IMG/VR virus record: IMGVR_UViG_3300036790_000826
Coordinates: 1-52,985 of that record
From: a virus
Direction: 5' to 3' (one strand)
Length of the DNA stretch: 52,985 nt
Shown: positions 1 through 52,985 of the stretch, piece after piece
Position numbering within the stretch: position 1 is the stretch's first letter
Layout of the letters: each line of letters opens with the position of its first letter
The notes under the pieces: generated by a model
What the model was told of the DNA's origin: nothing
Seen by the model: the letters and a program-made list of their open reading frames with translations, nothing else
Databases searched by the model: none
Program-made: the position numbers and the translations under genes

Positions 1-66
1 CAGGCGCCGCCCACGGCTGTCCCGCTTCGCCCCCGTCTCCACAAGCTCTGCTGCGATCGTTTCCAT
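1..66 (-). CDS. Partial ORF at the window edge, possibly IS-associated
   Basis: An ATG on the minus strand at 66 opens a frame that runs off the left edge after 22 codons, beginning METIAAELVETGAK. The start is preceded by a purine-rich stretch (GCGGGA). From memory, the beginning resembles small accessory proteins of IS66-type insertion sequences, but 22 residues are too few to prove it. It lies downstream of the tape-measure gene where more tail genes would be expected, so an insertion may have truncated the phage remnant here. Confidence 0.3.
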   Translation of the reverse strand, partial: METIAAELVETGAKRDSRGRRL

Positions 67-98
67 TCCCGCAGCTTAGCGGAAATTCGATCAGCCGA

Positions 99-2681
99 CT
101 ACGAGGCGACTGACCGGACGCTTACGAGCTTGCCGACGCGCAGGGCTTCGACGGCAGCGACGCCGCCGTGGTTGGCCACGTCCTGCTCGTTGAAAACGAC
201 CTCGCGGCGGTGGACGAGGCCAGCGACTTCATCTGAGTCGCCGTTGCCCGTATAGCCGCCGACCTTGAATAGAGCCATGCCTTGCACGGCTGCCATCGCG
301 CCGCCCACGGCGACAGGGGCCATGGCGGCAGCGCCGCCCCACGAGGCGATGGTGGCGAGGGTCGCAGGCGCAGCCCAAATGGCAGACATACCCATTGCGG
401 TCGCTGCATTGGCGGCTAGCGCGGCAGCACGCAGGGAATTGCCCAAGGCGAATTCGATCACCTTGCGGGCAACCCACTGGACCGAAGCCTGAACGATGGC
501 CTGCACAACCTGCGTCGTGATCGTCGAAGCGACCGAGGCGAGGGCCTGATGCCACGTTTTGGTTTTCATTATCAACGCGGTGATGTTCGAGGACACCGAG
601 TTGAGGGCTGAATTCATCACGCCGGAAATCTCCGAGCCGATGGACTTGAAGCTGTTCGTGAGCTTCACGAGACCGGAGGTCATGTCGCCAAAGAACGAAC
701 CCGGCGCGGTCTGGGACATTTCCTTGGGCAGGGTGACCTGCTGGCGCTCCTGGAGCCGCTTTAGCTCGTCCTGCGCCTGAGCCTTGGTTGCGGACCCATC
801 AGGCTCCGTCTCGACGCGCTTCTTGGCGATGGCGATGTCCTCGGCGATTTGCTGCTCCTCGCGCTTATATTCGAGGTAGAGCAGTTCCTTCTTTTGCCGG
901 TCGGTCAGATACTCGTCCTCTTTGATCGAATCGACGGCGGCTTGGTCGGCACGCTGCTGCTCCTGAGAGGCGGCAGAGCGCTTCGCGGCAAGTTCCTTCT
1001 CGGCCTGTTTCTCCTTTTTGTCGGCGGCCTCCTGCGCCTTTTTGTTCTCCGCTTCCTCGGCCTTAGCCTCTGCATCCTGCGTCGCAAAAATCTCGTGCTC
1101 CACCTGCGCGATCTTGCCCGCCATTTCGAGACGGAAGGTGTAGGCGGCCTGCTGCGCCTCGCTCTGCTTGGACGGGTCGCTGGCCTCGTTCGACCCAAGG
1201 TAGCGCTCGGGCCGCGAGTCAGGGCCGTTGAGCTGCGCCGTCAGCGAAGCCTTCTTCGCGAGGAGCATGTTGATGTATTCGGACTTGTCGGCTTCCTTGA
1301 AAGCCGCCTCAACGCGGGCCTCCTCCTGCGCCTGAATCTCGGGGCCTTTCTTGACCAACGCATCGCGGGCGGCTGCTGCCTCGCGTGTAAACGCTGCGGC
1401 GCGTGCCTCCATTTGGGCCTCAAGGTCCTTCTGCTTGTTCAGCTCGATCTGCTTTTGGCCCTCGGATTGGAGAAGGGAAAGCCGCTGACGGGTCAGGTCG
1501 ATCAACTCGACGATATTGCCCGTTGACGTATTGTCATCATCACCAATGGCACTGCCCGAACTGGCGAGCTGCCTGATGTTCTTCCATCCTTGATCGGTTG
1601 CCGAATCTATATCGGACTGACTCCGCACGTTATCGGCCTGAGCGCTGAATTGATCGAATTGCTTGCGACCAGCAACAGCCTCCTGCTGCGGCCCTGTCAG
1701 CGGCTGTCTTCCGTCTATAACGTCCGCAAGATCAGTGAGCTGGCCGATGCTCGCTTGCGCACCCAAGGAAAGGAATCTGACGGTCTGTTTAAACGCATCG
1801 CTGCTCGTCAGCGCTATGAGGGACTTTAGCAGTTCCTTGTAGGAAACAGCGAGGTCTGCTGTCGCGTCAGAAGCCGACTGCGCCGTCGTAGCGTTCAGAC
1901 GCTCTTGCAGGATCGTGATGTTCTCCGCGCTGGCCGTCACAGCCTCGGTGAAAGCGTGGAGCTTCTGATTCAGAAACTCGTAGAGCTGGCCTGCCTCGCT
2001 CGCGGCCTTGAGGTCGGCGTCGGTGATCCCGAGGCTGCGCCCAGCGACCGTGCGGTTGGCGACGCCGTTCAGGATGTCGGCAATGTCGCGGGTCGCCCTG
2101 AAACCTTGGATGCCGAGCGTCGTCATCGCCCGGTTGAGCGTGACAGACAGCTCGATCTGCTTGTTGAGGTCGGTGATCCCGCCCTTGAACATAGCACCGA
2201 CCGTGGCGGTGTACTGCTCGGCCAGGGCGGGGAAGCTCAGGCCGAACTGAGCCGACTTCGCCTTGAGCTTGTCGATGACATCGCCCGATGCCTCAAGGGC
2301 CTGCTGGAAGGTGTGGTAGCGCTCAGGGTCGAATTCTTGGAGGGCTGCCGCGATGCCTGTCTTTGCGTTCTCCATTTCCGCCGTGAACTGGATGCCCTCA
2401 GAGAGGACACCCTTAATCGCGCCAGATATTGCTCGGACAGCGGCGACAACACTCATCGCAGCAGTCGCGCCTGCCGTTAGCCCTGCGCCCATTCCGAAAC
2501 TGCCAAAGAATTGCTCGCGGAACGTGTCGCCGAAGCCAGCGGCCTCCTTAGCGGCAGCATTGATGCCGCCCATGGAGAACTTGGCTGCGTTCTGGAGGTC
2601 GAGGAACGCTTCCTGAGCTTTCTTTATGCCCTCCAGATTTGCACTAACCTTGAGGAGAATGTCTGCTTGTCCGTCGGCCAT
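99..2681 (-). CDS. Phage tail tape measure protein (remnant phage)
   Basis: An 860-residue protein with the tape-measure layout. An N-terminal segment is followed by a hydrophobic Gly/Ala stretch (about residues 55-95), a long charged helical region rich in Ala, Glu, Lys and Gln (about 400-640, coiled-coil-like), and a hydrophobic C-terminal part with SAIWAAP and a GGYTGNG segment near residue 820. The protein would set tail length and pass through the membrane at infection. The C-terminal 100 residues are clearly like those of the second tape measure in this window (42141-45188), for example SAIWAAPATLATIA against SAIWAAPAALATIA. It is the last gene of a minus-strand series starting near 4757. 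No other tail gene is visible beside it, so this is a remnant or a satellite. Confidence 0.8.
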   Translation of the reverse strand: MADGQADILLKVSANLEGIKKAQEAFLDLQNAAKFSMGGINAAAKEAAGFGDTFREQFFGSFGMGAGLTAGATAAMSVVAAVRAISGAIKGVLSEGIQFTAEMENAKTGIAAALQEFDPERYHTFQQALEASGDVIDKLKAKSAQFGLSFPALAEQYTATVGAMFKGGITDLNKQIELSVTLNRAMTTLGIQGFRATRDIADILNGVANRTVAGRSLGITDADLKAASEAGQLYEFLNQKLHAFTEAVTASAENITILQERLNATTAQSASDATADLAVSYKELLKSLIALTSSDAFKQTVRFLSLGAQASIGQLTDLADVIDGRQPLTGPQQEAVAGRKQFDQFSAQADNVRSQSDIDSATDQGWKNIRQLASSGSAIGDDDNTSTGNIVELIDLTRQRLSLLQSEGQKQIELNKQKDLEAQMEARAAAFTREAAAARDALVKKGPEIQAQEEARVEAAFKEADKSEYINMLLAKKASLTAQLNGPDSRPERYLGSNEASDPSKQSEAQQAAYTFRLEMAGKIAQVEHEIFATQDAEAKAEEAENKKAQEAADKKEKQAEKELAAKRSAASQEQQRADQAAVDSIKEDEYLTDRQKKELLYLEYKREEQQIAEDIAIAKKRVETEPDGSATKAQAQDELKRLQERQQVTLPKEMSQTAPGSFFGDMTSGLVKLTNSFKSIGSEISGVMNSALNSVSSNITALIMKTKTWHQALASVASTITTQVVQAIVQASVQWVARKVIEFALGNSLRAAALAANAATAMGMSAIWAAPATLATIASWGGAAAMAPVAVGGAMAAVQGMALFKVGGYTGNGDSDEVAGLVHRREVVFNEQDVANHGGVAAVEALRVGKLVSVRSVAS

Positions 2682-2700
2682 GGCGGTGAGTGGTTGAGGG

Positions 2701-3021
2701 TTACTCGGAGATGTTTTCGACTGCCTGCGCTGCGAAAGCTGCGCCCGTAGGCGTGGCTATCCATTGCTGAAACACGCGCATGGCTTCGTCGTTGGTCAGC
2801 TTGTCGGCCCGCTTGAAGGCAAATTTAGGATGCCTCTCCCGAATTGAGCGCACGTCCCCTTTGTCGGCTTCGGTCGGGATACTGCCATCGAACGCAGCAC
2901 TTTCCCAAACCAGCCTCCCGGCTTCGAGTTGGTGCTTGGTCATCTTCCAGCCCAGCTTGAAGGTTTGGACGAACCGTCCGTTGTTGGCCTTCGACCCGGA
3001 ATTCCTTGTTTGGGTTTTCAT
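2701..3021 (-). CDS. Hypothetical phage protein
   Basis: A 106-residue protein beginning MKTQTRNSGSK. I chose the ATG at 3021 because it overlaps the stop of the upstream gene in an ATGA arrangement; an in-frame start further upstream at 3093 would overlap that gene deeply. It is basic in the N-terminal half, with no membrane segment and no motif I recognise. Its position between an HTH protein and a tape measure suggests a phage structural or assembly role, but this is inference. Confidence 0.6.
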   Translation of the reverse strand: MKTQTRNSGSKANNGRFVQTFKLGWKMTKHQLEAGRLVWESAAFDGSIPTEADKGDVRSIRERHPKFAFKRADKLTNDEAMRVFQQWIATPTGAAFAAQAVENISE

Positions 3022-3632
3022 ACCTTGGGTTCTCCACTTGGCGGGCATGTCGTTCCAGACGCAGCAACCTCGCGGCAGAATTCGGCCCACCATTCCCTAA
3101 GTCTTATTTCGATCTGGAATGCCTTCAGCCCCTTCAGTCGCCGAGCAAGGTTGCTAAATCGTGGCCCTTTAAATCTGGGTTTCCCTTTGGATGTACGTCC
3201 ATGCGCCTCGATCCATTCCTTCCATTGGGCGACATTCCAAAATCCATCGGACCGGGGTATTGGTGCCCCTAAAATGCGCCAACGCTGCACGGTCTTGCGC
3301 GTGACCCCGAGTATCAGCGCCAGCTCTACTTGATTTCGAGCCCACCCATCCTCAGCTAAACGATACACTCTCTTCGGTCTCCCAACCTTTGGTGGTTGGC
3401 CCGTCTGTTGAGTTCGCGGCTGTGCCGTCTCAAGAATGTACCTCTGTGACGGTGTAAGTTCTCGGCCTTTAGAGCTGTCCTGAATCGATTTGGCTAAAAT
3501 CTGACGCCTCGCAGTGTCGACAGGACTGCCCCTCGTCCGCACGCGGATCTCGGATTCCGGGTCGGTATTCTTGTCTGGTGACCAAATCGGTGCGCCTGTC
3601 CCCCCCGGAGCTGCTTGATATTCGTCAGCCAT
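3018..3632 (-). CDS. HTH-domain phage protein, possibly terminase small subunit-like
   Basis: A 204-residue protein with a helix-turn-helix in the middle (about residues 105-130, around NQVELALILGVTRKTVQRW) followed by a WKEWIEAHGR segment. This is the pattern of Nu1-type or MerR-like DNA-binding domains of phage packaging or regulatory proteins. The N-terminal 90 residues are polar and likely flexible. It sits directly after a replication-like gene (6-bp gap) and overlaps the next gene by 4 bp, so all are probably cotranscribed. A DNA-binding role is well supported; the terminase assignment is only a guess, since no large terminase gene follows. Confidence 0.6.
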   Translation of the reverse strand: MADEYQAAPGGTGAPIWSPDKNTDPESEIRVRTRGSPVDTARRQILAKSIQDSSKGRELTPSQRYILETAQPRTQQTGQPPKVGRPKRVYRLAEDGWARNQVELALILGVTRKTVQRWRILGAPIPRSDGFWNVAQWKEWIEAHGRTSKGKPRFKGPRFSNLARRLKGLKAFQIEIRLREWWAEFCREVAASGTTCPPSGEPKV

Positions 3633-3638
3633 GGTGAA

Positions 3639-4388
3639 TTAAACCCGCCTGTAGGGGTCTGCTGGCTGCGAAGGTTTCTGCGGCAGATCGGTGCCCTCGG
3701 GCTCGCGCAATCCCTGCCACCCCTTGAAGATCGTGAATTCGATGGCACGGATAGCCCGTGCTAGACCGATGCCGACGCACCATTTCAAACCCTGCGACTC
3801 AGAGGTGGGCTTGAGCGGCTTTTTGATTTCGATCCGGTGCTGACGCCAGGACTCCCAGGCTTTCTCGAACTCGGGTGTCCGCAGCTCCAAAGGAATTTCA
3901 GCACCCACACTGGCTGCGCCGGTAGGCGCATAGTTCGCTTTTTCTGCTTGTAGGATGCTTGAAGCATCCTTCGAGGATGCTTCGGGATGCTTCCTAGTCT
4001 TGTCTATGTCTAGTCTTGTCTCCGTCTTTGTCTCTCGGTTCAGAGACCACCTGGCTTCGGCGGCCTGCTTCGCCCGGTTCCGATAGAGCGCCAGCTTTGC
4101 CCCGTAGCGCTCGTTCCAACCCACGGCTGTTTGGCCGTCCTCGCTGATGAAGCCACAATCTTTCAGTGCCTTGGCGAGAAGTTGAGCGTCCCCGTCAAAT
4201 TCGAGCACATCCTTAAGATCCTCCGCTGAGAGGTCTGACACGTCATCCGACTCGCGCTCCATGCAGTAGGACCATAGGCGTGGCGGAACCCAAAATGCAT
4301 CGGTCCCGATGACCCGCTTCAGCCGCAAGGTCTTCGGGTGCCGGTAAAAGGAGGATTCGTGTTGAATCCATTTAGCCACGGCTACCAC
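3639..4388 (-). CDS. Phage replication initiator-like protein
   Basis: A 249-residue protein with a GTG start. The first 110 residues (KWIQHESSFYRHPKTLRLK, then a winged-helix-like segment ending in NERYGAKLALYRNRAKQAAEARW) match the general pattern of phage replisome-organiser N-terminal domains. A low-complexity linker full of Lys, Thr and Ser follows. The C-terminal part (TPEFEKAWESWRQHR onwards) resembles the C-terminal domain of phage DnaD- or Rep-like proteins. It probably bound a phage origin and recruited host helicase. It overlaps the 48-codon ORF upstream. The linker DNA (3957-4010) carries an imperfect run of GATGCTT repeats. Confidence 0.6.
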   Translation of the reverse strand: MVAVAKWIQHESSFYRHPKTLRLKRVIGTDAFWVPPRLWSYCMERESDDVSDLSAEDLKDVLEFDGDAQLLAKALKDCGFISEDGQTAVGWNERYGAKLALYRNRAKQAAEARWSLNRETKTETRLDIDKTRKHPEASSKDASSILQAEKANYAPTGAASVGAEIPLELRTPEFEKAWESWRQHRIEIKKPLKPTSESQGLKWCVGIGLARAIRAIEFTIFKGWQGLREPEGTDLPQKPSQPADPYRRV

Positions 4389-4518
4389 TCCCCTTTCTGC
4401 GCATTGCGTGGGTACGAGCCCGCATCATCGCAAAGCCGCTGGCCGGATTCTTGTAGAGCAAACCCCACTTCGCCAGGGTGTGGCGTCGCATGCGGTTTAG
4501 CCGAAGAGCGCTTTTCAC
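4372..4518 (-). CDS. Small basic protein, hypothetical
   Basis: A 48-residue ORF with a GTG start that overlaps the stop of the upstream 80-residue gene (GTGA), and whose own end overlaps the start of the replication-like gene. It is strongly basic (about a quarter Arg/Lys) and begins MKSALRLNRMRRHTLAKWG. It fills what would otherwise be a gap in a tightly packed operon, which is the main reason to accept it. Function unknown; a DNA- or RNA-binding role would fit its charge. Confidence 0.45.
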   Translation of the reverse strand: MKSALRLNRMRRHTLAKWGLLYKNPASGFAMMRARTHAMRRKGSGSRG

Positions 4519-4757
4519 TTTGCCTCCGCTTCGACAGCCGCAGGGCCGTTTAAACGCTCAATGAGCGCGATCGCCTGAGCAACGGGGAGAAGAACCCGGC
4601 CAGCTCGCTGGCGTCCGGGAAGTCGAGGTCTAACAAGCCGAATAAGGCCCTTCGATTCAGCCAGCCGCCACCAGCTTTGCGACATGTTGCATACGGGATC
4701 ACCCCCGCTTTTGGGTAGCTGAATGAATTCGGGATGATTCGCTTCGGTCGATTTCAT
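4515..4757 (-). CDS. Small HTH/excisionase-like DNA-binding protein
   Basis: An 80-residue protein, the first gene of the remnant's minus-strand operon. The middle (MSQSWWRLAESKGLIRLVR followed by a basic GRQRAGRVLLPVAQAIALIERL) has the layout of MerR/excisionase-type winged helices that read a short recognition helix. It could be an excisionase or an early regulator. The assignment rests on pattern only. Confidence 0.5.
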   Translation of the reverse strand: MKSTEANHPEFIQLPKSGGDPVCNMSQSWWRLAESKGLIRLVRPRLPGRQRAGRVLLPVAQAIALIERLNGPAAVEAEAK

Positions 4758-5331
4758 AGGTTCAAGGAAGTGGCATTGAGTTGGTGGAGCTGTACACCAT
4801 GGCTCTAATGTCGCTTTGGCGTCGTTTTGGGGCGCGTGCCTGATGGCGTTTTCGTGGTCGCCAAGAGAGCTGCAAATCGCGCCTCGTGCGTCCTATGGGA
4901 ATGGCCAACTTTGCCATTCCTTTGGCTCTTGCGGCCTTTCGCGGGCGAAATTGGGTCCCCAATGAGGGTCTGGGCTTCAAAAGACCAAGGAATTGGTCAG
5001 AAGTCCCAAGCCAATGCCCCTAGAGGCCCAACCCAGCGGAATGTATCAATGGCAACCCATAGAGCGAAAAGCGCGCCTTACTCTCGGCCAGCGACCTGCC
5101 CCGGCAGCCAAGCGCAACATGGGACTCCCATTTTTTCATCGCATGCAGATGACAAGGGCCCTCGTGGCGGAACCAGCCCGCCGGGGGTGGGCCAAAGAGA
5201 TTCCTTAGGGGGGCAGGCCCTAGAATTAATGCAGGGCTACGTTCGTCGGTGGAACGGCGCGAACACCCGGCCCCGTGACGAGACTTGAGTCGCTGCAGCT
5301 TCGCGCTCTAGTACCCGCCCAAAGAAACCCG
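4758..5331. other. Intergenic region between the phage remnant and the PIN gene
   Basis: 574 bases without a convincing gene. It must hold the promoter of the leftward remnant operon. A perfect 8-bp hairpin is visible: GGAATGGC at 4898-4905 pairs with GCCATTCC at 4913-4920 across a 7-base loop; it could be an operator or an attenuator. Frames on both strands through this stretch have shuffled-looking composition and no ribosome-binding site. Confidence 0.5.
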
Positions 5332-5763
5332 ATGGGCTACATGCTCGACACTTCAGTCTTCAACCGGATTCTGCAAGGCCGCCTTGCGTTGGAGGCCGTG
5401 CCTTATGATGGAGGGATCTTTGTCACCCAGATCCAAAGCGACGAGCTGACCAAAACCGGCGCCAAGGACGAGCAGCGAATGAAGGACCTTTTGGCTGTGC
5501 TAGCGACGCTCGGTCCAATGACGATTCCTACCGAGACGGGGGTGGTGGGCTACGTCAAAATCGGTGAATTCAAGATTTCCAGTGGCGTGAAGTTTTCTGA
5601 AATCAAAGCCGCGATGGAGCGAATTCAGCCGAAGAAAGATCACACAAACGATGCGCTCATTGCGGAGGCAGCCTTGTTGAACGGCCATACCCTGGTAAGC
5701 TCCGACAAGGCACTTTGTGCGGCCTTCGAGGAAATCGGCGGCAAAGTATATCGAATCGCTTGA
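5332..5763 (+). CDS. PIN-domain protein (putative RNase)
   Basis: A 143-residue protein from the ATG at 5332 (MGYMLDTSVFNRIL). The PIN hallmarks are present: a first Asp in LDTSVF (residue 6), a DE pair in IQSDELTKT (37-38), an Asp-containing NDALIAEAALLNGH helix, and a terminal Asp in SSDKAL. PIN proteins are metal-dependent ribonucleases, often VapC-like toxins. No VapB-type antitoxin is visible next to it, so it may be an orphan effector or not a toxin. An in-frame upstream ATG at 5275 exists, but only the later start places the first catalytic Asp where PIN domains have it. It lies convergent to the defence-like operon. Confidence 0.75.
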   Translation: MGYMLDTSVFNRILQGRLALEAVPYDGGIFVTQIQSDELTKTGAKDEQRMKDLLAVLATLGPMTIPTETGVVGYVKIGEFKISSGVKFSEIKAAMERIQPKKDHTNDALIAEAALLNGHTLVSSDKALCAAFEEIGGKVYRIA

Positions 5764-5836
5764 TCTGCTACTTTTACCCCGGACGTTTCGGGGCCTAATC
5801 GCGCCAGCGAAACCCGTAAAGGTAGCCTCGCCAGCG

Positions 5837-6076
5837 CTAACTGGGTTTTCCTACCACGCGCACAAATTCGCCGTTATCGACCCTCTGAAACGTGCCCTCA
5901 TCAACATAATTCAAATCGTAGCCGTCACTAGTAACTGCTTCGCTCAAAGCCCCAAGGGTCTCTTGGTGGCCATGGCGCATATCGCTTGTATCGATAATCT
6001 CCCTGTAAACTAGAATTAGGCACTCAGCCCCCGAATCGTAACGACCAAGCAATCTCTGGGTTAGACGTTTGCTCAT
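5837..6076 (-). CDS. Small hypothetical protein at the end of the defence-like operon
   Basis: A 79-residue protein (starts MSKRLTQRLLGRYDSGAECL), 46 bp downstream of the HNH gene and on the same strand. It is mixed helix/strand in appearance, acidic, with no signal peptide or membrane span and no motif I recognise. Unlike the six genes before it, it does not overlap its neighbour, so it may or may not belong to the system. Confidence 0.5.
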   Translation of the reverse strand: MSKRLTQRLLGRYDSGAECLILVYREIIDTSDMRHGHQETLGALSEAVTSDGYDLNYVDEGTFQRVDNGEFVRVVGKPS

Positions 6077-6122
6077 AGACTTGGCTCATTAGCCAAATCG
6101 GTTGGCTAACAATAGTCCAATT

Positions 6123-6767
6123 CTACTTCATTCCGCTCAATGCCGCCTCAGCGAGATCCAGAGCATGAAGTGCCTGCCTTGCTGTCGTTGCGTGTGGCGT
6201 GCCGACCTCATCCGCAACAATCCGCTCCCATTGCGGACGACACCTTGCGGCGTAGGCTCTGAACTCCGCCTCTAATATTGCTTTTTCGCGGAGCCGCTTT
6301 AGCAATGGGCGATTGAGTCTAAGGATTCTGATTTGATATTCTGCAGGCGGCTTAAGCGCATTTACGGTCCCATCGCCGTCGACTTCAAAAAAGTTCAATC
6401 GATTTTCGATGAAAGGCTCGATCCAGCCTTTTTCACCATCGAAAGGCAAAGAGGGATCCTCTGTTGGCCAATGGTCACTCTTGAATCTATTACAGATCCC
6501 ACAGGAATGAACCAGGTTTTTAGGATCGTCGCGCAGATGCTCAAATCGCCTCTCGTTATTCGGACCAAAGGGCTTGCGCCACGGGCGAAAATGATCGGTC
6601 TCCATGCCATGTATGCCGCCGAATGAATCTTGGTGGCTACCGCAGTACCCGCAGTACTCGCGGCAGTCTTCGGAAATAGCCACCCGGTATCTCGCATAGC
6701 CATAATAAGCCCCATCGGGCCTAGTCTCATACGGGTCTCGTCGGGTGAGAGGTCCGAAATAGGCCAT
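6123..6767 (-). CDS. HNH endonuclease
   Basis: A 214-residue protein with a zinc-supported HNH nuclease core: Cys39-x2-Cys42, the ETDHF segment with Asp58-His59, Asn84 in the KNLVHSC stretch, and Cys89-x2-Cys92-Asn93. This spacing is typical of HNH proteins of restriction and defence loci that cut double-stranded DNA. The C-terminal 80 residues are helical (an EYQIRILRLNR segment follows a conserved-looking W/F-rich linker). Its ATG comes immediately after the stop of the receiver gene, which argues for coupled translation. I infer it is the nuclease effector of the operon. Confidence 0.85.
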   Translation of the reverse strand: MAYFGPLTRRDPYETRPDGAYYGYARYRVAISEDCREYCGYCGSHQDSFGGIHGMETDHFRPWRKPFGPNNERRFEHLRDDPKNLVHSCGICNRFKSDHWPTEDPSLPFDGEKGWIEPFIENRLNFFEVDGDGTVNALKPPAEYQIRILRLNRPLLKRLREKAILEAEFRAYAARCRPQWERIVADEVGTPHATTARQALHALDLAEAALSGMK

Positions 6768-7403
6768 CTATAGAGGTAGATTGCCCGCCCTAATCAGGCC
6801 TTTAACAGTTTCCACAGCTCTTGCTAGATTCTGCTCCTTTGCTCTCTCTTCGGCGAGAACAGCCGCCGTAGCCTCCCCCTCAAGTCGGTCCATTTCGGTT
6901 TGCTCCTCAGGTGTAAGGGCTTCGCGCAGGCTCTTGACCAACAAATCATGAAATCGGCTTTCTCGGTCGTTGCGGACGTCGTTAAACACGTCCAGATGCC
7001 GAAGCATTCTCGCTTTGACTGTTTTCGCCTCCTCGCTATTCGCGTCCTCAATATCCTCCTTTCCGATGATGTTTTCGACCAGGTGCTCGCATCCTGCGAA
7101 GTCTTGGCGCTCTCTCGAATGACCTGTCAGAATATATATGGGCATCTTCCCGTCTATGCCGCGTAAGTGGCTCGCGAGATCTGTCCCATTGTATCCAATA
7201 CCACCGCCTTTCATTCGTTGATCTAGAATGAAAGCAGCCGTGTCTGGCTTAGCTAGAAGCTCGTTGTAATCTGCCATAGCATGCAATGGCTCTTGGGCTA
7301 TTACTTGAATTTCCGGGTTGTCCAATAGGCTAATAAGGCCCCGAACATTGGCACGCCGAGCTGCCGCGTCCTCGTCGACAAAATAGATCCTGTTTCGCTT
7401 CAT
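6768..7403 (-). CDS. Response-regulator receiver protein
   Basis: A 211-residue protein with a receiver domain in residues 1-120: acidic pair Asp10/Glu11 (FVDED), phosphoacceptor Asp61 (AFILDQRM), Thr93 (YILTGHS) and Lys115 (NIIGKED). The remaining 90 residues are charged and helical (around TPEEQTEMDRLEGEATAA), with no HTH or other output domain that I can see. Output may therefore be by protein contact rather than by DNA binding. Its start overlaps the stop of the ATPase/kinase gene by 4 bp and the HNH gene follows without a gap, so the receiver sits between sensor and nuclease both in gene order and, by inference, in signalling. Confidence 0.85.
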   Translation of the reverse strand: MKRNRIYFVDEDAAARRANVRGLISLLDNPEIQVIAQEPLHAMADYNELLAKPDTAAFILDQRMKGGGIGYNGTDLASHLRGIDGKMPIYILTGHSRERQDFAGCEHLVENIIGKEDIEDANSEEAKTVKARMLRHLDVFNDVRNDRESRFHDLLVKSLREALTPEEQTEMDRLEGEATAAVLAEERAKEQNLARAVETVKGLIRAGNLPL

Positions 7404-9751
7404 GTCTGGTTCTGTTTCGCGGCTTTGGGAACCTTGATTTCGAATCCTGCTCCGCCCAAGTCCCCGCGATCTTTTGCGAAGATACTACCTCGCGCATGAT
7501 CCTCAACGAATGATTTCACAATGAAGAGACCCATTCCGGTACCGAATAGCTCACCACGTCTATTGCGCTTTGTACTAAAAGCGGGTAGAAAGATCATATC
7601 TTCGGTCCCTGCCTCTAGACCGATTCCACTGTCGTCAAAATTGAGACGCCACTCGTTACCCTCATCGACAATTCCCGCACGTATGCGGCGCTTTTCGGGA
7701 ACAATATCCTCCAATGCCCATGCGGCATTTGTAATCAGATTCACCACGATGCTTTCCCAATCCATTTCGTATCCAAAGATTTCGCATGCATTCTGCGGCA
7801 TCCCTGTCAGATCAACCTTTGTGTGACGCTGAATTCGCAACACCTCGTCAAATGCTTCGAATACGTCGCTGACCGTTTTCTTAAGGTCGAACTCCCGTTG
7901 CTGTCTCTTGGTTCTATTCAGATTTCCCAGTGTGAAGCTCGCGAATTTACGAACCTTCTGAGCCTCATCTGACGTATCCTGCAGCGTCTGGGTGATTTCG
8001 GCTTCAACCTGAGGGAGAACCATGAAAGATCCCTTCTTAAAGCTCTCCAAGAGCCATTTAGCATTCTTAACAACCGTTCCCGTCCAGTCCAAAGTCTCGT
8101 GTCCGAACGATGCTGCTAATATTCCTAATGACGCGAGATTCGCCATTGTGTTCTTCTGGTCTTCCGCGTCGCGATATAGCTTGGTCGATTCGGCTAAATC
8201 TAGGCGGGCCGTCTCCAACTGCTTTTGAATGTCCTCAATGACCTCCTTAAATTGCCAGTAGGACTCAGGCAGAATTGTCTCGATGGGCGGCGGCTCAGTG
8301 AATTTGGGCAGTTGGTTGGCAATGTCGCTTAGCTTCTTAAGCGCTGAATCAGCACCATCTAAGGTACTGCGAACCTTATCTTCAGCGTTTTCGAGAGGGG
8401 CCTGTTGCTGCTTAAGCGATATCTCGTAAGTCTGATGATGAACTTCGAAAAATTGAATAACTCGCCGCGCAAAGACGGCCAGGTGATCGAACGCTTTGCC
8501 CTGGAGTAGCCCTTCGCGGTTCGTTTGATCGTTCAACCCTGAATTCCGCGCATGGGTGATGAAGACGGCGCCCGCTACCTGATTGTATCCGACCCTCCAG
8601 TTGCCGGGCTTTGCGTCTTGAGCGACACCTTCCGGATTGACCATTCGCCGATAAGCTAACTTCAGCCAATCGCCACTTCCGTCCGGCTCACCGTAAGGCT
8701 TTACCCTAAAGCCATCGCGATAAATTCGGACACCTTGATTGTACTTCAGGAAATTCGCGATTTCCGCAGCCCGAAGCGTCTTCGACGCCAGCTCCACATC
8801 GCGTCGAACAAAGAAATAGAATTCCATTTTCAGCGGGCCACAATGGGGCCTGACGCCCTGTTTCTTAACGAAATCACTCCACTGAGTAGGCTTGAGTGAG
8901 TACCCGGTGCCATGTCGTGGGGACGTCATACTGATTTCCACCTGATCCAAATCGTCCAACGTCGCTACCACATTCCACGTAGCCCCCTCCAAGAGGGGCT
9001 CCGGAATCGGTACTGGTCCGTCCAAGCGCACGAAAGCGCCCCCGGTTTCCATTCGTATCGAGAAATCATTTGGTGCTTGGAATGGCGAAATAAGCAAAGC
9101 CAGCTCATTTCGTAATGCACCAATCGATTCCTCGTCCCATAGATCTTTGAGGCCACGCAAGACAAGGCGTGTGCCCTTCGGATAGTCGATCCAATCTCCA
9201 GAAATCGGATCAAGCTTTAGATTTGGTATGCTAAATAAGTCGTGCTCGACCTTTTCCAGACGGGCATCGCCCGCAACGTAGCGTCCCCAGTCTATAACTA
9301 GACGAACCCCTTCCCTGGCGTTCTCCTGAATTGAATCAATCTCAGAGACCGAACAGAGCCGGTCCAATCCTAAGCGGCCTAGTCCCTTTTCTCCGGTAAC
9401 AACCCGTTCCTTCCTAGTCTTTCTGCGTTCGGCTTTGTTAGCGGTACCGATGACCATCCAGAATTCCTTTAAGCTCTCGATTGTCATACCGTCGCCAGTG
9501 TCCTCGATGACAATTATAGCTTCTGGCTTCCCTAGATTTGCGAAACGTATGCGGACCTCGGTTGCATCGGCGTCGTAGGCATTTTTCACCAATTCCACGA
9601 TTGCAGTAATTGAACTTGAAATGCTCTCACGTCCCAACTGAAGGGCAACGCGAGCACTAACTGAAAACGAAGCCGTACCTAGTTTTGTCGGACTCTGCCG
9701 CACCAATTCCGACGCTGGATCACTCGTTCCCGGATCATTCATTTCTGCCAA
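7400..9751 (-). CDS. Dual GHKL ATPase: MutL/Hsp90-like N-terminus with C-terminal histidine kinase
   Basis: A 783-residue protein with two separate GHKL ATP-binding modules. N-terminal: the N-box ELVKNAYDADAT (53-64), G1 IEDTGDGM (82-89) and G2 TGEKGLGRLGL (119-129), as in MutL, MORC and Hsp90. C-terminal: an H-box-like ASFGHETLDW with His551, an N-box NLITNAAWAL (671-680), G1 DDSGIGL (706-712), an F-box-like FSTKR (about 725) and G2 GTGMGL (737-742), as in sensor kinases. A coiled-coil-like stretch lies between (about 450-540). There is no membrane segment, so it acts in the cytoplasm. It overlaps the methylase upstream by 13 bp and the receiver downstream by 4 bp. It probably senses DNA or foreign replication by an ATP-driven clamp and phosphorylates the receiver; the sensing part is inference. 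Confidence 0.85.
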   Translation of the reverse strand: MAEMNDPGTSDPASELVRQSPTKLGTASFSVSARVALQLGRESISSSITAIVELVKNAYDADATEVRIRFANLGKPEAIIVIEDTGDGMTIESLKEFWMVIGTANKAERRKTRKERVVTGEKGLGRLGLDRLCSVSEIDSIQENAREGVRLVIDWGRYVAGDARLEKVEHDLFSIPNLKLDPISGDWIDYPKGTRLVLRGLKDLWDEESIGALRNELALLISPFQAPNDFSIRMETGGAFVRLDGPVPIPEPLLEGATWNVVATLDDLDQVEISMTSPRHGTGYSLKPTQWSDFVKKQGVRPHCGPLKMEFYFFVRRDVELASKTLRAAEIANFLKYNQGVRIYRDGFRVKPYGEPDGSGDWLKLAYRRMVNPEGVAQDAKPGNWRVGYNQVAGAVFITHARNSGLNDQTNREGLLQGKAFDHLAVFARRVIQFFEVHHQTYEISLKQQQAPLENAEDKVRSTLDGADSALKKLSDIANQLPKFTEPPPIETILPESYWQFKEVIEDIQKQLETARLDLAESTKLYRDAEDQKNTMANLASLGILAASFGHETLDWTGTVVKNAKWLLESFKKGSFMVLPQVEAEITQTLQDTSDEAQKVRKFASFTLGNLNRTKRQQREFDLKKTVSDVFEAFDEVLRIQRHTKVDLTGMPQNACEIFGYEMDWESIVVNLITNAAWALEDIVPEKRRIRAGIVDEGNEWRLNFDDSGIGLEAGTEDMIFLPAFSTKRNRRGELFGTGMGLFIVKSFVEDHARGSIFAKDRGDLGGAGFEIKVPKAAKQNQT

Positions 9752-11115
9752 ATTCGAATCGAGGCAATCGACTCAATGGTCAAATGGCGGCAACGAATGC
9801 GCCTGTTTAGGTGTCGATTGGTCTCTCTAGTCTTGAGAACGCGAAGCAGTTTTCTGCACGTCGCCAGTTTTCGATCTTTTGGCTGACAGACTATCAAGTG
9901 ATTCTCAACTGCGACTTCATCTGCACCCGTAATGATCGTAGCGGCAGCGCGGTAGGCGTGTTCGGGACGCGAAGTGCGACGGATGGCGACAAATGGAGTT
10001 TGGTGGATGCCGCCTGAAAATCTGACGCTTTCTGGAAACGACTTCATTTCCTTCCACGGCGGAACGCATCGCGGGTGAATGTAAGGATAGCGCGGGCCGT
10101 TTTCCTCATTTCTGAAAGGCACGACTCGGCCAACATTGACGGCAAACAAGCTGCCAACTGTGGCTTTTGAATTTCGATACTCCGGCCACCTCTTTAAGTT
10201 GGGTTCCGATCTTTCCCTCTTACGGAGATGCACAAGGAATACGTCTATGTCCGCGCTTTCGTCGAAAATGCCGAAGGGCTTTACCAACATTATTTGAGCT
10301 CTCTCGCCCACATGTTTTCTCCACTTTCTGTAATTGGAGCCCGAACGTAAAACCTCCGGAAGAATTGCTAGAATTTCTCCACCAGGGGTCATTCGGTCCA
10401 ATGAGTTGTCGAGGAATATTGCAGCCATTGAGACTTTGCCACGGCCCCACGGACATTTCTTCGGCGCCCTCCCCAATCCGAACGGTGGATTAAGCAAAAT
10501 GTGTGTTGGGTCCGTTGCACCGACTTTGGGTGCGAGGCCGTCCGCCTTAAGAATGTTCGGAAAGTAATCCCGCCAATTTTTGGGAATAGGACCAAAATCC
10601 CGTTTCCTTTGTCGTGCCAACAAGACGAGACGGTTCTTCACCGCATCAATAAATTCAGAGTAAACATCGCAGCCGCTGAGCAGCCCGCCCCACAGCTTCA
10701 GGGTTCCTTCGACGGTGCCGCCAAGTGGGAGCTTTTGCGCTGCCGCTAACAAAAGGTCCCCAGCCCCACATGCCGGGTCGTGGATCATTAACCCCTTACC
10801 ACGAGGTCGACTCAGGTGTCCCAAGAGTTCTGCGGCCAAATGAGAGCCAGTAAAAAAAGTCCCCATTTTTCGCCGCTTAGAAAGCCCGACAACTTTGCGG
10901 AGCTCTTCCGCCGCCTGACCATTTAACGAAGCATCCACTGCTGTATGCCAGGCTCGGTCGTTTCGTGGCTCAATCGCTAGCTTTTCAAGCGTGTCGACGT
11001 ACCGGCGGTAGCAAGCTACCGGAGAATTACCTTGGCGCGTCTTGGGTAGCATGGGCTTCTGAAAGCTAACACTAACTTCCGATGCAGGAAGGCGAAATTT
11101 TCGCCACAGGGTCAC
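9739..11115 (-). CDS. N6-adenine DNA methyltransferase (HsdM-like)
   Basis: A 458-residue protein. Motif I, the SAM site, is DPACGAGDLL (113-122); the catalytic motif IV is NPPF (209-212); the order I then IV fits gamma-class N6-adenine methylases of the type I/HsdM kind. The FFTGSHLAAELL segment before motif I (86-98) matches the usual HsdM lead-in. After residue 330 there is a region that could recognise DNA, but I see no separate specificity subunit. Its start overlaps the upstream small gene by 4 bp (ATGA). It likely marks host DNA as self for the HNH nuclease. Confidence 0.85.
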   Translation of the reverse strand: MTLWRKFRLPASEVSVSFQKPMLPKTRQGNSPVACYRRYVDTLEKLAIEPRNDRAWHTAVDASLNGQAAEELRKVVGLSKRRKMGTFFTGSHLAAELLGHLSRPRGKGLMIHDPACGAGDLLLAAAQKLPLGGTVEGTLKLWGGLLSGCDVYSEFIDAVKNRLVLLARQRKRDFGPIPKNWRDYFPNILKADGLAPKVGATDPTHILLNPPFGLGRAPKKCPWGRGKVSMAAIFLDNSLDRMTPGGEILAILPEVLRSGSNYRKWRKHVGERAQIMLVKPFGIFDESADIDVFLVHLRKRERSEPNLKRWPEYRNSKATVGSLFAVNVGRVVPFRNEENGPRYPYIHPRCVPPWKEMKSFPESVRFSGGIHQTPFVAIRRTSRPEHAYRAAATIITGADEVAVENHLIVCQPKDRKLATCRKLLRVLKTRETNRHLNRRIRCRHLTIESIASIRIWQK

Positions 11116-11372
11116 ATCCGTGATTCATCAATTTGCCTGCGGATTAGCTGAACAAAGTAAAGTGTTTCATCTTCCGTTAGGGTGCCTGCCCCTTTCTCAA
11201 GATCTTCAATGAAGATGCCAATTCCAACCGATGACCGCAGTCCCTTCTCGGTCCAACCGATTTCTGAAACAGGTGCCTTGCGTTGCCGGGTGATCGTGGA
11301 CGCTCGGTCAACCCAGCCTGCGGCCATCAGCTTTCGGACCAGGCTATAACGGGCAGATGGATTTGTCGGCAT
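11112..11372 (-). CDS. Small winged-helix-like protein
   Basis: An 86-residue protein from the ATG at 11372, 5 bp after the stop of the DUF4145-like gene; an alternative start at 11429 would overlap that gene by 53 bp. The N-terminal half (ARYSLVRKLMAAGWVDRAST, then WTEKGLRS) has the helix-helix-wing pattern of small winged-helix proteins. A C-terminal helix TEDETLYFVQLIRRQ follows. It may regulate the operon, for example at the palindrome at 12200, or serve as a DNA-binding subunit of the methylase. Both roles are inference. Confidence 0.6.
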   Translation of the reverse strand: MPTNPSARYSLVRKLMAAGWVDRASTITRQRKAPVSEIGWTEKGLRSSVGIGIFIEDLEKGAGTLTEDETLYFVQLIRRQIDESRM

Positions 11373-11376
11373 CCGT

Positions 11377-12183
11377 CTAAAAAAGACTCTTACTCGGGCG
11401 ACTGCTGGACGGTCCTCGCTTGCGGGCAAATTTTTTGGCCAGCCCTTTGGCCAGTCCTGCCACTCTATCTCCGCGCTCCTCGATTATTTCGACAAGGGCG
11501 TGTTCGAAAACTTCGAATGCATCGAGCAGGTCATCCCGAGAAAGCTTCGAATTATGGCTTCCTGCATTCCCAAGCCATTTCAAAGCCATTAAATGGTCTC
11601 CAACGAGCGGAGAATTAAGTTTGAATTTGGCCAACCGGGCGTGGAGCGACAGTTCTACGAGCCTATTGTGTTGATTCCTTCCCCATCGCTTTACCTTTGA
11701 ATGATCCATTAGCGCTTCGAGGGCCATTCGAAGGCGTCCGGCAGATGCCGGACGATCTGATGCGTAGAGAGCAAATGCAGCTGCTAGGCTCTCCTTTACG
11801 CTTTCAGGGCAAGATTCAGGCACTTTGAAGAGGGGCGGCATTGGATGCCAAAAGAGCGGTTCGAAATAGTCGTCCCAATCCCAACCCTCCGGACTATTCA
11901 CCTGCTGGACGCCGCCCTTTCCTGCAATTGCGACTTTCTGCTTACACTTTTGGTTTACGCAGGTCGCCCAGGCGGTGAATCGGTAATCAGTCCATTCAGG
12001 ATCGAATTCATCATCTGCATGGCCTATTTTCGACTGAGCCGTTTCGTAGATGATTAGCGAATTCGGAACCAGTTTTAGCGTTCCCGTCGCGCAAATGGGA
12101 CATGGCCACGCAGCACACCCGTACTTGTAAAGATTCGTCGTCCAAAGCTCGCGCTTCATTTTGCCGTACTCGACGTCATCCAC
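11377..12183 (-). CDS. Zn-ribbon protein with DUF4145-like domain
   Basis: A 268-residue protein, first gene of the operon. Residues 28-85 hold a probable zinc ribbon (CPICATG, later CVNQKCK). Residues 130-240 look like the DUF4145 helical domain (an ALYASDRPASAGRLRMALEA stretch, then LKWLGNAGSH), which is known from the N-terminus of many HsdR restriction subunits and from stand-alone defence-associated proteins. The C-terminal tail is basic and Ser-rich. The context suggests an accessory subunit of the restriction complex. A later start at Met9 is possible. Confidence 0.75.
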   Translation of the reverse strand: MDDVEYGKMKRELWTTNLYKYGCAAWPCPICATGTLKLVPNSLIIYETAQSKIGHADDEFDPEWTDYRFTAWATCVNQKCKQKVAIAGKGGVQQVNSPEGWDWDDYFEPLFWHPMPPLFKVPESCPESVKESLAAAFALYASDRPASAGRLRMALEALMDHSKVKRWGRNQHNRLVELSLHARLAKFKLNSPLVGDHLMALKWLGNAGSHNSKLSRDDLLDAFEVFEHALVEIIEERGDRVAGLAKGLAKKFARKRGPSSSRPSKSLF

Positions 12184-12199
12184 AAATGGCCGCAGAATC

Positions 12200-12215
12200 T
12201 AGCGTTTAAACGCTA
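12200..12215. promoter_or_regulatory. 16-bp perfect palindrome upstream of the defence-like operon
   Basis: TAGCGTTTAAACGCTA reads identically on both strands and ends 17 bp upstream of the operon's first start codon (12183). The position suggests an operator, perhaps for the small winged-helix protein encoded as the second gene. A related half site, AGCGC, lies a few bases further upstream. Confidence 0.5.
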
Positions 12216-12274
12216 TGCTTAGCGCTTCGTGGGGATGGATGAAGGACCGGAAGCGACCCAATGGAGGTGAGGAA

Positions 12275-12367
12275 ATGCCTCTGATCTTCGATTGTGAGCC
12301 TCCTTTTGCGCTTCTTTGCTGCTTGTTGAGACTGTTGACAGTCTTGTTGCCACTATTGACCTCGTAG
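12275..12367 (+). CDS. 30-residue hydrophobic peptide (putative)
   Basis: An ORF of 30 codons starting at 12275, preceded 5 bases away by GGAGGTGA, a near-ideal ribosome-binding site. The product starts MPLIFDCEPPF and continues as an uncharged, Leu-rich stretch with two adjacent Cys and a single Arg, so it would form one short membrane helix. Size and composition are those of small membrane-active peptides such as type I toxins or leader peptides. It is divergent from the defence-like operon and ends 27 bp before the prophage. No homology is claimed. Confidence 0.4.
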   Translation: MPLIFDCEPPFALLCCLLRLLTVLLPLLTS

Positions 12368-12388
12368 TCTCCATCAAATCTATAAACT

Positions 12389-12394
12389 ATTGAT
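12389..12394. repeat. Left copy of the target-site duplication of the Mu-like prophage
   Basis: ATTGAT here is repeated at 51825-51830, at the other end of the prophage. With TG and CA as the phage termini, the duplicated host bases are TTGA (12390-12393 and 51826-51829). If one end is placed one base differently, the duplication is 5 bp, as for phage Mu. Confidence 0.65.
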
Positions 12395-12399
12395 GAGGT

Positions 12400-12419
12400 T
12401 TCCCATGGGGTTTAAGAAT
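12400..12419 (-). repeat. Left terminal transposase-binding-like site (L1)
   Basis: TTCCC-N6-TTTAAGAAT, six bases inside the left TG terminus. It mirrors the site at the right terminus (51800-51819) in inverted orientation and with the same 6-base spacer, as expected for recognition by the transposase at both ends. Confidence 0.65.
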
Positions 12420-12526
12420 CAGTGGAAATAGGGCTCATCAGCTCGAATGAGCACGAAGCCCAACGACTTATAAAATCACCGCCGCGCAGGACGTCCGATG
12501 AGAATGAATCGTCCAAAATCGGCCAG

Positions 12527-12546
12527 ATTCCCAAACGTTTAGGAAT
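12527..12546 (-). repeat. Internal left-end transposase-binding-like site (L2)
   Basis: ATTCCC-N5-TTTAGGAAT, a second copy of the end motif about 128 bp inside the first, in the same orientation. The 5-base spacer matches the internal copy at the right end (51779-51798) rather than the terminal copies. The rest of 12420-12585 shows no gene and probably carries the end of the early transcript. Confidence 0.6.
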
Positions 12547-12585
12547 GGCACTGACCTACGAGTGGATTGGAAAACAGGTGTCATT

Positions 12586-13164
12586 TTAGAAGAGCTGCGG
12601 CTGGTCTGCAGAACCCTTTTTCTCCGCCTGCAGGCGCTTTAAACGGGCCTGTTTCTCTCGAAGGGTCTCAGCCTTCGCCTGGGCCACTTCCCCCGTCCTC
12701 TGGGCCATCAGCTCGGGCAGCGTCGGTCCCAGGGCTTTGCCGATCAGGGCCATGGCCTGGCTAACATGGGATCCGGCCCTGAGCGCCTGGTCCCGGATCT
12801 CCTCGGAATTGACCCCCACGTAGCGGTCGACGACGGCCTGGAAATACGGCCAGAAGTCGCGGACCTTATCGGCGCGTTGCTGGGCGCCGAGCGTCGAGAT
12901 GGCCATAATGATATGCGTGGCCAGGGCCTCCCCGTCCAGAAACCAGCCGCGGCGCCAAAGCGCCAGGACCATGCGCTCAAGATAGATCCGGCATTGCTCT
13001 ACGCGGCGGTCCTTCGTGTCGCCTGCCCAGGCCCAATCGAGGCGCTCCGACAGCTGCTTCCGGACCCAGCGGTCGAACCTGATCAGCCGCTCCTCCGGCC
13101 TCTGGCTGCGATCCAGCCAGCTCTCTCGCTTCCAATCGTCCAGACGCCTGCCGAGGAGGTTCAT
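12586..13164 (-). CDS. Hypothetical protein, last gene of the early operon
   Basis: A 192-residue protein from the ATG at 13164, which overlaps the upstream stop (ATGA). Trp- and Arg-rich in the first 100 residues (starts MNLLGRRLDDWKRESW), with a long charged helix at the C-terminus (around AQAKAETLREKQARLKRL). No motif I recognise. As the gene nearest the left end, it is in the position where transposable phages often keep accessory functions. Confidence 0.65.
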   Translation of the reverse strand: MNLLGRRLDDWKRESWLDRSQRPEERLIRFDRWVRKQLSERLDWAWAGDTKDRRVEQCRIYLERMVLALWRRGWFLDGEALATHIIMAISTLGAQQRADKVRDFWPYFQAVVDRYVGVNSEEIRDQALRAGSHVSQAMALIGKALGPTLPELMAQRTGEVAQAKAETLREKQARLKRLQAEKKGSADQPQLF

Positions 13165-13535
13165 AGCGAAAGGGTCGGCTGGTCGGTCGGCTGGGGTGCC
13201 AGCCGGGTGTAACGGTGATACCGACGGCGGAGGGCCAGGCCCTGCTGCAGATACTTCTTTCCGGCGCTTTCCCACCGGCTGGCGCAGGCGTCGACCTCGG
13301 CAATCTCGCACGAACTGCTGAGTAGCTTGTAGCCTGGGGATCCGGGCGACCGCATGATGCGCCCGTCGCTGGCCTCGGCGATCGCAGCCAGGCGCCGAAT
13401 ATGGAGGCGGTTCTCCTGGGCGATGAACTCCCGCTTCACCCAGCCGCGGCCGACAAGGAAACGGCAAATCTTGTCGATCTCCTCTTCAGTGACCGGGGCC
13501 CCAGCCATTTCGAGAAACTCGACTTGCTCGTTCAT
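13161..13535 (-). CDS. Hypothetical early phage protein
   Basis: A 124-residue protein starting MNEQVEFLEMAGAPVTEEE. The first 60 residues (EEIDKICRFLVGRGWVKREF) look like a winged-helix segment, so a DNA-binding role is possible. The rest is basic. It overlaps its downstream neighbour by 4 bp. Confidence 0.6.
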   Translation of the reverse strand: MNEQVEFLEMAGAPVTEEEIDKICRFLVGRGWVKREFIAQENRLHIRRLAAIAEASDGRIMRSPGSPGYKLLSSSCEIAEVDACASRWESAGKKYLQQGLALRRRYHRYTRLAPQPTDQPTLSL

Positions 13536-13537
13536 GG

Positions 13538-13765
13538 TCAGATCGGCTCGGTGATGTAGACCCGGCGGTCGGAGCGAGTCGGGCGCGCCTGCGTTGTGGC
13601 CGTAAATAAGACAAACTCACCTTCCGGGTGGAGACGCTGCAGCCTGAGCAGCTCCGTCTCGGCTTCATCCTGGTAGCAATGGACGAACGACGGCCTCCGG
13701 AGCGCAGGGACCTTCTGACCGTTGAAGTGGTAGACGTTCTGGGAAATATCGACGATCAGGAACAT
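13538..13765 (-). CDS. Hypothetical small early phage protein
   Basis: A 75-residue protein starting MFLIVDISQNVYHFNGQKV, with several beta-strand-like stretches and no hydrophobic anchor. It lies 2 bp from the next gene and overlaps the stop of the previous one by one base, so it is part of the same polycistronic message. Function unknown. Confidence 0.55.
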   Translation of the reverse strand: MFLIVDISQNVYHFNGQKVPALRRPSFVHCYQDEAETELLRLQRLHPEGEFVLFTATTQARPTRSDRRVYITEPI

Positions 13766-14262
13766 CAGAACGGATTCGGGCTCGCCGCCCGGTCTTTGAA
13801 TTTGCCGAGCATCGTGGCGCGGCGGATTTGAGCCAGCCTGGCAAACAAGATCCCCCGGAGCTGGGTAAGCTGCGCCTCGTCGAGCTCCTGGTAGGTCATC
13901 ACCCGGAACACCCGCTTTGCGAGGCCGTTCAGGTAGGCATTCTCGTTGCCCGGCCGGTCGACGATTCCAGTGACGACCTCTCGGACGTTCGCGATCAGGG
14001 CTTGCTTGCGCATAGCCGGCTGCTCCTCGGCCCGGAGCTGGGCCTCCAGGTTGCCTCCATCGTGGACCGCCCGGAAGGTTGCGAGGATCTTGTCCAGGTC
14101 AGGGTTTGTGAAGTCCTTGCTCGACTTCGAATGTCCCAGGGCGCGCTCGTGCAGAGCGTGGCGCATGTCGTCGGTCTGGGACGCGCTCTTACCATGGGCG
14201 CGATACCAGTCGCGGGTCAGAGCCCACTCACGCCAGTAAAGGCCGGTCTGGGCGGCATTCAT
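13765..14262 (-). CDS. Hypothetical early phage protein
   Basis: A 165-residue, mostly helical protein (starts MNAAQTGLYWREWALTRDW). The position in the early operon of a transposable phage and the YW-reW pattern invite comparison with GemA/Mor-region proteins, but I cannot confirm a family. It overlaps the upstream Cys-rich gene by 4 bp. Confidence 0.6.
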   Translation of the reverse strand: MNAAQTGLYWREWALTRDWYRAHGKSASQTDDMRHALHERALGHSKSSKDFTNPDLDKILATFRAVHDGGNLEAQLRAEEQPAMRKQALIANVREVVTGIVDRPGNENAYLNGLAKRVFRVMTYQELDEAQLTQLRGILFARLAQIRRATMLGKFKDRAASPNPF

Positions 14263-14534
14263 GCAGCAGCCTTTTTCGCAAAGGGCCGGCGGGAGAAGTG
14301 CAGGCAGGCCGGGGCGTTGGGTTTGATATAGCTGCCCGGCCTATCCCAAACACGGGCCGCACGCTCGCACTTGTAGCCCTCCTCGCCGGGGTTGGTGATC
14401 TTGATGCAGCTCAGGCACTGGACGCAGCGCGACTTCTTCGGGCCTGTGCCGGGCCTAGCTGCGTAGCCGATCTTCCGGAGGCGAGGCTGCTGCGCCTCCG
14501 GAAGTGGCGAACCGAATAGATCCCTCGCAACCAT
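14259..14534 (-). CDS. Small Cys-rich protein, probable zinc binder
   Basis: A 91-residue protein with CVQCLSC in the middle, followed by KCERA and a C-terminal CLHF: together enough Cys/His for one zinc site. Basic overall. It could be a small nucleic-acid-binding protein; no family is recognised. Confidence 0.55.
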   Translation of the reverse strand: MVARDLFGSPLPEAQQPRLRKIGYAARPGTGPKKSRCVQCLSCIKITNPGEEGYKCERAARVWDRPGSYIKPNAPACLHFSRRPFAKKAAA

Positions 14535-14540
14535 GGAGGG

Positions 14541-15338
<798 letters not shown>

Positions 15339-15347
15339 TGGTCGATT

Positions 15348-15773
15348 TCAGCTCTGTTTCAGGACTTTAACGGTGACCTCGATCACGCCGGTCCTGGGGT
15401 CGGCGAGGATCAAGAAAGCATGCGCGGACAGGTCGAGTAGGCGTCCCCGGCTGACGAGGTCGAAGCGGGGGCCCCTGTCGGTGACGGTCACGACGACCTT
15501 GCGGTCGCCGCGTGTGACCAGGAGGCGGGTGCCAAGCGCGTATTCCCAGCTGGCGCAGGTGAGCGCATCCGGGTTGAAGGGGCGCCCGTTCGCCATCAGG
15601 CGGCCGCGGCATTCGTTGCCGTACCAGCTCGCCAGGCACCAGCGGCCGACGCGGTCGGCGATGGCGTCAGTGACCATGCAGACGGCCGTGACGGGCACGA
15701 GGAGGGCCGCCGCGGCCGCCACGGTGGCAATAAGGAAAAGAGCTAAGAGACCAGTCTGGAGCCAGGTCTTCAC
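15348..15773 (-). CDS. RlpA-like double-psi beta-barrel protein, membrane-anchored
   Basis: A 141-residue protein from a GTG at 15773 that overlaps the upstream stop (GTGA). An N-terminal hydrophobic anchor (LLALFLIATVAAAAALLVPV) is followed by an RlpA-like domain: ASWYGNECRGRLMANGRPF, ALGTRLLV, then VTVTDRGPR with the Asp that is catalytic in RlpA, and LDLSAHAF. RlpA proteins are lytic transglycosylases or peptidoglycan binders. No classical endolysin is seen in the late lysis region, so this early-operon enzyme may supply wall cleavage, for host lysis or for another purpose. The first segment has no lipobox Cys; it looks like a signal anchor. Confidence 0.75.
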   Translation of the reverse strand: MKTWLQTGLLALFLIATVAAAAALLVPVTAVCMVTDAIADRVGRWCLASWYGNECRGRLMANGRPFNPDALTCASWEYALGTRLLVTRGDRKVVVTVTDRGPRFDLVSRGRLLDLSAHAFLILADPRTGVIEVTVKVLKQS

Positions 15774-16048
15774 TGATCGAGGACGGGCTGAATCTTCCGT
15801 TCGTGGCGGATGATCATGGCGTGGACCAGGGCCGCAGTGCCCCGGAAGAGCGCCTGGTATTGATAGGGCACCGGGATCCCGAGCCAGCAGCGGCCGGCGG
15901 GACGGTATTCGCCTCTGATGGTCTTCCTGGCCGTTACCTGGGCCGTCCGCGGGCAGATCTCGACCTCCCAGTCCGGATGGGCGTGGCGCAGCCGCTTGAC
16001 GGCTGCGCCGACGTCCAGGGCCGGGAGTTCTAGCGCGGCGGTCGTCAT
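15770..16048 (-). CDS. Hypothetical early phage protein
   Basis: A 92-residue protein starting MTTAALELPALDVGAAVKRL, with an HPDWEVEICPRT segment and a basic middle. It overlaps both neighbours by 4 bp. Function unknown. Confidence 0.6.
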   Translation of the reverse strand: MTTAALELPALDVGAAVKRLRHAHPDWEVEICPRTAQVTARKTIRGEYRPAGRCWLGIPVPYQYQALFRGTAALVHAMIIRHERKIQPVLDQ

Positions 16049-16590
16049 TTATGGGCCGTGGCTGTGTCCTTCGGCTCGATGAAGAAGCTCTCCTCCTGGG
16101 CAACCCTGCAGCCGAGTTCCGACAGCGCGGCACTGCTGAGGCTGCCGGGCTTGGCGGCTGGCATGGTGGCGGCCGCGATCAGCTTCGCCTTGTCGACCTC
16201 CTCCTTCGTGCGGATGAACCTCGTCATGGCCCTGTCGGCCTTCAGGGCGACGAGCACCTTCGCCCAGGTCTTCTTCGACAGCGTCTTCAGCGCGGGCATT
16301 CCCAGGCGGAAGCCGTAGGTCGCCAGCGCCGTGGTCGCCGACTTGGCCTTGTCGGGGAGTAGCTCCTCCCGGTGCTCGGTAGCGTACTGCTCAGCGAGGA
16401 TCCTCAGGGCCTTTATCGACGCCACGATCGCGCGGGCCCCTTCGTCGTGGTTTTCGCGGACCCGCTGGAGCTCGGCGTCGCGCAGCGCCTCCCAGCTCTG
16501 AAGGTCGTTCGATTGGACGCAAATCTGATCGATGACACGCTCGAAGTCCGTCCGCGTTGTGAGGCACCCGTCTTTGATTCGTTTGCTCAT
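16045..16590 (-). CDS. gam: Mu Gam-like host-nuclease inhibitor
   Basis: A 181-residue protein close to the length of Mu Gam (174). Long N-terminal helices (TDFERVIDQICVQSNDL onwards), the central TTALATYGFRLGMPALKTLS and KTWAKVLVALKADR match the family pattern of a Ku-like protein that binds DNA ends and protects the transposable phage DNA from exonucleases. It lies downstream of transposition genes, as in other Mu-like phages. Confidence 0.75.
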   Translation of the reverse strand: MSKRIKDGCLTTRTDFERVIDQICVQSNDLQSWEALRDAELQRVRENHDEGARAIVASIKALRILAEQYATEHREELLPDKAKSATTALATYGFRLGMPALKTLSKKTWAKVLVALKADRAMTRFIRTKEEVDKAKLIAAATMPAAKPGSLSSAALSELGCRVAQEESFFIEPKDTATAHK

Positions 16591-16593
16591 GGC

Positions 16594-17124
16594 TCAGGCG
16601 TGGACGAGCGGACGGGGGCGGAACGTACGGACCGAGGCCCGACCGGCCTTTGCAGTCACTTCAGCGAAGTCCTCGATCATCAGTCGGTCTTCCGGCCTCG
16701 GACCCATCTTGAGGCCGATGCTCTCGCCGAAGGTCTTTGTGCCATCCGGCCCGAAGGAGACGAATCCGGCCGCGACCGGCAGGTCGCCCATCTTCGAGAA
16801 CGCTTGGGCGATCTCGAAATGCGTAGCTGGGTCGATCGTGAAGAAGTATCGCTCGACGCCGCTCTTGGAGCGCATCGCTACATACCGCAGCGCGTACTCT
16901 GGCGGCCGAGCCAGGTCGACGAACACTTGGAGGGCACGATAGCCGTTGTTTTCCGCGACCTTCGTCGCAGCTTCCCTCGTGGCGTAATTGCCCAGGGGCT
17001 CTTTATCAGCCGGCGTCTGGACGCTATATCCTCCGCGCTCGTTTTGCGCGACGGTCGCGGTTTCCGGCTCGGTCGAGGGGCTTGCGGCCCCGAATAGCTT
17101 ACTGATGAACGCTGGCAGTTTCAT
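16594..17124 (-). CDS. Hypothetical early phage protein
   Basis: A 176-residue protein from the ATG at 17124 (MKLPAFISKLFGAASPS), which overlaps the upstream stop by 4 bp. Mixed alpha/beta. The N-terminal 15 residues are amphipathic rather than a signal peptide. No recognised domain. Confidence 0.6.
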   Translation of the reverse strand: MKLPAFISKLFGAASPSTEPETATVAQNERGGYSVQTPADKEPLGNYATREAATKVAENNGYRALQVFVDLARPPEYALRYVAMRSKSGVERYFFTIDPATHFEIAQAFSKMGDLPVAAGFVSFGPDGTKTFGESIGLKMGPRPEDRLMIEDFAEVTAKAGRASVRTFRPRPLVHA

Positions 17125-17375
17125 GTGAATGCTCCTTCCGCTGTGATCTGGTTGCCGTCTGGGGTTACAATTTTGACGATGTCCAAGGGGTGCTCGCCTC
17201 CGTCCTCGCGCCAGTGGCCGTCGCCGGTCCATAGCTCGTGGGCCTCCAGCGGATGGCAGAACGCCGCCTTGAGCCGGCGGAAGCCCTGCACGCGGAATCC
17301 ATCGAGCTTGATGCGGCCGGTGACGGCCGCGGGATCGCCGTTTCGCAGGACCACTGGCGTGGGTTTGAGGCTCAT
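17121..17375 (-). CDS. Hypothetical early phage protein
   Basis: An 84-residue protein starting MSLKPTPVVLRNGDPAAVTG, beta-rich in appearance, with a HELWTGDGHW segment. It overlaps both neighbours by 4 bp. Function unknown. Confidence 0.55.
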   Translation of the reverse strand: MSLKPTPVVLRNGDPAAVTGRIKLDGFRVQGFRRLKAAFCHPLEAHELWTGDGHWREDGGEHPLDIVKIVTPDGNQITAEGAFT

Positions 17376-17608
17376 GACCTGGCGAGCGGCCGTGCCGACG
17401 CATTGTAGATCCTGTAGCCGCTGCCGGCGTTGACGTGCCTGAGTACCACCCGCCGCTGAGCGCAGTGGAAGTACTTAGCCGCGGCGGCGAGGGCCGCGTA
17501 GATATAGTCGTTGGTGCTGCTGGCTGTCCGGGCACCCCTCCCGGCTCCTATGCGGGCCATGTGGGTGCCACCCTTATCAACGACGCGGACTGTGGCAGAG
17601 GTCTTCAC
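17372..17608 (-). CDS. Hypothetical small basic early protein
   Basis: A 78-residue basic protein starting MKTSATVRVVDKGGTH. It is 8 bp downstream of the MuB-like gene. No motif recognised; the positive charge would fit nucleic-acid binding. Confidence 0.5.
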   Translation of the reverse strand: MKTSATVRVVDKGGTHMARIGAGRGARTASSTNDYIYAALAAAAKYFHCAQRRVVLRHVNAGSGYRIYNASARPLARS

Positions 17609-17616
17609 GGCGCCCT

Positions 17617-18711
17617 TTACTTCGCCGCGTGCTGGATCTCGCCCATGGCCTGCTTGCGAAGCGCCAGGGACTTGAAAAAATCGTCCTCCAGCATTCCGCG
17701 CTTGGAGGCGCTCGCGATCTTGCTGGCGACTTCGAGCAACTTCCCGAGTGTCCGGAGCCGGCCGCCGGCCTCGTCGTTTACCAGGGCGAAAGCGGCGTTC
17801 TGCAGGGTCGCTGTCGGCTTCGGGAAATACTGCTGCAGTATGGGCAGCACGTCCGCGTTCTCGATGTGCCGGTAGAGACGCACTGGCAGGCCCACGCGGC
17901 CGAGGACCTGCTCGAACTGGTACTTGAGCTTCTTCAGCGTGTCATCGAACCGCTGGGTGGCAATCAGCCCGACGCCGCACTTCGTCTTGTCGTGGATGTA
18001 TCGGATGATCTCCAGCTTGACCGGGTTGATGTCGCGCCGGGTGTCGCCCGGCAGGAGGCGGTGGGCCTCGTCCAGTATAAGGATCCGGTTCGAGTTAAAA
18101 GACCGCAGGAGGGCCTCCAGCTGCATGTCCTGGCTACCGTTGACGTTGTGCCCGCAGCCCCTGCAGAGCGCGCGAAGGAGGGTCTTGGCACCCCCTATCG
18201 GCGGGATCTCCACGAGGACGCTCCTGCCGTGGTTGTTGGCGTCGCGCCAGGCTGTCGTCGAGATCGTCTTGCCCTGGCCGGACTCGCCGACGATGAGGGT
18301 GATCGAGTTGTTGGCTAGCGCGTAGTCCAGGCCCGAGAAGATCAGGTCGCTGATCGAATTCCTGGCGAACTTGCCGCGCTGGATCCCGATGCGGTTCGTG
18401 ACGACCCGCTTGTAGCTGTTGATCGACTTGACGATGTTCTGGTAGTTGCCCTCGTAGGTGCCCTTGAGCACGCGGTAGACCGTCGTGTTGTTGTAGTTGA
18501 TGGCCTTCCCCGCGTCCTTGTAGTTGAGGCCCTCGTCGAGGATGTGCTGGTGGAACCAGAGCAGCGCCTCGGAGATGGCGGGATCAAGGTGCCGCCAGTT
18601 TTCAAGGTTGAGCGGTATATTGATCCTCGCGGCCGCCGAAGCGGCGCGCGCCTTGTCGGAGGCGTCGACCTCGGACTCTATATCATTGACGGGTTCCTCT
18701 GTGGTGTTCAT
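17617..18711 (-). CDS. MuB-like AAA+ transposition ATPase
   Basis: A 364-residue protein. The N-terminal HTH (around residues 64-83, KDAGKAINYNNTTVYRVLKG) is followed by an AAA+ core: Walker A GESGQGKT (142-149), Walker B ILILDEAH (210-217), then IATQRFDDTLKK as a sensor-like region. MuB binds target DNA, activates the MuA transposase and provides target immunity. It lies directly downstream of the transposase gene, as in Mu. It is longer than MuB (312) through an acidic N-terminal extension and a longer C-terminal helical domain. Confidence 0.88.
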   Translation of the reverse strand: MNTTEEPVNDIESEVDASDKARAASAAARINIPLNLENWRHLDPAISEALLWFHQHILDEGLNYKDAGKAINYNNTTVYRVLKGTYEGNYQNIVKSINSYKRVVTNRIGIQRGKFARNSISDLIFSGLDYALANNSITLIVGESGQGKTISTTAWRDANNHGRSVLVEIPPIGGAKTLLRALCRGCGHNVNGSQDMQLEALLRSFNSNRILILDEAHRLLPGDTRRDINPVKLEIIRYIHDKTKCGVGLIATQRFDDTLKKLKYQFEQVLGRVGLPVRLYRHIENADVLPILQQYFPKPTATLQNAAFALVNDEAGGRLRTLGKLLEVASKIASASKRGMLEDDFFKSLALRKQAMGEIQHAAK

Positions 18712-18743
18712 GCGTGTGTCTCCTCTGTTTGTTGTCTATTGGG

Positions 18744-18767
18744 CCCCGGCCGTTTGCGCGGCCGGGG
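18744..18767. terminator. GC-rich hairpin between transposase and MuB-like genes
   Basis: A 9-bp perfect stem (CCCCGGCCG with CGGCCGGGG) around a 6-base loop. On the plus strand it is followed by a T-rich run (TCTTGTTTTT), the form of a Rho-independent terminator, although the genes here run on the minus strand. It could stop antisense transcription, or on the sense side reduce expression of the MuB-like gene relative to the transposase. Confidence 0.5.
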
Positions 18768-18787
18768 TCTTGTTTTTGGTGGAAATG

Positions 18788-21004
18788 CTAGTCCGGCTTT
18801 TGCGAGATGGCCTTCATGAGCGCCGCGGCCTCTTCGCGGGTAAGCGTTTGCTCAGCCTCGCCCCCGCAGTCGTTGACGGCCGCTCGATCGGCATCGGTTA
18901 AACGCTTCTCCTGGTGCGCGACCTCCCGAGCGACCGTGCGCGCCGTCACCTGGACGCGCTCCTCGGCGACTGCGTGGGCCGCGATGCCGGCCGCGAGGGA
19001 GGCCGCGGCGGCCGCGTGGCGGGGCTGGGCGCCGGGCTGGCCCAGGGCGAGCCTCGCCGTCACGCCAGCCTTCTCGGGCGCTGGGATGGCGCCCCAGGCT
19101 TCGAGCTTGGCTGCGTTGTCGGCCTTCAGCGTTGCCAGGGCCGTGTCCTCGTCGGCGTGGCGGGCCCGTACGGGCGCCAGGACGGTCTTTGTGATGAGGC
19201 GGGTGATCTCGCCCTGCTCCAGGGCGATCGCCTCGCGGTTGCGGATATCGACCGCGCCGCGGCGGCGCACGGCCCCGACGTAGCGGCCGTTGGTGAGGGT
19301 GACGTAGAGGCGGTTGGGCTGCGCCGGATCCAGGTAGCCCAGGAGTTCCGTCCCCTCCGCCAGCTTCATGACCGGCGAGTCGGCGTCCGCGAAGGTGTAG
19401 CCTTCGCCGCGCAAGGTGAAGGTGACGCGGTGATTCTGCAGCGTGCAGCGCTTGGGGGTCAGGAGGAGCAGCGCCAGGGCGTGCTCGGCCGGCCGGATCC
19501 AGTTGGCGTCGCGGGTCAGCTTCTCCCAGCGCTCGACCGGACTTTCGCGGCGCGGAAGTGGCGTCAGGCTGAGGAGCATTTCCCGCGTCAGCTTCTGGGC
19601 GCGGGAGATATCGATGGCGCCGGATCCGTCAGGGAGCGCGTAGTCGCAGAGCTCCTCGAAGCCCTGCATCTTGTGGGCCGTGCGCTCTTCGAGGAAATCG
19701 AACACCTTGTGGTAGGCCGTAAGGGCCTCCTCGAAGCGCCAGAAACCCGTCTGCAGCTGGCCCCGCTGCTCGTCCGTGAGGCCCTCGGTGGAGAGGAGGT
19801 TCTCGGCGTAGAGGAGCTTCGCCTCCAGGTCGCCGGGCTTCAGCTGGTAGGTGGCGCCCTTCTGCCCTGGGAACGCGCCGGCCTGGTTCCACGCGACGTT
19901 GAACGTCGACTCTATCCAGCCCTTCTCCCACGGCTTGCCGCCTTTCTCGATGAATCCGTTCTTGAGGACCTTATCAGCCAGGAGGCCGGTGCGGGCCACC
20001 TGGACGCCCAGGAGCGCCTGCAGCATGGCCTCCACGTCCGCGCTGATCGCGGCTGAGGCGTTCTCGCAGAGGATCGTTACTCCCCAGTCCCTGGGCACCC
20101 CGAATTCACTGAAGACGGCATAGAGGAGGCCCTGGACGTCCGCCCTGGTGATCGCCTGCCGCTTGCCTTCATCGCTCTTGAAACGGGGTTTCAGGCCGAG
20201 GCCAAGCCGGCGGCGGGTCGCAACGTCCATGGCGAGGAGCCCGGTGCAGGTGCAGATCTCGTAGCGGCCGGTGTCCGGGTGGCGCGCCTGGACGAGGATG
20301 TCCGTCTCGAAGTCGTCGACGACGATCAGCTCCATCGGGCGCAGCTGGCCCGTGTCGCGGACCAGGTGAGGCAGGTAACGCTTCGCAGCAGCAACGCCGC
20401 GGCGCGCCATCTCGCGTTCGGCCCGGCTCGACTGCTTGCGGTAGAGGTTGGTCTGCGACCAGCCGCGGGGAAAGAAGCCGAAGGGATAGCGCTCGGGGAT
20501 GTCGCGCTCGGGCCAGGTCACGGCGAAATACTCGCGCCAGGTGCCGTAGGCGGGGACCGAGGCGCCCTTCGACCACTCGTCCTTGATCTGCATCATGACG
20601 GCGCGCGCCGGGTTCTCGCGCTTGTTCTGCTCCACGCGCAGGCGGAAGAACTGAACGAATTCCGCAGGGACTGCGTCCGGTCCGCGGTACTTCGGGACCA
20701 GGACGCGCCAGTCGCCCGTCGCCTTGAAGGCGTAGAAGAGCGTCTTCAGGTTGCCCGCGCTGAAGCCCCGGCCGGGATGCAGCATCGCGGCCTGGTAGCA
20801 GGCCGCGACGACGCCGGCCGGCGACGCCTTGATCTCGTCGAAGATCTGGAGCAGCTCGGCGACCCGCAGGCGCTGCTCCTCCGTCGTCTGGTTGTGGAAC
20901 TCCTCGTGGTGGGCCAGGGGGATGATCGCCGCGACGGAGGCCGGCACGGTTGCCAGCGGGGACTCGGCTAGCGCGAGGGCGGAGGATTCGGATGGGGGAA
21001 GCAT
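18788..21004 (-). CDS. MuA-like DDE transposase
   Basis: A 738-residue protein, near the size of MuA (663). N-terminal DNA-binding part to about residue 215, then an integrase-type catalytic core: first acidic site in LIVVDDFETD (Asp230/231), second site in VTILCENASAA and third Glu365 in KGWIESTF. The second position is Glu314 where the family has Asp (MuA has IDNT). After the core comes the beta-barrel domain typical of Mu transposases (about 490-600) and an Ala-rich, basic C-terminus that should contact the MuB-like ATPase. It inserts and replicates the phage genome by transposition. The D-to-E change needs care, but gene order and the intact frame suggest it is functional. Confidence 0.85.
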   Translation of the reverse strand: MLPPSESSALALAESPLATVPASVAAIIPLAHHEEFHNQTTEEQRLRVAELLQIFDEIKASPAGVVAACYQAAMLHPGRGFSAGNLKTLFYAFKATGDWRVLVPKYRGPDAVPAEFVQFFRLRVEQNKRENPARAVMMQIKDEWSKGASVPAYGTWREYFAVTWPERDIPERYPFGFFPRGWSQTNLYRKQSSRAEREMARRGVAAAKRYLPHLVRDTGQLRPMELIVVDDFETDILVQARHPDTGRYEICTCTGLLAMDVATRRRLGLGLKPRFKSDEGKRQAITRADVQGLLYAVFSEFGVPRDWGVTILCENASAAISADVEAMLQALLGVQVARTGLLADKVLKNGFIEKGGKPWEKGWIESTFNVAWNQAGAFPGQKGATYQLKPGDLEAKLLYAENLLSTEGLTDEQRGQLQTGFWRFEEALTAYHKVFDFLEERTAHKMQGFEELCDYALPDGSGAIDISRAQKLTREMLLSLTPLPRRESPVERWEKLTRDANWIRPAEHALALLLLTPKRCTLQNHRVTFTLRGEGYTFADADSPVMKLAEGTELLGYLDPAQPNRLYVTLTNGRYVGAVRRRGAVDIRNREAIALEQGEITRLITKTVLAPVRARHADEDTALATLKADNAAKLEAWGAIPAPEKAGVTARLALGQPGAQPRHAAAAASLAAGIAAHAVAEERVQVTARTVAREVAHQEKRLTDADRAAVNDCGGEAEQTLTREEAAALMKAISQKPD

Positions 21005-21011
21005 GGAGGCT

Positions 21012-21410
21012 TTAAGTTGAGGATTGAGCCGGGCTGGGCGGATTCGCAGGATCCGCCGATGTGGCCGTGGAAACGCGGGATTGACCCAGAGCTCGCCGCG
21101 CTGCGGGAACGTGTAGCGGTGCTGGAAGCGCTGCTAAAATCTCAGGGAGAGAATCTCGGATTGCTGAACCGTCAGCTCCAAGCAGCCCAGGCTCGCTTTG
21201 AAGAGACGCGCGGAATTGCGCTAGAGAGAGGACTTTACCAGACTGACATTCTAGTGCGGCTCGCAGAGCGCCTCGGAGTTCACACAGGTGATCGGCCGCC
21301 TGACGCCAACCGCGCAGATCCCGGCATTCCTCCTGCGTCTGCATCAGGAGCAGATAGGCCAGTTCCAGGCGCGCGCGGCTGAGCGCAGCGAAAGGGAGCG
21401 GAGCGCTCAT
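21012..21410 (-). CDS. Hypothetical early phage protein
   Basis: A 132-residue protein starting MSAPLPFAALSRARLELAY. I chose the ATG at 21410 since it overlaps the upstream stop (ATGA), as elsewhere in the operon. Helical N-terminal 70 residues, then a disordered Pro/Ser/Ala tail. A frame of 121 codons lies opposite on the plus strand (21017-21382) and also looks protein-like, with a coiled-coil-like stretch; operon logic favours the minus strand. Confidence 0.5.
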   Translation of the reverse strand: MSAPLPFAALSRARLELAYLLLMQTQEECRDLRGWRQAADHLCELRGALRAALECQSGKVLSLAQFRASLQSEPGLLGADGSAIRDSLPEILAALPAPLHVPAARRALGQSRVSTATSADPANPPSPAQSST

Positions 21411-22099
21411 ACGGGGATCGCTGCGCCGACCTTGGCCTGGCCGCGGAGGCGCTTCCATTGGCCGTAGATGTCCTCCATGTTCTGGTCCAGGGACTCCAGC
21501 TGCTGGGGCGTCAGGCGCATCAGCGCCTCGGCTGATGTCACGATCGAGCGGAAGCCGGACAGCCGCTCAGCCACGTCCGCGAAGAAATCCATCTGGACGC
21601 CAGCATTCGGGCCGCCTTCGCCCCCTAGCGCCGCTTTGATTCCTGCGCTCTTGATGCCGTGCTTTATCAGCAGCTCGTGCAGGCTTAGGTTGCCAATGAA
21701 CCCGGAGGCCTTCTCAACAAAGGCGCGCTTTTCTCCTTCGAGGTTGCCCAGGACGAGCGCGTCTTGTCCCTTGGGGAGCGCGATTAGCTCGGCCTTCGTT
21801 AGGCGGCTTTTCTCGGCGAATGTCATCGCCAGTCGCATGAGGTAGTTCGCATAGCGGTCACCGAATTCGGCTATGTTCTGCTCGACCCACTTGCCGAACG
21901 TGCCGTGGGGCATCGCCTCCTTCATCCGGCAGAGGGTTAAGCCGATCAGGAGCCCAAATGTGGCCTCCCGGTTTCGGAGAACCTGCATGTGGCGCAGGCC
22001 CTCGACTACATATAGCTGGAGCCGCGTGATCTCAGCCGCGTCCCCTTTTGGGCTGCTCGCTGAGATAAGCGCGAGTGTGGAAGTTGAAGGCTTAGGCAT
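21407..22099 (-). CDS. DUF3102-like phage protein
   Basis: A 230-residue protein from the ATG at 22099 (MPKPSTSTLALISASSPK). Residues about 30-110 follow the DUF3102 pattern: an alternating helix with RNREATFGLLIGLTLCRMKE, then HGTFGKWVEQNI and a YLMRLA helix. The family is common in phage and plasmid regions with no firm function. The C-terminal part is helical. It overlaps both neighbours. Confidence 0.65.
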   Translation of the reverse strand: MPKPSTSTLALISASSPKGDAAEITRLQLYVVEGLRHMQVLRNREATFGLLIGLTLCRMKEAMPHGTFGKWVEQNIAEFGDRYANYLMRLAMTFAEKSRLTKAELIALPKGQDALVLGNLEGEKRAFVEKASGFIGNLSLHELLIKHGIKSAGIKAALGGEGGPNAGVQMDFFADVAERLSGFRSIVTSAEALMRLTPQQLESLDQNMEDIYGQWKRLRGQAKVGAAIPV

Positions 22100-22418
22100 T
22101 GGAAAGGGTCGACTGCAGTTCACGAATTAGGGTCCGGCGCGTAGCGGCCGGCAGCGTGTGGAGAAGCCTCGTTCGCTTCGCCAGCGGCCCCGTGAGGTGC
22201 CTAATCGCATACTCTCGATAGCACTCGATCGGCACCCTTGCGCATCGCCGCTTGGCTCCAGCGCCTTTTAGATCGATCGCAGTCAACTCGCCGGCATCGA
22301 TCTCATGGAAAATATGCCGCTCTGAGACTTGAAGGCGCTTGGCAATCTCCGGCACCAACACGATGCTCCTCCCAGGGAAGTCCAATGACCGAGGAAGCAT
22401 CACCTGGTCGCTATCCAT
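22092..22418 (-). CDS. HTH regulatory protein
   Basis: A 108-residue protein from the ATG at 22418, directly after the stop of the previous small gene. The segment VPEIAKRLQVSERHIFHEID is a clear helix-turn-helix of the excisionase/MerR type, followed by a GELTAIDLKG wing and a basic region. Probably an early regulator or accessory DNA-binding factor for transposition. Confidence 0.6.
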   Translation of the reverse strand: MDSDQVMLPRSLDFPGRSIVLVPEIAKRLQVSERHIFHEIDAGELTAIDLKGAGAKRRCARVPIECYREYAIRHLTGPLAKRTRLLHTLPAATRRTLIRELQSTLSNA

Positions 22419-22419
22419 T

Positions 22420-22641
22420 TCAGTCAGCTCGGTGCGCCGCCTTTGCCTCACGGATGAGTTCCCGCTGCCTGCGGATCAACTGAGAGCGGAATGGACTCGC
22501 CCGCTCCCCGCTGAGCACGCGCAGGATGTGTCCCTTGCTCAGGCCGAATTCGTCAGCCAACGCCTTCACGAACGGATAGGCGGCTTTCGGCTTGTGGCGC
22601 GGTAGTGTTGCGGCAACCATAAATCGAACGAAACCGGACAT
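22420..22641 (-). CDS. Small Ner-like HTH protein, first gene of the early operon
   Basis: A 73-residue protein (or 66 from a second ATG at 22620). The core FVKALADEFGLSKGHILRVLSG is a helix-turn-helix, and a basic RSQLIRRQREL helix follows. Position and size match Ner of Mu, which lowers early and repressor transcription. If translation starts at 22641, its first codons lie inside the operator. Confidence 0.55.
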   Translation of the reverse strand: MSGFVRFMVAATLPRHKPKAAYPFVKALADEFGLSKGHILRVLSGERASPFRSQLIRRQRELIREAKAAHRAD

Positions 22642-22680
22642 AACCGAACACGCAAGTCAAATGTTCGGTTTCGTTCGGTT
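22625..22680. promoter_or_regulatory. Divergent operator/promoter between repressor and early operon
   Basis: Repeated half sites occupy this short region. CGAACGAAACCG lies at 22625-22636, and its reverse complement CGGTTTCGTTCG at 22666-22677; CATAACCGAAC at 22639-22649 is mirrored by GTTCGGTTATG at 22673-22683, which runs into the repressor's start codon. This is the lysis/lysogeny switch: the repressor and the Ner-like protein are the likely readers. Confidence 0.7.
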
Positions 22681-23283
22681 ATGATCTTCAGCCAGAAATT
22701 TACGCGATTACGCCTTCGCTACGGACTAACCATTCGGGACGTCGCTGCAGCGCTCCGCGTCGGCGTCGGCACAGTCGGCGCGTGGGCATCAAGCGCGCGG
22801 CCGCGCCCTGATCTAGCGCGTCGACTGGCTGAACTGCTGAAAATCGATCTCGACGCCCTGATGGACGATGAAGTGGAGCTTCCGCCGGTCGCCCAGCTAA
22901 CCGCTGATCCTATCGTAAATGAAGTTCTCCTCGAATGTGGTCCTAGTCATCCCGAGGAGATCGTCAGAGCATCCCGCGCAATTATTGAAAATACACGTTT
23001 CTTTGATCGCGACTCATTGCTTCGAGAATTGGACCTAATTAGGCAAAATATAGGCGATCTGGATACTGAAAAACTCAGGGCCGCATTGGTCGCCATTCAA
23101 CGACAGTTAGCTGAGCTCCAGGCAAAGTTGCCGATCCCAAAAAAACGCCATCGACACCCACACCTCACCAGGGATCACGAAAAGGCCATCAAATCCGTAC
23201 TATCAAAGGAGCGTCAAAGTAAGAAAGGAGAGGGCGGTCACTCGTCCGAACGTAAAGAGCAGGGTGGTGCTGGGGGACAATAG
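22681..23283 (+). CDS. XRE-family phage repressor
   Basis: A 200-residue protein with a canonical HTH in residues 7-60: GLTIRDVAAALRVGVGTVGA, then a WASSARPRPDLARRLAELL helix. The middle is helical (about 70-150) and may oligomerise; the tail is basic and likely disordered. There is no peptidase motif for LexA-type self-cleavage. The ATG directly follows the operator with no ribosome-binding site, so the mRNA may be leaderless or weakly translated. It is the only gene reading rightward from the switch and should hold the early operon off in the lysogen. Confidence 0.75.
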   Translation: MIFSQKFTRLRLRYGLTIRDVAAALRVGVGTVGAWASSARPRPDLARRLAELLKIDLDALMDDEVELPPVAQLTADPIVNEVLLECGPSHPEEIVRASRAIIENTRFFDRDSLLRELDLIRQNIGDLDTEKLRAALVAIQRQLAELQAKLPIPKKRHRHPHLTRDHEKAIKSVLSKERQSKKGEGGHSSERKEQGGAGGQ

Positions 23284-23466
23284 AGCTGGCAATGCTTACA
23301 ACGGGTACCACTTGCGGTCAGCTCTATGTCCCTGATCAGACCTAGTGCCAGCGAAAGAGCCCTCCAACGCGATCTACACTTCGACCATTCGAACCGAAGT
23401 GCCATCGCAGTTGTTGTTGGGTAAATTTCAATTCTATTGCCTTGGGGTATTTGAATATTAGGCATC

Positions 23467-23838
23467 GTGCTGGAAATGGATACTACCCCAAAGCCCCAGG
23501 AGAAGAGCGAGAAGGTGAGCCCCGGTGCTGCAATAGCGGTCATGCTATTCATGATTCCGGTTTGTTTTCTTTTCTATAAATGCGAGAACGCCACCCTTGA
23601 TGCCCATGAGCGACGTCATCAAGAGGCGACAGCTCTTCAGGCGAACATTGATTCAGCGGTCGATCTAAAGGGAGTCGTATATGGCATGACTGCCGATCAA
23701 GTTCGCGACTCGTGGGGCGAGCCGCTACGGAAAGACCATCTTGACGCCGGCCGCCACCATTACGACACGCTTTATTATTCTGGAGACCGCATTGTGACTT
23801 TGACGGATGGCCGAGTAAACGACGTCGAAACTCACTGA
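23467..23838 (+). CDS. Membrane-anchored protein with BamE/SmpA-like domain
   Basis: A 123-residue protein with a GTG start at 23467 (ATG at 23476 equally possible). One transmembrane helix (about residues 20-38, AAIAVMLFMIPVCFLFYKC) is followed by a soluble domain. The end (VYGMTADQVRDSWGEP, then YYSGDRIVTLTDGRV) resembles the small SmpA/OmlA-like fold. It lies between repressor and late genes, a place for lysogenic conversion genes. It could alter the cell envelope of the lysogen; this is inference. The 183 bases before it (23284-23466) show no clear gene. Confidence 0.6.
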   Translation: MLEMDTTPKPQEKSEKVSPGAAIAVMLFMIPVCFLFYKCENATLDAHERRHQEATALQANIDSAVDLKGVVYGMTADQVRDSWGEPLRKDHLDAGRHHYDTLYYSGDRIVTLTDGRVNDVETH

Positions 23839-24172
23839 TCATTCCGGTCGGCCTGGCAATCTCATCCGCTGCCCAGATCGGTCAAATTCGAACCGTGTGC
23901 GAATTCGCACGGCGGTTCGAATTTAGATCCATTATCGAGGGACCAACAGCGCGGATTGGGCCCGTTTAGAACCGTATGCGGAGCCGCACAAAGACTCGAA
24001 ACAGGTCAAATTCGAACCGTGTGCGAATTTGCACAAAATGACGGAATCAGGATCCTCAGAAGGGATGTAGTTCCCAATTTTTCCCAGTTTCGCACAAAAT
24101 AGCAGGAATGGAGCGAATGGAGCGAACCGTAGGGTAACGCCCTTTCCGGATTGATGGCATGATGGCGGGGTC
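23839..24172 (+). promoter_or_regulatory. Late-gene control region with three dyad repeats
   Basis: 334 bases without a gene, directly upstream of the late operon. Three copies of GAACCGTRTGCG-N5-GCAC are found at 23890-23910, 23969-23989 and 24014-24034. In each the centre is a dyad; in the first it is the perfect palindrome GTGCGAATTCGCAC. The first and third lie in a 26-bp exact direct repeat (23880-23905 and 24004-24029). GCACAAAAT recurs at 24031 and 24092. This is likely where a late activator or the repressor binds. Confidence 0.6.
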
Positions 24173-24403
24173 TTGAAGCAGCCAGCTTCCCAACGCCCCG
24201 CCGAATCGTCGCAGCCTTCACAGGTCGTCGGAGCTGTTTCGTCCGTGGATGGCGAGCTAGTGACGCTCACGGTCAAGACGCTGCTCGACGGAAAGAAGAC
24301 GTTCTCCTTCACGGCGGCGCTGGCAAGCAACGTCGCCCGCGATCTTAGGAATGCGGCCGAAGAGGCAAAGCTCCGGGCTGACAAGAGGGGAGGCCGCGGA
24401 TGA
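24173..24403 (+). CDS. Hypothetical small protein, start of the late operon
   Basis: A 76-residue protein whose frame begins with TTG at 24173; a later GTG start is possible. The core (VVGAVSSVDGELVTLTVKTLL) is beta-rich and the end is a charged helix. Its stop overlaps the start of the next gene (ATGA), which is the main support for it being real. Confidence 0.5.
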   Translation: MKQPASQRPAESSQPSQVVGAVSSVDGELVTLTVKTLLDGKKTFSFTAALASNVARDLRNAAEEAKLRADKRGGRG

Positions 24404-24699
24404 AGCGGATCCAGGCGCACTTCGGTAAGCACGGCATCATCTGGCTCATCATCGCCCTCGGCTTCATCAATGCGTTCATAGCGCGGTTCAAGGACACGAC
24501 GCCCGCGCAGCGCACGCAGATGCAGACCATGGAATGGTCGGTCGCCTACGCCCAGATCACGGCCGGCGGCATGATCGCCTGGGTCGCGTACCTGAAGCGT
24601 CCGAAGGATTCGGAGGACGACGACGATGACGACGCTCCGCCGTCTCCCGCTCCGCAGCCTGCTCCCGTGGCCATAGCGCCGCCCCCTTCCACGACATGA
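24400..24699 (+). CDS. Small two-span membrane protein, holin-like
   Basis: A 99-residue protein with two transmembrane helices (about 12-28, GIIWLIIALGFINAFIA, and 47-64, SVAYAQITAGGMIAWVAY), then an acidic run of Asp and a Pro-rich tail. Size, topology and place in the lysis-type module suggest a holin or a membrane accessory. It overlaps both neighbours by 4 bp. Confidence 0.55.
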   Translation: MKRIQAHFGKHGIIWLIIALGFINAFIARFKDTTPAQRTQMQTMEWSVAYAQITAGGMIAWVAYLKRPKDSEDDDDDDAPPSPAPQPAPVAIAPPPSTT

Positions 24700-25283
24700 A
24701 AACCAACCGCCTCATATTCGGCGCCCTGTGCGCCTTCGCCCTCCTGCTCACCACCGGATGCGGTGCTCTGTACCAGCCCTCCACGCCAGCGGCCGCAACG
24801 TCAACGGGAGCAGCGTCCTCCGCGACGTCGCCGATAGTGCTCGCGCTCGAAAACCCGAACTCGATCGGCAAGACGGTTCAGGCGGGCGTGCAGTTCGGCG
24901 CCACGGCCTTCCTGGCGAACAAGAACAACCAGCAATATGCGGGCGAGCTCGATGCCGCGGCCGACGCGCTCGTCATGCTGGCGCAGAGCAATCCCGCGCT
25001 GATAACGCAGGCCGACATCCAGGCGGCGCTTAGTGCAGCCAAAGTGTCGGCTGCTACGGCCTCCGAGATCGCGAGCTATTCCTCGTCCGGGCTCTCCCTC
25101 TTCGAGTCGAACTTCACGACCAGCTTTCCGGCGCTGAAACCCGACTACGCGATCTATCTCTACGCTCTTGCCAATGGCCTTTACGGAGCGACGGGCAAGG
25201 CATCGAACGAGATCCCTCTTCCGGTCATTCCCTGGCCTCCGACCGCGGCCGCCGCGCCCACGTCAACCCCTCCCACCAGCTGA
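24696..25283 (+). CDS. Phage lipoprotein
   Basis: A 195-residue protein with a lipoprotein signal: LIFGALCAFALLLTTGC, with the Cys at residue 22. The mature part is mostly helical and ends in a Pro/Thr/Ala tail. It should sit in an envelope membrane facing the periplasm. Together with the second lipoprotein at 25479 it suggests an envelope-disrupting or superinfection role. Function unknown. Confidence 0.65.
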   Translation: MKTNRLIFGALCAFALLLTTGCGALYQPSTPAAATSTGAASSATSPIVLALENPNSIGKTVQAGVQFGATAFLANKNNQQYAGELDAAADALVMLAQSNPALITQADIQAALSAAKVSAATASEIASYSSSGLSLFESNFTTSFPALKPDYAIYLYALANGLYGATGKASNEIPLPVIPWPPTAAAAPTSTPPTS

Positions 25284-25287
25284 TCCG

Positions 25288-25482
25288 ATGGGACTCCTGG
25301 CCAGCTTCCTCACCTTCTTCAAGGGCCTCTTCGGCTACGAGAAGCAGCGCGACGCCGAAAACAACACGGCGCCGATGCAGGCGAATGCCCAGGCCCAGCA
25401 GATCCAGAAGGACAAGGCGGCCGCGGCAGAGGAGGTCAGCTCGGGCAACTTGGAAAAACTACGAGAGGAAACCGCAGAATGA
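25288..25482 (+). CDS. Small amphipathic phage protein
   Basis: A 64-residue protein starting MGLLASFLTFFKGLFGYEKQ: a short hydrophobic/amphipathic N-terminus followed by a charged helical rest. It overlaps the next gene by 4 bp. It may associate with the membrane as part of the lysis module. Confidence 0.55.
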   Translation: MGLLASFLTFFKGLFGYEKQRDAENNTAPMQANAQAQQIQKDKAAAAEEVSSGNLEKLREETAE

Positions 25483-25910
25483 AATCCACACCCCGCACCT
25501 CACTCACGTTCCCGGTCCTGGTCGTCATCGCGGCGATCGTCGCGTGCTTCGGTCTCTCGGCCTGCACGAACACGGTTCACCAGGCGCCGGTCCCCAGCAC
25601 GCAGCCGAGCTTCGACGGCGATGTCCAGGACTCCGGTATCGTCGCAGATCTCCCTGATGGAAGCTACGTCGTCACGGCCAGCTTCCTCGCTCGGTACAAT
25701 AGGCTCATCGCGACCTATGGGAACGCGAAGACGGCGGACGGTAGCCCGATCTTCACGCCCGCCTTGGCCGCCAATGCCGGCGTCGAGCCATTGAACCCGG
25801 CCACGATACTGACGCTCTATCAGGGCCGCGGCGCCTATATCATGACGGCCGAGGCGATGGACAACATGGTCGTGTTGTCGCGCCTCAAAAAGCGGGGCTT
25901 CAAGCCATGA
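25479..25910 (+). CDS. Phage lipoprotein
   Basis: A 143-residue protein with a lipobox: the signal VLVVIAAIVACFGLSAC places the modified Cys near residue 29. The mature part includes FLARYNRLIATYG and ends in a basic helix. An outer-membrane spanin subunit is usually far shorter, so the role is uncertain. It overlaps both neighbours by 4 bp. Confidence 0.65.
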   Translation: MKSTPRTSLTFPVLVVIAAIVACFGLSACTNTVHQAPVPSTQPSFDGDVQDSGIVADLPDGSYVVTASFLARYNRLIATYGNAKTADGSPIFTPALAANAGVEPLNPATILTLYQGRGAYIMTAEAMDNMVVLSRLKKRGFKP

Positions 25911-26320
25911 CATGCCTGCTCGCGGAAGCCGAACCGAGCCTGTCGGGCACATCGTTCTACGGTGTCCTCGTTGGCATCGGCGTGGTTGCCGCGCTCGCGC
26001 TGGCGATCTTCCAGCTCACCAGGATGGCCTCGGGCACGGACGGCCAGAGGCAGATCGAGCCGACTGCGATCGCGGCCATCCAGGCCGAACTGAAGGAGTT
26101 CGGGCGCACGCTTACCGAGCTGTCGACGAAGATGGGCGGCATGTCGGCCAGCGTGGATGCCTTGAAGGATTCGGTCACCGAGGTCCGCGGCACCCACCGC
26201 GATGATATTGAGGGAGTTCATACTCGGCTTAGCGGAATCAGTCGCGAGCTCGCTGGTACTACTGCACGCCTCGAAAGCTCTGAGCAAAGGCAGAGGCAAA
26301 GGTTCGCCGACCGTGAGTAG
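25907..26320 (+). CDS. Membrane-anchored coiled-coil protein (Mu gp25/DUF2730-like)
   Basis: A 137-residue protein with one N-terminal transmembrane helix (about residues 19-37, GVLVGIGVVAALALAIFQL) and a long coiled coil after it (about 45-125). This matches the layout of DUF2730 proteins just upstream of Mu-like gp26/gp27 genes, and also that of an inner-membrane spanin. It overlaps the next gene by 8 bp (GTGAGTAG). Confidence 0.65.
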   Translation: MTCLLAEAEPSLSGTSFYGVLVGIGVVAALALAIFQLTRMASGTDGQRQIEPTAIAAIQAELKEFGRTLTELSTKMGGMSASVDALKDSVTEVRGTHRDDIEGVHTRLSGISRELAGTTARLESSEQRQRQRFADRE

Positions 26321-26570
26321 CCGCCAGCTCAAGATTCGGTGGGCGCTCCTGCGGACCCTCTCGCTTTTGCCGGACGGGATCATGCACACGGACGAGATGC
26401 TGAAGATCGAGGCGGCGCGCCTCGTCATTCCCCGTCCCACGGACGCCGAGCTGCGCGAGCAGACGGGCGCGGCGGACGCCGCGCTCCAGATCACCGGCAT
26501 CGTCGGTGACGACGGCCTCAAGTGGAAGCTCGCCGACGCGGGCCGCGCCTGGCTCGCCGAGCACCCATGA
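26313..26570 (+). CDS. Small winged-helix-like protein (Mu gp26-like position)
   Basis: An 85-residue protein from a GTG at 26313 that overlaps the previous stop. It reads as a winged helix (LKIRWALLRTLSLLPDGIMH, later VGDDGLKWKLADAGRAWL). In Mu-like phages a protein of this size sits between gp25 and gp27, just before the packaging genes. Function unknown. Confidence 0.6.
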   Translation: MSSRQLKIRWALLRTLSLLPDGIMHTDEMLKIEAARLVIPRPTDAELREQTGAADAALQITGIVGDDGLKWKLADAGRAWLAEHP

Positions 26571-26676
26571 CCTCCACGCTGAACCCCGGACATCCGGAGA
26601 CACGCACACCCGTTAGATCGCTCCGCGGATCCCGGCCGGCGTGGACCTTTCGCGGCCTCGGCCGTCAACACCTAAC

Positions 26677-26751
26677 CCTCCGGCCGGCATACCCGGTTAC
26701 CACGGACGGGGCGTCGCGGATCATCGACGCCCCTCTTGTGCCGGCCGGAGG
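26677..26751 (+). other. Strong stem-loop region before the packaging genes
   Basis: A perfect 13-bp stem pairs CCTCCGGCCGGCA (26677-26689) with TGCCGGCCGGAGG (26739-26751). Inside it, GGGGCGTCG (26708-26716) pairs with CGACGCCCC (26725-26733), a 9-bp hairpin with an 8-base loop. The 3' side of the outer stem ends 10 bases before the TGGAGG ribosome-binding site of the next gene. A 68-codon frame (26567-26773) crosses the region, starting at an ATGA overlap, but its composition follows the stems; I regard the region mainly as structured RNA, a pac-like site or an attenuator. Confidence 0.5.
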
Positions 26752-26776
26752 TTCCCTTTCTGGAGGTTCGTGAACG

Positions 26777-27316
26777 ATGCCAAACAAGCCGCGGTCGGAC
26801 TCGGTCCTGGACTCGCTGAATCCCGAGATGAAGTCGCAGCTCGTGGAGTGGCTCGTCCAGGACAACCTGTCGTACAAGGACGCCAAGGCCCGGCTCGCCG
26901 AGGACTTCAACATCAAGACCTCGGTCGGCGCGCTCTCGCGGTTCTATGCGCTGCACTGCTTTGCCTTCCGGTCCTCAGAGGCGAAGGAATTTGCGGAGAA
27001 GGTCGTGGCGGACCTGCAGGAGGGAGCGCCGCAGTTCGACCAGGCGACGCTGGCGCTGGTGAAACAGAAAGCCTTCGAGCGTGCCTACGCACGGAACGGC
27101 AATCTGAAGGAGCTGCTGGCCCTCTCGAAGATCATCGGCGACTCGGCGAAGTTGACGCTGAAGAAGCGGGACCAGGAGCTGGCCGAGCGCAGGATCATCA
27201 TCCTGGAGGCGAAGGCGGATCTCGCCGACAAGGCGACGGGCATCGCCAAGGACGGTCAGCTTTCGGACGAGGAGAAGGGCGCGAGGCTGCGCGGCTTGTT
27301 CGGCATGGGCGGCTAA
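26777..27316 (+). CDS. Mu gp27-like protein (DUF3486), terminase small subunit role
   Basis: A 179-residue protein. HTH-like N-terminus (YKDAKARLAEDFNIKTSVGALSRF in pieces, about residues 33-60), a helical middle and a coiled-coil C-terminus. This is the DUF3486/gp27 pattern found directly before the large terminase in Mu-like phages, where it is taken to recognise packaging DNA. A good TGGAGG ribosome-binding site precedes it. The stop TAA overlaps the terminase start. Confidence 0.75.
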   Translation: MPNKPRSDSVLDSLNPEMKSQLVEWLVQDNLSYKDAKARLAEDFNIKTSVGALSRFYALHCFAFRSSEAKEFAEKVVADLQEGAPQFDQATLALVKQKAFERAYARNGNLKELLALSKIIGDSAKLTLKKRDQELAERRIIILEAKADLADKATGIAKDGQLSDEEKGARLRGLFGMGG

Positions 27317-28863
27317 TGGCGAATCTCAGAAAAGACGCCCTGGAGCGCCTGCGTGTCCAGGTTGAGGCCGCAAGGGTCTCGGCTTCGGCAAACCCGCTTT
27401 GGAAGCTAGAGCTGCCCGAGCTGCGCTCGCTCGCGGCCGGCCACACCCTTGGAACGACGCGCAGTGGGTGGGTGAACCCTTATCCGAAGGACGACCCGCG
27501 CAGCCTTCTCCTGGAGTACCAGTTCGCCAATTTCCACGATCGCTCGCGGTTCAAGATCAGCCTCCAGGCCCGGCAGACTGGCAAGGATTTCACGAACGAA
27601 GGGGAGGCCGTCGAGGACTGCCAGGCCCGCGACGGAACAGAGTGGATGGTGGCCGCTCCATCCGAGCGCCAGGCGTTCGACTCCCTGGACCAGGGGAAGA
27701 TCTGGGCCGAAGCGTGGGGCCTCTATATCGATGACTTCAAGGTGGTCCGGGATGGCGATCAATCGCAGGCCCTTCTGAAGAGCGCAGAGATCATCTTCTC
27801 GAATAAGTCGAGGATCCGAGCGGTCCCTGGAAAGCCGGACACGGTGCGCGGCCGCAGCACGAACCTACTCCTCACCGAGTTTGATTTCTTCGAGAATCCG
27901 GCGGCGACCTGGAGGGCAGTCCTGCCCTCGATCACCAACCCGCTTCGCGGCGGAGAAAAGAAGGTGCGGCTCGCGACGACGCCGAATGGCAAAGGCGGGG
28001 CGGCTCACAAGATCTGGACCAAGCCTGACACCCCGCGCATGCGGTGGTCGCGGCATCTGGTGACAATTTACCACGCCGTGCTCATGGGACTGCCGATCGA
28101 CATCGAGCAGCTGCGCGAGGCGATGGACGATCCGGAGGGGTGGGCCCAGGAGGAGGAATGCCAGTTCCTCGACTCCTCACTCATCCTGTTGCCCTACGAC
28201 ATCATCGCTCTCGCGGAGAGCCTCGATGCCCATGAGTCGGCGGACGCCGCATTCTGGGAGGAGAAGAACGGCAACCCAGTGGTGATCGGGATAGACTTCG
28301 GCCGGACGAACGATCCGACCGTTCCCTGGACACTCGAGAAGGTGGGCGACGTATGGTGGACGCGGGAGGTCCTCGCGGAGCGCGGCATGTCGACGCCGGA
28401 CCAGGAGGAGATGCTGGCGAAGCGCATCGAGCGGTCGACCCGTGTCTGCTTCGACTACACCGGCCCGGGCATCGGGCTCGGTGATTACCTGGTCAGGAGG
28501 CATGGCCAGTGGGATCCCGCGAAGCACAAGTTCGGGAAGATAGAGCTCTGCACGTTCACGGCGGGCTTTAAGCGCGAGATCTTCCCCAAGCTGCGCCGCG
28601 CCTTCGAGTCGCCGGTCAAGATCCGCATCCCGGTTTCTATCGCGGTCCGGGAGGACCTGCATGCCTATCTCCAGATCGTCCACAAGGGCGAGTACACCTA
28701 CTCAGCGCCCAGGACCGATGAAGGCCACAGCGATCGCTGCACGGCCCTTGCACTGGCATATCGGGCAACGAGCATGGCGGACGGCGTCTTCGTCATGCCG
28801 GGCACCGGCAGCAAAACCCGCGAGCGCAGCCGCTCCCGCCATGACCGGGAGGTTTCGACGTGA
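27316..28863 (+). CDS. Large terminase (Mu gp28-like)
   Basis: A 515-residue protein from the ATG at 27316. The ATPase part has a divergent Walker A (SLQARQTGKD, 82-91) and a Walker B-like NLLLTEFD (183-190), then VRLATTPNG as coupling motif. The nuclease part starts at GIDFGRTND (about 325-333) with its catalytic Asp residues and ends in RTDEGHSDRCTALALAY, the RNase H-fold C-terminal acidic cluster. It cuts and pumps DNA into the capsid by headful packaging, including flanking host DNA in Mu-like phages. Confidence 0.88.
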   Translation: MANLRKDALERLRVQVEAARVSASANPLWKLELPELRSLAAGHTLGTTRSGWVNPYPKDDPRSLLLEYQFANFHDRSRFKISLQARQTGKDFTNEGEAVEDCQARDGTEWMVAAPSERQAFDSLDQGKIWAEAWGLYIDDFKVVRDGDQSQALLKSAEIIFSNKSRIRAVPGKPDTVRGRSTNLLLTEFDFFENPAATWRAVLPSITNPLRGGEKKVRLATTPNGKGGAAHKIWTKPDTPRMRWSRHLVTIYHAVLMGLPIDIEQLREAMDDPEGWAQEEECQFLDSSLILLPYDIIALAESLDAHESADAAFWEEKNGNPVVIGIDFGRTNDPTVPWTLEKVGDVWWTREVLAERGMSTPDQEEMLAKRIERSTRVCFDYTGPGIGLGDYLVRRHGQWDPAKHKFGKIELCTFTAGFKREIFPKLRRAFESPVKIRIPVSIAVREDLHAYLQIVHKGEYTYSAPRTDEGHSDRCTALALAYRATSMADGVFVMPGTGSKTRERSRSRHDREVST

Positions 28864-30587
28864 AGCCTGCCGCGAAAGCCAAACAGCGCGCGCCCAAGGC
28901 GCCCCCGATCACCACGAGCGCCGCCAGGGAAGAGAAGCCGGCGGACGCGCTCGCGGTGACCGGCGCCAGCGACCTGCCGGGCCTCGCGGCGTCCGGGGGC
29001 GTTTCGCTCACGAGGCGGATCGCCGCCATAAGCCGGTGGCGGGAGAACTACAATCCGCTGCGGGGCCTCTCGTTTCAGCGGGCCGTCTACATGGCCGAGT
29101 CCTATCCGCGAGGCTGGATGGCGGATCTCCAGTGGGTCTACTTCTTCATCGAGCAGACGGACGAGGATCTCTTCGCCCTTTGCGACAGGCGCACGAGCCG
29201 GCTCCTGGAGATGGACTACTCGGCCGTAAAGAAGAAGGACGCCGATGAAGGTCTCGCAAAGGAGCAGGCGGCGTTCCTGGAGGAGCGCTTCGACAAGATC
29301 GATAACCTCTATGAGGCGATCGAGCACCTCGCGATGGCCTCGTTCCGCGGCTACTCCCACTGCGAGAAATGGTATAACGACCAGGGCGAGCTCAGTCACC
29401 TGGAGGTGGTCGACCAGTGGAACTGCGTGCGCGACGGATTGAAGGGCGGTTGGAAGTACAATCCCCAGGCGCTGCAGACGTCCTACTTCGCCCTGGACGA
29501 CGCCCTGGTCATGCCGATCGAGAACTTCCTCTATCGCGACACGCGCCGGCACATCAACCGGATCGCCCTCTTCAAGTTCCTGCGCCAGTCGCTTGCCAAC
29601 AAGGACTGGGACGCCTTCGTGGAGATCTACGGCATTCCCTCCGGCGTCATCACCGGGCCCCCGAATATCCCGACCGACAAGGCCGCCGACTTCGAGGCGG
29701 CCGCCCGTGAGATTTCCGAAGGCGGCAGCGGATTCCTCCCGCACGGCTCTGAGTACAAGCCGAACAACGCGCCGCGGGGAACCTCTCCCTTCAAGGAGCG
29801 CCTGGAATACCTGTCCGAGAAGCTGATCCTCGCTGGGACCGGCGGCATGCTGACGATGCTCGCCCGTTCCGGGAGCGGCACGCTCGCCGGGGGCGCCCAC
29901 ACGGACGTCTTTGAGCAGATCGCCAAGGCGGAGGCCCGCAAGATCTCGGAGCTCATCAATGAGCAGCTCGCCGTCGAATGGCTCGATCGGCAGTTCCCGG
30001 GCAAGCCGCATGCCGCCTATTTCGCACTCTCGGCAAACGAGGAGACCAAGGTGGGCGAGATCGTCGCCCACATAACCGGCCTCGCGGCCGCCGGCTACCA
30101 GGTGGACGCGGAGGAGGTATCCGAGCGGACCGGCTACACGGTTAAGTTGAGGGCCTCGCCGGCCGACGCCGATGGAGAGGATCCGATCGACCCCGCCGCC
30201 GGCGGCCTGGATGGAAAGAACTCCGATCCGGAGTCGGGCGACCCTCCGAGTGTCGAGAACCGGCGCCTGCGAATCTACCGGCGCATGATTCGCAATTCCG
30301 TCAGGCGCCAGGTGGACGCCGGGGATGCGGTCTTCACCCGCAACGCCGTCCGCAAGCTCACCAAGGCCCAGACTGAGGCCGTCCAGCCCATGCTGGACCG
30401 TGTAGCAGCCTTCAAGGAGCTGCCGGCCGACCAGCTCGCAGGCGCCCTGGTCAAGTTTCGCACCGACATTCCCCGGCTTCATGCCGAGGCCCGGCTGCAT
30501 GCCCCGGACATCGACGACGTTTGGGACCAGGTGCTCGGGACCGCCATGGTCGACGGCCTCGCCGACATGCCCTCAAAAGCCGCCTAA
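28860..30587 (+). CDS. Portal protein (Mu gp29/DUF935-like)
   Basis: A 575-residue protein that overlaps the terminase stop by 4 bp. After a charged N-terminus the core shows the DUF935 pattern: IEQTDEDLFALCDRRTSR early, HCEKWYNDQGELSHLEVVDQ, then WDAFVEIYGIPSGVI and the long LLxxAEAR-type helix. A dodecameric portal at one capsid vertex is the expected form, serving packaging and tail joining. Length is in the usual range. Confidence 0.85.
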   Translation: MKPAAKAKQRAPKAPPITTSAAREEKPADALAVTGASDLPGLAASGGVSLTRRIAAISRWRENYNPLRGLSFQRAVYMAESYPRGWMADLQWVYFFIEQTDEDLFALCDRRTSRLLEMDYSAVKKKDADEGLAKEQAAFLEERFDKIDNLYEAIEHLAMASFRGYSHCEKWYNDQGELSHLEVVDQWNCVRDGLKGGWKYNPQALQTSYFALDDALVMPIENFLYRDTRRHINRIALFKFLRQSLANKDWDAFVEIYGIPSGVITGPPNIPTDKAADFEAAAREISEGGSGFLPHGSEYKPNNAPRGTSPFKERLEYLSEKLILAGTGGMLTMLARSGSGTLAGGAHTDVFEQIAKAEARKISELINEQLAVEWLDRQFPGKPHAAYFALSANEETKVGEIVAHITGLAAAGYQVDAEEVSERTGYTVKLRASPADADGEDPIDPAAGGLDGKNSDPESGDPPSVENRRLRIYRRMIRNSVRRQVDAGDAVFTRNAVRKLTKAQTEAVQPMLDRVAAFKELPADQLAGALVKFRTDIPRLHAEARLHAPDIDDVWDQVLGTAMVDGLADMPSKAA

Positions 30588-30590
30588 GCG

Positions 30591-30746
30591 ATGCCTAATT
30601 TCCAGACCAAGGCCGAAAACCGGCCATTTCAACGCCACGGGCAAAAGTCGGCCTGGTGCGTCCCGTCCCCCCACTTTTCAACCCGGCGGGCGCCTGAAGG
30701 CGTTGCAAGGGCTGCAAGAGGCCGTTTTGCGGCTCCGATTTCATGA
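30591..30746 (+). CDS. Small basic ORF between portal and protease genes
   Basis: A 51-residue ORF starting 3 bp after the portal stop and overlapping the next start (ATGA). The product (MPNFQTKAENRPFQRHGQ...) is basic, with no hydrophobic part. Support comes only from its perfect fit into the operon. The DNA is rich in short hairpins (GGCC...GGCC near 30612), so it could also be an untranslated spacer. Confidence 0.35.
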   Translation: MPNFQTKAENRPFQRHGQKSAWCVPSPHFSTRRAPEGVARAARGRFAAPIS

Positions 30747-31786
30747 ACGCACTCATTCTAAACCGCCAAAGCAAGCTGCCTGAAGACGGCTGGCACCAAT
30801 TCGAGGTGCCTGGGGAGCACGTCAACCATGACTCCAAGGTGGTCCAGGTCATCGACGAAAAGGCGGTCACCTCGATCCTGAACCGCTTCAACCAGGAGCG
30901 CGAGGCGTCCGGTGACAACTTCGGCGGCCTTCTGGTCGACAAGGATCACTTCAGCCTTGATGCCGAACAGACGAGCGAAGCCATGGGCTGGGCGATGGAG
31001 CTGCGCAACCGCGCCGGCGTTCCGGAGGCCAAGGTCAGCTGGACGGCCGTCGGACGCCCGCTAATCGAGAGCAAGCCGGACCAGCCGCCGGCCTATAAGT
31101 ATTTCTCGACCGTCTATGACGGCACCGACTGCGAGGTCATCGGCAACCGTCAGATCGGCGGCAAGCCCTACAAGGTCGTCCGGCCGCTGCGCCTGGACCG
31201 CCTGGCGCTCACCAACGACCCGAACAACAAGGGCGGCAAACCCATTTCGAACCGACAAACCGCGGCGACCGCGGATCGGACAGAAAAACCAAACGCATCC
31301 ACCATGAAGTCAGTCCTCAAGCTCCTGGGCTTGGCGGAAGACGCCTCCGAGGAATCGGCCGTCGCCGCAGTCCAGAAGATCACGAACCGCGCCGGCCTAG
31401 TCGACGCGCTCACCACGGAGCGCGATACGCTCCTCACTGCCCAGGTCGAAAGCGACCTGGATAAGTACAAGGCGGTCATCAAAAACCGCGACGCTTTCAA
31501 GAAGCAGCTCCTCGCCAACCGGACGAGCACGCTTGAGCTCCTTGAGGGCCTGCAGACCGCCGCGCCGGTCGAGCAGAAGGATCGGGTCACGAACCGCTCG
31601 ACGGCGAAGACGCCCGCGGAGGTCGAGGCCGATAAGGCGAAGGCCAAGGGTGCCGAGGCGCTCGGACAGAAGATACAGAACCGCGCCCACGCGATTCAGA
31701 AGGAGAAGAGCAAGGGGAGCCGGACCTACCCCTGGACGAACGCATTCAACGAGGCCAGCGCCGAGCTGAGCAGCGACGCGAAGTAA
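30743..31786 (+). CDS. Head maturation protease/scaffold (Mu gpI-like)
   Basis: A 347-residue protein. The N-terminal half follows the phage I-like protease pattern: GGLLVDKDHFSLDAEQTSEA with His and acidic residues, AMGWAMELRNRAG, YKYFSTVYDGTD and LRLDRLALTNDPNNKGGKP. The C-terminal half is helical and disordered, as in scaffolds fused to proteases (MuI and Z). It processes the head and is released before packaging. Confidence 0.8.
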   Translation: MNALILNRQSKLPEDGWHQFEVPGEHVNHDSKVVQVIDEKAVTSILNRFNQEREASGDNFGGLLVDKDHFSLDAEQTSEAMGWAMELRNRAGVPEAKVSWTAVGRPLIESKPDQPPAYKYFSTVYDGTDCEVIGNRQIGGKPYKVVRPLRLDRLALTNDPNNKGGKPISNRQTAATADRTEKPNASTMKSVLKLLGLAEDASEESAVAAVQKITNRAGLVDALTTERDTLLTAQVESDLDKYKAVIKNRDAFKKQLLANRTSTLELLEGLQTAAPVEQKDRVTNRSTAKTPAEVEADKAKAKGAEALGQKIQNRAHAIQKEKSKGSRTYPWTNAFNEASAELSSDAK

Positions 31787-31836
31787 CCGGCCCAGAAACC
31801 ACGAACCCAATCCGATAGCTCAAACTCGCAGATAAA

Positions 31837-32442
31837 ATGGAAACAACCCAATCAAATACGGTCATCGGCAGCCGCCAGGTCATCGCGGCCGAGGGCCTCT
31901 ACGGAAATGAGGGCAAGCTCATTGTCCTCTACTCCAACGCAGGCGTACCGACGGTACGGATGCCGAATGCCACCACGGACATTCCGACGTACCTGCTGAT
32001 CGACGACGGCCTGCCGCAGAACGCGGTCGACAACGGCGGCCAGTACGTCGACGGCCTGCCGCTCTCGCCCGATCGCAACGAGCGGATCACCTGCTACGGA
32101 GCGGGCGCCGCGGGCACGATCCTCGTCATGGCCGATCCCACGGCCAATGGGGGCGCCCAGGCAGGCATGGTGACGGCCCTTCCGGCCGGCGCCGGCAAGT
32201 ACGTCCAGATCGGCGTCGCCGAGGAGGACTTCGTTGACGGTCAGCTGGTGCTCCTGCGCCCCGAGCTGAAGAGCATCATCGTCTCGACGGCGGTCGCCGC
32301 GCCCGCGGCCCTCACGTCGGCGCAGATCGGTGCGGCTCCCACGGAGGCGAACTTCAACGCGCTGCAGGCCGATGTCGCCGCTCTCCTGGCGACCGTCGCC
32401 GCGCTGCGCGCCGCCCTCGCCACGAACGGACAGGTCCACTGA
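31837..32442 (+). CDS. Head decoration-like protein
   Basis: A 201-residue protein between protease and capsid. The N-terminal 150 residues are beta-rich with Gly/Ala turns (TDIPTYLLIDDGLPQNAV, YVQIGVAEEDFVDGQLVLL), and a C-terminal helix (FNALQADVAALLATVAALRA) may trimerise. The place in the head operon matches the decoration or capsid-stabilising protein of Mu-like phages. 50 bp separate it from both neighbours. Confidence 0.6.
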   Translation: METTQSNTVIGSRQVIAAEGLYGNEGKLIVLYSNAGVPTVRMPNATTDIPTYLLIDDGLPQNAVDNGGQYVDGLPLSPDRNERITCYGAGAAGTILVMADPTANGGAQAGMVTALPAGAGKYVQIGVAEEDFVDGQLVLLRPELKSIIVSTAVAAPAALTSAQIGAAPTEANFNALQADVAALLATVAALRAALATNGQVH

Positions 32443-32492
32443 TCCGCCGCCCCTCATCCCGAAACAACAGACCAACTCAGTAGCTCTCTACC

Positions 32493-33431
32493 ATGTCACA
32501 ACTCGGAGCAATCACCGCAGACCCAATGCTGCGGAACTTCGCGCAGGGGGCGGCCCAGTCCGCCACCCGCGCCATCGCGAACTTCCTCGCGCCAACGGTC
32601 CCTGTCCCGACCCTCATCGGCCGGTACAAGGAGTACACCGCCAAGAACCGCTTCAAGGTCCCGAACACCCGGCGCGCGCCGGGCGGCAGGGCCACCCGGA
32701 TCGGTTTCACCGCGGACGACAAGTCCTACGACTGCTCGCCGCACGCCCTCGACTTCCCGATCGACGATCTGGAAAAGATCGAGGCGGCGCAGCTGATGAT
32801 GATCGCGCAATATGGCGCGACGCTCATCGCCGACGTGGCGACGCTCGACCATGAGATCAACGTGGTCGACACGGCGCTCGCGGCGCTCGGTGCCGGCACG
32901 AACGTCGACTTCACCAACGCCGGGACCGACCCGGTCGCGGTCCTGGACGGCTACATCCGCGCGATGATGCTGGCCTCGAAGAACGGCGCGCCGATCAAGG
33001 TGCTGGTCGGAGCCGGCGCTTGGCTGGACATCAAGAACAACGCGAACTTCGTCAAGAGGTTCATCGTGGGCAACGGTCGCGGCGGCGGCGCTGTCGGCCT
33101 CGCGAGCCCGCAGATCGAGGACCTCTCGTCGCTGCTCTTTGGCGCCCCCGCGTGCCAGATGGCGACGCTCGTCCAGGACACGGCCGCCGAGGGCCTGGCG
33201 GAGAACATGAGCTTCGTCCTGGACAAGGACGTCATCGTGTTCGCGAGCCAGGACACCCCCACGACGCTCGATCCGTCGTTCATGAAGACATTCCGGCTCG
33301 CGGGCCAGTGGATGGTCCCCGGCTCCTACATCCCCGAGGACGGCCGCGGGGAGGTCCTGAAGATGGATTGGTCCGAGGACATCCGGGTCACGAACGCGCC
33401 CGCCGCGGTTCGCCTGCATCAGAACGTCTGA
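32493..33431 (+). CDS. Major capsid protein (Mu gpT-like)
   Basis: A 312-residue protein, of the usual size for gpT (305). A helical N-terminus is followed by an RVKVPNTRRAP-like loop, a DKSYDCSPHALDFPI strand, then a long spine helix (EAAQLMMIAQYGATLIADVA) and a P-domain with GQWMVPGSY near the end. The fold expected is HK97. A strong hairpin follows the gene (33451-33478). Confidence 0.8.
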   Translation: MSQLGAITADPMLRNFAQGAAQSATRAIANFLAPTVPVPTLIGRYKEYTAKNRFKVPNTRRAPGGRATRIGFTADDKSYDCSPHALDFPIDDLEKIEAAQLMMIAQYGATLIADVATLDHEINVVDTALAALGAGTNVDFTNAGTDPVAVLDGYIRAMMLASKNGAPIKVLVGAGAWLDIKNNANFVKRFIVGNGRGGGAVGLASPQIEDLSSLLFGAPACQMATLVQDTAAEGLAENMSFVLDKDVIVFASQDTPTTLDPSFMKTFRLAGQWMVPGSYIPEDGRGEVLKMDWSEDIRVTNAPAAVRLHQNV

Positions 33432-33450
33432 TCCGCCTAGGAAGTTCTTC

Positions 33451-33478
33451 GAGCGCCGGCCGATGGCGGCCGGCGCTC
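33451..33478 (+). terminator. Hairpin after the capsid gene
   Basis: GAGCGCCGGCC pairs perfectly with GGCCGGCGCTC around GATGGC: an 11-bp stem with a 6-base loop. No T-run follows, so it may act as partial terminator or as an mRNA-stabilising 3' structure that raises capsid expression over downstream genes. Confidence 0.6.
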
Positions 33479-33497
33479 CATAGAGCAGCCAAGCCAT

Positions 33498-33956
33498 ATG
33501 TCCAACTGGGTCACAGTCACCACCGACAACCTGAACGCCTCCAGCGTCTCGGGGAAGGTCGCGATCATTCGGCAGATCGCGACTAACAAGGGCATGCCCG
33601 ATCCGGCGCCGGCCGCGATTGCCACGATCACGGGCGAGCTGCGCGCCGTGGTGGGCTTCTCGGGCAAGTACGCTCTCGATACGGTCCTCACCGCTATCCC
33701 GGGCGGCCTCCTCGACTTCGCAGTAAAGAAGATCGTCCGTGATATGTCGAAGACGGTCGGGATCCAGCTGACCGAGGACGAGCGGACCGACGAGAAGGTC
33801 TACGAGGCGCGGGTGGACAAGATCCGGCTCGGCGACTGGCCGATCGATCTGCCTGACAACGCTCTCATCATCGCGCCCGTCCAGGCGTCGACTGTCGTTC
33901 CGAGCATCGGGCGTCGCCGCCGTCGCTTCACACATCGGCACGAGGAGGGATCGTAA
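33498..33956 (+). CDS. Mu gp36-like head-tail connector protein
   Basis: A 152-residue protein. Helical N-terminus, an internal hydrophobic stretch (TVLTAIPGGLLDFAVKKIV) and a long tail ending in a cluster of Arg. Size and place after the capsid agree with gp36/DUF1320-type head completion proteins. The evidence is positional more than motif-based. Confidence 0.6.
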   Translation: MSNWVTVTTDNLNASSVSGKVAIIRQIATNKGMPDPAPAAIATITGELRAVVGFSGKYALDTVLTAIPGGLLDFAVKKIVRDMSKTVGIQLTEDERTDEKVYEARVDKIRLGDWPIDLPDNALIIAPVQASTVVPSIGRRRRRFTHRHEEGS

Positions 33957-33959
33957 GCC

Positions 33960-34790
33960 ATGTTCGACCAACCTGAAGACGCTCACCTTCCGCCGGCGCG
34001 GCCTGTCATTAGCTGGCCGGGCGGCAAGGGCCGCATGCTGAAGCATCTTCTGCCGCTCATCCCGGCCCACACCTGCTACGTCGAGCCGTTCTTTGGCGGC
34101 GGGGCGCTCTTCTTTGCGAAACCCCAGAGCCACCATGAGGTGATCAACGACATCAACAACGACCTGGTGTCGTTCATGCGGAATGCCCGGCTTCACCTGG
34201 ACGCTCTTCTCGACGAGACGGACCTGGTCCTCAACTCGCGCAAGGAATTTGAGGACTACCTGGAGCAGGCCGGCCTCACTGAGATCCAGCGCGCGGCCCG
34301 CTGGTTCCTCAGAAATCGCCTGAGCTTCGGCGGCATGGGTCGCACCTTCGCCGTGACGCGCACGCACTCGCTCACATCCAGGGCGCAGCGCATCATCGCG
34401 ATCCGCTCGCTTTCGCGTCGCCTGGATCGCACAACGGTCGAGAACCGGGACTGGGCGAAGATCGTCGACCTCTACGACTTCGACGAGGCGTTCTTCTTCT
34501 TCGATCCGCCCTACCTGGACGGCGCCGGCGCGGCCTACGAGGGCTGGAGCGAGCTGGAACTCACGCGCTTCTGTCAGCGGATCCAGAAGCTCAAGGGCGC
34601 CTGGCTCGTAACATTCCAAGACTGCGAGCAGGTCCGCGACCTCCTGCCCGGTTACACGACCAAGGCCGTCGTGCGCGCGAACGGCATCGGCAACAACGGC
34701 CGCGTCAGGAGCGGCCGCGTTTACCGCGAGGTCATCATTTCGAGCGCCCGCGCGGCGGCCGGCCGCCAGCGAAAGGGGATGAGCGCATGA
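33960..34790 (+). CDS. DNA adenine methyltransferase, D12 class (Dam-like)
   Basis: A 276-residue protein with all D12-class landmarks: WPGGKGRM (19-26), the SAM-binding EPFFGGGALFF (42-52), NDINNDLV, and the catalytic DPPY (182-185). It would methylate adenines (GATC or similar) in phage DNA, guarding it from host restriction. The gene lies between head genes and overlaps the next by 4 bp, so it is expressed late, just when new genomes are packaged. Confidence 0.85.
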   Translation: MFDQPEDAHLPPARPVISWPGGKGRMLKHLLPLIPAHTCYVEPFFGGGALFFAKPQSHHEVINDINNDLVSFMRNARLHLDALLDETDLVLNSRKEFEDYLEQAGLTEIQRAARWFLRNRLSFGGMGRTFAVTRTHSLTSRAQRIIAIRSLSRRLDRTTVENRDWAKIVDLYDFDEAFFFFDPPYLDGAGAAYEGWSELELTRFCQRIQKLKGAWLVTFQDCEQVRDLLPGYTTKAVVRANGIGNNGRVRSGRVYREVIISSARAAAGRQRKGMSA

Positions 34791-36049
34791 TCTTCACGTC
34801 GCCCATGCCCTTCGGGGCCGCCGTGCAGCGCCTCGAGTCCAAGACACCGATCGCCGCGGATCTCTCGTCCGCCGAGTGGTCGCAGATGCAGCTCGGCATT
34901 CTTGACCGCTCCTTTTTCTCATCGCGGGTCAACGATATCCGGACCGTCGCCGAGATGCAGTCGCGTATCTCGGACGCGCTCACCCTCGTGCGCCGGGACG
35001 GGGGTGCATTCATGGACCGGAGCCGGTTCATCGCCGACATGCGCTCCTACCTGGGCGCCGCGTCTGGCGACAGCGGGGAAATCACCGACCTCACGAGCGC
35101 AGGCCGCCTTGGCCTCATCTACGACTTCAACGTCGAGGACGCCATGGAGTACGGTCGCTGGATGGCGCGCCAGGATCCCGACATCCTGGACGCCTTCCCC
35201 TGCAACGAGCTTGTGCGGATTGAACACCGCGAGGTTCCGCGCGGATACCGGCGCGGCGCCAAGGGGCGCCTCGTCGAGGTGCCGGACGAAAGCTGGCCCT
35301 CTCGGTGGGCCGCAGCCGGCGGGCAGTTTGTCGGCGGCCGCATGATCGCCGCGAAGGACGATCCGATATGGACGAAGATCTCGCGCTTCGGGCGCCCCTG
35401 GCCGCCGTTCGATTTCAATTCAGGGATGGGACTGGCGGACATCAGCCGCAAGGAGGCAGAGCAGCTCGGCGTCATAGATCCCGACGCTCCGGCGCCCAAG
35501 CCCCAGCACCTGGACTTCAACCACAACCTCCAGTCGTCAATACCCGATGCGACTCCCGAAGTGCTCTCGCAGCTGGAAAAGGTGTTCGGCGACCAAATCC
35601 AGGCAGACCGGGATGGCAAGGTCGTCTGGCAAGGCCAGCGCCTGGCCCGCCTCTATTCGGCCGCGCTTGCCGATTCCTCGGTCAAATGGTCGCTCAACCT
35701 GGGCGAGGCGACTCCTGAAGCGATCGCCGCGGCGAGCGACCTCGGCGTGGACCTTGAGGGAGCGAGCCTCGTCATCGAGGCCGACGAGATCCGGCATGCG
35801 GAAAATCGTCACGGCGCGGGCAATGAGAGCCGTTCGGACCAGCGCCCGCTGACGAGCCTCGACTTCCAGCTCGTCCCCCACGTCTGGCGGAATCCGGACA
35901 GCGTCGAGCTGGGGGACAAGGACGGGACGCTCGTCTTTTCAAAGTCGCTCCTGGGCGAAGCTGCCATTGTCACCTACGACCGCCAGGGCAAGTCGGGCAA
36001 GTGGGGTTTCCTCACGATGTACGTTAAAACGAAAGGAGGGACGCTGTGA
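34787..36049 (+). CDS. Mu F-like head morphogenesis protein with C-terminal PBECR-like nuclease domain
   Basis: A 420-residue protein in two parts. Residues 1-245 are a Mu gpF/SPP1 gp7-like minor head domain (FNVEDAMEYGRWMARQDPD, then ELVRIEHREVPRGYR and PWPPFDFNSGMGLADISRKE). Residues 325-418 match the PBECR pattern (phage barnase-EndoU-ColicinE5/RelE-like nuclease): His337 and His342 in EIRHAENRHG, LTSLDFQLVPHVWRNPD, and the ending FLTMYVKTKGG. Such fusions are thought to be RNases carried in the virion and delivered with DNA. The domain seems complete; catalysis is not proven. Confidence 0.8.
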   Translation: MIFTSPMPFGAAVQRLESKTPIAADLSSAEWSQMQLGILDRSFFSSRVNDIRTVAEMQSRISDALTLVRRDGGAFMDRSRFIADMRSYLGAASGDSGEITDLTSAGRLGLIYDFNVEDAMEYGRWMARQDPDILDAFPCNELVRIEHREVPRGYRRGAKGRLVEVPDESWPSRWAAAGGQFVGGRMIAAKDDPIWTKISRFGRPWPPFDFNSGMGLADISRKEAEQLGVIDPDAPAPKPQHLDFNHNLQSSIPDATPEVLSQLEKVFGDQIQADRDGKVVWQGQRLARLYSAALADSSVKWSLNLGEATPEAIAAASDLGVDLEGASLVIEADEIRHAENRHGAGNESRSDQRPLTSLDFQLVPHVWRNPDSVELGDKDGTLVFSKSLLGEAAIVTYDRQGKSGKWGFLTMYVKTKGGTL

Positions 36050-36177
36050 TGCGTCCCTCCTTCGCCGCCGGTTGCCTCGATGGCGCCTTTTACAGCTGCC
36101 CCCTGGCGGAACGGCCGAACCGTTTCCCGACGCGCAACGGGAAATTGAACGCGCTCAGCGCCGATCGCAAGCCATGA
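36049..36177 (+). CDS. Small ORF between F-like and G-like genes
   Basis: A 42-residue ORF that starts in the last base of the upstream stop (TGATG) and overlaps the next start (ATGA). It begins MRPSFAAGCLDGAFYSC. A GAAAGGAGGG ribosome-binding site lies 9 bases before it. The good RBS and perfect packing argue for translation, at least as a coupling leader for the next gene. Confidence 0.45.
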   Translation: MRPSFAAGCLDGAFYSCPLAERPNRFPTRNGKLNALSADRKP

Positions 36178-36809
36178 GCGCAATCATCACACTGGGCCGG
36201 GATGAGGCGACCCGCGACCTGGCGGTCCTCTACAGCGGCCTTGGGACCCCCGAGGCGCGGGTGGCGCTGATGAATGTTGTGGGCGTCCGGGCCGACAAGG
36301 AGCTGCGGGCTTGGTGGACTCGGCGGGACGCCAATTCGCCGAACAAGCATGGCTGGACCCCGCGGCAGCACTTCTGGGCCCGAATCGTCAAGGCGACCGC
36401 CTTCGACCCGAGCAAGACGACGGAGGCTACGGCGACGGTCGTCGTGTCGGAGCCGGCGCTCTCGGCCAAGATATATGGCGCCACAATCAAGCCCACGGGT
36501 GCCGTCAGCCCTAAGACAGGGCGGCCGACCCAGAATATATCTATCCCGATGGTGGGTGCGGCATACGGATTGTGGCCCCGGGGCAATCCGACCCCCGGCC
36601 TCTTCTTCATTAAGAAGACTCATGGCAATGGCGGCTTCCTGGTGGCCCGCGACGGCAAGGGGCTCATTTTCTTCTATCGCCTGCTCCCCGAGGTGACCGT
36701 GCCCAAGGATCCCCAGGCGCTTCCGCCCGCGGACCAGCTGGGGGCGGCGCTCGCGGACACGGCCAACGATTTCTTCAGGCGCAACGCATCCGAGGGAGGG
36801 GTGAGCTGA
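36174..36809 (+). CDS. Mu G-like virion morphogenesis/tail completion protein
   Basis: A 211-residue protein from the ATG at 36174. Contains RDANSPNKHGWTPRQHFWAR early, a pattern often seen in gpG-type proteins, and a C-terminal helix (LGAALADTANDFFRRNA). It lies between the F-like gene and the tail terminator. I read it as the neck or tail completion protein. Confidence 0.6.
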   Translation: MSAIITLGRDEATRDLAVLYSGLGTPEARVALMNVVGVRADKELRAWWTRRDANSPNKHGWTPRQHFWARIVKATAFDPSKTTEATATVVVSEPALSAKIYGATIKPTGAVSPKTGRPTQNISIPMVGAAYGLWPRGNPTPGLFFIKKTHGNGGFLVARDGKGLIFFYRLLPEVTVPKDPQALPPADQLGAALADTANDFFRRNASEGGVS

Positions 36810-37273
36810 TGCCGGCGCTGAATCCATTCTTTGCCCTGCAGCGCAGGATCGCCGCGCTCCTGGAGGCGAATGCCTACTTCACTGGCCTCACCGCGACCGG
36901 CCAGATCCTGACGGAGGAGATCGGCGACCTGGAGTTCGTGGTCATGAACAAGCTGCTGCCTCTGTCCTTCGGGGTCGTCGTCACGACGGCCGCAGGCAAG
37001 GCGCGAGAGAACGAGTACGAGGTCCTCATGACCGACGAGGACCTCAACGTCTCGATCATGTGGAATCCGACCACGGATCCCAAACACAAGATGCTCGACG
37101 CAGTAGCGGCCGCGATCGCCGCGCTGCAGAACCAGTTTGTCCAGGAGACGCCTCCTCCCGCGCCGCGGCCTTTCGATTACTTCCGGATCACCGGGCACCA
37201 GAAGCGCCTCGATGGCCCTCCGGGCGTGAACGTCCACGAGATCTACGTCCTAGCCGGCCTGCGCCTCTCCTAA
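36809..37273 (+). CDS. Tail terminator-like protein
   Basis: A 154-residue alpha/beta protein (starts MPALNPFFALQRRIAALLEA), with strand-rich middle (FGVVVTTAAGKARENEYEVL) and end (VNVHEIYVLAGLRL). Size and place before the tube gene fit gpU-like tail terminators. It starts in the overlap TGATG with the upstream stop. Confidence 0.6.
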   Translation: MPALNPFFALQRRIAALLEANAYFTGLTATGQILTEEIGDLEFVVMNKLLPLSFGVVVTTAAGKARENEYEVLMTDEDLNVSIMWNPTTDPKHKMLDAVAAAIAALQNQFVQETPPPAPRPFDYFRITGHQKRLDGPPGVNVHEIYVLAGLRLS

Positions 37274-37311
37274 GTTTCCGTCCAAAACAACCATAACAGT
37301 CGTCTCATAAA

Positions 37312-37854
37312 ATGAACCTCAAGCGCATCGTCACAGGCTCACAGTCCATCTTCTTCCCGGAGGGCGGAGCCTTCACCATACCGGCTGCTGGCATAGCCGG
37401 CGTCGCATCGAAGCCCGGCGCCACGGATCCGGCCTTCCTCGTCCTCGGCGCCATCAAGTGGTCGAAGAATCCGACCCACAAGACCGAGAACTACATGGAG
37501 GCCTCCCCGGGCTCCTACGTGGCGACGGACGAGATCGTCCTCAGCAAGGGCATCACTCTGAAGGGCAAGCTGGAGAAGCAGTCCAACTTCGCCGTCCAGC
37601 TGCAGCAGGCCTGCGCCGCGCTGCCCGTGTCCCCCGCGGCCGGCGGCGTCTTCAACCCGCTCTCCGGGCCGCCCGTCGTGCGCGGCTGGCTGCATGTCCA
37701 GGAGTACGACCAGAACGACACCCTGGTGAACACGGTGGACTACTGGGTCGCCATGAAGGCGAGCGGCGACACCAACAACGACGACAAGGCCACGGAGACG
37801 CCGATCGAGGCCGTGGTGCTCTTCTCGACGCTCAACGTCGGCACCCTGGCCTAA
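37312..37854 (+). CDS. Major tail tube protein
   Basis: A 180-residue beta-rich protein (FLVLGAIKWSKNPTHKTENY, then EIVLSKGITLKGKLEKQSNF and ALFSTLNVGTL-like end). Acidic and Gly/Ala-rich, of the size usual for siphovirus tube proteins. It is followed by a strong hairpin at 37873, as the capsid gene is. There is no sheath or baseplate gene in this phage, so the tail is non-contractile. Confidence 0.7.
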   Translation: MNLKRIVTGSQSIFFPEGGAFTIPAAGIAGVASKPGATDPAFLVLGAIKWSKNPTHKTENYMEASPGSYVATDEIVLSKGITLKGKLEKQSNFAVQLQQACAALPVSPAAGGVFNPLSGPPVVRGWLHVQEYDQNDTLVNTVDYWVAMKASGDTNNDDKATETPIEAVVLFSTLNVGTLA

Positions 37855-37872
37855 GCCAACCCAACGCTAGCA

Positions 37873-37907
37873 GCCGGAAGGGGCGACTTCGCCCAGCCCC
37901 TTCCGGC
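37873..37907 (+). terminator. Hairpin after the tail tube gene
   Basis: GCCGGAAGGGGC (37873-37884) pairs perfectly with GCCCCTTCCGGC (37896-37907): a 12-bp stem with an 11-base loop. No T-run follows. Like the hairpin after the capsid gene, it probably partly terminates or stabilises the message of an abundant structural protein. Confidence 0.6.
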
Positions 37908-37921
37908 CGCTGCCATCACAC

Positions 37922-38353
37922 ATGAGTTTCACACGCACCACGACCGCTCCGGGCGTCATCGACGACATCTCGCCGGGCACGCCCACGGACGCAGCGCCGG
38001 GGCAAGTCGCCCCGGCAGCCCGCAGCAACACCGCGCCCGCCGACAGGACAGGCGCAGCCAGAACCGCGACGCCCCCCGTGTCCTTCGACATGCTGGACGG
38101 CACCGCCCAGCCCCTTCCCAACATGCCATCCGTATTCCAACCCGCATTCAACGGCCTCACCGGAGGCGGCAACAGCCTCTCCACCCTCACCGCAAGCGCA
38201 GCCGACATCGGCAAATTCATCCAGGGAAAGGACGGCGCCCAGATGAGGAGCTACGAAGTCTGCGCCGGCGCCGACGCGACGGCCGCTCCCGGCATCATTC
38301 GCCCGGCGAACTTCGACGCCGTCAACAACGCCGTCGTCTTCGTCGAGCGCTAG
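37922..38353 (+). CDS. Hypothetical protein after the tail tube gene
   Basis: A 143-residue protein. The first 95 residues are low-complexity, rich in Pro, Thr and Ala; the last 45 (LSTLTASAADIGKFIQGKDG, later AVVFVER) look folded. It could be an attachment stem linking to the fibre-like protein that follows. Function unknown. Confidence 0.5.
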   Translation: MSFTRTTTAPGVIDDISPGTPTDAAPGQVAPAARSNTAPADRTGAARTATPPVSFDMLDGTAQPLPNMPSVFQPAFNGLTGGGNSLSTLTASAADIGKFIQGKDGAQMRSYEVCAGADATAAPGIIRPANFDAVNNAVVFVER

Positions 38354-38380
38354 ACGCCCAACCCAATAGGAAATCCAACC

Positions 38381-40144
38381 ATGAATCGCTTCCTCCTTCT
38401 CTGCGCCCTCGCGGCCGCGGCCCTTGCGCCGGCGGCCCTGGCAACCAACACGGGCTCCGAGCCCTTCTATATATCGTCCGATGGGAACGACGTCGCCCTG
38501 GAGAACCTGGTCTTCGACAGCGGCACGTCGATCAGCGGCACCGGCACGTTCGATTTCAGCGCCGGCACGCTGATCATGTCGGCGAACACGAATATCCCGG
38601 CGCTCACCATCAGCGGCACGGCCGGCGCCGGCTTCCTGGATCTCACCTCGCAGTCGGCGGTTCCCGCATACCTCTCGGGCAGCATCCGGCTCTATTCCGA
38701 TGCGAGCAACAAGCTCGCCTGGATCGGAGCTACCGGATTCACGCGCAGCTTCGACGGGTCGATCACGGCGAACCGCGTCTATACGCTGCCTGACGTATCG
38801 GGCACCCTCATCACGAGCGGCAACCTTTCCAGCATCACGACCGTGGGGACCCTCACGTCCGGCGTCTGGAACGGCACGGCGATCGCGAATGCCTACCTGG
38901 CTAACTCCTCGGTCTCGATCGCGGGCAACTCGGTCGCCCTGGGCGCGTCCCTTTCGCTGGATACCCTGACGGGTGTCTCCACGAATGGATTCCTGGAGAG
39001 GACGGGCGCCAACGCGCTCACTTCCCTTGGGTCGACGGGCGCCGGCAGTGTGGTGCTTTCGACGTCCCCGACGTTGCTGACATCGCTCCTGGTTACGCAG
39101 ACCGGGTCCGGACCTTCTTCGGCCCAGCTGAGCGCCAGCGTCAACGCGCCCGCCGTCTCCTACACCTCGAACACGACGGGCGGCTTTCACTACGCCCAGG
39201 TGAATTCGAACGGGACACTTGTCTTGCAGATCTTCGACAGCGGCCTTGCAGCGATCTCCGCCAGCTCAACTGGGGGCCTCGCGGTCGGGGGCGGACTCAA
39301 CGTCTCAGGGACGACGGCCGCTACCAGCACGTCCTCGGGCGCGATCGTGGACGTCGGCGGCCTCGGGGTCGCGGGAGCCGTCTACGCGGGCTCCCTGAAC
39401 ACGACGACCATCGGGTCAATAAGCTCGGCCGTGCTTACCATCACAGGAGGGACTAGCAACTCCACCATCACGCTCAACGGCACGAGCACCTCTCCGGAGA
39501 ATAGCTACGCCGCGCCGTCCAGCGCCACGACCTCGCAGGTGGGTCATGCTTTTACCTTTGCAAGCACGTCGAGCGGCGGCGGCACGGCGGTCGGCGCGCG
39601 TATTGTCGACACGGTGAACCAGAGCGGCAGCTCTGGCTTCGTCGACCTGTTTATCAACCGAACGCAAACCGCGACGGGGTCGGCTGCGGAAGCCCTCGCT
39701 CAATTCAGCGTCGGGTCGACAGCCTGGTATACCTTCAACATAGGCAACGCGGCCACCACGGGGGACTTCAATGGATCCTCGGGCACGGCCGTGGCGGCCG
39801 ACTTCGAGCCCAACTTCTCTGGCGAGACTAGCTCGGCCGGATGGACGGCGCTAAAGGTCAATGCGACCGACGGCAGCGGAAGCGGAACGAAGACGCTCAT
39901 CCAGGGGCTCCTCGGCGGATCCTCGGTCTTCAGCGTCCTAAGCAACGGCAACCTCTCCGCGACCGGCACGGTCGGCTCGGGCGGAGCGGTCCTCGCCGCC
40001 ACGGCTCCGACTCACGGCGCCGGAACCTGGGGACTCGGCACCATCAGGACGGGGTCCGGCCTCGCCGTTTCCACCTCCAACGGTCTTGAGCTCTCCGTCG
40101 GAGGAGTCGTCTACGACGTCGCTCTCCTCACATCCACTCCATGA
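38381..40144 (+). CDS. Fibre/adhesin-like protein with Sec signal peptide
   Basis: A 587-residue protein. The N-terminus is a classic signal peptide (MNRFLLLCALAAAALAP, cleavage near ALA-TN at about residue 21). The mature protein is built of Ser/Thr/Gly/Asn-rich beta repeats (GTSISGTGTFDFSAGTL, TLPDVSGTLITSGNLSSITT), as in phage tail fibres and autotransporter-like stalks; the phrase TSGVWNGTAIANAYLANSS also recurs in fibre-like proteins from environmental phages. A virion protein should not need export, so it may be displayed by the host cell, or the signal may be inherited. Overlaps the next gene by 4 bp. Confidence 0.6.
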   Translation: MNRFLLLCALAAAALAPAALATNTGSEPFYISSDGNDVALENLVFDSGTSISGTGTFDFSAGTLIMSANTNIPALTISGTAGAGFLDLTSQSAVPAYLSGSIRLYSDASNKLAWIGATGFTRSFDGSITANRVYTLPDVSGTLITSGNLSSITTVGTLTSGVWNGTAIANAYLANSSVSIAGNSVALGASLSLDTLTGVSTNGFLERTGANALTSLGSTGAGSVVLSTSPTLLTSLLVTQTGSGPSSAQLSASVNAPAVSYTSNTTGGFHYAQVNSNGTLVLQIFDSGLAAISASSTGGLAVGGGLNVSGTTAATSTSSGAIVDVGGLGVAGAVYAGSLNTTTIGSISSAVLTITGGTSNSTITLNGTSTSPENSYAAPSSATTSQVGHAFTFASTSSGGGTAVGARIVDTVNQSGSSGFVDLFINRTQTATGSAAEALAQFSVGSTAWYTFNIGNAATTGDFNGSSGTAVAADFEPNFSGETSSAGWTALKVNATDGSGSGTKTLIQGLLGGSSVFSVLSNGNLSATGTVGSGGAVLAATAPTHGAGTWGLGTIRTGSGLAVSTSNGLELSVGGVVYDVALLTSTP

Positions 40145-40551
40145 AGGCTAAAATCACAATCCTCGCGATTGCCCTTGCGGCGGTCGCTTTCGCCCAGACG
40201 CTCACGCCCACCCCGACGCCAACCGCAACGCCGACCCCGGTGATCGTGCAGTCGCCGGAATATCCCTGGCGCCTGCAGGTGGACTTCACCTACGTGGACG
40301 GCGCGCTCACCGCCGCTCCGATCACGCAGTTCTACCAGAGCGACATCACCCAGGGCTCGGACGTCATCGCGCAGCCGCCCAGCGTGCCGCCCAGCCTCAC
40401 TGTGGACCTGGTGGCGAACGGCTCAAAGACGGTCACGATCGGCGGCACCACCTATACCTATGCGCAGGTGATTGCCATGATGACGGCGATCTTCGCCCAG
40501 GAAAGAGCCGCGCAGCTGGCCCCGACGCCCACTCCGACGCCGACGCCCTAG
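40141..40551 (+). CDS. Exported protein with Pro-Thr repeats at both ends
   Basis: A 136-residue protein. Signal peptide (ITILAIALAAVAFAQ), followed by a TPTPTPTATPTP stretch, a short folded domain (residues 38-125, with YPWRLQVDFTYVDGALT) and a second PTPTPTPTP tail. It overlaps the fibre-like gene and so is likely its partner. It should be periplasmic or surface-located. Confidence 0.55.
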   Translation: MKAKITILAIALAAVAFAQTLTPTPTPTATPTPVIVQSPEYPWRLQVDFTYVDGALTAAPITQFYQSDITQGSDVIAQPPSVPPSLTVDLVANGSKTVTIGGTTYTYAQVIAMMTAIFAQERAAQLAPTPTPTPTP

Positions 40552-40562
40552 CGGCCGATTCC

Positions 40563-41033
40563 ATGACGCGCCAGGACATCGAGAACCTGCTCACCGACAA
40601 GGAGAGCTCCCTCGGCCAGCAAGTTCCCTTGCTGGAGAACCTCGCGCGCTTTGGCGGCCTCATCTATGCCAAGCCCGAATGGGCCTGGATCGTGGGGCCG
40701 TTCCGCGAGCTCGTGAGGGCCCGGCTCTGGTCGGATGGCCTCGATACCTGGCTCGTCAAGTGGGAGTGCCGCGACTTCGCCAGGGCGTTCGCCTGCTACG
40801 CCCAGGAGTGCAACGCCCTGACGCCCGGCGCCCCCAAGGGCAGCGACGCCCTGGCCGTTGGCGAATTCTGGTTCATCCCGGATGCCTCGCGGGGTCTCGC
40901 TCCCGCAGGCACCGGGCACGCAATCAACATCTGCATCACCGAGAAAGGGGTGCAGTTCATCGACCCTCAAAACTTCACCGAATGGATACCATCCTTAGAC
41001 GAATTGGCTTCGTGCTTATTTCTGCGGTTCTGA
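40563..41033 (+). CDS. Transglutaminase-like cysteine protease fold protein
   Basis: A 156-residue protein. A possible Cys-His-Asp triad in transglutaminase order is visible: Cys69 in KWECRDFARAFACYAQEC, His119 in GTGHAINICITE, Asp134 in VQFIDPQN. The first Cys starts a helix, as in the fold. No signal peptide. Many phages carry proteins of this type near tail or lysis genes; they may cleave peptidoglycan cross-links or proteins. The 3' end overlaps a small lipoprotein gene in another frame. Confidence 0.55.
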   Translation: MTRQDIENLLTDKESSLGQQVPLLENLARFGGLIYAKPEWAWIVGPFRELVRARLWSDGLDTWLVKWECRDFARAFACYAQECNALTPGAPKGSDALAVGEFWFIPDASRGLAPAGTGHAINICITEKGVQFIDPQNFTEWIPSLDELASCLFLRF

Positions 41034-41095
41034 TCGGCGCCAGCGGGTGCGCGACGACCTCCACGAAGCTGCCCCCCGTGCAGTACGCACCCTGA
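40982..41095 (+). CDS. Small lipoprotein, Rz1-like, overlapping the upstream gene
   Basis: A 37-residue ORF in another frame that begins inside the previous gene and overlaps it by 52 bp. It has a full lipoprotein signal (FVLISAVLIGASGC, Cys at about residue 23) and a short mature end with two Pro. Out-of-frame overlap, very short mature part and Pro content are the signature of outer-membrane spanin (Rz1-like) lipoproteins, although the partner here is not a typical inner-membrane spanin. Confidence 0.5.
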   Translation: MDTILRRIGFVLISAVLIGASGCATTSTKLPPVQYAP

Positions 41096-41101
41096 TTTAC
41101 C

Positions 41102-41551
41102 ATGAAAACACTGAAGACATTCCTGGCCTCGGGCCTGCTCCTCGCCGCGGTCACCGTCCGCGCTGACAACATCAAGCTGAACTTCGTCCAGCAGACCGGC
41201 GTCCTCCAGGCCCTCCAGGGCCTCGATGGCACCGCGAGGCTCGACAAGGAGAACACCAAGGTCGTCGTCGGCTTCGACTTCGCCGGGTCGACGCGGATCG
41301 CGATCATGAAGGACATAACCGCCCTGCAGGCCGGCCTCCAGACGGTCCGAGAGGCCGAGGCCCATTACATGAAGGGCCACGGCATTGCCGAGGTGAAGAG
41401 CGCCACGCCTGAGCAGCTTGCCGCGATGGACGAGATCGCGAACACCCCGTCGGACGTGACTCTCATCAAGTTCTCGACCGACGACCTGCGTCTCGACTCG
41501 AACGCCATTCCGGGATCCGTCCTGGCGGCGTTGGCGCCCCTAATCAAGTAG
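41102..41551 (+). CDS. Exported hypothetical protein
   Basis: A 149-residue protein with signal peptide (TFLASGLLLAAVTVRA, cleavage near residue 21). The mature part is mixed (NIKLNFVQQTGVLQALQGL; helix with YMKGHGIAEVKSA). Likely periplasmic. The last gene of the exported cassette before the tail chaperone; function unknown. Confidence 0.55.
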   Translation: MKTLKTFLASGLLLAAVTVRADNIKLNFVQQTGVLQALQGLDGTARLDKENTKVVVGFDFAGSTRIAIMKDITALQAGLQTVREAEAHYMKGHGIAEVKSATPEQLAAMDEIANTPSDVTLIKFSTDDLRLDSNAIPGSVLAALAPLIK

Positions 41552-41555
41552 CGCC

Positions 41556-41990
41556 ATGGACCCTCTCGCCGAAGTGCCGCCCCCTACGCTCCGTTTCAAG
41601 AACGGGCAAAGCGAGCTGATTCGCTGGACCGAGCTTGGCATCGCCGAGCGGCACGCGTTCACCAACCTCCTCGCCGAGGGCAGGACTCCCGAGATCGTGC
41701 TCCTCTGCACCAAGCGGAACGCCGCCTGGATGGAGAGCCTCGACTTCGATTCCTACCTGGAGCTCGCCAAATACTTCCTCAAGCGAAATTTTCGCTGGGC
41801 CCTCGCCATCGTGACGCACGATCCGGTGATGGGCCTGAAATGTGGGACGTTGATCCTGGCGATTCAGATATCATCCGGACTTTCGACGAGCTCTGCGCCT
41901 ACGCCCGCCGGTGCGTCGACCGATGGGAAGGAGACGCCTGGCGCGCCTGCGCCAGCGGCTTCTGCGCTGGAGACCAGTCAAAGGTCCTGA
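41556..41990 (+). CDS. Tail assembly chaperone, short frame (gpG-like)
   Basis: A 144-residue protein directly before the tape measure. The first 95 residues are helical (ELIRWTELGIAERHAFTNLL onwards) and the end is Pro/Ala-rich and disordered. In lambda-like phages the gene in this place makes a short and a frameshifted long chaperone. A slippery A-AAT-TTT is in frame at 41786 (codons 77-79), and the -1 frame is open from there to 42157. Confidence 0.65.
   Translation: MDPLAEVPPPTLRFKNGQSELIRWTELGIAERHAFTNLLAEGRTPEIVLLCTKRNAAWMESLDFDSYLELAKYFLKRNFRWALAIVTHDPVMGLKCGTLILAIQISSGLSTSSAPTPAGASTDGKETPGAPAPAASALETSQRS
41786..41792 (+). other. Probable -1 ribosomal frameshift site
   Basis: AAATTTT, read in the zero frame as cgA-AAT-TTT, exactly fits the X-XXY-YYZ rule (AAA, TTT, T). 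The -1 frame after it has no stop and runs into the 41840 reading frame to 42157, giving a 200-residue fusion instead of 144. Its place just before the tape measure is where such shifts are known. Confidence 0.6.
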
Positions 41991-42157
41991 CCCACAGCCC
42001 CAAGGACATCCAACGGTACATCTTCGAGCGAGACCGCTACCATGCACGGCGCCAGCTGGAGCTCATGGAAAGCTGCCTCCTCGGGATGGTCGGCGGAGAC
42101 GACTACAACGCGGCCGCGACAAAGCTAATCGAGATCATCGATGCCGAGCCTGGTTGA
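41792..42157 (+). CDS. Tail assembly chaperone, frameshift extension (gpT-like)
   Basis: The -1 frame from the slippery site encodes 121 residues, with a Cys-containing helical region (FDELCAYARRCVDRWEGDAW) and a final helix with an acidic end. An internal ATG at 41840 could also start a separate 105-residue protein, but the gpG/gpGT analogy favours production as a fusion that binds the tape measure through this extension. The end overlaps the tape-measure start by 17 bp. Confidence 0.6.
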   Translation, partial: SLGPRHRDARSGDGPEMWDVDPGDSDIIRTFDELCAYARRCVDRWEGDAWRACASGFCAGDQSKVLTHSPKDIQRYIFERDRYHARRQLELMESCLLGMVGGDDYNAAATKLIEIIDAEPG

Positions 42158-45100
42158 ACTCATCATCAGCGCCGTGGGGGCCGAAGAGGCCGGCGCGGCC
42201 GTGCAGGGCATTTCGGCCAAGGTTAAGGAGCTGGCATCCTCCCTCAGCGGCGGCGGCCTAAAGAGCACGACCGACTTCTCCGAGAAGCTGGAGGACGTGT
42301 CTGGGGTGATGCGCGACATGGTGTCGCCCGCGCTCTCGGACACGACGAAGCAGCTCCTCGGCCTGGCTGCCGCGTCGCTCTCGGTGGGCGCGGTATATAA
42401 TTCCGTTAAGGACCAGATCAGCCAGGGATCCGACTTCGTCCAGCTCTCTCGCCGGACGGGGGAGAGCGTCAGGGACCTGGTCATCCTGCGCCAGGCGTTC
42501 ACGAATGCCGGGCTCGGCGCCGAATATGTGGGAACGGCCGCGAACCTCCTGGACCGGGTCCTCAGCGGCACGACAGCGAGCGGAAGGCGCACCTCCGAGG
42601 TCTTCGAAGAGCTGCATCTGTCAATCGACAAGATGCGGACCCTCACCTTCACGCAGCAGCTGCAGGAGCTCGGGTCCGCGTTCGCCCGGCTTCCCGACCA
42701 GGCTGCGCGAAGCGGCGCAGCGATGACGCTCTTCGGCCGCTACGCCGGCGGCCAGATGCTGCAGCTCCTGGCCGACACGGATGCCTTCCGCCGGGCCGAG
42801 GCGCAGGCGGGGAGCTATGCGGACCGGATGGCTCGGGACGCGGGTGTTTTCAACGACGTCGCGCTTCGGTTCAACGCCATCAAGGTGAACATCCAGGAGA
42901 TGGCGGCGGCGGCGGCCGAGCAGCTCGTCCCGGCGCTCGATAGCGTGGCAAAGGTCGCCGGAGGAATTAACCTTGCCGGCTTGGGCAGCTTCGCCGGCGC
43001 GGCGGCTCCTGGCATCCTGGGGACCGTCGCCCTCACGATCGCTACAGACCAGGCAGACATGAAGATGGTCCAGCTGGCGGAGCGTTTCGGTCAGAACGTC
43101 GAAGGTAGCCTGCTCGGAGGTGTTATGGGCGCCGCGAGCAAGGTCACCGGGCTGCTCGCGACGGCGCTGCCCTTCGGATTAGCAGCGGTAATCGGCGCCG
43201 AGATCGTGAAGGGGATCCTGATGGCGGACTGGCAGAACACCATGGACAAGATCGACGCCGCCGGCTCGGGCGCCGACACCCTGACGAAGAAGGCCCGGGA
43301 CATCCGGACCGACGACGACCGGCAGGCCGTCCTTGCCATGGCCCAGAAGGAGCTGGCCTCGCAGGTCCAGGCGCAGGCGGACGCTACTAAGGTACCCATG
43401 TTCAGCGGACCCGGTGTGGTGCCTGGAATGGACCCACGCGCGACTGCTGGCGAAGGAAACAGCCTGCTCGCCGACAGCTACGGGGCGACGATCTCGCAGT
43501 TGAAGACGCTCATCAACGAGCTCGCCAGTCCGAAATGGGCGAAGATGACCGAGGAGCAGAACCAGGCTACCGACGCCCTTGCAAAATTCCGCACCGGAAT
43601 TGATGCGGCCGCCACCAGCTTGCCGCAGCTCAGAGAGAAAAACGATCAGCTGCAGGAAAAGGATATGTCACCCACTGACAGGGTGGCGGACCTCACTGCC
43701 CAGCGCACGCAGTTGTACTATCAAAGGGCCGCGCCGCCGCAAAAGGGCGCCAGTGCCGACGAAATCGCGACGGTCGATCAGCAGACCGACAACAAGATCC
43801 TCGACCTAACCCACCAGATCCAGGAGGCGGAAAAGCAGGTCACCGAGGAGAAGAAAAAGCAGGCGGAACTGGATGCTCACCGGCAGATATACGCTCTCCA
43901 AACAAACATGGAGAGGGCGAAGGCCGCCGGGGACCTGGAAGGCGCGCAGGCCCTCAAGGAGCAGATCGACGCGATCCGCAACAGCGTGGAGCTGCAGGGA
44001 GAGGACCTGACATTAGCGAAGCAACGGGCCGCGGCTGAGCATCAGGTATTTGAAGAGCAGCAAGCTCAGATTGCGCAGCGGAAGGCTGCTGAAGCGGCGC
44101 GTCAGGCACTGGAGGTCCAACGCACGGCCCTCGAAAATGAACTCGAAGCTATCCGTAGTCGGCTTGCTCTTTTGGACTCCGACACGAGCAAGACAGAAGC
44201 CCAAAAATGGGCCGACCGAAAGGCTGCGATCGCTGAGGAAATTAAGGATGTGGAGGCGACCATCCAAGCCGAGCAGCTCCTCGCTCAGGCGGCCGCTGCG
44301 AAGGGCGATCAAGTGGCGGCGAACCAGTACTCGGCCGAGGCCGCTAAGAACGGCGAAAAGCTCAGCGGGTTGCAGCATGAGAACGTTCAGCTGGGTCCCG
44401 ACCCGAACAACTGGGTAAAGCAGACCCAGAAATCCATGAACGACCTGCTAAAGTCGCTGGGAACGACCTCGCAGCAGATTGCCCAGTCGATCACGAGCAC
44501 GATCGGGAACGCCTTCAATTCGATCCGGGAGAACATCGTCAGGGCCATCACGGTGACTGGCGACTGGAAGCGGGCGATCAGCCAGATCGGCCTCAGCATC
44601 GAGCAGTCCCTCGTGGGCGCGTTCGTCAACATGGCGGTCCAGTGGGCGGAGAAGCTCGTCATCATGAAGGTGGAGTGGCTCGCGATGCGCCTCGGGATGG
44701 CGGCGGCGGACAAGGGTGTCGCCGCATCGAGCACGGCGGCCCTGGTGCCCCTCGCCCTGGCGACGTCGGCCATCTGGGCGGCGCCGGCGGCCCTGGCCAC
44801 GATCGCGACCTTCGGCGGCGCGGCGGCCGCGGCGCCCATGGAGATCGCGGCCTCGATGGCTGCCAGCCAGGGCCTGGCGCTCGCCTCCTCGGGCGGTTTC
44901 TTTCCCGGAGATCCCACGAAGGCCCGCGGCATCTTCCACGGCGACGAGTTTGTCCTTTCGGCGCCGGCGGTCCGCAACCTGGGCGGCGGGGCGGCCGTGA
45001 CGGCCCTCCACCAGGCGGCGCTGCAGGGCCCGGCCCAGGCCGCCGCGGCTAAGGCCATGACGGGGGGCGGCCGCACGCCGAACATTCACACGTATATCGA

Positions 45101-45188
45101 CAAGGCTGTCTTCATGCGCGCCATCGCGCCGGACGTTGAGGCGATCGCGCACACCGTCTCCATGAAGAACATTCGGCAAAACGCCTGA
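42141..45188 (+). CDS. Tail tape measure protein
   Basis: A 1015-residue protein. Helical N-terminus with a hydrophobic segment, a putative membrane stretch at about residues 335-360 (LLATALPFGLAAVIGAEIVKG), a long charged coiled-coil-like middle (450-760, with repeated EKQVTEEKKKQAELDAHRQ-type heptads) and a hydrophobic C-terminal part with SAIWAAPAALATIATF and GGFFPGDPTKA. It sets tail length and helps DNA entry. Its C-terminus is similar to that of the tape measure at 99-2681. Confidence 0.85.
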   Translation: MPSLVELIISAVGAEEAGAAVQGISAKVKELASSLSGGGLKSTTDFSEKLEDVSGVMRDMVSPALSDTTKQLLGLAAASLSVGAVYNSVKDQISQGSDFVQLSRRTGESVRDLVILRQAFTNAGLGAEYVGTAANLLDRVLSGTTASGRRTSEVFEELHLSIDKMRTLTFTQQLQELGSAFARLPDQAARSGAAMTLFGRYAGGQMLQLLADTDAFRRAEAQAGSYADRMARDAGVFNDVALRFNAIKVNIQEMAAAAAEQLVPALDSVAKVAGGINLAGLGSFAGAAAPGILGTVALTIATDQADMKMVQLAERFGQNVEGSLLGGVMGAASKVTGLLATALPFGLAAVIGAEIVKGILMADWQNTMDKIDAAGSGADTLTKKARDIRTDDDRQAVLAMAQKELASQVQAQADATKVPMFSGPGVVPGMDPRATAGEGNSLLADSYGATISQLKTLINELASPKWAKMTEEQNQATDALAKFRTGIDAAATSLPQLREKNDQLQEKDMSPTDRVADLTAQRTQLYYQRAAPPQKGASADEIATVDQQTDNKILDLTHQIQEAEKQVTEEKKKQAELDAHRQIYALQTNMERAKAAGDLEGAQALKEQIDAIRNSVELQGEDLTLAKQRAAAEHQVFEEQQAQIAQRKAAEAARQALEVQRTALENELEAIRSRLALLDSDTSKTEAQKWADRKAAIAEEIKDVEATIQAEQLLAQAAAAKGDQVAANQYSAEAAKNGEKLSGLQHENVQLGPDPNNWVKQTQKSMNDLLKSLGTTSQQIAQSITSTIGNAFNSIRENIVRAITVTGDWKRAISQIGLSIEQSLVGAFVNMAVQWAEKLVIMKVEWLAMRLGMAAADKGVAASSTAALVPLALATSAIWAAPAALATIATFGGAAAAAPMEIAASMAASQGLALASSGGFFPGDPTKARGIFHGDEFVLSAPAVRNLGGGAAVTALHQAALQGPAQAAAAKAMTGGGRTPNIHTYIDKAVFMRAIAPDVEAIAHTVSMKNIRQNA

Positions 45189-45191
45189 GCC

Positions 45192-47282
45192 ATGATCCCA
45201 GTCGTCGCACTCGGCCAGGACGCCTGGCTCGTGCCCTACAGCCCGAACACCGACGACGCCTGCACGGTGAAGGCGCGGGTCGCCATCCAGGCATCGAGGA
45301 GCCTCACGGCGCGCCAGTCGCGCAGGCCGACGGCGCGGCTCCTGCGCTACCGGATCAGCTGGACGAGCAAGATGCGCCGGGGTGACTACGCCGCGGCCCG
45401 CATCGCGGCCCTCAATTCCCAGGACGAGCCGATCCTGACCCCCTTCTGGCCCGCTGCCAGGCCGGTGGCCGCGGCGGCCGCCATGACGGGCGGCGTCGTG
45501 ATCGCGTGGACGCGGGGCTGGACCGGCTGGGCCATCAGCCCCGTCAGCCTAGTGGGTTTCGACTACTATGCTCCGCTTCTCTGGGGGCGCTTCTCCCAGC
45601 CGCCGAGGATCACCGCGCAGACCAACGAATACGTGACGGCGGAATTCTCGGTGGACGAGGACTCGGGCAGCGCGGCCGCCATCACGCCGCCGGCCGGCGC
45701 CGACACGACCTTTGCGACGCCGGACGGCTACGCGGCCGCCATCTACCCCTACAAGTTCGACCCGGCGGACAACATCAAGCTGGCGCTGCCTGGCTACGAC
45801 GTCAGCCGCACCCAGCTGGGGGCGGGGCGCCAGGAGTCGACGACCTTCTATCCGCAGATCCCTGAAGACACCCTTCAGGTGGCCTACAAGTTCCGCTGCA
45901 GCGCCGATGCAATCGAGCTCCTAAGCTGGTGGCAGCGGCGAGCCGGGGGAGCGGACGCCTTCTGGATACCGTCGACGCAGAGCATCGGGCGCCTGAGCGC
46001 AGACATCGCGGCCGGGATCACGGTCCTCCCGTCGACGTGCGCCATCAATACGCGGGTGGGAGACACCCTCGCGCTCTGCACGACGGGGCAGGCCATGGAG
46101 CTGGGGCGGGTAAATTCGATAGCCGGCGGGACGGTGAAGCTCGCCGCGGCGACCACGGCCGCGCACCCGGCCGCGTGGACGAGCATCTGCCCGGCGGTCC
46201 TCGTTCGCCACACGGACGACGAACTGCAGGTGGACTTCCGGCGCACCTCCGAGGGCGACTGGACGGCGAGCGGCAAAGTCTCATTCCGGGAGGTCGGCGC
46301 CGAGTACACCGTCCCGACGGACGGCGAGACACGCGGCGTCACGATGGGGCGCCAGCCGACCCTCGCCTGGTTCGCACGGGTCGACCTCAATTACCCCGGC
46401 TCAGTCCAGAGCTGGTTTCTGACCGACTGGGAAGGGGGCGCAACGACCCCTGACGCCCAGGTCTGGGAGTACTCGGATTTCGATTTCGGGCAGATCGGCC
46501 AGAACATCAACGGCGACGATGACGCGGCCACGTTCAAGGTGCGCTGGTGGGACGGTTGTCCCTGGGTTAATTGGCTCCCTGGGCAGCTTTCGGCGACGGG
46601 CACGCTCACGGTCCTCAAGGCGACGGTCGCTGCCGACGGCACGGTGGGCGAGCCGGAGCAGGTCTGGTCCGGCCAGCTCTCCACGCCCTCTCCCGAGGGC
46701 GCCATGCTTTCCGTGAAGGTGCTCGGGGCAAACGCGCTGTTTGATCAGAACGCTCCCCAGCAGCTGCAGATCCCGCAATGCTACAAGAAACTCTACGGGG
46801 TGCGCTGCGCGCTCACTCTAGCCAACTGGCAGTTTAGCGCGAAGGTCGGCTCTATCGCCGGCCTAAGCGTCGTCATCAACACGATCGCTGCCTTAGGCTC
46901 ATGCGCACCTGCTGTCATGGTGGGCGGCCTTCCCGCGGGCTTCGGCTTCCAGGACTGGTTCACCCTCGGCTACGTCGAATGGACGAGCGGCGGGAACACG
47001 CTCAGTTCCGAGATCATCGCGTCATCGGCGCTCGCAGGAGGCGCCATCACTCTGACGCTCCAGCGCCCGGTCACCTTTGTGGCGGGTGCCACCATCACCG
47101 TGGTCCCTGGATGCGACCGCACGCGCAGCACCTGTGACGGGTACGACGCTGCGACGAACCCGACAGGAAAATTCAACAACAACCGCGGGAGCACGCTCAA
47201 GTTCGGGGGCTTCGCCGACATGCCGGCGATCAGCCCCAGCTTCATCATCCCGCAGACGACGACAACCCCCGCCAAGAAATGA
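45192..47282 (+). CDS. Distal tail/hub protein (DUF2163/BR0599-type) with four-Cys motif
   Basis: A 696-residue protein. The C-terminal 260 residues match the DUF2163/BR0599 type of tail proteins known from gene transfer agents and D3112-like phages, with the hallmark end CDRTRSTC...FNNNRG and FGGFADMPAI. Four Cys (QCYKKLYGVRC, and GCDRTRSTC) are spaced as in gpL-type tail-tip proteins that bind an iron-sulphur cluster. The N-terminal half is a separate beta-rich domain (LLRYRISWTSKM, LLWGRFSQPPRIT) like distal tail proteins. It thus looks like a fusion of distal tail and hub. Confidence 0.75.
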   Translation: MIPVVALGQDAWLVPYSPNTDDACTVKARVAIQASRSLTARQSRRPTARLLRYRISWTSKMRRGDYAAARIAALNSQDEPILTPFWPAARPVAAAAAMTGGVVIAWTRGWTGWAISPVSLVGFDYYAPLLWGRFSQPPRITAQTNEYVTAEFSVDEDSGSAAAITPPAGADTTFATPDGYAAAIYPYKFDPADNIKLALPGYDVSRTQLGAGRQESTTFYPQIPEDTLQVAYKFRCSADAIELLSWWQRRAGGADAFWIPSTQSIGRLSADIAAGITVLPSTCAINTRVGDTLALCTTGQAMELGRVNSIAGGTVKLAAATTAAHPAAWTSICPAVLVRHTDDELQVDFRRTSEGDWTASGKVSFREVGAEYTVPTDGETRGVTMGRQPTLAWFARVDLNYPGSVQSWFLTDWEGGATTPDAQVWEYSDFDFGQIGQNINGDDDAATFKVRWWDGCPWVNWLPGQLSATGTLTVLKATVAADGTVGEPEQVWSGQLSTPSPEGAMLSVKVLGANALFDQNAPQQLQIPQCYKKLYGVRCALTLANWQFSAKVGSIAGLSVVINTIAALGSCAPAVMVGGLPAGFGFQDWFTLGYVEWTSGGNTLSSEIIASSALAGGAITLTLQRPVTFVAGATITVVPGCDRTRSTCDGYDAATNPTGKFNNNRGSTLKFGGFADMPAISPSFIIPQTTTTPAKK

Positions 47283-47722
47283 TCACTGCAGCCCAGCTCG
47301 ACGCCCTTGACGCCGCCGCCGCCTCGTGGAGGGGGACGCCCTTCTGCGAGGGATCGCCCGTCAGGGGCGCCGGCATCTCCTGCAGCCATCTCGTGGCCGA
47401 GGTTCTCTTCGAGGCCGGCCTCACCCCCCGGATCCCGGTCCCGGACGGCCCGTCGTCTTCTTCGGCGATCCTTTCATCGGAAAGCCTGATCGCGAAATTC
47501 ATCGATGGCACGGGTCTCTTTGTCCGCATGGACGGCTTCCCCCAGGGCGGCGACGTGCTGGGCTTCAGGGTCGGCAATGCCGTCCACCACGCGGCCGTCA
47601 TGCTGCGCGGCGGCCGCCTCGTCCACAGCATCCGCAACCATGGGGTCTGCGTGGCACCGCTCATCCCGGCCGAGTGGGCGCGCCGCATCGAAATCGTCTG
47701 GCGCCTCAAAAGCGTACTATGA
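47279..47722 (+). CDS. NlpC/P60-like tail peptidase
   Basis: A 147-residue protein. The catalytic Cys is Cys35 in GISCSHLVAEVL, the position of DCSGLV in NlpC/P60 proteins, and His104 in AVHHAAVMLRGG. WRGTPFCEG at the N-terminus is also typical. Such tail-tip peptidases (lambda gpK, GTA gp14) open the peptidoglycan during DNA injection. It overlaps both neighbours by 4 bp. Confidence 0.8.
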   Translation: MITAAQLDALDAAAASWRGTPFCEGSPVRGAGISCSHLVAEVLFEAGLTPRIPVPDGPSSSSAILSSESLIAKFIDGTGLFVRMDGFPQGGDVLGFRVGNAVHHAAVMLRGGRLVHSIRNHGVCVAPLIPAEWARRIEIVWRLKSVL

Positions 47723-47904
47723 GCGAGCCCAACAATACGCAGCCGGTCAGCCTTCTGCCCTTCCAGCAGGAGAACGTCGCCTCGAACCAGCAAAACGTCC
47801 CGATCCCGTACCTCGGGGGAGAGCGCCTCATGGCCCTTAAGTGGATCCAGCCGGCCCTCGGTGAAATGACCCAGCAGGCCACGGGCTCTGGGAAAAAAGG
47901 CTAA
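47719..47904 (+). CDS. Small tail-tip-associated protein
   Basis: A 61-residue protein (MSEPNNTQPVSLLPFQQEN), polar, with no membrane span. It overlaps the upstream stop by 4 bp and shares one base with the next start. A small protein before the host-specificity gene is common in D3112-like phages; role unknown. Confidence 0.55.
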   Translation: MSEPNNTQPVSLLPFQQENVASNQQNVPIPYLGGERLMALKWIQPALGEMTQQATGSGKKG

Positions 47905-50900
47905 TGGGCAGCAGCAGCAAAAGCGGGTCCGCCCAGCAGAGCCTCAACTACTACGGCACGATCGCGGGCGCCTTCTGCTGGGGGCCGTTGCAGTGGCTGA
48001 CGGCCGTCGTCTGCAACGGGAACTACGTCTGGCAGTGCTCGCCGTCCGGTCCCCTCGATTTGACGGCTTCAGGGGCTCTGGAGGCCGGCGGCTACGTGGA
48101 CCTGACGGGCGGCATCCTGGATCCCACGCTTATCGCCTCGGGCGGCTTTCTGCATCTCTACGCCGGCTTCCCCAACCAGGGCGCGAGTGCGGCCCTGACC
48201 GGCGATGCCTACCAGGACACCGTTGTCCTGGTCGGCAAGGACATCTTCTTCGGGGAGGATTCGGGCACCGCGCCCAACTTCCAGATCATCGGCGGCCGCT
48301 GCCCGCAGGTGGACACCTCGATCGTCGCGGCCCTGGACAACATCGTCGTCGACCGACAGGTCAATCCGATCGCCTGCCTGGCTGAATTCTTCCTCGATGA
48401 GCGAGGCAAGGGAATGCTGCTCTCCCAGCTGGACCCCGCGAGCTGGCAGGCCTCCGCCCACTGGTGCGCCCAGGACGCCGCTCACCAGGCATTCACATTC
48501 ATCTCGCCCCTCATCACGGAGCAGAGCGCCTTGCGCGACGTCCGCAAGGCCCTCCTGGATCCCATCTCGGGCTACACGCGCTGGCTGCCGAACGGCACGC
48601 TGGGGTGTTTCATTTACGAGTGGGGCACCAATCCCGGCGGCCTCGTGACGGTTGACGCCAGGCACTTCACAAAGGAGCTGAAGGGTGACCTGGCTGACTG
48701 GGTGTCCGTCCCGACAGGCATCGTGGCCTCGTTCACGGACCGGGCCTACGAGTTCCAGACAAACACGGTGCTGGTCCCCAACGAACGGGCGACCCAGATC
48801 CGCGGCGTCGCGGATCCCAGCCAGATCGACCGCCAGCACGTCACAAAGCAGCCCCAGGCGCAGGCTCAGGCCATGGAATACATGAGGCGCCTGTCGATGG
48901 GCCCGGGGACCGCCACGGGTGTTATTCGGGGCTCGCTGATCCCTGGCGTCGTGCCGGGCTCAAAGATCCTCATCAACGTCGACCCGCAGACAGGGGGCGG
49001 CGGCCTGGCGCAGCTGGCCCGGATCGACGGCATGAAGATCGATCGCTCCGACGACGTGGAGCTGGACATCACCTACGACCCGCTGCTCCCCGCGGTAGCC
49101 TATACGCCCGACTGGCCCTCCCCGCTGCCGGAGACGACCTTCCATGCCTCGTCGGCGCCCACGCTGGTCTACCGGCTCGCGATTCCGCTGCCGCCTGGAG
49201 CATTCGACTGGCCCCCGGCGGTGGGCTTCCTGGCGACGAGGCCCTCGATGACGGTGACGGGTTTCAGCGTCTATTTCTCCCAGACGTCGGGAGGCGCCTT
49301 TGCCGAGCTGGGCTCGCAGCTCGGTTTCGCTGTCCGGGCCTCACTGATCACGGCCGTGGGGACCGGCGACGCGACGATGGAGCTGCAGATGCTGGACGGC
49401 GCGAACGGTCCGGACGCCTATCTCGCCGCCAACACCCCCGGCGGCAACACGACGGCCGCCGAAAACAACACCCTCCTGGCGATCCTGGTACAGCTCGACG
49501 GCTCGGGCAGGGTCGCCCTGGACGGAAGCGGCAACCCGATCATGGAGATGGCCTCCATCGTCCAGCGGTCCGCCGTCACGGCCGACACCCACAACTACAC
49601 GGTCCTGCGCGGCCGCTGTGGCCTAGCTGCGCGGGCCTGGGGAGCAGCGACCGCTGCCTGGATAGTCCCGATCGCGAATCTGACGCCCTGGAGGCATTTG
49701 CTCTTCGCAGCCCTGGAAGGGGCGCCTGCGTATTTCAGGCTGCAGGCATTCACTTCCGCCGCCGTCGACGAGACGATCCCGTTGCCCGAGGCCGACGTCG
49801 TGTTCCCGACCCTTGCGCCGCCCACGGCGCTCACAGCCATCACCCCGGGGGGACAGCTGGTAACGCTTGCCTGGGCAGACAGCGTCAACCTGGACGACGG
49901 CCTTGACGAGTATGTCGTCTACCGGGCAACGGCAGGCGCCGGCGGCCCCTTTACCGAGATCGGCCGCACCAGGTCGACGGCCTTCCACGATACCGGGCAG
50001 ACAGGTGGCCTCGTGATAGGCACGCAGTACTGGTACGCCGTCACTGCCCTGGACCTTTCGGACGACGAAAGCGTCCAGTCGAACATCGTCACGGCCACGC
50101 CGACCGGGGTCGCAGCCAACCAGACCCCTCCGCAGAACGCCGGAGCAGCATCGGAGGCGGACGGGGGACATACCATCGTCGCCAGCGACGGGAGCGTCTC
50201 GGCGTCGCTGGACATCCTGGTCCCGGCTCTCCCGGGCGCCGGCGCCGGAACACTGGCCGCCGCCTGGCAAAACCTCCTTTTCAGACGCAACGGGGTTTCG
50301 AGCCAATGGCAGATCGGATCCGGGAATCTTAACAATACCGGCACCGTGACGGTTTCCTTGGACCTCCTGTCCCCCGGCGTGGCCTATGACGTCGCACTGC
50401 AGGCATTCACGAGCTTCGGCATCCCCTCGGCGATAGTAGTCGCGACCAGCTCACCTTTCACAGCGCCCAGCAAGGGCACCTCGGCGCCAGCGCCGGGCGC
50501 CATTAGTTCGCGGGTGCCGACGACGGGCGACGCTGTTCCGCCGGCATTTGAGGGTAGTCAGCTGGTTCCAGCCACGATCATCACGTTTGCCGGCGTCACC
50601 TCGGACAGGAGCCTCATCGGCTACGAATACTACCTGGGTGAGCTGTCTGGGCCGCCAACCACCGGACAGGCCATCAACCCGGTCAATGTCGTTCCAGCCA
50701 CCCCGGACGGAGGCACGGTCGAGATCCCCGTTTATGGGCAGCCTTCGCTTCTCAGCTTGGCTGGATGGGTGCGTACAATCGACAGCACTGGCAACACGAG
50801 CACCTGGACGGGTACGGGCGGCGCCATGGCCTGGACGTTCGGCTACGCGGGCAACATGGGCGCCCAGGATTCAGACGGGGTCGAGGTCAGCGCAGTCCAA

Positions 50901-51209
50901 ACGGGTGCGGCAGGGGCCAGCTCCGTGCGTCAGATCCTCGCCAGTTGCCCCGTCGACATGGTCTACGTCACGACTGGAGGTCATCCGACCGAGACGTTCA
51001 ACGTCGACATCAGCAACCGGGGATTCACCACCGCGCCGGACAACTGCCAGATCACCCCCACGTCGCCGACCCTCGGGAACTCCTGGTATTACGACAAGAG
51101 CTCCTCCACCTCGACGACCGCTGTGATCGTCATGCAAGGCTTCAACGGCGCCAACATCGGCGTCGCCCAGGACTACGGCATCAGCTTCCTCTTCACCGAA
51201 TACGACTAA
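47904..51209 (+). CDS. Host-specificity/tail-tip protein (J-like) with fibronectin III-like domains
   Basis: An 1101-residue protein. An N-terminal tail-tip domain (about 1-400) is followed by beta-rich domains. A fibronectin type III-like unit is seen at about 645-735: PTALTAITPGGQLVTLAWADS, DEYVVYRATAGAGGPFTEIG and YWYAVTALDLSDDESVQS. A second one follows at about 760-855. The C-terminal 150 residues are the likely receptor-contacting part. It is the largest and most exposed tail protein and should determine host range. Confidence 0.75.
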   Translation: MGSSSKSGSAQQSLNYYGTIAGAFCWGPLQWLTAVVCNGNYVWQCSPSGPLDLTASGALEAGGYVDLTGGILDPTLIASGGFLHLYAGFPNQGASAALTGDAYQDTVVLVGKDIFFGEDSGTAPNFQIIGGRCPQVDTSIVAALDNIVVDRQVNPIACLAEFFLDERGKGMLLSQLDPASWQASAHWCAQDAAHQAFTFISPLITEQSALRDVRKALLDPISGYTRWLPNGTLGCFIYEWGTNPGGLVTVDARHFTKELKGDLADWVSVPTGIVASFTDRAYEFQTNTVLVPNERATQIRGVADPSQIDRQHVTKQPQAQAQAMEYMRRLSMGPGTATGVIRGSLIPGVVPGSKILINVDPQTGGGGLAQLARIDGMKIDRSDDVELDITYDPLLPAVAYTPDWPSPLPETTFHASSAPTLVYRLAIPLPPGAFDWPPAVGFLATRPSMTVTGFSVYFSQTSGGAFAELGSQLGFAVRASLITAVGTGDATMELQMLDGANGPDAYLAANTPGGNTTAAENNTLLAILVQLDGSGRVALDGSGNPIMEMASIVQRSAVTADTHNYTVLRGRCGLAARAWGAATAAWIVPIANLTPWRHLLFAALEGAPAYFRLQAFTSAAVDETIPLPEADVVFPTLAPPTALTAITPGGQLVTLAWADSVNLDDGLDEYVVYRATAGAGGPFTEIGRTRSTAFHDTGQTGGLVIGTQYWYAVTALDLSDDESVQSNIVTATPTGVAANQTPPQNAGAASEADGGHTIVASDGSVSASLDILVPALPGAGAGTLAAAWQNLLFRRNGVSSQWQIGSGNLNNTGTVTVSLDLLSPGVAYDVALQAFTSFGIPSAIVVATSSPFTAPSKGTSAPAPGAISSRVPTTGDAVPPAFEGSQLVPATIITFAGVTSDRSLIGYEYYLGELSGPPTTGQAINPVNVVPATPDGGTVEIPVYGQPSLLSLAGWVRTIDSTGNTSTWTGTGGAMAWTFGYAGNMGAQDSDGVEVSAVQTGAAGASSVRQILASCPVDMVYVTTGGHPTETFNVDISNRGFTTAPDNCQITPTSPTLGNSWYYDKSSSTSTTAVIVMQGFNGANIGVAQDYGISFLFTEYD

Positions 51210-51214
51210 CCGCC

Positions 51215-51565
51215 ATGGCCCTCCAAAAGACTATCGACCTGCCCAACGGCACCTCAGGCAACTATATCAAGATCGTGGCCTATCGTTGGGACACGCTCAC
51301 CGAAACCGCCTCCGCGCTGTTTGCGCTCTACCTTAGCCAGGCGCAGCGTACCGCTGCTCCCAAGAGCACCCTTATGCCAGTGGTCGCCAAACTCCGGCTG
51401 CACGGGGCTAAGTTCAACCAATACCTCGCGAATTCGGTTCTCGACCCGCCCAATGTGACCGTCCTCGGTCAGCTCTATGCCGCTGCCAAGGTCGAGCCGC
51501 TGAAGTCGGACTTTCAGCCCACATCCGGCTCTGCGACGGTCTTGTCCGATGCCACAAACGTCTGA
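51215..51565 (+). CDS. Hypothetical tail-associated protein
   Basis: A 116-residue protein starting MALQKTIDLPNGTSGNYIKI. The beginning (IDLPNGTSGNYIKIVAYRWD) is like short accessory proteins found after J-like or fibre genes of other phages. The C-terminus is polar. It is 5 bp after the tail-tip gene and is probably a virion or fibre-assembly protein. Confidence 0.6.
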   Translation: MALQKTIDLPNGTSGNYIKIVAYRWDTLTETASALFALYLSQAQRTAAPKSTLMPVVAKLRLHGAKFNQYLANSVLDPPNVTVLGQLYAAAKVEPLKSDFQPTSGSATVLSDATNV

Positions 51566-51576
51566 GGTCGACCTTC

Positions 51577-51786
51577 GTGACCCGTCCGCAGCAACCCCCG
51601 CATTTCAGCTGTTACGGCGGAAGCCTCCAAGGTCGGCCGCTGTTGCTCATCGATGAGCGGGCCTACGAGGACACCATTGTCGAGCTTTGGAGGCTGAAAA
51701 TGGCCGTTTCTGAGGCCCTGCAACCGGCTCTTCCACCCCCTGCAAGGCGCCTGTCTCGGCTCCTCGTTTCAGCGCCTGATTCTTAA
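51577..51786 (+). CDS. Small ORF at the right end of the prophage
   Basis: A 69-residue ORF with a GTG start and GAGGT 7 bases before it. It ends inside the right-end transposase site (stop at 51784-51786). The product begins MTRPQQPPHFSCYGGSL and contains a helix (DTIVELWRLKMAVSEALQ). Only moderate support; the region might also be the untranslated end of the late operon. Confidence 0.35.
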   Translation: MTRPQQPPHFSCYGGSLQGRPLLLIDERAYEDTIVELWRLKMAVSEALQPALPPPARRLSRLLVSAPDS

Positions 51787-51798
51787 AGGTGTGGGAAT
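51779..51798 (+). repeat. Internal right-end transposase-binding-like site
   Basis: ATTCTTAAA-N5-GGGAAT, a direct copy 21 bp inside the terminal site. The 5-base spacer is shared with the internal left site at 12527-12546, which is inverted relative to it. Confidence 0.6.
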
Positions 51799-51799
51799 T

Positions 51800-51819
51800 A
51801 TTCCTAAAGCGAACGGGAA
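51800..51819 (+). repeat. Right terminal transposase-binding-like site
   Basis: ATTCCTAAA-N6-GGGAA, six bases inside the right terminus (CA at 51824-51825). It is the inverted partner of the left terminal site at 12400-12419, with the same 6-base spacer. Confidence 0.65.
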
Positions 51820-51824
51820 TTTAC

Positions 51825-51830
51825 ATTGAT
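51825..51830. repeat. Right copy of the target-site duplication
   Basis: ATTGAT matches 12389-12394 at the other end. The first base overlaps the terminal CA of the phage, so the host duplication is TTGA or a 5-bp variant of it, depending on the exact cut. Confidence 0.65.
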
Positions 51831-51851
51831 AACCATATTTTTGTAATATGA

Positions 51852-51925
51852 TGGACGCCGAGGGATTCGAACCCCCGACCCCCTCGGTGTAAACGAGGTG
51901 CTCTAACCAACTGAGCTAGGCGTCC
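51852..51925 (-). tRNA. tRNA-Val (anticodon TAC)
   Basis: The minus strand reads as a full cloverleaf: acceptor GGACGCC with GGCGTCC, D-arm CTCAGTTGGTTAGAG, anticodon stem CCTCG/CGAGG around the loop TTTACAC with anticodon TAC, and T-arm GGGGGTTCGAATCCC. Discriminator A; the CCA is not encoded. Its 3' end points to the mobile elements at left, 26 bp from the prophage end, the usual orientation for integration into tRNA 3' ends. Confidence 0.95.
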
Positions 51926-51935
51926 GAAATCTGGC

Positions 51936-52985
51936 CTATACGGCGGCCAGCGCGCGCCGCGGCCGCAGGAGACCGTCGCGGGCCATCAGCTCCGCCACCT
52001 GGACGGCGTTGAGCGCCGCCCCCTTCCAAAGGTTGTCGCCGCTCACCCAGAACGCGAGGCCGTTGGGAAGCGCCGTGTCGACGCGGATCCTGCCGACGCC
52101 GCACTTCACCTTCGCGCTGAAGTCGAGGGGTGTCGGGTACGCGCCCGTGGACGGCTCGTCGACGAGCTGCGCGCCCGGGAACGAGGCGACGGCCTGCCTC
52201 GCCTCCTCAACGCTGACCGGACGCTCGAACTCCGCATTGACCGCCACGGAATGAGCCCGGACCACGGGGACCCGGACGCAGGTCGCGGAGACCGGAAGGT
52301 TGGGCAGGCCCAGGATCTTGCGGGCCTCCAGCATCATCTTCGTCTCCTCGCCCGTGTAGCCGTTTGCCCCGAAGGAGTCGACCTGGGGAATCACGTTGAG
52401 GGCGATCTGGTGCGGGAAGACCTTCTTCTGGAGCGGCGCGTGCCCCACGTGCGCCGCCAGCTGCGCCTCAAGCTCGCGCTCCCCTTCCGTGCCGGCGCCG
52501 GTGACCGACTGGTAGGTCGCCATGATGAGGCGCTTCAGTCCAAAGCGCCGGTGCAGCGGCCAGACGCCCATGAGGGCCACCGCCGTCGAGCAGTTCGGGT
52601 TGGCGATGATGCCCTTGTGGGTCCCAAGCGCCTCGGGATTGATCTCGGGGATGACGAGCGGCACGGACGGGTCCATGCGCATGGCCGAGCTCTTGTCGAT
52701 GACGAGGCAGCCGGCCTTGACGGCGTCCGGGGCGAGCGCGCGGGTTACCGGGCCGCCGGCCGCGAAGAACGCCACGTCAATCCCGGCGAAGACTCCCGCC
52801 TTTGCCTCCTCGACCGCCACCTTCTCGCCCCTGAAATCAACCGTCTTGCCCACCGACCTGGCCGACGCGAAGGGCCTGAGCGACGAGATCGGGAAGCCGC
52901 GCGCCTCGAGCAGGCGCAGCAGCTCTTGACCGACGGCGCCCGTGGCGCCGACGATGCCGACCGTGAAGGATGCTGTCTTGTCCAT
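51936..52985 (-). CDS. asd: Aspartate-semialdehyde dehydrogenase
   Basis: A 349-residue protein, complete, with its ATG at the window's last base. It reduces aspartyl phosphate with NADPH to aspartate semialdehyde, the branch point to Lys/diaminopimelate, Met and Thr. Seen: nucleotide-binding GIVGATGAVGQELL at the N-terminus, active-site Cys in NPNCSTAV (about residue 130), TYQSVTGAG, and VRVPVVRAHS with the conserved Arg and His. Length is normal for the family. The gene is essential in most bacteria and marks the host chromosome; its stop lies 10 bp from tRNA-Val. Confidence 0.95.
   Translation of the reverse strand: MDKTASFTVGIVGATGAVGQELLRLLEARGFPISSLRPFASARSVGKTVDFRGEKVAVEEAKAGVFAGIDVAFFAAGGPVTRALAPDAVKAGCLVIDKSSAMRMDPSVPLVIPEINPEALGTHKGIIANPNCSTAVALMGVWPLHRRFGLKRLIMATYQSVTGAGTEGERELEAQLAAHVGHAPLQKKVFPHQIALNVIPQVDSFGANGYTGEETKMMLEARKILGLPNLPVSATCVRVPVVRAHSVAVNAEFERPVSVEEARQAVASFPGAQLVDEPSTGAYPTPLDFSAKVKCGVGRIRVDTALPNGLAFWVSGDNLWKGAALNAVQVAELMARDGLLRPRRALAAV

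What the first reader, a model, noticed from the sequence alone, without database searches (positions are those of the whole stretch)
6123..12183. Candidate undescribed defence system: six overlapping genes combining methylase, dual GHKL kinase, receiver and HNH nuclease
Seen: six minus-strand genes with 4-bp or 13-bp overlaps or gaps of 0 to 5 bp. The order is Zn-ribbon/DUF4145-like, small winged-helix-like, N6-adenine methylase (DPACGAGDLL, NPPF), GHKL ATPase plus histidine kinase, receiver, HNH endonuclease. Known: MutL/MORC-type GHKL ATPases occur in restriction-modification clusters (work by Iyer, Abhiman and Aravind, cited from memory), and DUF4145 is common in HsdR. Inference: a restriction system whose nuclease is released by a phosphorelay rather than by an HsdR motor. 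I know of no named system with exactly these parts (Detocs has a kinase and receiver, but no methylase and different architecture). The island lies beside a tRNA and differs in base composition from the flanking DNA.
Basis: partly seen in the sequence, partly recalled or inferred. Interest (0 to 1): 0.88.

Follow-up and report, generated by a model that had tools for sequence, protein, structure and literature searches.

The report
Four-gene methylase, kinase, switch, nuclease module
A widespread set of four bacterial genes appears to join a DNA-marking enzyme, a MORC-type DNA-clamp ATPase fused to a signalling kinase, a phosphate-operated switch and a DNA-cutting enzyme, which looks like a restriction system whose cutter is turned on by a signalling relay.

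Summary
The genes are real and intact. Four of the six form a conserved operon: N6-type DNA methylase, a MORC-type ATPase fused to a histidine kinase, a ~215-aa receiver, and a PtuB-like HNH nuclease. The DUF4145 gene and the small gene in front were found in no other examined locus. Strict adjacency gave 59 quartets among 111 kinases, in 11 named phyla; all 59 kinases lie in one 64-row clade, with relay and active-site residues kept in 52-59 of 59. Kinase, receiver and nuclease co-evolve (Mantel 0.79-0.86), while the methylase is repeatedly replaced. A sister kinase clade has an MBL-fold hydrolase instead of HNH in 10 of 10 loci. Best reading: a restriction-like defence module in which methylation status is read by methylase plus MORC domain and relayed by His-Asp phosphotransfer to the nuclease; the relay and anti-phage action are inferred. 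Prior art: Bellieny-Rabelo 2021 (PMC8011034) described a related kinase/receiver pair beside R-M genes; the window pair matches neither of its Pfam domains. I found no named system with this quartet. The island is not phage cargo: a 39.4-kb Mu-like prophage (12395-51825) lies beside it; without that prophage it starts about 232 bp from tRNA-Val.

The parts
9739..11115 (-). N6-type DNA methylase (458 aa), motif I DPACGAGDLL, motif IV NPPF
   Evidence: N6_Mtase 17.8 bits, below cut-off; PADLOC mad2 45.7 bits; N209 58, P210 59, P211 59 of 59 quartets
7400..9751 (-). MORC-type GHKL ATPase module (about residues 30-443) joined through long helices to a histidine kinase (predicted phospho-acceptor His551, second ATPase domain about 616-779)
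   Evidence: model pLDDT 80.2; MORC3 5ix2_B Z 19.4, 302 aligned, rmsd 3.5; kinases ThkA, HK853, CpxA Z about 20-22; His551 59 of 59
6768..7403 (-). stand-alone receiver (211 aa) with a C-terminal two-helix hairpin and no recognisable DNA-binding domain
   Evidence: model pLDDT 90.7; PDB matches; D10 58, D/E11 59, D61 59, T93 57, K115 52 of 59
6123..6767 (-). HNH nuclease (214 aa), PtuB-like, the predicted effector
   Evidence: Pfam HNH 23.3 bits; PADLOC PtuB 42.2 bits; H59, N84, N93, C39, C89, K96 59 of 59
11377..12183 (-). DUF4145 protein (HEPN-like per PMC3710099, passages read) with Cys pairs that look like a zinc ribbon; first gene of the operon here; accessory, not conserved
   Evidence: DUF4145 51.8 bits; no match outside the window among 5,876 ORFs
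11112..11372 (-). small protein (86 aa from ATG), unknown, accessory
   Evidence: no profile match; no match outside the window among 5,876 ORFs
12200..12215 (.). 16-bp perfect palindrome TAGCGTTTAAACGCTA, operator-like, 16 bp before the first start codon
   Evidence: one of two perfect 16-mers in the window
12395..51825 (.). Mu-like prophage that now separates the island from tRNA-Val (context, not part of the system)
   Evidence: MuA/MuB-like genes, GemA, four strict end-type repeats and a 5-bp TTGAT at both junctions, sibling synteny

Best explanation
A four-component restriction-like defence module in a genomic island next to a tRNA-Val gene. The methylase marks the host's own sites. Its engagement with unmarked (phage or plasmid) DNA is read by the MORC ATPase, which closes as an ATP-driven clamp. 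Clamp closure activates the kinase half fused to it; His551 is phosphorylated and passes the phosphate to Asp61 of the receiver. The phosphorylated receiver, through its helical hairpin, binds and releases the HNH nuclease, which cuts DNA. Shown here: gene set, conservation, folds, intact catalytic residues, kinase-receiver-nuclease co-evolution, methylase replacement, effector replacement in a sister clade. Inferred: that methylation is the sensed signal, that the methylase carries target specificity, that the receiver acts on the nuclease directly, and that the outcome is anti-phage.
For: 59 strict quartets of 111 kinases of at least 600 aa, 52 of 81 from genome contigs; 11 named phyla among the 50 of 58 that carry a phylum label. 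In the kinase tree all quartets sit in one 64-row clade, SH-like support 99. Reverse test from the nuclease: 9 of 9 strong HNH matches lie beside receiver and kinase (five are seeds' own genomes), 0 of 12 weaker HNH matches lie in such an operon. Relay and active-site residues of the four proteins kept in 52-59 of 59. Co-evolution: Mantel HK-RR 0.86, HK-HNH 0.82, RR-HNH 0.79, HK-MT 0.52. Methylase replaced while the other three stay: L036/L072 identities 0.70/0.55/0.57 for HK/RR/HNH but 0.30 for the methylase, which sits on the other side of the operon; L026/L027 0.63/0.53/0.53 but 0.18. L069 has a different (DPPY-type, read by eye) methylase in that slot. The receiver model shows only a helical hairpin after the receiver fold, so transcription is not its likely output. 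Sister clade: MBL-fold hydrolase at the nuclease slot in 10 of 10, five of them the seeds of the profile. A GHKL domain in front of a nuclease is already shown to work in defence in the Shedu protein VcSduA (PMC12137116, passages).
Against: No experiment. Nothing shows that methylation state is the signal, or that the phosphate reaches this receiver. Methylase swapping also fits a methylase that only protects the host, and the methylase too correlates with the kinase beyond chance (0.52; best of 999 permutations 0.18). The neighbour scan gave 128 PADLOC families for 117 neighbours against 39 for 117 control proteins, but the tool does not say how many proteins carry a hit and the families are redundant, so defence-island enrichment is only suggestive. 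The loci were chosen by kinase similarity to the window, so 59 of 111 is not a population frequency. Some members of the wider kinase family have no methylase match (Streptomyces MBL loci, most fused-receiver loci), so the kinase family can work without this methylase.
Confidence: 0.55

Rival explanations
1. An abortive-infection module: the kinase senses an infection signal unrelated to methylation, and the HNH nuclease then degrades DNA without sequence choice, host chromosome included. The methylase is protection or an independent part.
For: The HNH is closest to PtuB of Septu and to PADLOC's HNH_I-A (which I take to be the retron I-A nuclease). Effectors differ between kinase clades (HNH, MBL), as in signal-activated abortive systems (Detocs, recalled). 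The HNH tracks the methylase only weakly (Spearman 0.34), so it may have no matching specificity.
Against: Of the 64 clade members, 59 have a methylase of the same broad family by the strict rule and L016 has one just beyond a split HNH; L069 has a different methylase; in L035, L068 and L092 the contig ends before a downstream methylase could be seen. That is odd if methylation were irrelevant.
Confidence: 0.25
2. An ordinary type II restriction-modification pair (HNH plus methylase of one specificity) whose expression is timed by a local two-component regulator.
For: R-M systems commonly carry regulators (established knowledge); the island has an operator-like palindrome.
Against: The receiver ends in a plain helical hairpin in the model, not a recognisable DNA-binding domain; the nuclease tracks kinase and receiver (0.82, 0.79) far better than the methylase (Spearman 0.34); methylases change while the nuclease stays.
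Confidence: 0.1
3. A two-component regulator unrelated to defence, with nuclease and methylase for DNA housekeeping (repair or recombination).
For: MORC and MutL ATPases share ancestry with repair enzymes (Iyer 2008, PMC2292703, sections 5 and 6 read); no phage data.
Against: Patchy distribution (5 of 395 Bacteroidota genomes with a strong HNH match, one of them the seed's own), quartets on plasmids (3) and viral contigs (3), foreign base composition.
Confidence: 0.1

Closest known systems
HEF_HK / Response_reg_2 two-component-like pairs linked to R-M systems (Bellieny-Rabelo et al. 2021, PMC8011034)
   Same: N-terminal HATPase_c_3, central phospho-acceptor helix, C-terminal HATPase_c, adjacent receiver, R-M genes nearby, HNH_2 the best-represented endonuclease domain nearby
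   Different: Window kinase and receiver do not match PF19191 or PF19192 at E <= 0.1. HEF_HK proteins match the kinase profile made here (7 of 7, E 2e-68 to 3e-52), but in those short loci (about 3.2 kb) an ORF matching the receiver profile was found in 1 of 7, weakly (E 5e-4). The paper stresses C5 cytosine methylases and proposes signalling that controls R-M systems; it defines no methylase-kinase-receiver-HNH quartet in the parts I read.
Prokaryotic MORC/paraMORC ATPases in R-M operons (Iyer, Abhiman, Aravind 2008, PMC2292703)
   Same: MORC-like GHKL-S5 ATPases beside methylases and, for paraMORC1, HNH nucleases; proposed DNA-looping role
   Different: The word 'receiver' does not occur in the text, nor 'two-component' or 'phosphorelay'
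Septu (PtuAB) and PADLOC HNH_I-A
   Same: HNH effector of the PtuB kind
   Different: No PtuA-type ATPase in the operon; a kinase and receiver instead
VcSduA, a type I-D Shedu protein with a GHKL ATPase domain (PMC12137116, passages)
   Same: GHKL ATPase proposed to control a nuclease in a validated anti-phage system
   Different: Single protein with a PD-(D/E)xK nuclease; no kinase, receiver or methylase
Detocs
   Same: Kinase plus receiver controlling a toxic effector (recalled; the paper is not held)
   Different: No methylase, no MORC-type ATPase (recalled)
BbrUII/HgiDII GHKL restriction enzymes
   Same: N-terminal GHKL part matches NF050001 (76.8 bits over residues 29-234)
   Different: Far below that family's cut-off of 550 bits; the nuclease is a separate protein here

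Membership tests
HEF_HK/Response_reg_2 TCS-like system | HEF_HK domain PF19191 in the kinase | tested here: not met
   No match at E <= 0.1; the family exists in the library and was found in 7 of 299 Pseudomonadota genomes
HEF_HK/Response_reg_2 TCS-like system | Response_reg_2 PF19192 in the receiver | tested here: not met
   No match at E <= 0.1; Response_reg PF00072 weakly instead. That PF19192 is in this Pfam copy was not checked separately
HEF_HK/Response_reg_2 TCS-like system | HATPase_c_3 at N-terminus and HATPase_c at C-terminus, adjacent receiver, R-M neighbour | tested here: met
MORC-like ATPase | GHKL plus S5/transducer module of the MORC fold | tested here: met
   MORC3 5ix2_B Z 19.4, 302 aligned, rmsd 3.5 over model residues 30-443; MORC2 and SMCHD1 among Foldseek matches
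Histidine kinase | acceptor His, N, G1 and G2 boxes | tested here: met
   H551, N671, N675, D707, G709, G711, G737, G739, G741 in 59 of 59
Receiver | acidic pair, phospho-acceptor Asp, Thr, Lys | tested here: met
   D10 58 and D/E11 59, D61 59, T93 57, K115 52 of 59; fold
Septu | PtuB-like HNH nuclease | tested here: met
   PADLOC PtuB1 PDLC00337 42.2 bits
Septu | PtuA ATPase encoded next to it | tested here: not met
   Among the operon's proteins only the HNH protein matches PtuA models, over model positions 49-205 of 726-733; the kinase matches none at E <= 0.1
MADS | MAD2 methylase at NCBIfam cut-off | tested here: not met
   NF047738 15.9 bits against 720
Type II GHKL restriction enzyme (BbrUII/HgiDII) | NF050001 at cut-off | tested here: not met
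   76.8 against 550 bits
Detocs | DtcA/DtcB/DtcC architecture | not tested
   No Detocs profile was searched as such; the paper is not held
Anti-phage defence system | protects against phage | not testable with these tools
   needs plaque assays

The most novel reading that the evidence does not exclude
A distinct class of restriction in which recognition (an exchangeable methylase), DNA clamping (MORC ATPase), signal (His-Asp phosphorelay) and destruction (an exchangeable HNH or MBL effector) sit on separate proteins: a modular phosphorelay immune platform across bacteria that would reveal a function for prokaryotic MORC ATPases as methylation-sensing inputs of kinases.
Probability: 0.4. Interest if true: 0.87.

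Novelty: new variant of a known kind. Interest (0 to 1): 0.7.

Why it matters
If true, it would be, to my knowledge, the first restriction system gated by a two-component phosphorelay, and it gives the poorly understood prokaryotic MORC-type ATPases a testable role: the sensory input of a histidine kinase. Natural swaps of the methylase and of the effector mean that specificity and killing could be tested by exchanging genes between natural relatives.

Tried and rejected
Phage cargo: rejected. The window is a virus record, but the only four strict copies of an end-type repeat sit at 12400-12419 and 12528-12546 (minus) and 51779-51797 and 51800-51819 (plus), with TTGAT at both junctions. Of six sibling loci, none has a tblastn match to five of the six island proteins (the small one was not run) or to three proteins left of it, while two (L162, L163) hold the phage gene nearest the proposed end. 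Against this: the motif was drawn up after looking at both ends; it was not found at the ends of those siblings; a plain local alignment of the two end regions scored no better than the best shuffle (28 against 28); and sibling records may end where they do because the contig ends. The boundary rests on motif count, duplication and synteny together.

DUF4145 and small gene as core parts: rejected (one-sequence profiles, E <= 1e-3, so remote relatives could be missed). tRNA 3'-end duplication in 1-12400: no exact match of 10 or more bases. Sigma-70-like promoters (4 found, 4.9 expected) and terminators (8, 10.0) in 4500-13000: as in shuffles. Single-sequence scan of genome contigs: no relative; the alignment scan worked. 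DNA similarity to phage records: none for the island or for 25000-49000. Klebsiella quartet DNA in E. coli genomes: none at megablast sensitivity. CHAT/caspase-like look of two other downstream proteins (L087, L106): by eye only, no Pfam match, not claimed.

Rows dropped before counts: kinase ORFs under 600 aa (among them L002, whose kinase gene is split over three ORFs, and L007, 599 aa, both beside receiver, HNH and methylase; L114; and short second kinase ORFs in several loci), and L113, which has no kinase match. The looser count is 62 loci with all four families anywhere in the locus. L067's receiver is a 70-aa ORF; it stayed in the 59 but was left out of the models. Structure models used 54 (receiver) and 47 (kinase) rows of the 59. 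The neighbour scan used 117 of 159 candidate neighbours, in list order, to stay within the residue limit; the control used 117 of 124 ORFs from 15 stretches. A9 and A10 are not meaningful alignments; they served only to hand those sets to the scanner.
Full report
What is there. The six ORFs are present and intact. Profiles identify DUF4145, two GHKL ATPase domains in one protein, and HNH above cut-off; the methylase and receiver score below Pfam's cut-offs. A model of the receiver (pLDDT 90.7) shows the five-strand receiver fold followed by two long helices; the 50 best PDB matches are, by title or by recall of the named protein, response regulators or receiver domains, except three titled sensor kinase or sensor protein. 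A model of the 783-aa protein (pLDDT 80.2) matches the MORC3 ATPase cassette over residues 30-443 (Z 19.4, 302 aligned, rmsd 3.5) and the catalytic half of histidine kinases over about 541-779 (Z up to 21.7). So the 'dual GHKL kinase' is a MORC-type ATPase fused to a histidine kinase.

The conserved unit is four genes. Profiles built from seed sets were run on all ORFs of these loci. With adjacency on one strand (either strand for a downstream methylase) and gaps under 300 bp, 59 of 111 kinases of at least 600 aa have methylase, receiver and HNH in place: 52 of 81 from genome contigs, 3 of 22 from viral contigs, 3 of 7 from plasmids, and the window. Order is kinase-receiver-HNH-methylase in 46, one more with the methylase convergent, and methylase-kinase-receiver-HNH, as in the window, in 12. 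Median gaps are 2 bp (kinase-receiver) and -4 bp (receiver-HNH). Of the 58 quartets besides the window, 50 carry a phylum label, in 11 phyla, 33 of them Bacteroidota; 8 have none. No relative of the DUF4145 or small gene turned up outside the window among 5,876 ORFs.

Kinship. In a FastTree of the 111 kinases, the 59 quartets and five other loci form one group of 64 (support 99); the window's nearest are a Verrucomicrobiota, a Planctomycetota and a Chloroflexota locus at 40-44% kinase identity. The five: L035, L092 and L068 stop at a contig end; L016 has its HNH split in two ORFs with the methylase right behind; L069 has a different, DPPY-type methylase in the slot. The tree has long branches and uneven composition, so only the large split is relied on. 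Reverse test: an HNH alignment matched 5 of 6 chosen genomes (the sixth is a fused-receiver genome) and 13 of 395 Bacteroidota genomes at E <= 1e-10. All 9 loci with strong matches (E below 1e-49, L115-L123) have receiver and kinase next door; 7 also show the methylase beside the HNH, and the other two (L117, L119) are the window-type L011 and L013 loci, whose methylase lies upstream beyond the short stretch. Of 12 weaker HNH matches (L124-L135) none has a receiver, and one (L130) has a kinase-like ORF on the other strand. Five of the nine strong cases (L115-L119) are the seeds' own loci, so four (L120-L123) are independent of the query.

Residues. Across the 59: kinase His551, N, G1 and G2 boxes 59; N-terminal ATPase Asn57 57, Asp84 58, G120, K122, G123, G125 and R126 59; receiver D10 58, D/E11 59, D61 59, T93 57, K115 52; HNH His59, Asn84, Asn93 and two Cys 59, Asp58 56; methylase N209 58, P210 and P211 59. 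So both ATPase sites, the relay residues, the nuclease and the methylase look active in most members.

What moves together. Pairwise identities of kinase, receiver and nuclease are tightly correlated (Mantel 0.86, 0.82, 0.79), kinase and methylase less (0.52); none of 999 permutations reached any of the four values. Close pairs show replacement: kinases 62-75% identical with methylases 16-31% identical (L026 or L077 against L027 or L029, except the like pairs; L072 against L036, L041, L047, L049; L015 against L023), in the L072 and L015 cases with the methylase on the other side of the operon. In other pairs the methylase is the more conserved (L031/L032 0.83 against 0.67), so this is exchange rather than mere fast change. 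A nuclease that follows the kinase and not the methylase is hard to square with a plain type II pair. It fits a core that is told by the methylase, or by DNA marked by it, when to cut.

What else the kinase drives. In a sister clade of ten kinases the slot after the receiver holds an MBL-fold hydrolase in 10 of 10 (five were the seeds of that profile; in L008 an insertion sequence splits it), and no quartet locus has that protein; six of the ten have a homologous methylase upstream (five by the strict rule). In a further group of 21 the receiver protein itself is 340-465 aa long, with C-terminal parts in three clusters by phmmer (15, 5 and 1) and no match above Pfam's cut-off in the three tested (L018, L010, L111). 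Exchange of the downstream part is the strongest sign that the receiver controls an effector.

Place in the genome. The window is a virus record with a Mu-like phage: MuA- and MuB-like proteins, large terminase and portal, GemA. The prophage appears to span 12395-51825 (39,431 bp), by end-type repeats in inverted order (4 strict copies in 53 kb; with two mismatches allowed, 0.05 per strand in 20 shuffles) and TTGAT at 12390-12394 and 51826-51830. Two of six related loci hold the homologue of ORF 12586-13467; their loci end 193 and 680 bp after it, at or within 83 bp of the contig end, and none of the six has the island or left-hand proteins tested. To the right lie tRNA-Val and a semialdehyde-dehydrogenase gene, taken as host DNA. 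So the island stands in the chromosome or another element, and before the phage came its first gene was about 232 bp from tRNA-Val. The stretch 1-4.8 kb holds weak PHROG matches to a tape-measure protein, a small terminase and a replication initiator, without a Pfam match above cut-off; perhaps a second element.

Prior art. Bellieny-Rabelo et al. 2021 (PMC8011034; [quoted passage not shown] Iyer et al. 2008 (PMC2292703; sections 5 and 6 and found passages read) put paraMORC ATPases with methylases and HNH nucleases. HEF_HK kinases are homologous to the ones here (7 of 7 matched by the kinase profile) but distinct: the window proteins match neither Pfam domain. PADLOC 2.0.0 gave no strong match to kinase or receiver: the kinase matches REase_II models through its GHKL part (39.4 bits), the receiver none; relatives touch the candidate models PDC-M43B and PDC-M60B at 22-27 bits. 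DefensePredictor 2026 (PMC13092281, passages and legend text) lists a predicted system with HATPase and REC; whether it is this quartet cannot be told. Ten full-text searches of open-licence PMC papers gave no named system with these four parts; most subscription papers and all bioRxiv preprints are outside that library.

Verdict. A real, widespread, coherent operon, best read as a phosphorelay-gated restriction-like module; a new variant of the kinase/receiver R-M systems sketched in 2021. The mechanism is inferred at the steps named.

Noticed in passing
12395-51825: Mu-like prophage with inverted end-type repeats and a 5-bp TTGAT at both junctions; the IMG/VR record extends beyond it on both sides.
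   Followed up: partly
L046, L048, L054, L063, L065, L084, L008, L079, L088, L090: Sister system: the same kinase and receiver with an MBL-fold hydrolase in place of HNH, 10 of 10 (five were profile seeds; split by an insertion sequence in L008); six with a homologous methylase upstream.
   Followed up: partly
L018, L025, L037, L042, L043, L050, L053, L056, L062, L085, L089, L094, L110, L006, L055: Receivers fused to a related C-terminal part of about 220-330 aa; the one tested (L018) has no Pfam match; possibly an undescribed effector or regulator.
   Followed up: partly
L006; Campylobacter plasmid records: Relatives of the kinase on 43 Campylobacter plasmid records; in L006 kinase and 340-aa receiver face a C5 cytosine methylase.
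   Followed up: no
L002: Klebsiella variicola plasmid carries a window-type locus (kinase 38% identity), with an annotated anti-phage Ppl gene in the same 16-kb stretch; its kinase gene is split over three ORFs.
   Followed up: no
5275-5763: PIN-domain (VapC-like, below cut-off) protein on the plus strand just left of the island.
   Followed up: no
12200-12215: Perfect 16-bp palindrome before the operon's first start codon, a possible operator.
   Followed up: no
99-4757: Genes with weak matches to tape measure, small terminase or excisionase, and replication initiation, outside the Mu-like prophage; perhaps a satellite or other element.
   Followed up: no
14411-15338: Simple repeat-rich coding stretch giving long overlapping ORFs of repeated GGGSLGG or ARWAA units.
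   Followed up: no

What the first reader, a model, noticed from the sequence alone, without database searches (positions are those of the whole stretch)
6768..9751. Two ATP-binding GHKL modules in one protein, paired with a receiver that has no DNA-binding output
The N-terminal module has MutL/Hsp90-type motifs and the C-terminal one has H-box, N-box, G1 and G2 of a sensor kinase, with His551 as the probable phospho-site. The next gene has all receiver residues (Asp10/Glu11, Asp61, Thr93, Lys115) and a helical tail with no HTH. This implies an ATP-driven conformational sensor that passes its state through phosphorylation to a protein target, plausibly the HNH nuclease encoded next.
Basis: partly seen in the sequence, partly recalled or inferred. 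Interest (0 to 1): 0.7.

Follow-up and report, generated by a model that had tools for sequence, protein, structure and literature searches.

The report
Kinase-controlled DNA-cutting defence gene set
A prophage carries a four-gene set, shared by dozens of unrelated bacteria, in which a DNA-clamp-like ATPase fused to a signalling kinase appears to switch on a DNA-cutting enzyme through a relay protein while a methyltransferase marks the cell's own DNA; it looks like a restriction system run by phosphate signalling, which to my knowledge nobody has tested.

Summary
The 783-aa protein (7400-9751, -) is a MORC-type GHKL-S5 ATPase joined by a coiled coil to a complete histidine-kinase core. The next gene is a receiver with an intact acidic pocket and a helical-hairpin tail, no HTH; then an HNH nuclease. 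Of 80 species' loci picked only by kinase similarity, 68 carry all four genes side by side; most of the rest are cut by contig ends. In 296 genomes the HNH and receiver families each occur in the same four genomes, always with kinase and methyltransferase. Kinase, receiver and HNH co-diverge (r about 0.9); the methyltransferase does not (0.6). Both ATP sites, His551, Asp61, the HNH centre and MTase NPP are near-invariant. Functional coupling is well supported; receiver-HNH contact is not (read-through AlphaFold model, pTM 0.55). A sister design (HEF_HK/Response_reg_2 beside R-M genes) was published in 2021; this family fails both profiles and differs in its short receiver, separate HNH and N6 MTase. 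Verdict: new variant of a known, untested kind, best read as a phosphorelay-gated restriction-modification-like system. I found no phosphotransfer or defence data.

The parts
9739..11115 (-). N6-adenine-type DNA methyltransferase, 458 aa; NPPF at aa 209-212 (10491-10480)
   Evidence: N6_Mtase weak (2.2e-3); PADLOC MTase_II 6.8e-8 / mad2 9.9e-13; NPP 0.99-1.00 in 77 homologues; adjacent in 68/80 loci, upstream or downstream
7400..9751 (-). Dual-GHKL kinase, 783 aa (TTG start; ATG at 9742 also possible)
9032..9688 (-). GHKL ATPase module 1 (aa 22-240), MORC-type
   Evidence: HATPase_c_3 6.6e-16; Foldseek SMCHD1 6mw7, MORC2 9cdj, MORC3 6o1e
8507..9031 (-). S5/transducer-like domain (aa 241-415) with invariant G340, R345, D346, PYG 352-354, DWL 361-363, N403, D408, R412
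   Evidence: AlphaFold secondary structure, conservation
7916..8497 (-). Coiled coil and DHp helices (aa 419-612); phospho-acceptor His551 at 8101-8099
   Evidence: helices 419-454, 456-480, 496-572, 580-609; H551 0.99
7403..7834 (-). Catalytic ATP-binding domain (aa 640-783), N-box and G1/G2 boxes intact
   Evidence: HATPase_c 4.1e-18; Foldseek CpxA, ZraS, HK853
6768..7403 (-). Receiver protein, 211 aa; Asp61 at 7223-7221; helical-hairpin tail aa 124-206
6123..6767 (-). HNH nuclease, 214 aa, PtuB-like; C39, C42, H59, N84, C89, C92, N93
   Evidence: Pfam HNH 7.2e-5; a PADLOC PtuB profile matches all 38 homologues; retron Ec78 complex chain 9nnb_J in the Foldseek list
6768..6770 (-). In-frame TAG stop of the receiver, directly followed by the ATG of the HNH gene
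   Evidence: sequence read; read-through translation

Best explanation
A four-gene, horizontally moving restriction-modification-like system, here cargo of a transposable prophage. The methyltransferase marks resident DNA (inferred from family). The N-terminal MORC-type GHKL-S5 module is a DNA-clamp sensor: ATP-dependent closure on foreign or unmodified DNA (inferred from MORC/MutL biology) shifts the coiled coil and DHp helices, so the C-terminal kinase phosphorylates His551 (site shown, reaction inferred). The phosphoryl group passes to Asp61 of the receiver (residues shown, transfer inferred), whose helical-hairpin tail then licenses the HNH nuclease (functional tie shown by co-occurrence and co-divergence; contact not shown), probably in one complex that also includes the MORC module, to cut invading DNA. 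The two ATP modules thus have separate jobs: DNA sensing and phosphorylation.
For: Four-gene linkage in 68/80 kinase-picked species loci. Reciprocal: HNH-only search of 72,556 plasmids gives 5 places, all beside this kinase; in 296 genomes HNH and receiver families have strong hits in the same 4 genomes only (E 1e-46 or better, next best 2e-10 to 2e-14), all with kinase and MTase. Co-divergence kinase-receiver 0.89, kinase-HNH 0.90, receiver-HNH 0.83 against 0.57-0.63 with the MTase; partial correlations HNH-ATPase1 0.23, HNH-S5 0.25, HNH-tail 0.18, HNH-receiver domain 0.08, HNH-MTase 0.00; receiver domain-DHp 0.25. All active sites conserved. AlphaFold kinase pLDDT 81, pTM 0.74; Foldseek pairs the N half with MORC/SMCHD1 ATPases and the C half with CpxA/ZraS/HK853. 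GHKL and nuclease both needed for defence in VcSduA (PMC12137116).
Against: No confident receiver-HNH interface (pTM 0.55; tethered chain, shallow unpaired alignment). No enrichment of strong PADLOC hits in flanking genes of 12 genomes against matched controls, so the defence role rests on gene content. Partial correlations are small and distance-based. MTase target site, phosphotransfer and nuclease activity are untested.
Confidence: 0.58

Rival explanations
1. The MORC-type module controls the HNH nuclease directly (as the GHKL domain is proposed to do in VcSduA), and the kinase-receiver arm is a brake or reset, for example the receiver tail holds HNH inactive until its phosphorylation state changes.
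For: HNH co-diverges more with ATPase1/S5 than with the kinase ATP domain (differences 0.067 and 0.073, bootstrap intervals above 0) and hardly with the receiver domain itself; VcSduA precedent.
Against: His551/Asp61 and the kinase ATP site are as conserved as the MORC site; the receiver is present in every intact HNH-bearing locus. Neither excludes a brake.
Confidence: 0.2
2. Abortive infection: the activated HNH degrades DNA without discrimination and kills or arrests the infected cell; the methyltransferase is part of sensing rather than a shield.
For: PtuB-like HNH, as used in Septu and retron Ec78; the methyltransferase diverges largely independently of the rest.
Against: A methyltransferase is retained in nearly all intact loci, with type II-like relatives, which fits self-protection.
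Confidence: 0.14
3. A conventional soluble two-component system acts on an unlinked target; HNH and methyltransferase are an ordinary R-M pair that happens to sit beside it.
For: Receiver proteins without HTH can act on distant protein targets; PF00072 is the main receiver family matched.
Against: Reciprocal all-or-none co-occurrence in 296 genomes and on plasmids and co-divergence.
Confidence: 0.05
4. Decaying cargo with no function.
For: Kinase ORF broken in a few relatives (L001, L007, L034).
Against: All four window ORFs are open with intact active sites and overlapping or abutting ends.
Confidence: 0.03

Closest known systems
HEF_HK (PF19191) / Response_reg_2 (PF19192) TCS-like pairs, Bellieny-Rabelo et al. 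2021 (PMC8011034)
   Same: HATPase_c_3 plus DHp plus HATPase_c in one soluble protein, next to a receiver gene and DNA methylase genes; homologous at a distance (HEF_HK kinases score 115-167 bits on this kinase profile, true members near 700-830).
   Different: Window family matches neither PF19191 nor PF19192 in any of 40 kinases and 56 receivers. In the seven HEF_HK loci examined, kinases are about 990-1010 aa and the receiver protein is 540-634 aa with its own C-terminal domain; no HNH follows it. Published neighbours are mostly C5 methylases and Vsr; here N6-type MTase and a separate HNH.
MORC / paraMORC ATPases in restriction-modification operons (Iyer 2008, PMC2292703)
   Same: N-terminal GHKL-S5 module by fold and motifs; R-M gene content including HNH.
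   Different: The paper's text describes helicase/endonuclease partners and does not mention a receiver; here a kinase core is fused and no helicase belongs to the unit.
VcSduA / GHKL Shedu (PMC12137116)
   Same: GHKL ATPase plus nuclease; both activities needed for defence.
   Different: One protein with a PD-(D/E)xK nuclease and no phosphorelay.
Septu PtuAB and retron Ec78 PtuB
   Same: HNH related to PtuB in sequence and fold.
   Different: PtuA-type ATPase replaced by a MORC-kinase plus receiver.
DefensePredictor HATPase/REC candidate (PMC13092281, Fig. 6F legend)
   Same: A predicted, unvalidated set of defence systems whose legend lists HATPase and REC domains.
   Different: Figure not held, so identity with this family, or even that the two domains share a system, cannot be checked.
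Detocs (from memory; paper not held)
   Same: Two-component logic used against phage.
   Different: Effector there cleaves nucleotides; here an HNH nuclease with a methyltransferase.

Membership tests
HEF_HK / Response_reg_2 TCS-like pair | HATPase_c_3 + HATPase_c in one kinase | tested here: met
   40/40 homologues
HEF_HK / Response_reg_2 TCS-like pair | PF19191 match in the kinase | tested here: not met
   0/40; profile works on control loci
HEF_HK / Response_reg_2 TCS-like pair | PF19192 match in the receiver | tested here: not met
   0/56; positive controls L109 1.1e-31 and L110 1.1e-16
Two-component system | DHp His, N and G boxes; receiver acidic pocket, Asp, Thr, Lys | tested here: met
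Two-component system | His to Asp phosphotransfer | not testable with these tools
   needs biochemistry
MORC/paraMORC GHKL-S5 ATPase | GHKL motifs followed by an S5-type domain | tested here: met
   TM-scores normalised to target 0.40-0.54, so fold-level kinship, not a named subfamily
Septu | PtuB-type HNH | tested here: met
   38/38 match PDLC00337
Septu | PtuA ATPase partner | tested here: not met
   the partner ATPase is GHKL; no PtuA match in the kinases
Type II restriction-modification | DNA methyltransferase linked to a nuclease | tested here: met
   68/80 loci
Type II restriction-modification | Nuclease and methyltransferase act on the same site | not testable with these tools
   needs methylome and cleavage assays

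The most novel reading that the evidence does not exclude
A restriction system gated by a His-Asp phosphorelay: a MORC-type DNA clamp serves as the sensory domain of a histidine kinase, and phosphorylation of a receiver licenses a separate HNH nuclease within one complex, with interchangeable methyltransferases setting self-recognition.
Probability: 0.45. Interest if true: 0.85.

Novelty: new variant of a known kind. Interest (0 to 1): 0.63.

Why it matters
Histidine kinases normally regulate genes; here the whole path seems to end on a nuclease. If true, it gives a function to the untested dual-GHKL/receiver pairs found next to R-M genes, makes a MORC-type DNA clamp the input domain of a kinase (so a DNA signal could be read out as phosphorylation), and offers a phosphate-controllable DNA-cutting system spread across many phyla.

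Tried and rejected
Single-sequence pattern scan of genomes found nothing. DUF4145 gene upstream (11377-12183) considered as a fifth part: no homologue in any other locus, rejected. Loci that seemed to lack the receiver (L016, L019, L040, L074, L007, L093) do have it, overlapping HNH. Apparent missing kinase in G216 was only a threshold effect. Defence-island enrichment: no excess over control. Other alignment designs for the receiver-HNH chain were discarded because MAFFT misplaced the receiver tails; the one used is A8. PDB sequence hits of the receiver tail to gp41 constructs are coiled-coil artefacts. No receiver-HNH gene fusion was seen in the loci laid out. The first structure prediction attempt was turned back because three rows came from annotated records; those rows were left out and replaced by loci from the search for related loci.

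Full report
WHAT IS THERE. The window is a 52,985-base virus record. On the minus strand, genes run 12183 to 6123: a DUF4145 protein, an N6-type methyltransferase (9739-11115), the dual-GHKL kinase (7400-9751), the receiver (6768-7403) and an HNH nuclease (6123-6767). Ends overlap or abut: the methyltransferase and kinase overlap by 13 nt, kinase and receiver by ATGA, and the receiver's TAG is immediately followed by the HNH ATG in the same frame. The stretch has 51-54% GC against about 57-69% for nearly all the rest of the window. It lies between genes for a transposase and a DNA-transposition protein (phrog_310, phrog_296) and a tail tape-measure gene, as cargo would.

THE KINASE. Pfam finds HATPase_c_3 at aa 47-145 and HATPase_c at aa 664-776. 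An AlphaFold model from 44 sequences (pLDDT 81, pTM 0.74) shows an N-terminal ATPase, an S5-like domain, a long coiled coil, a DHp hairpin and a catalytic domain. Foldseek against the PDB pairs the N half with SMCHD1, MORC2 and MORC3 ATPase modules and the C half with CpxA, ZraS and HK853; TM-scores are moderate because the query is multidomain. So the protein is a MORC-type clamp module on a histidine-kinase core. Over 80 loci, both ATP sites, His551 (0.99) and Glu552 (0.93) are kept.

THE RECEIVER AND THE HNH. The receiver matches Response_reg weakly (1.9e-4), but Asp61 is invariant, Asp10 and Thr93 are at 0.95 and Lys115 at 0.86; the model matches receiver structures (DctD 1qkk TMt 0.75) and adds two long helices, with no HTH. 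The HNH has C39, H59, N84 and C89 invariant in 80 sequences, matches a Septu PtuB profile in 38/38 homologues, and a chain of the retron Ec78 PtuA:PtuB:RT complex appears in the structure search.

THE UNIT. A scan of 84,980 species genomes with a kinase alignment gave 392 relatives; the 80 best were kept. ORF calling plus iterative profiles show all four genes side by side in 68 of 80, with the methyltransferase upstream in 29, downstream in 38 and convergent in one. Of the other 12, most end at a contig edge; L030, L042, L043 and L049 look like genuine exceptions. Hosts span Proteobacteria, Bacteroidetes, Firmicutes, Chloroflexi, Planctomycetes, Verrucomicrobia and others (record titles); plasmid copies occur in Deinococcus, Bacteroides, Salipiger, Rhizobium and Klebsiella. 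Bias: the seed alignment contained HNH-bearing members and only the best 80 were kept, so the figure describes this subfamily, not all dual-GHKL kinases.

RECIPROCAL TESTS. Searching 72,556 plasmid records with the HNH alone gives five places, all beside this kinase. In 296 genomes of one order, the HNH profile has four hits at 2e-51 or better and then nothing better than 2e-14; the receiver profile has four hits at 1e-46 or better, then 2e-10; these are the same four genomes, at adjacent positions, and all four have kinase and methyltransferase. If independent, the same four of 296 would be drawn with probability about 3e-9 (my arithmetic).

CO-DIVERGENCE. Over 72 loci, pairwise distances correlate at 0.89 (kinase-receiver), 0.90 (kinase-HNH) and 0.83 (receiver-HNH), but only 0.57-0.63 with the methyltransferase (permuted maxima up to 0.14). 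Splitting by domain, partial correlations tie HNH to ATPase1 (0.23), S5 (0.25) and the receiver tail (0.18), but not to the receiver domain (0.08) or methyltransferase (0.00); the receiver domain is tied to DHp (0.25), the kinase ATP domain (0.22) and its own tail (0.29). This is the pattern expected if receiver and kinase meet at DHp, and HNH touches the tail and the MORC module. It is suggestive only. The weaker methyltransferase link is what a swappable specificity partner would show.

CONTACT TEST. Because the receiver stop and HNH start are in one frame, reading TAG as a residue gives one 426-aa chain, which could be modelled. Domains fold well (pLDDT 87) but pTM is 0.55, so no relative placement is supported. 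The alignment was unpaired, with few HNH rows, and the tether may distort; this is inconclusive rather than negative. The read-through was only a modelling device; nothing suggests that the cell reads through the stop.

KNOWN RELATIVES. Bellieny-Rabelo et al. 2021 described HATPase_c_3 + HEF_HK + HATPase_c kinases with Response_reg_2 receivers next to R-M genes, mostly C5 methylases and Vsr (PMC8011034). The window family fails both profiles in all members tested although the profiles work on control loci. The seven HEF_HK loci fetched have longer kinases and a 540-634 aa receiver protein with a fused C-terminal domain; in most, a short (T/S)(P/A)ACD motif recurs, similar to TPSCD/TPACD in the long receivers beside the Campylobacter and Sinorhizobium kinases. 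So the superfamily seems to come with alternative outputs: a fused domain, or, here, a separate HNH. Iyer 2008 (PMC2292703) placed MORC/paraMORC ATPases in R-M operons; the text has no receiver. VcSduA shows that a GHKL ATPase and a nuclease are both needed in one defence protein (PMC12137116). DefensePredictor lists unvalidated candidates with HATPase and REC domains (PMC13092281). I found no description of the four-gene unit in the held library, which lacks most subscription papers and preprints.

WHAT IS SHOWN AND WHAT IS INFERRED. Shown: architecture, intact active sites, near-obligate gene linkage, co-divergence. Inferred: DNA sensing by the MORC module, His551-Asp61 transfer, HNH activation, self-marking by the methyltransferase, anti-phage role. 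Against an easy defence claim: flanks of 12 loci were not enriched in strong PADLOC hits over controls.

Noticed in passing
L110-L115 and L006, L008, L042 (receiver proteins): Long receiver proteins of HEF_HK and other dual-GHKL kinases share a C-terminal (T/S)(P/A)xCD-like motif in a region with no Pfam match; it may be an alternative effector that replaces the HNH.
   Followed up: partly
L001:8013-10283, L007:5926-8553, L034 kinase: The kinase ORF is broken into two or three frames while receiver, HNH and methyltransferase stay open; sequencing error, decay or phase variation not distinguished.
   Followed up: no
L011:11813-15055: A second, 1081-aa protein matching the kinase profile sits just after the HNH gene.
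   Followed up: no
window 11377-12183 (-): DUF4145 protein upstream of the methyltransferase, no counterpart in other loci.
   Followed up: partly
window 5275-5763 (+): PIN/VapC-like ORF (weak PIN match at its C-terminal end) beside the operon, with no obvious antitoxin.
   Followed up: no
window 14541-15338 (-): ORF with a long RWAAAA / AAAEAA repeat array.
   Followed up: no
window 99-2681 (-) and 42141-45188 (+): Two tape-measure-like genes on opposite strands; the record may hold parts of two prophages or a composite element.
   Followed up: no
window 6768-7403 (receiver tail, aa 124-206), distance analysis: The receiver tail co-diverges with the kinase ATP domain (partial 0.35) more than with DHp (0.13), unexpected if the tail only contacts the nuclease.
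   Followed up: no
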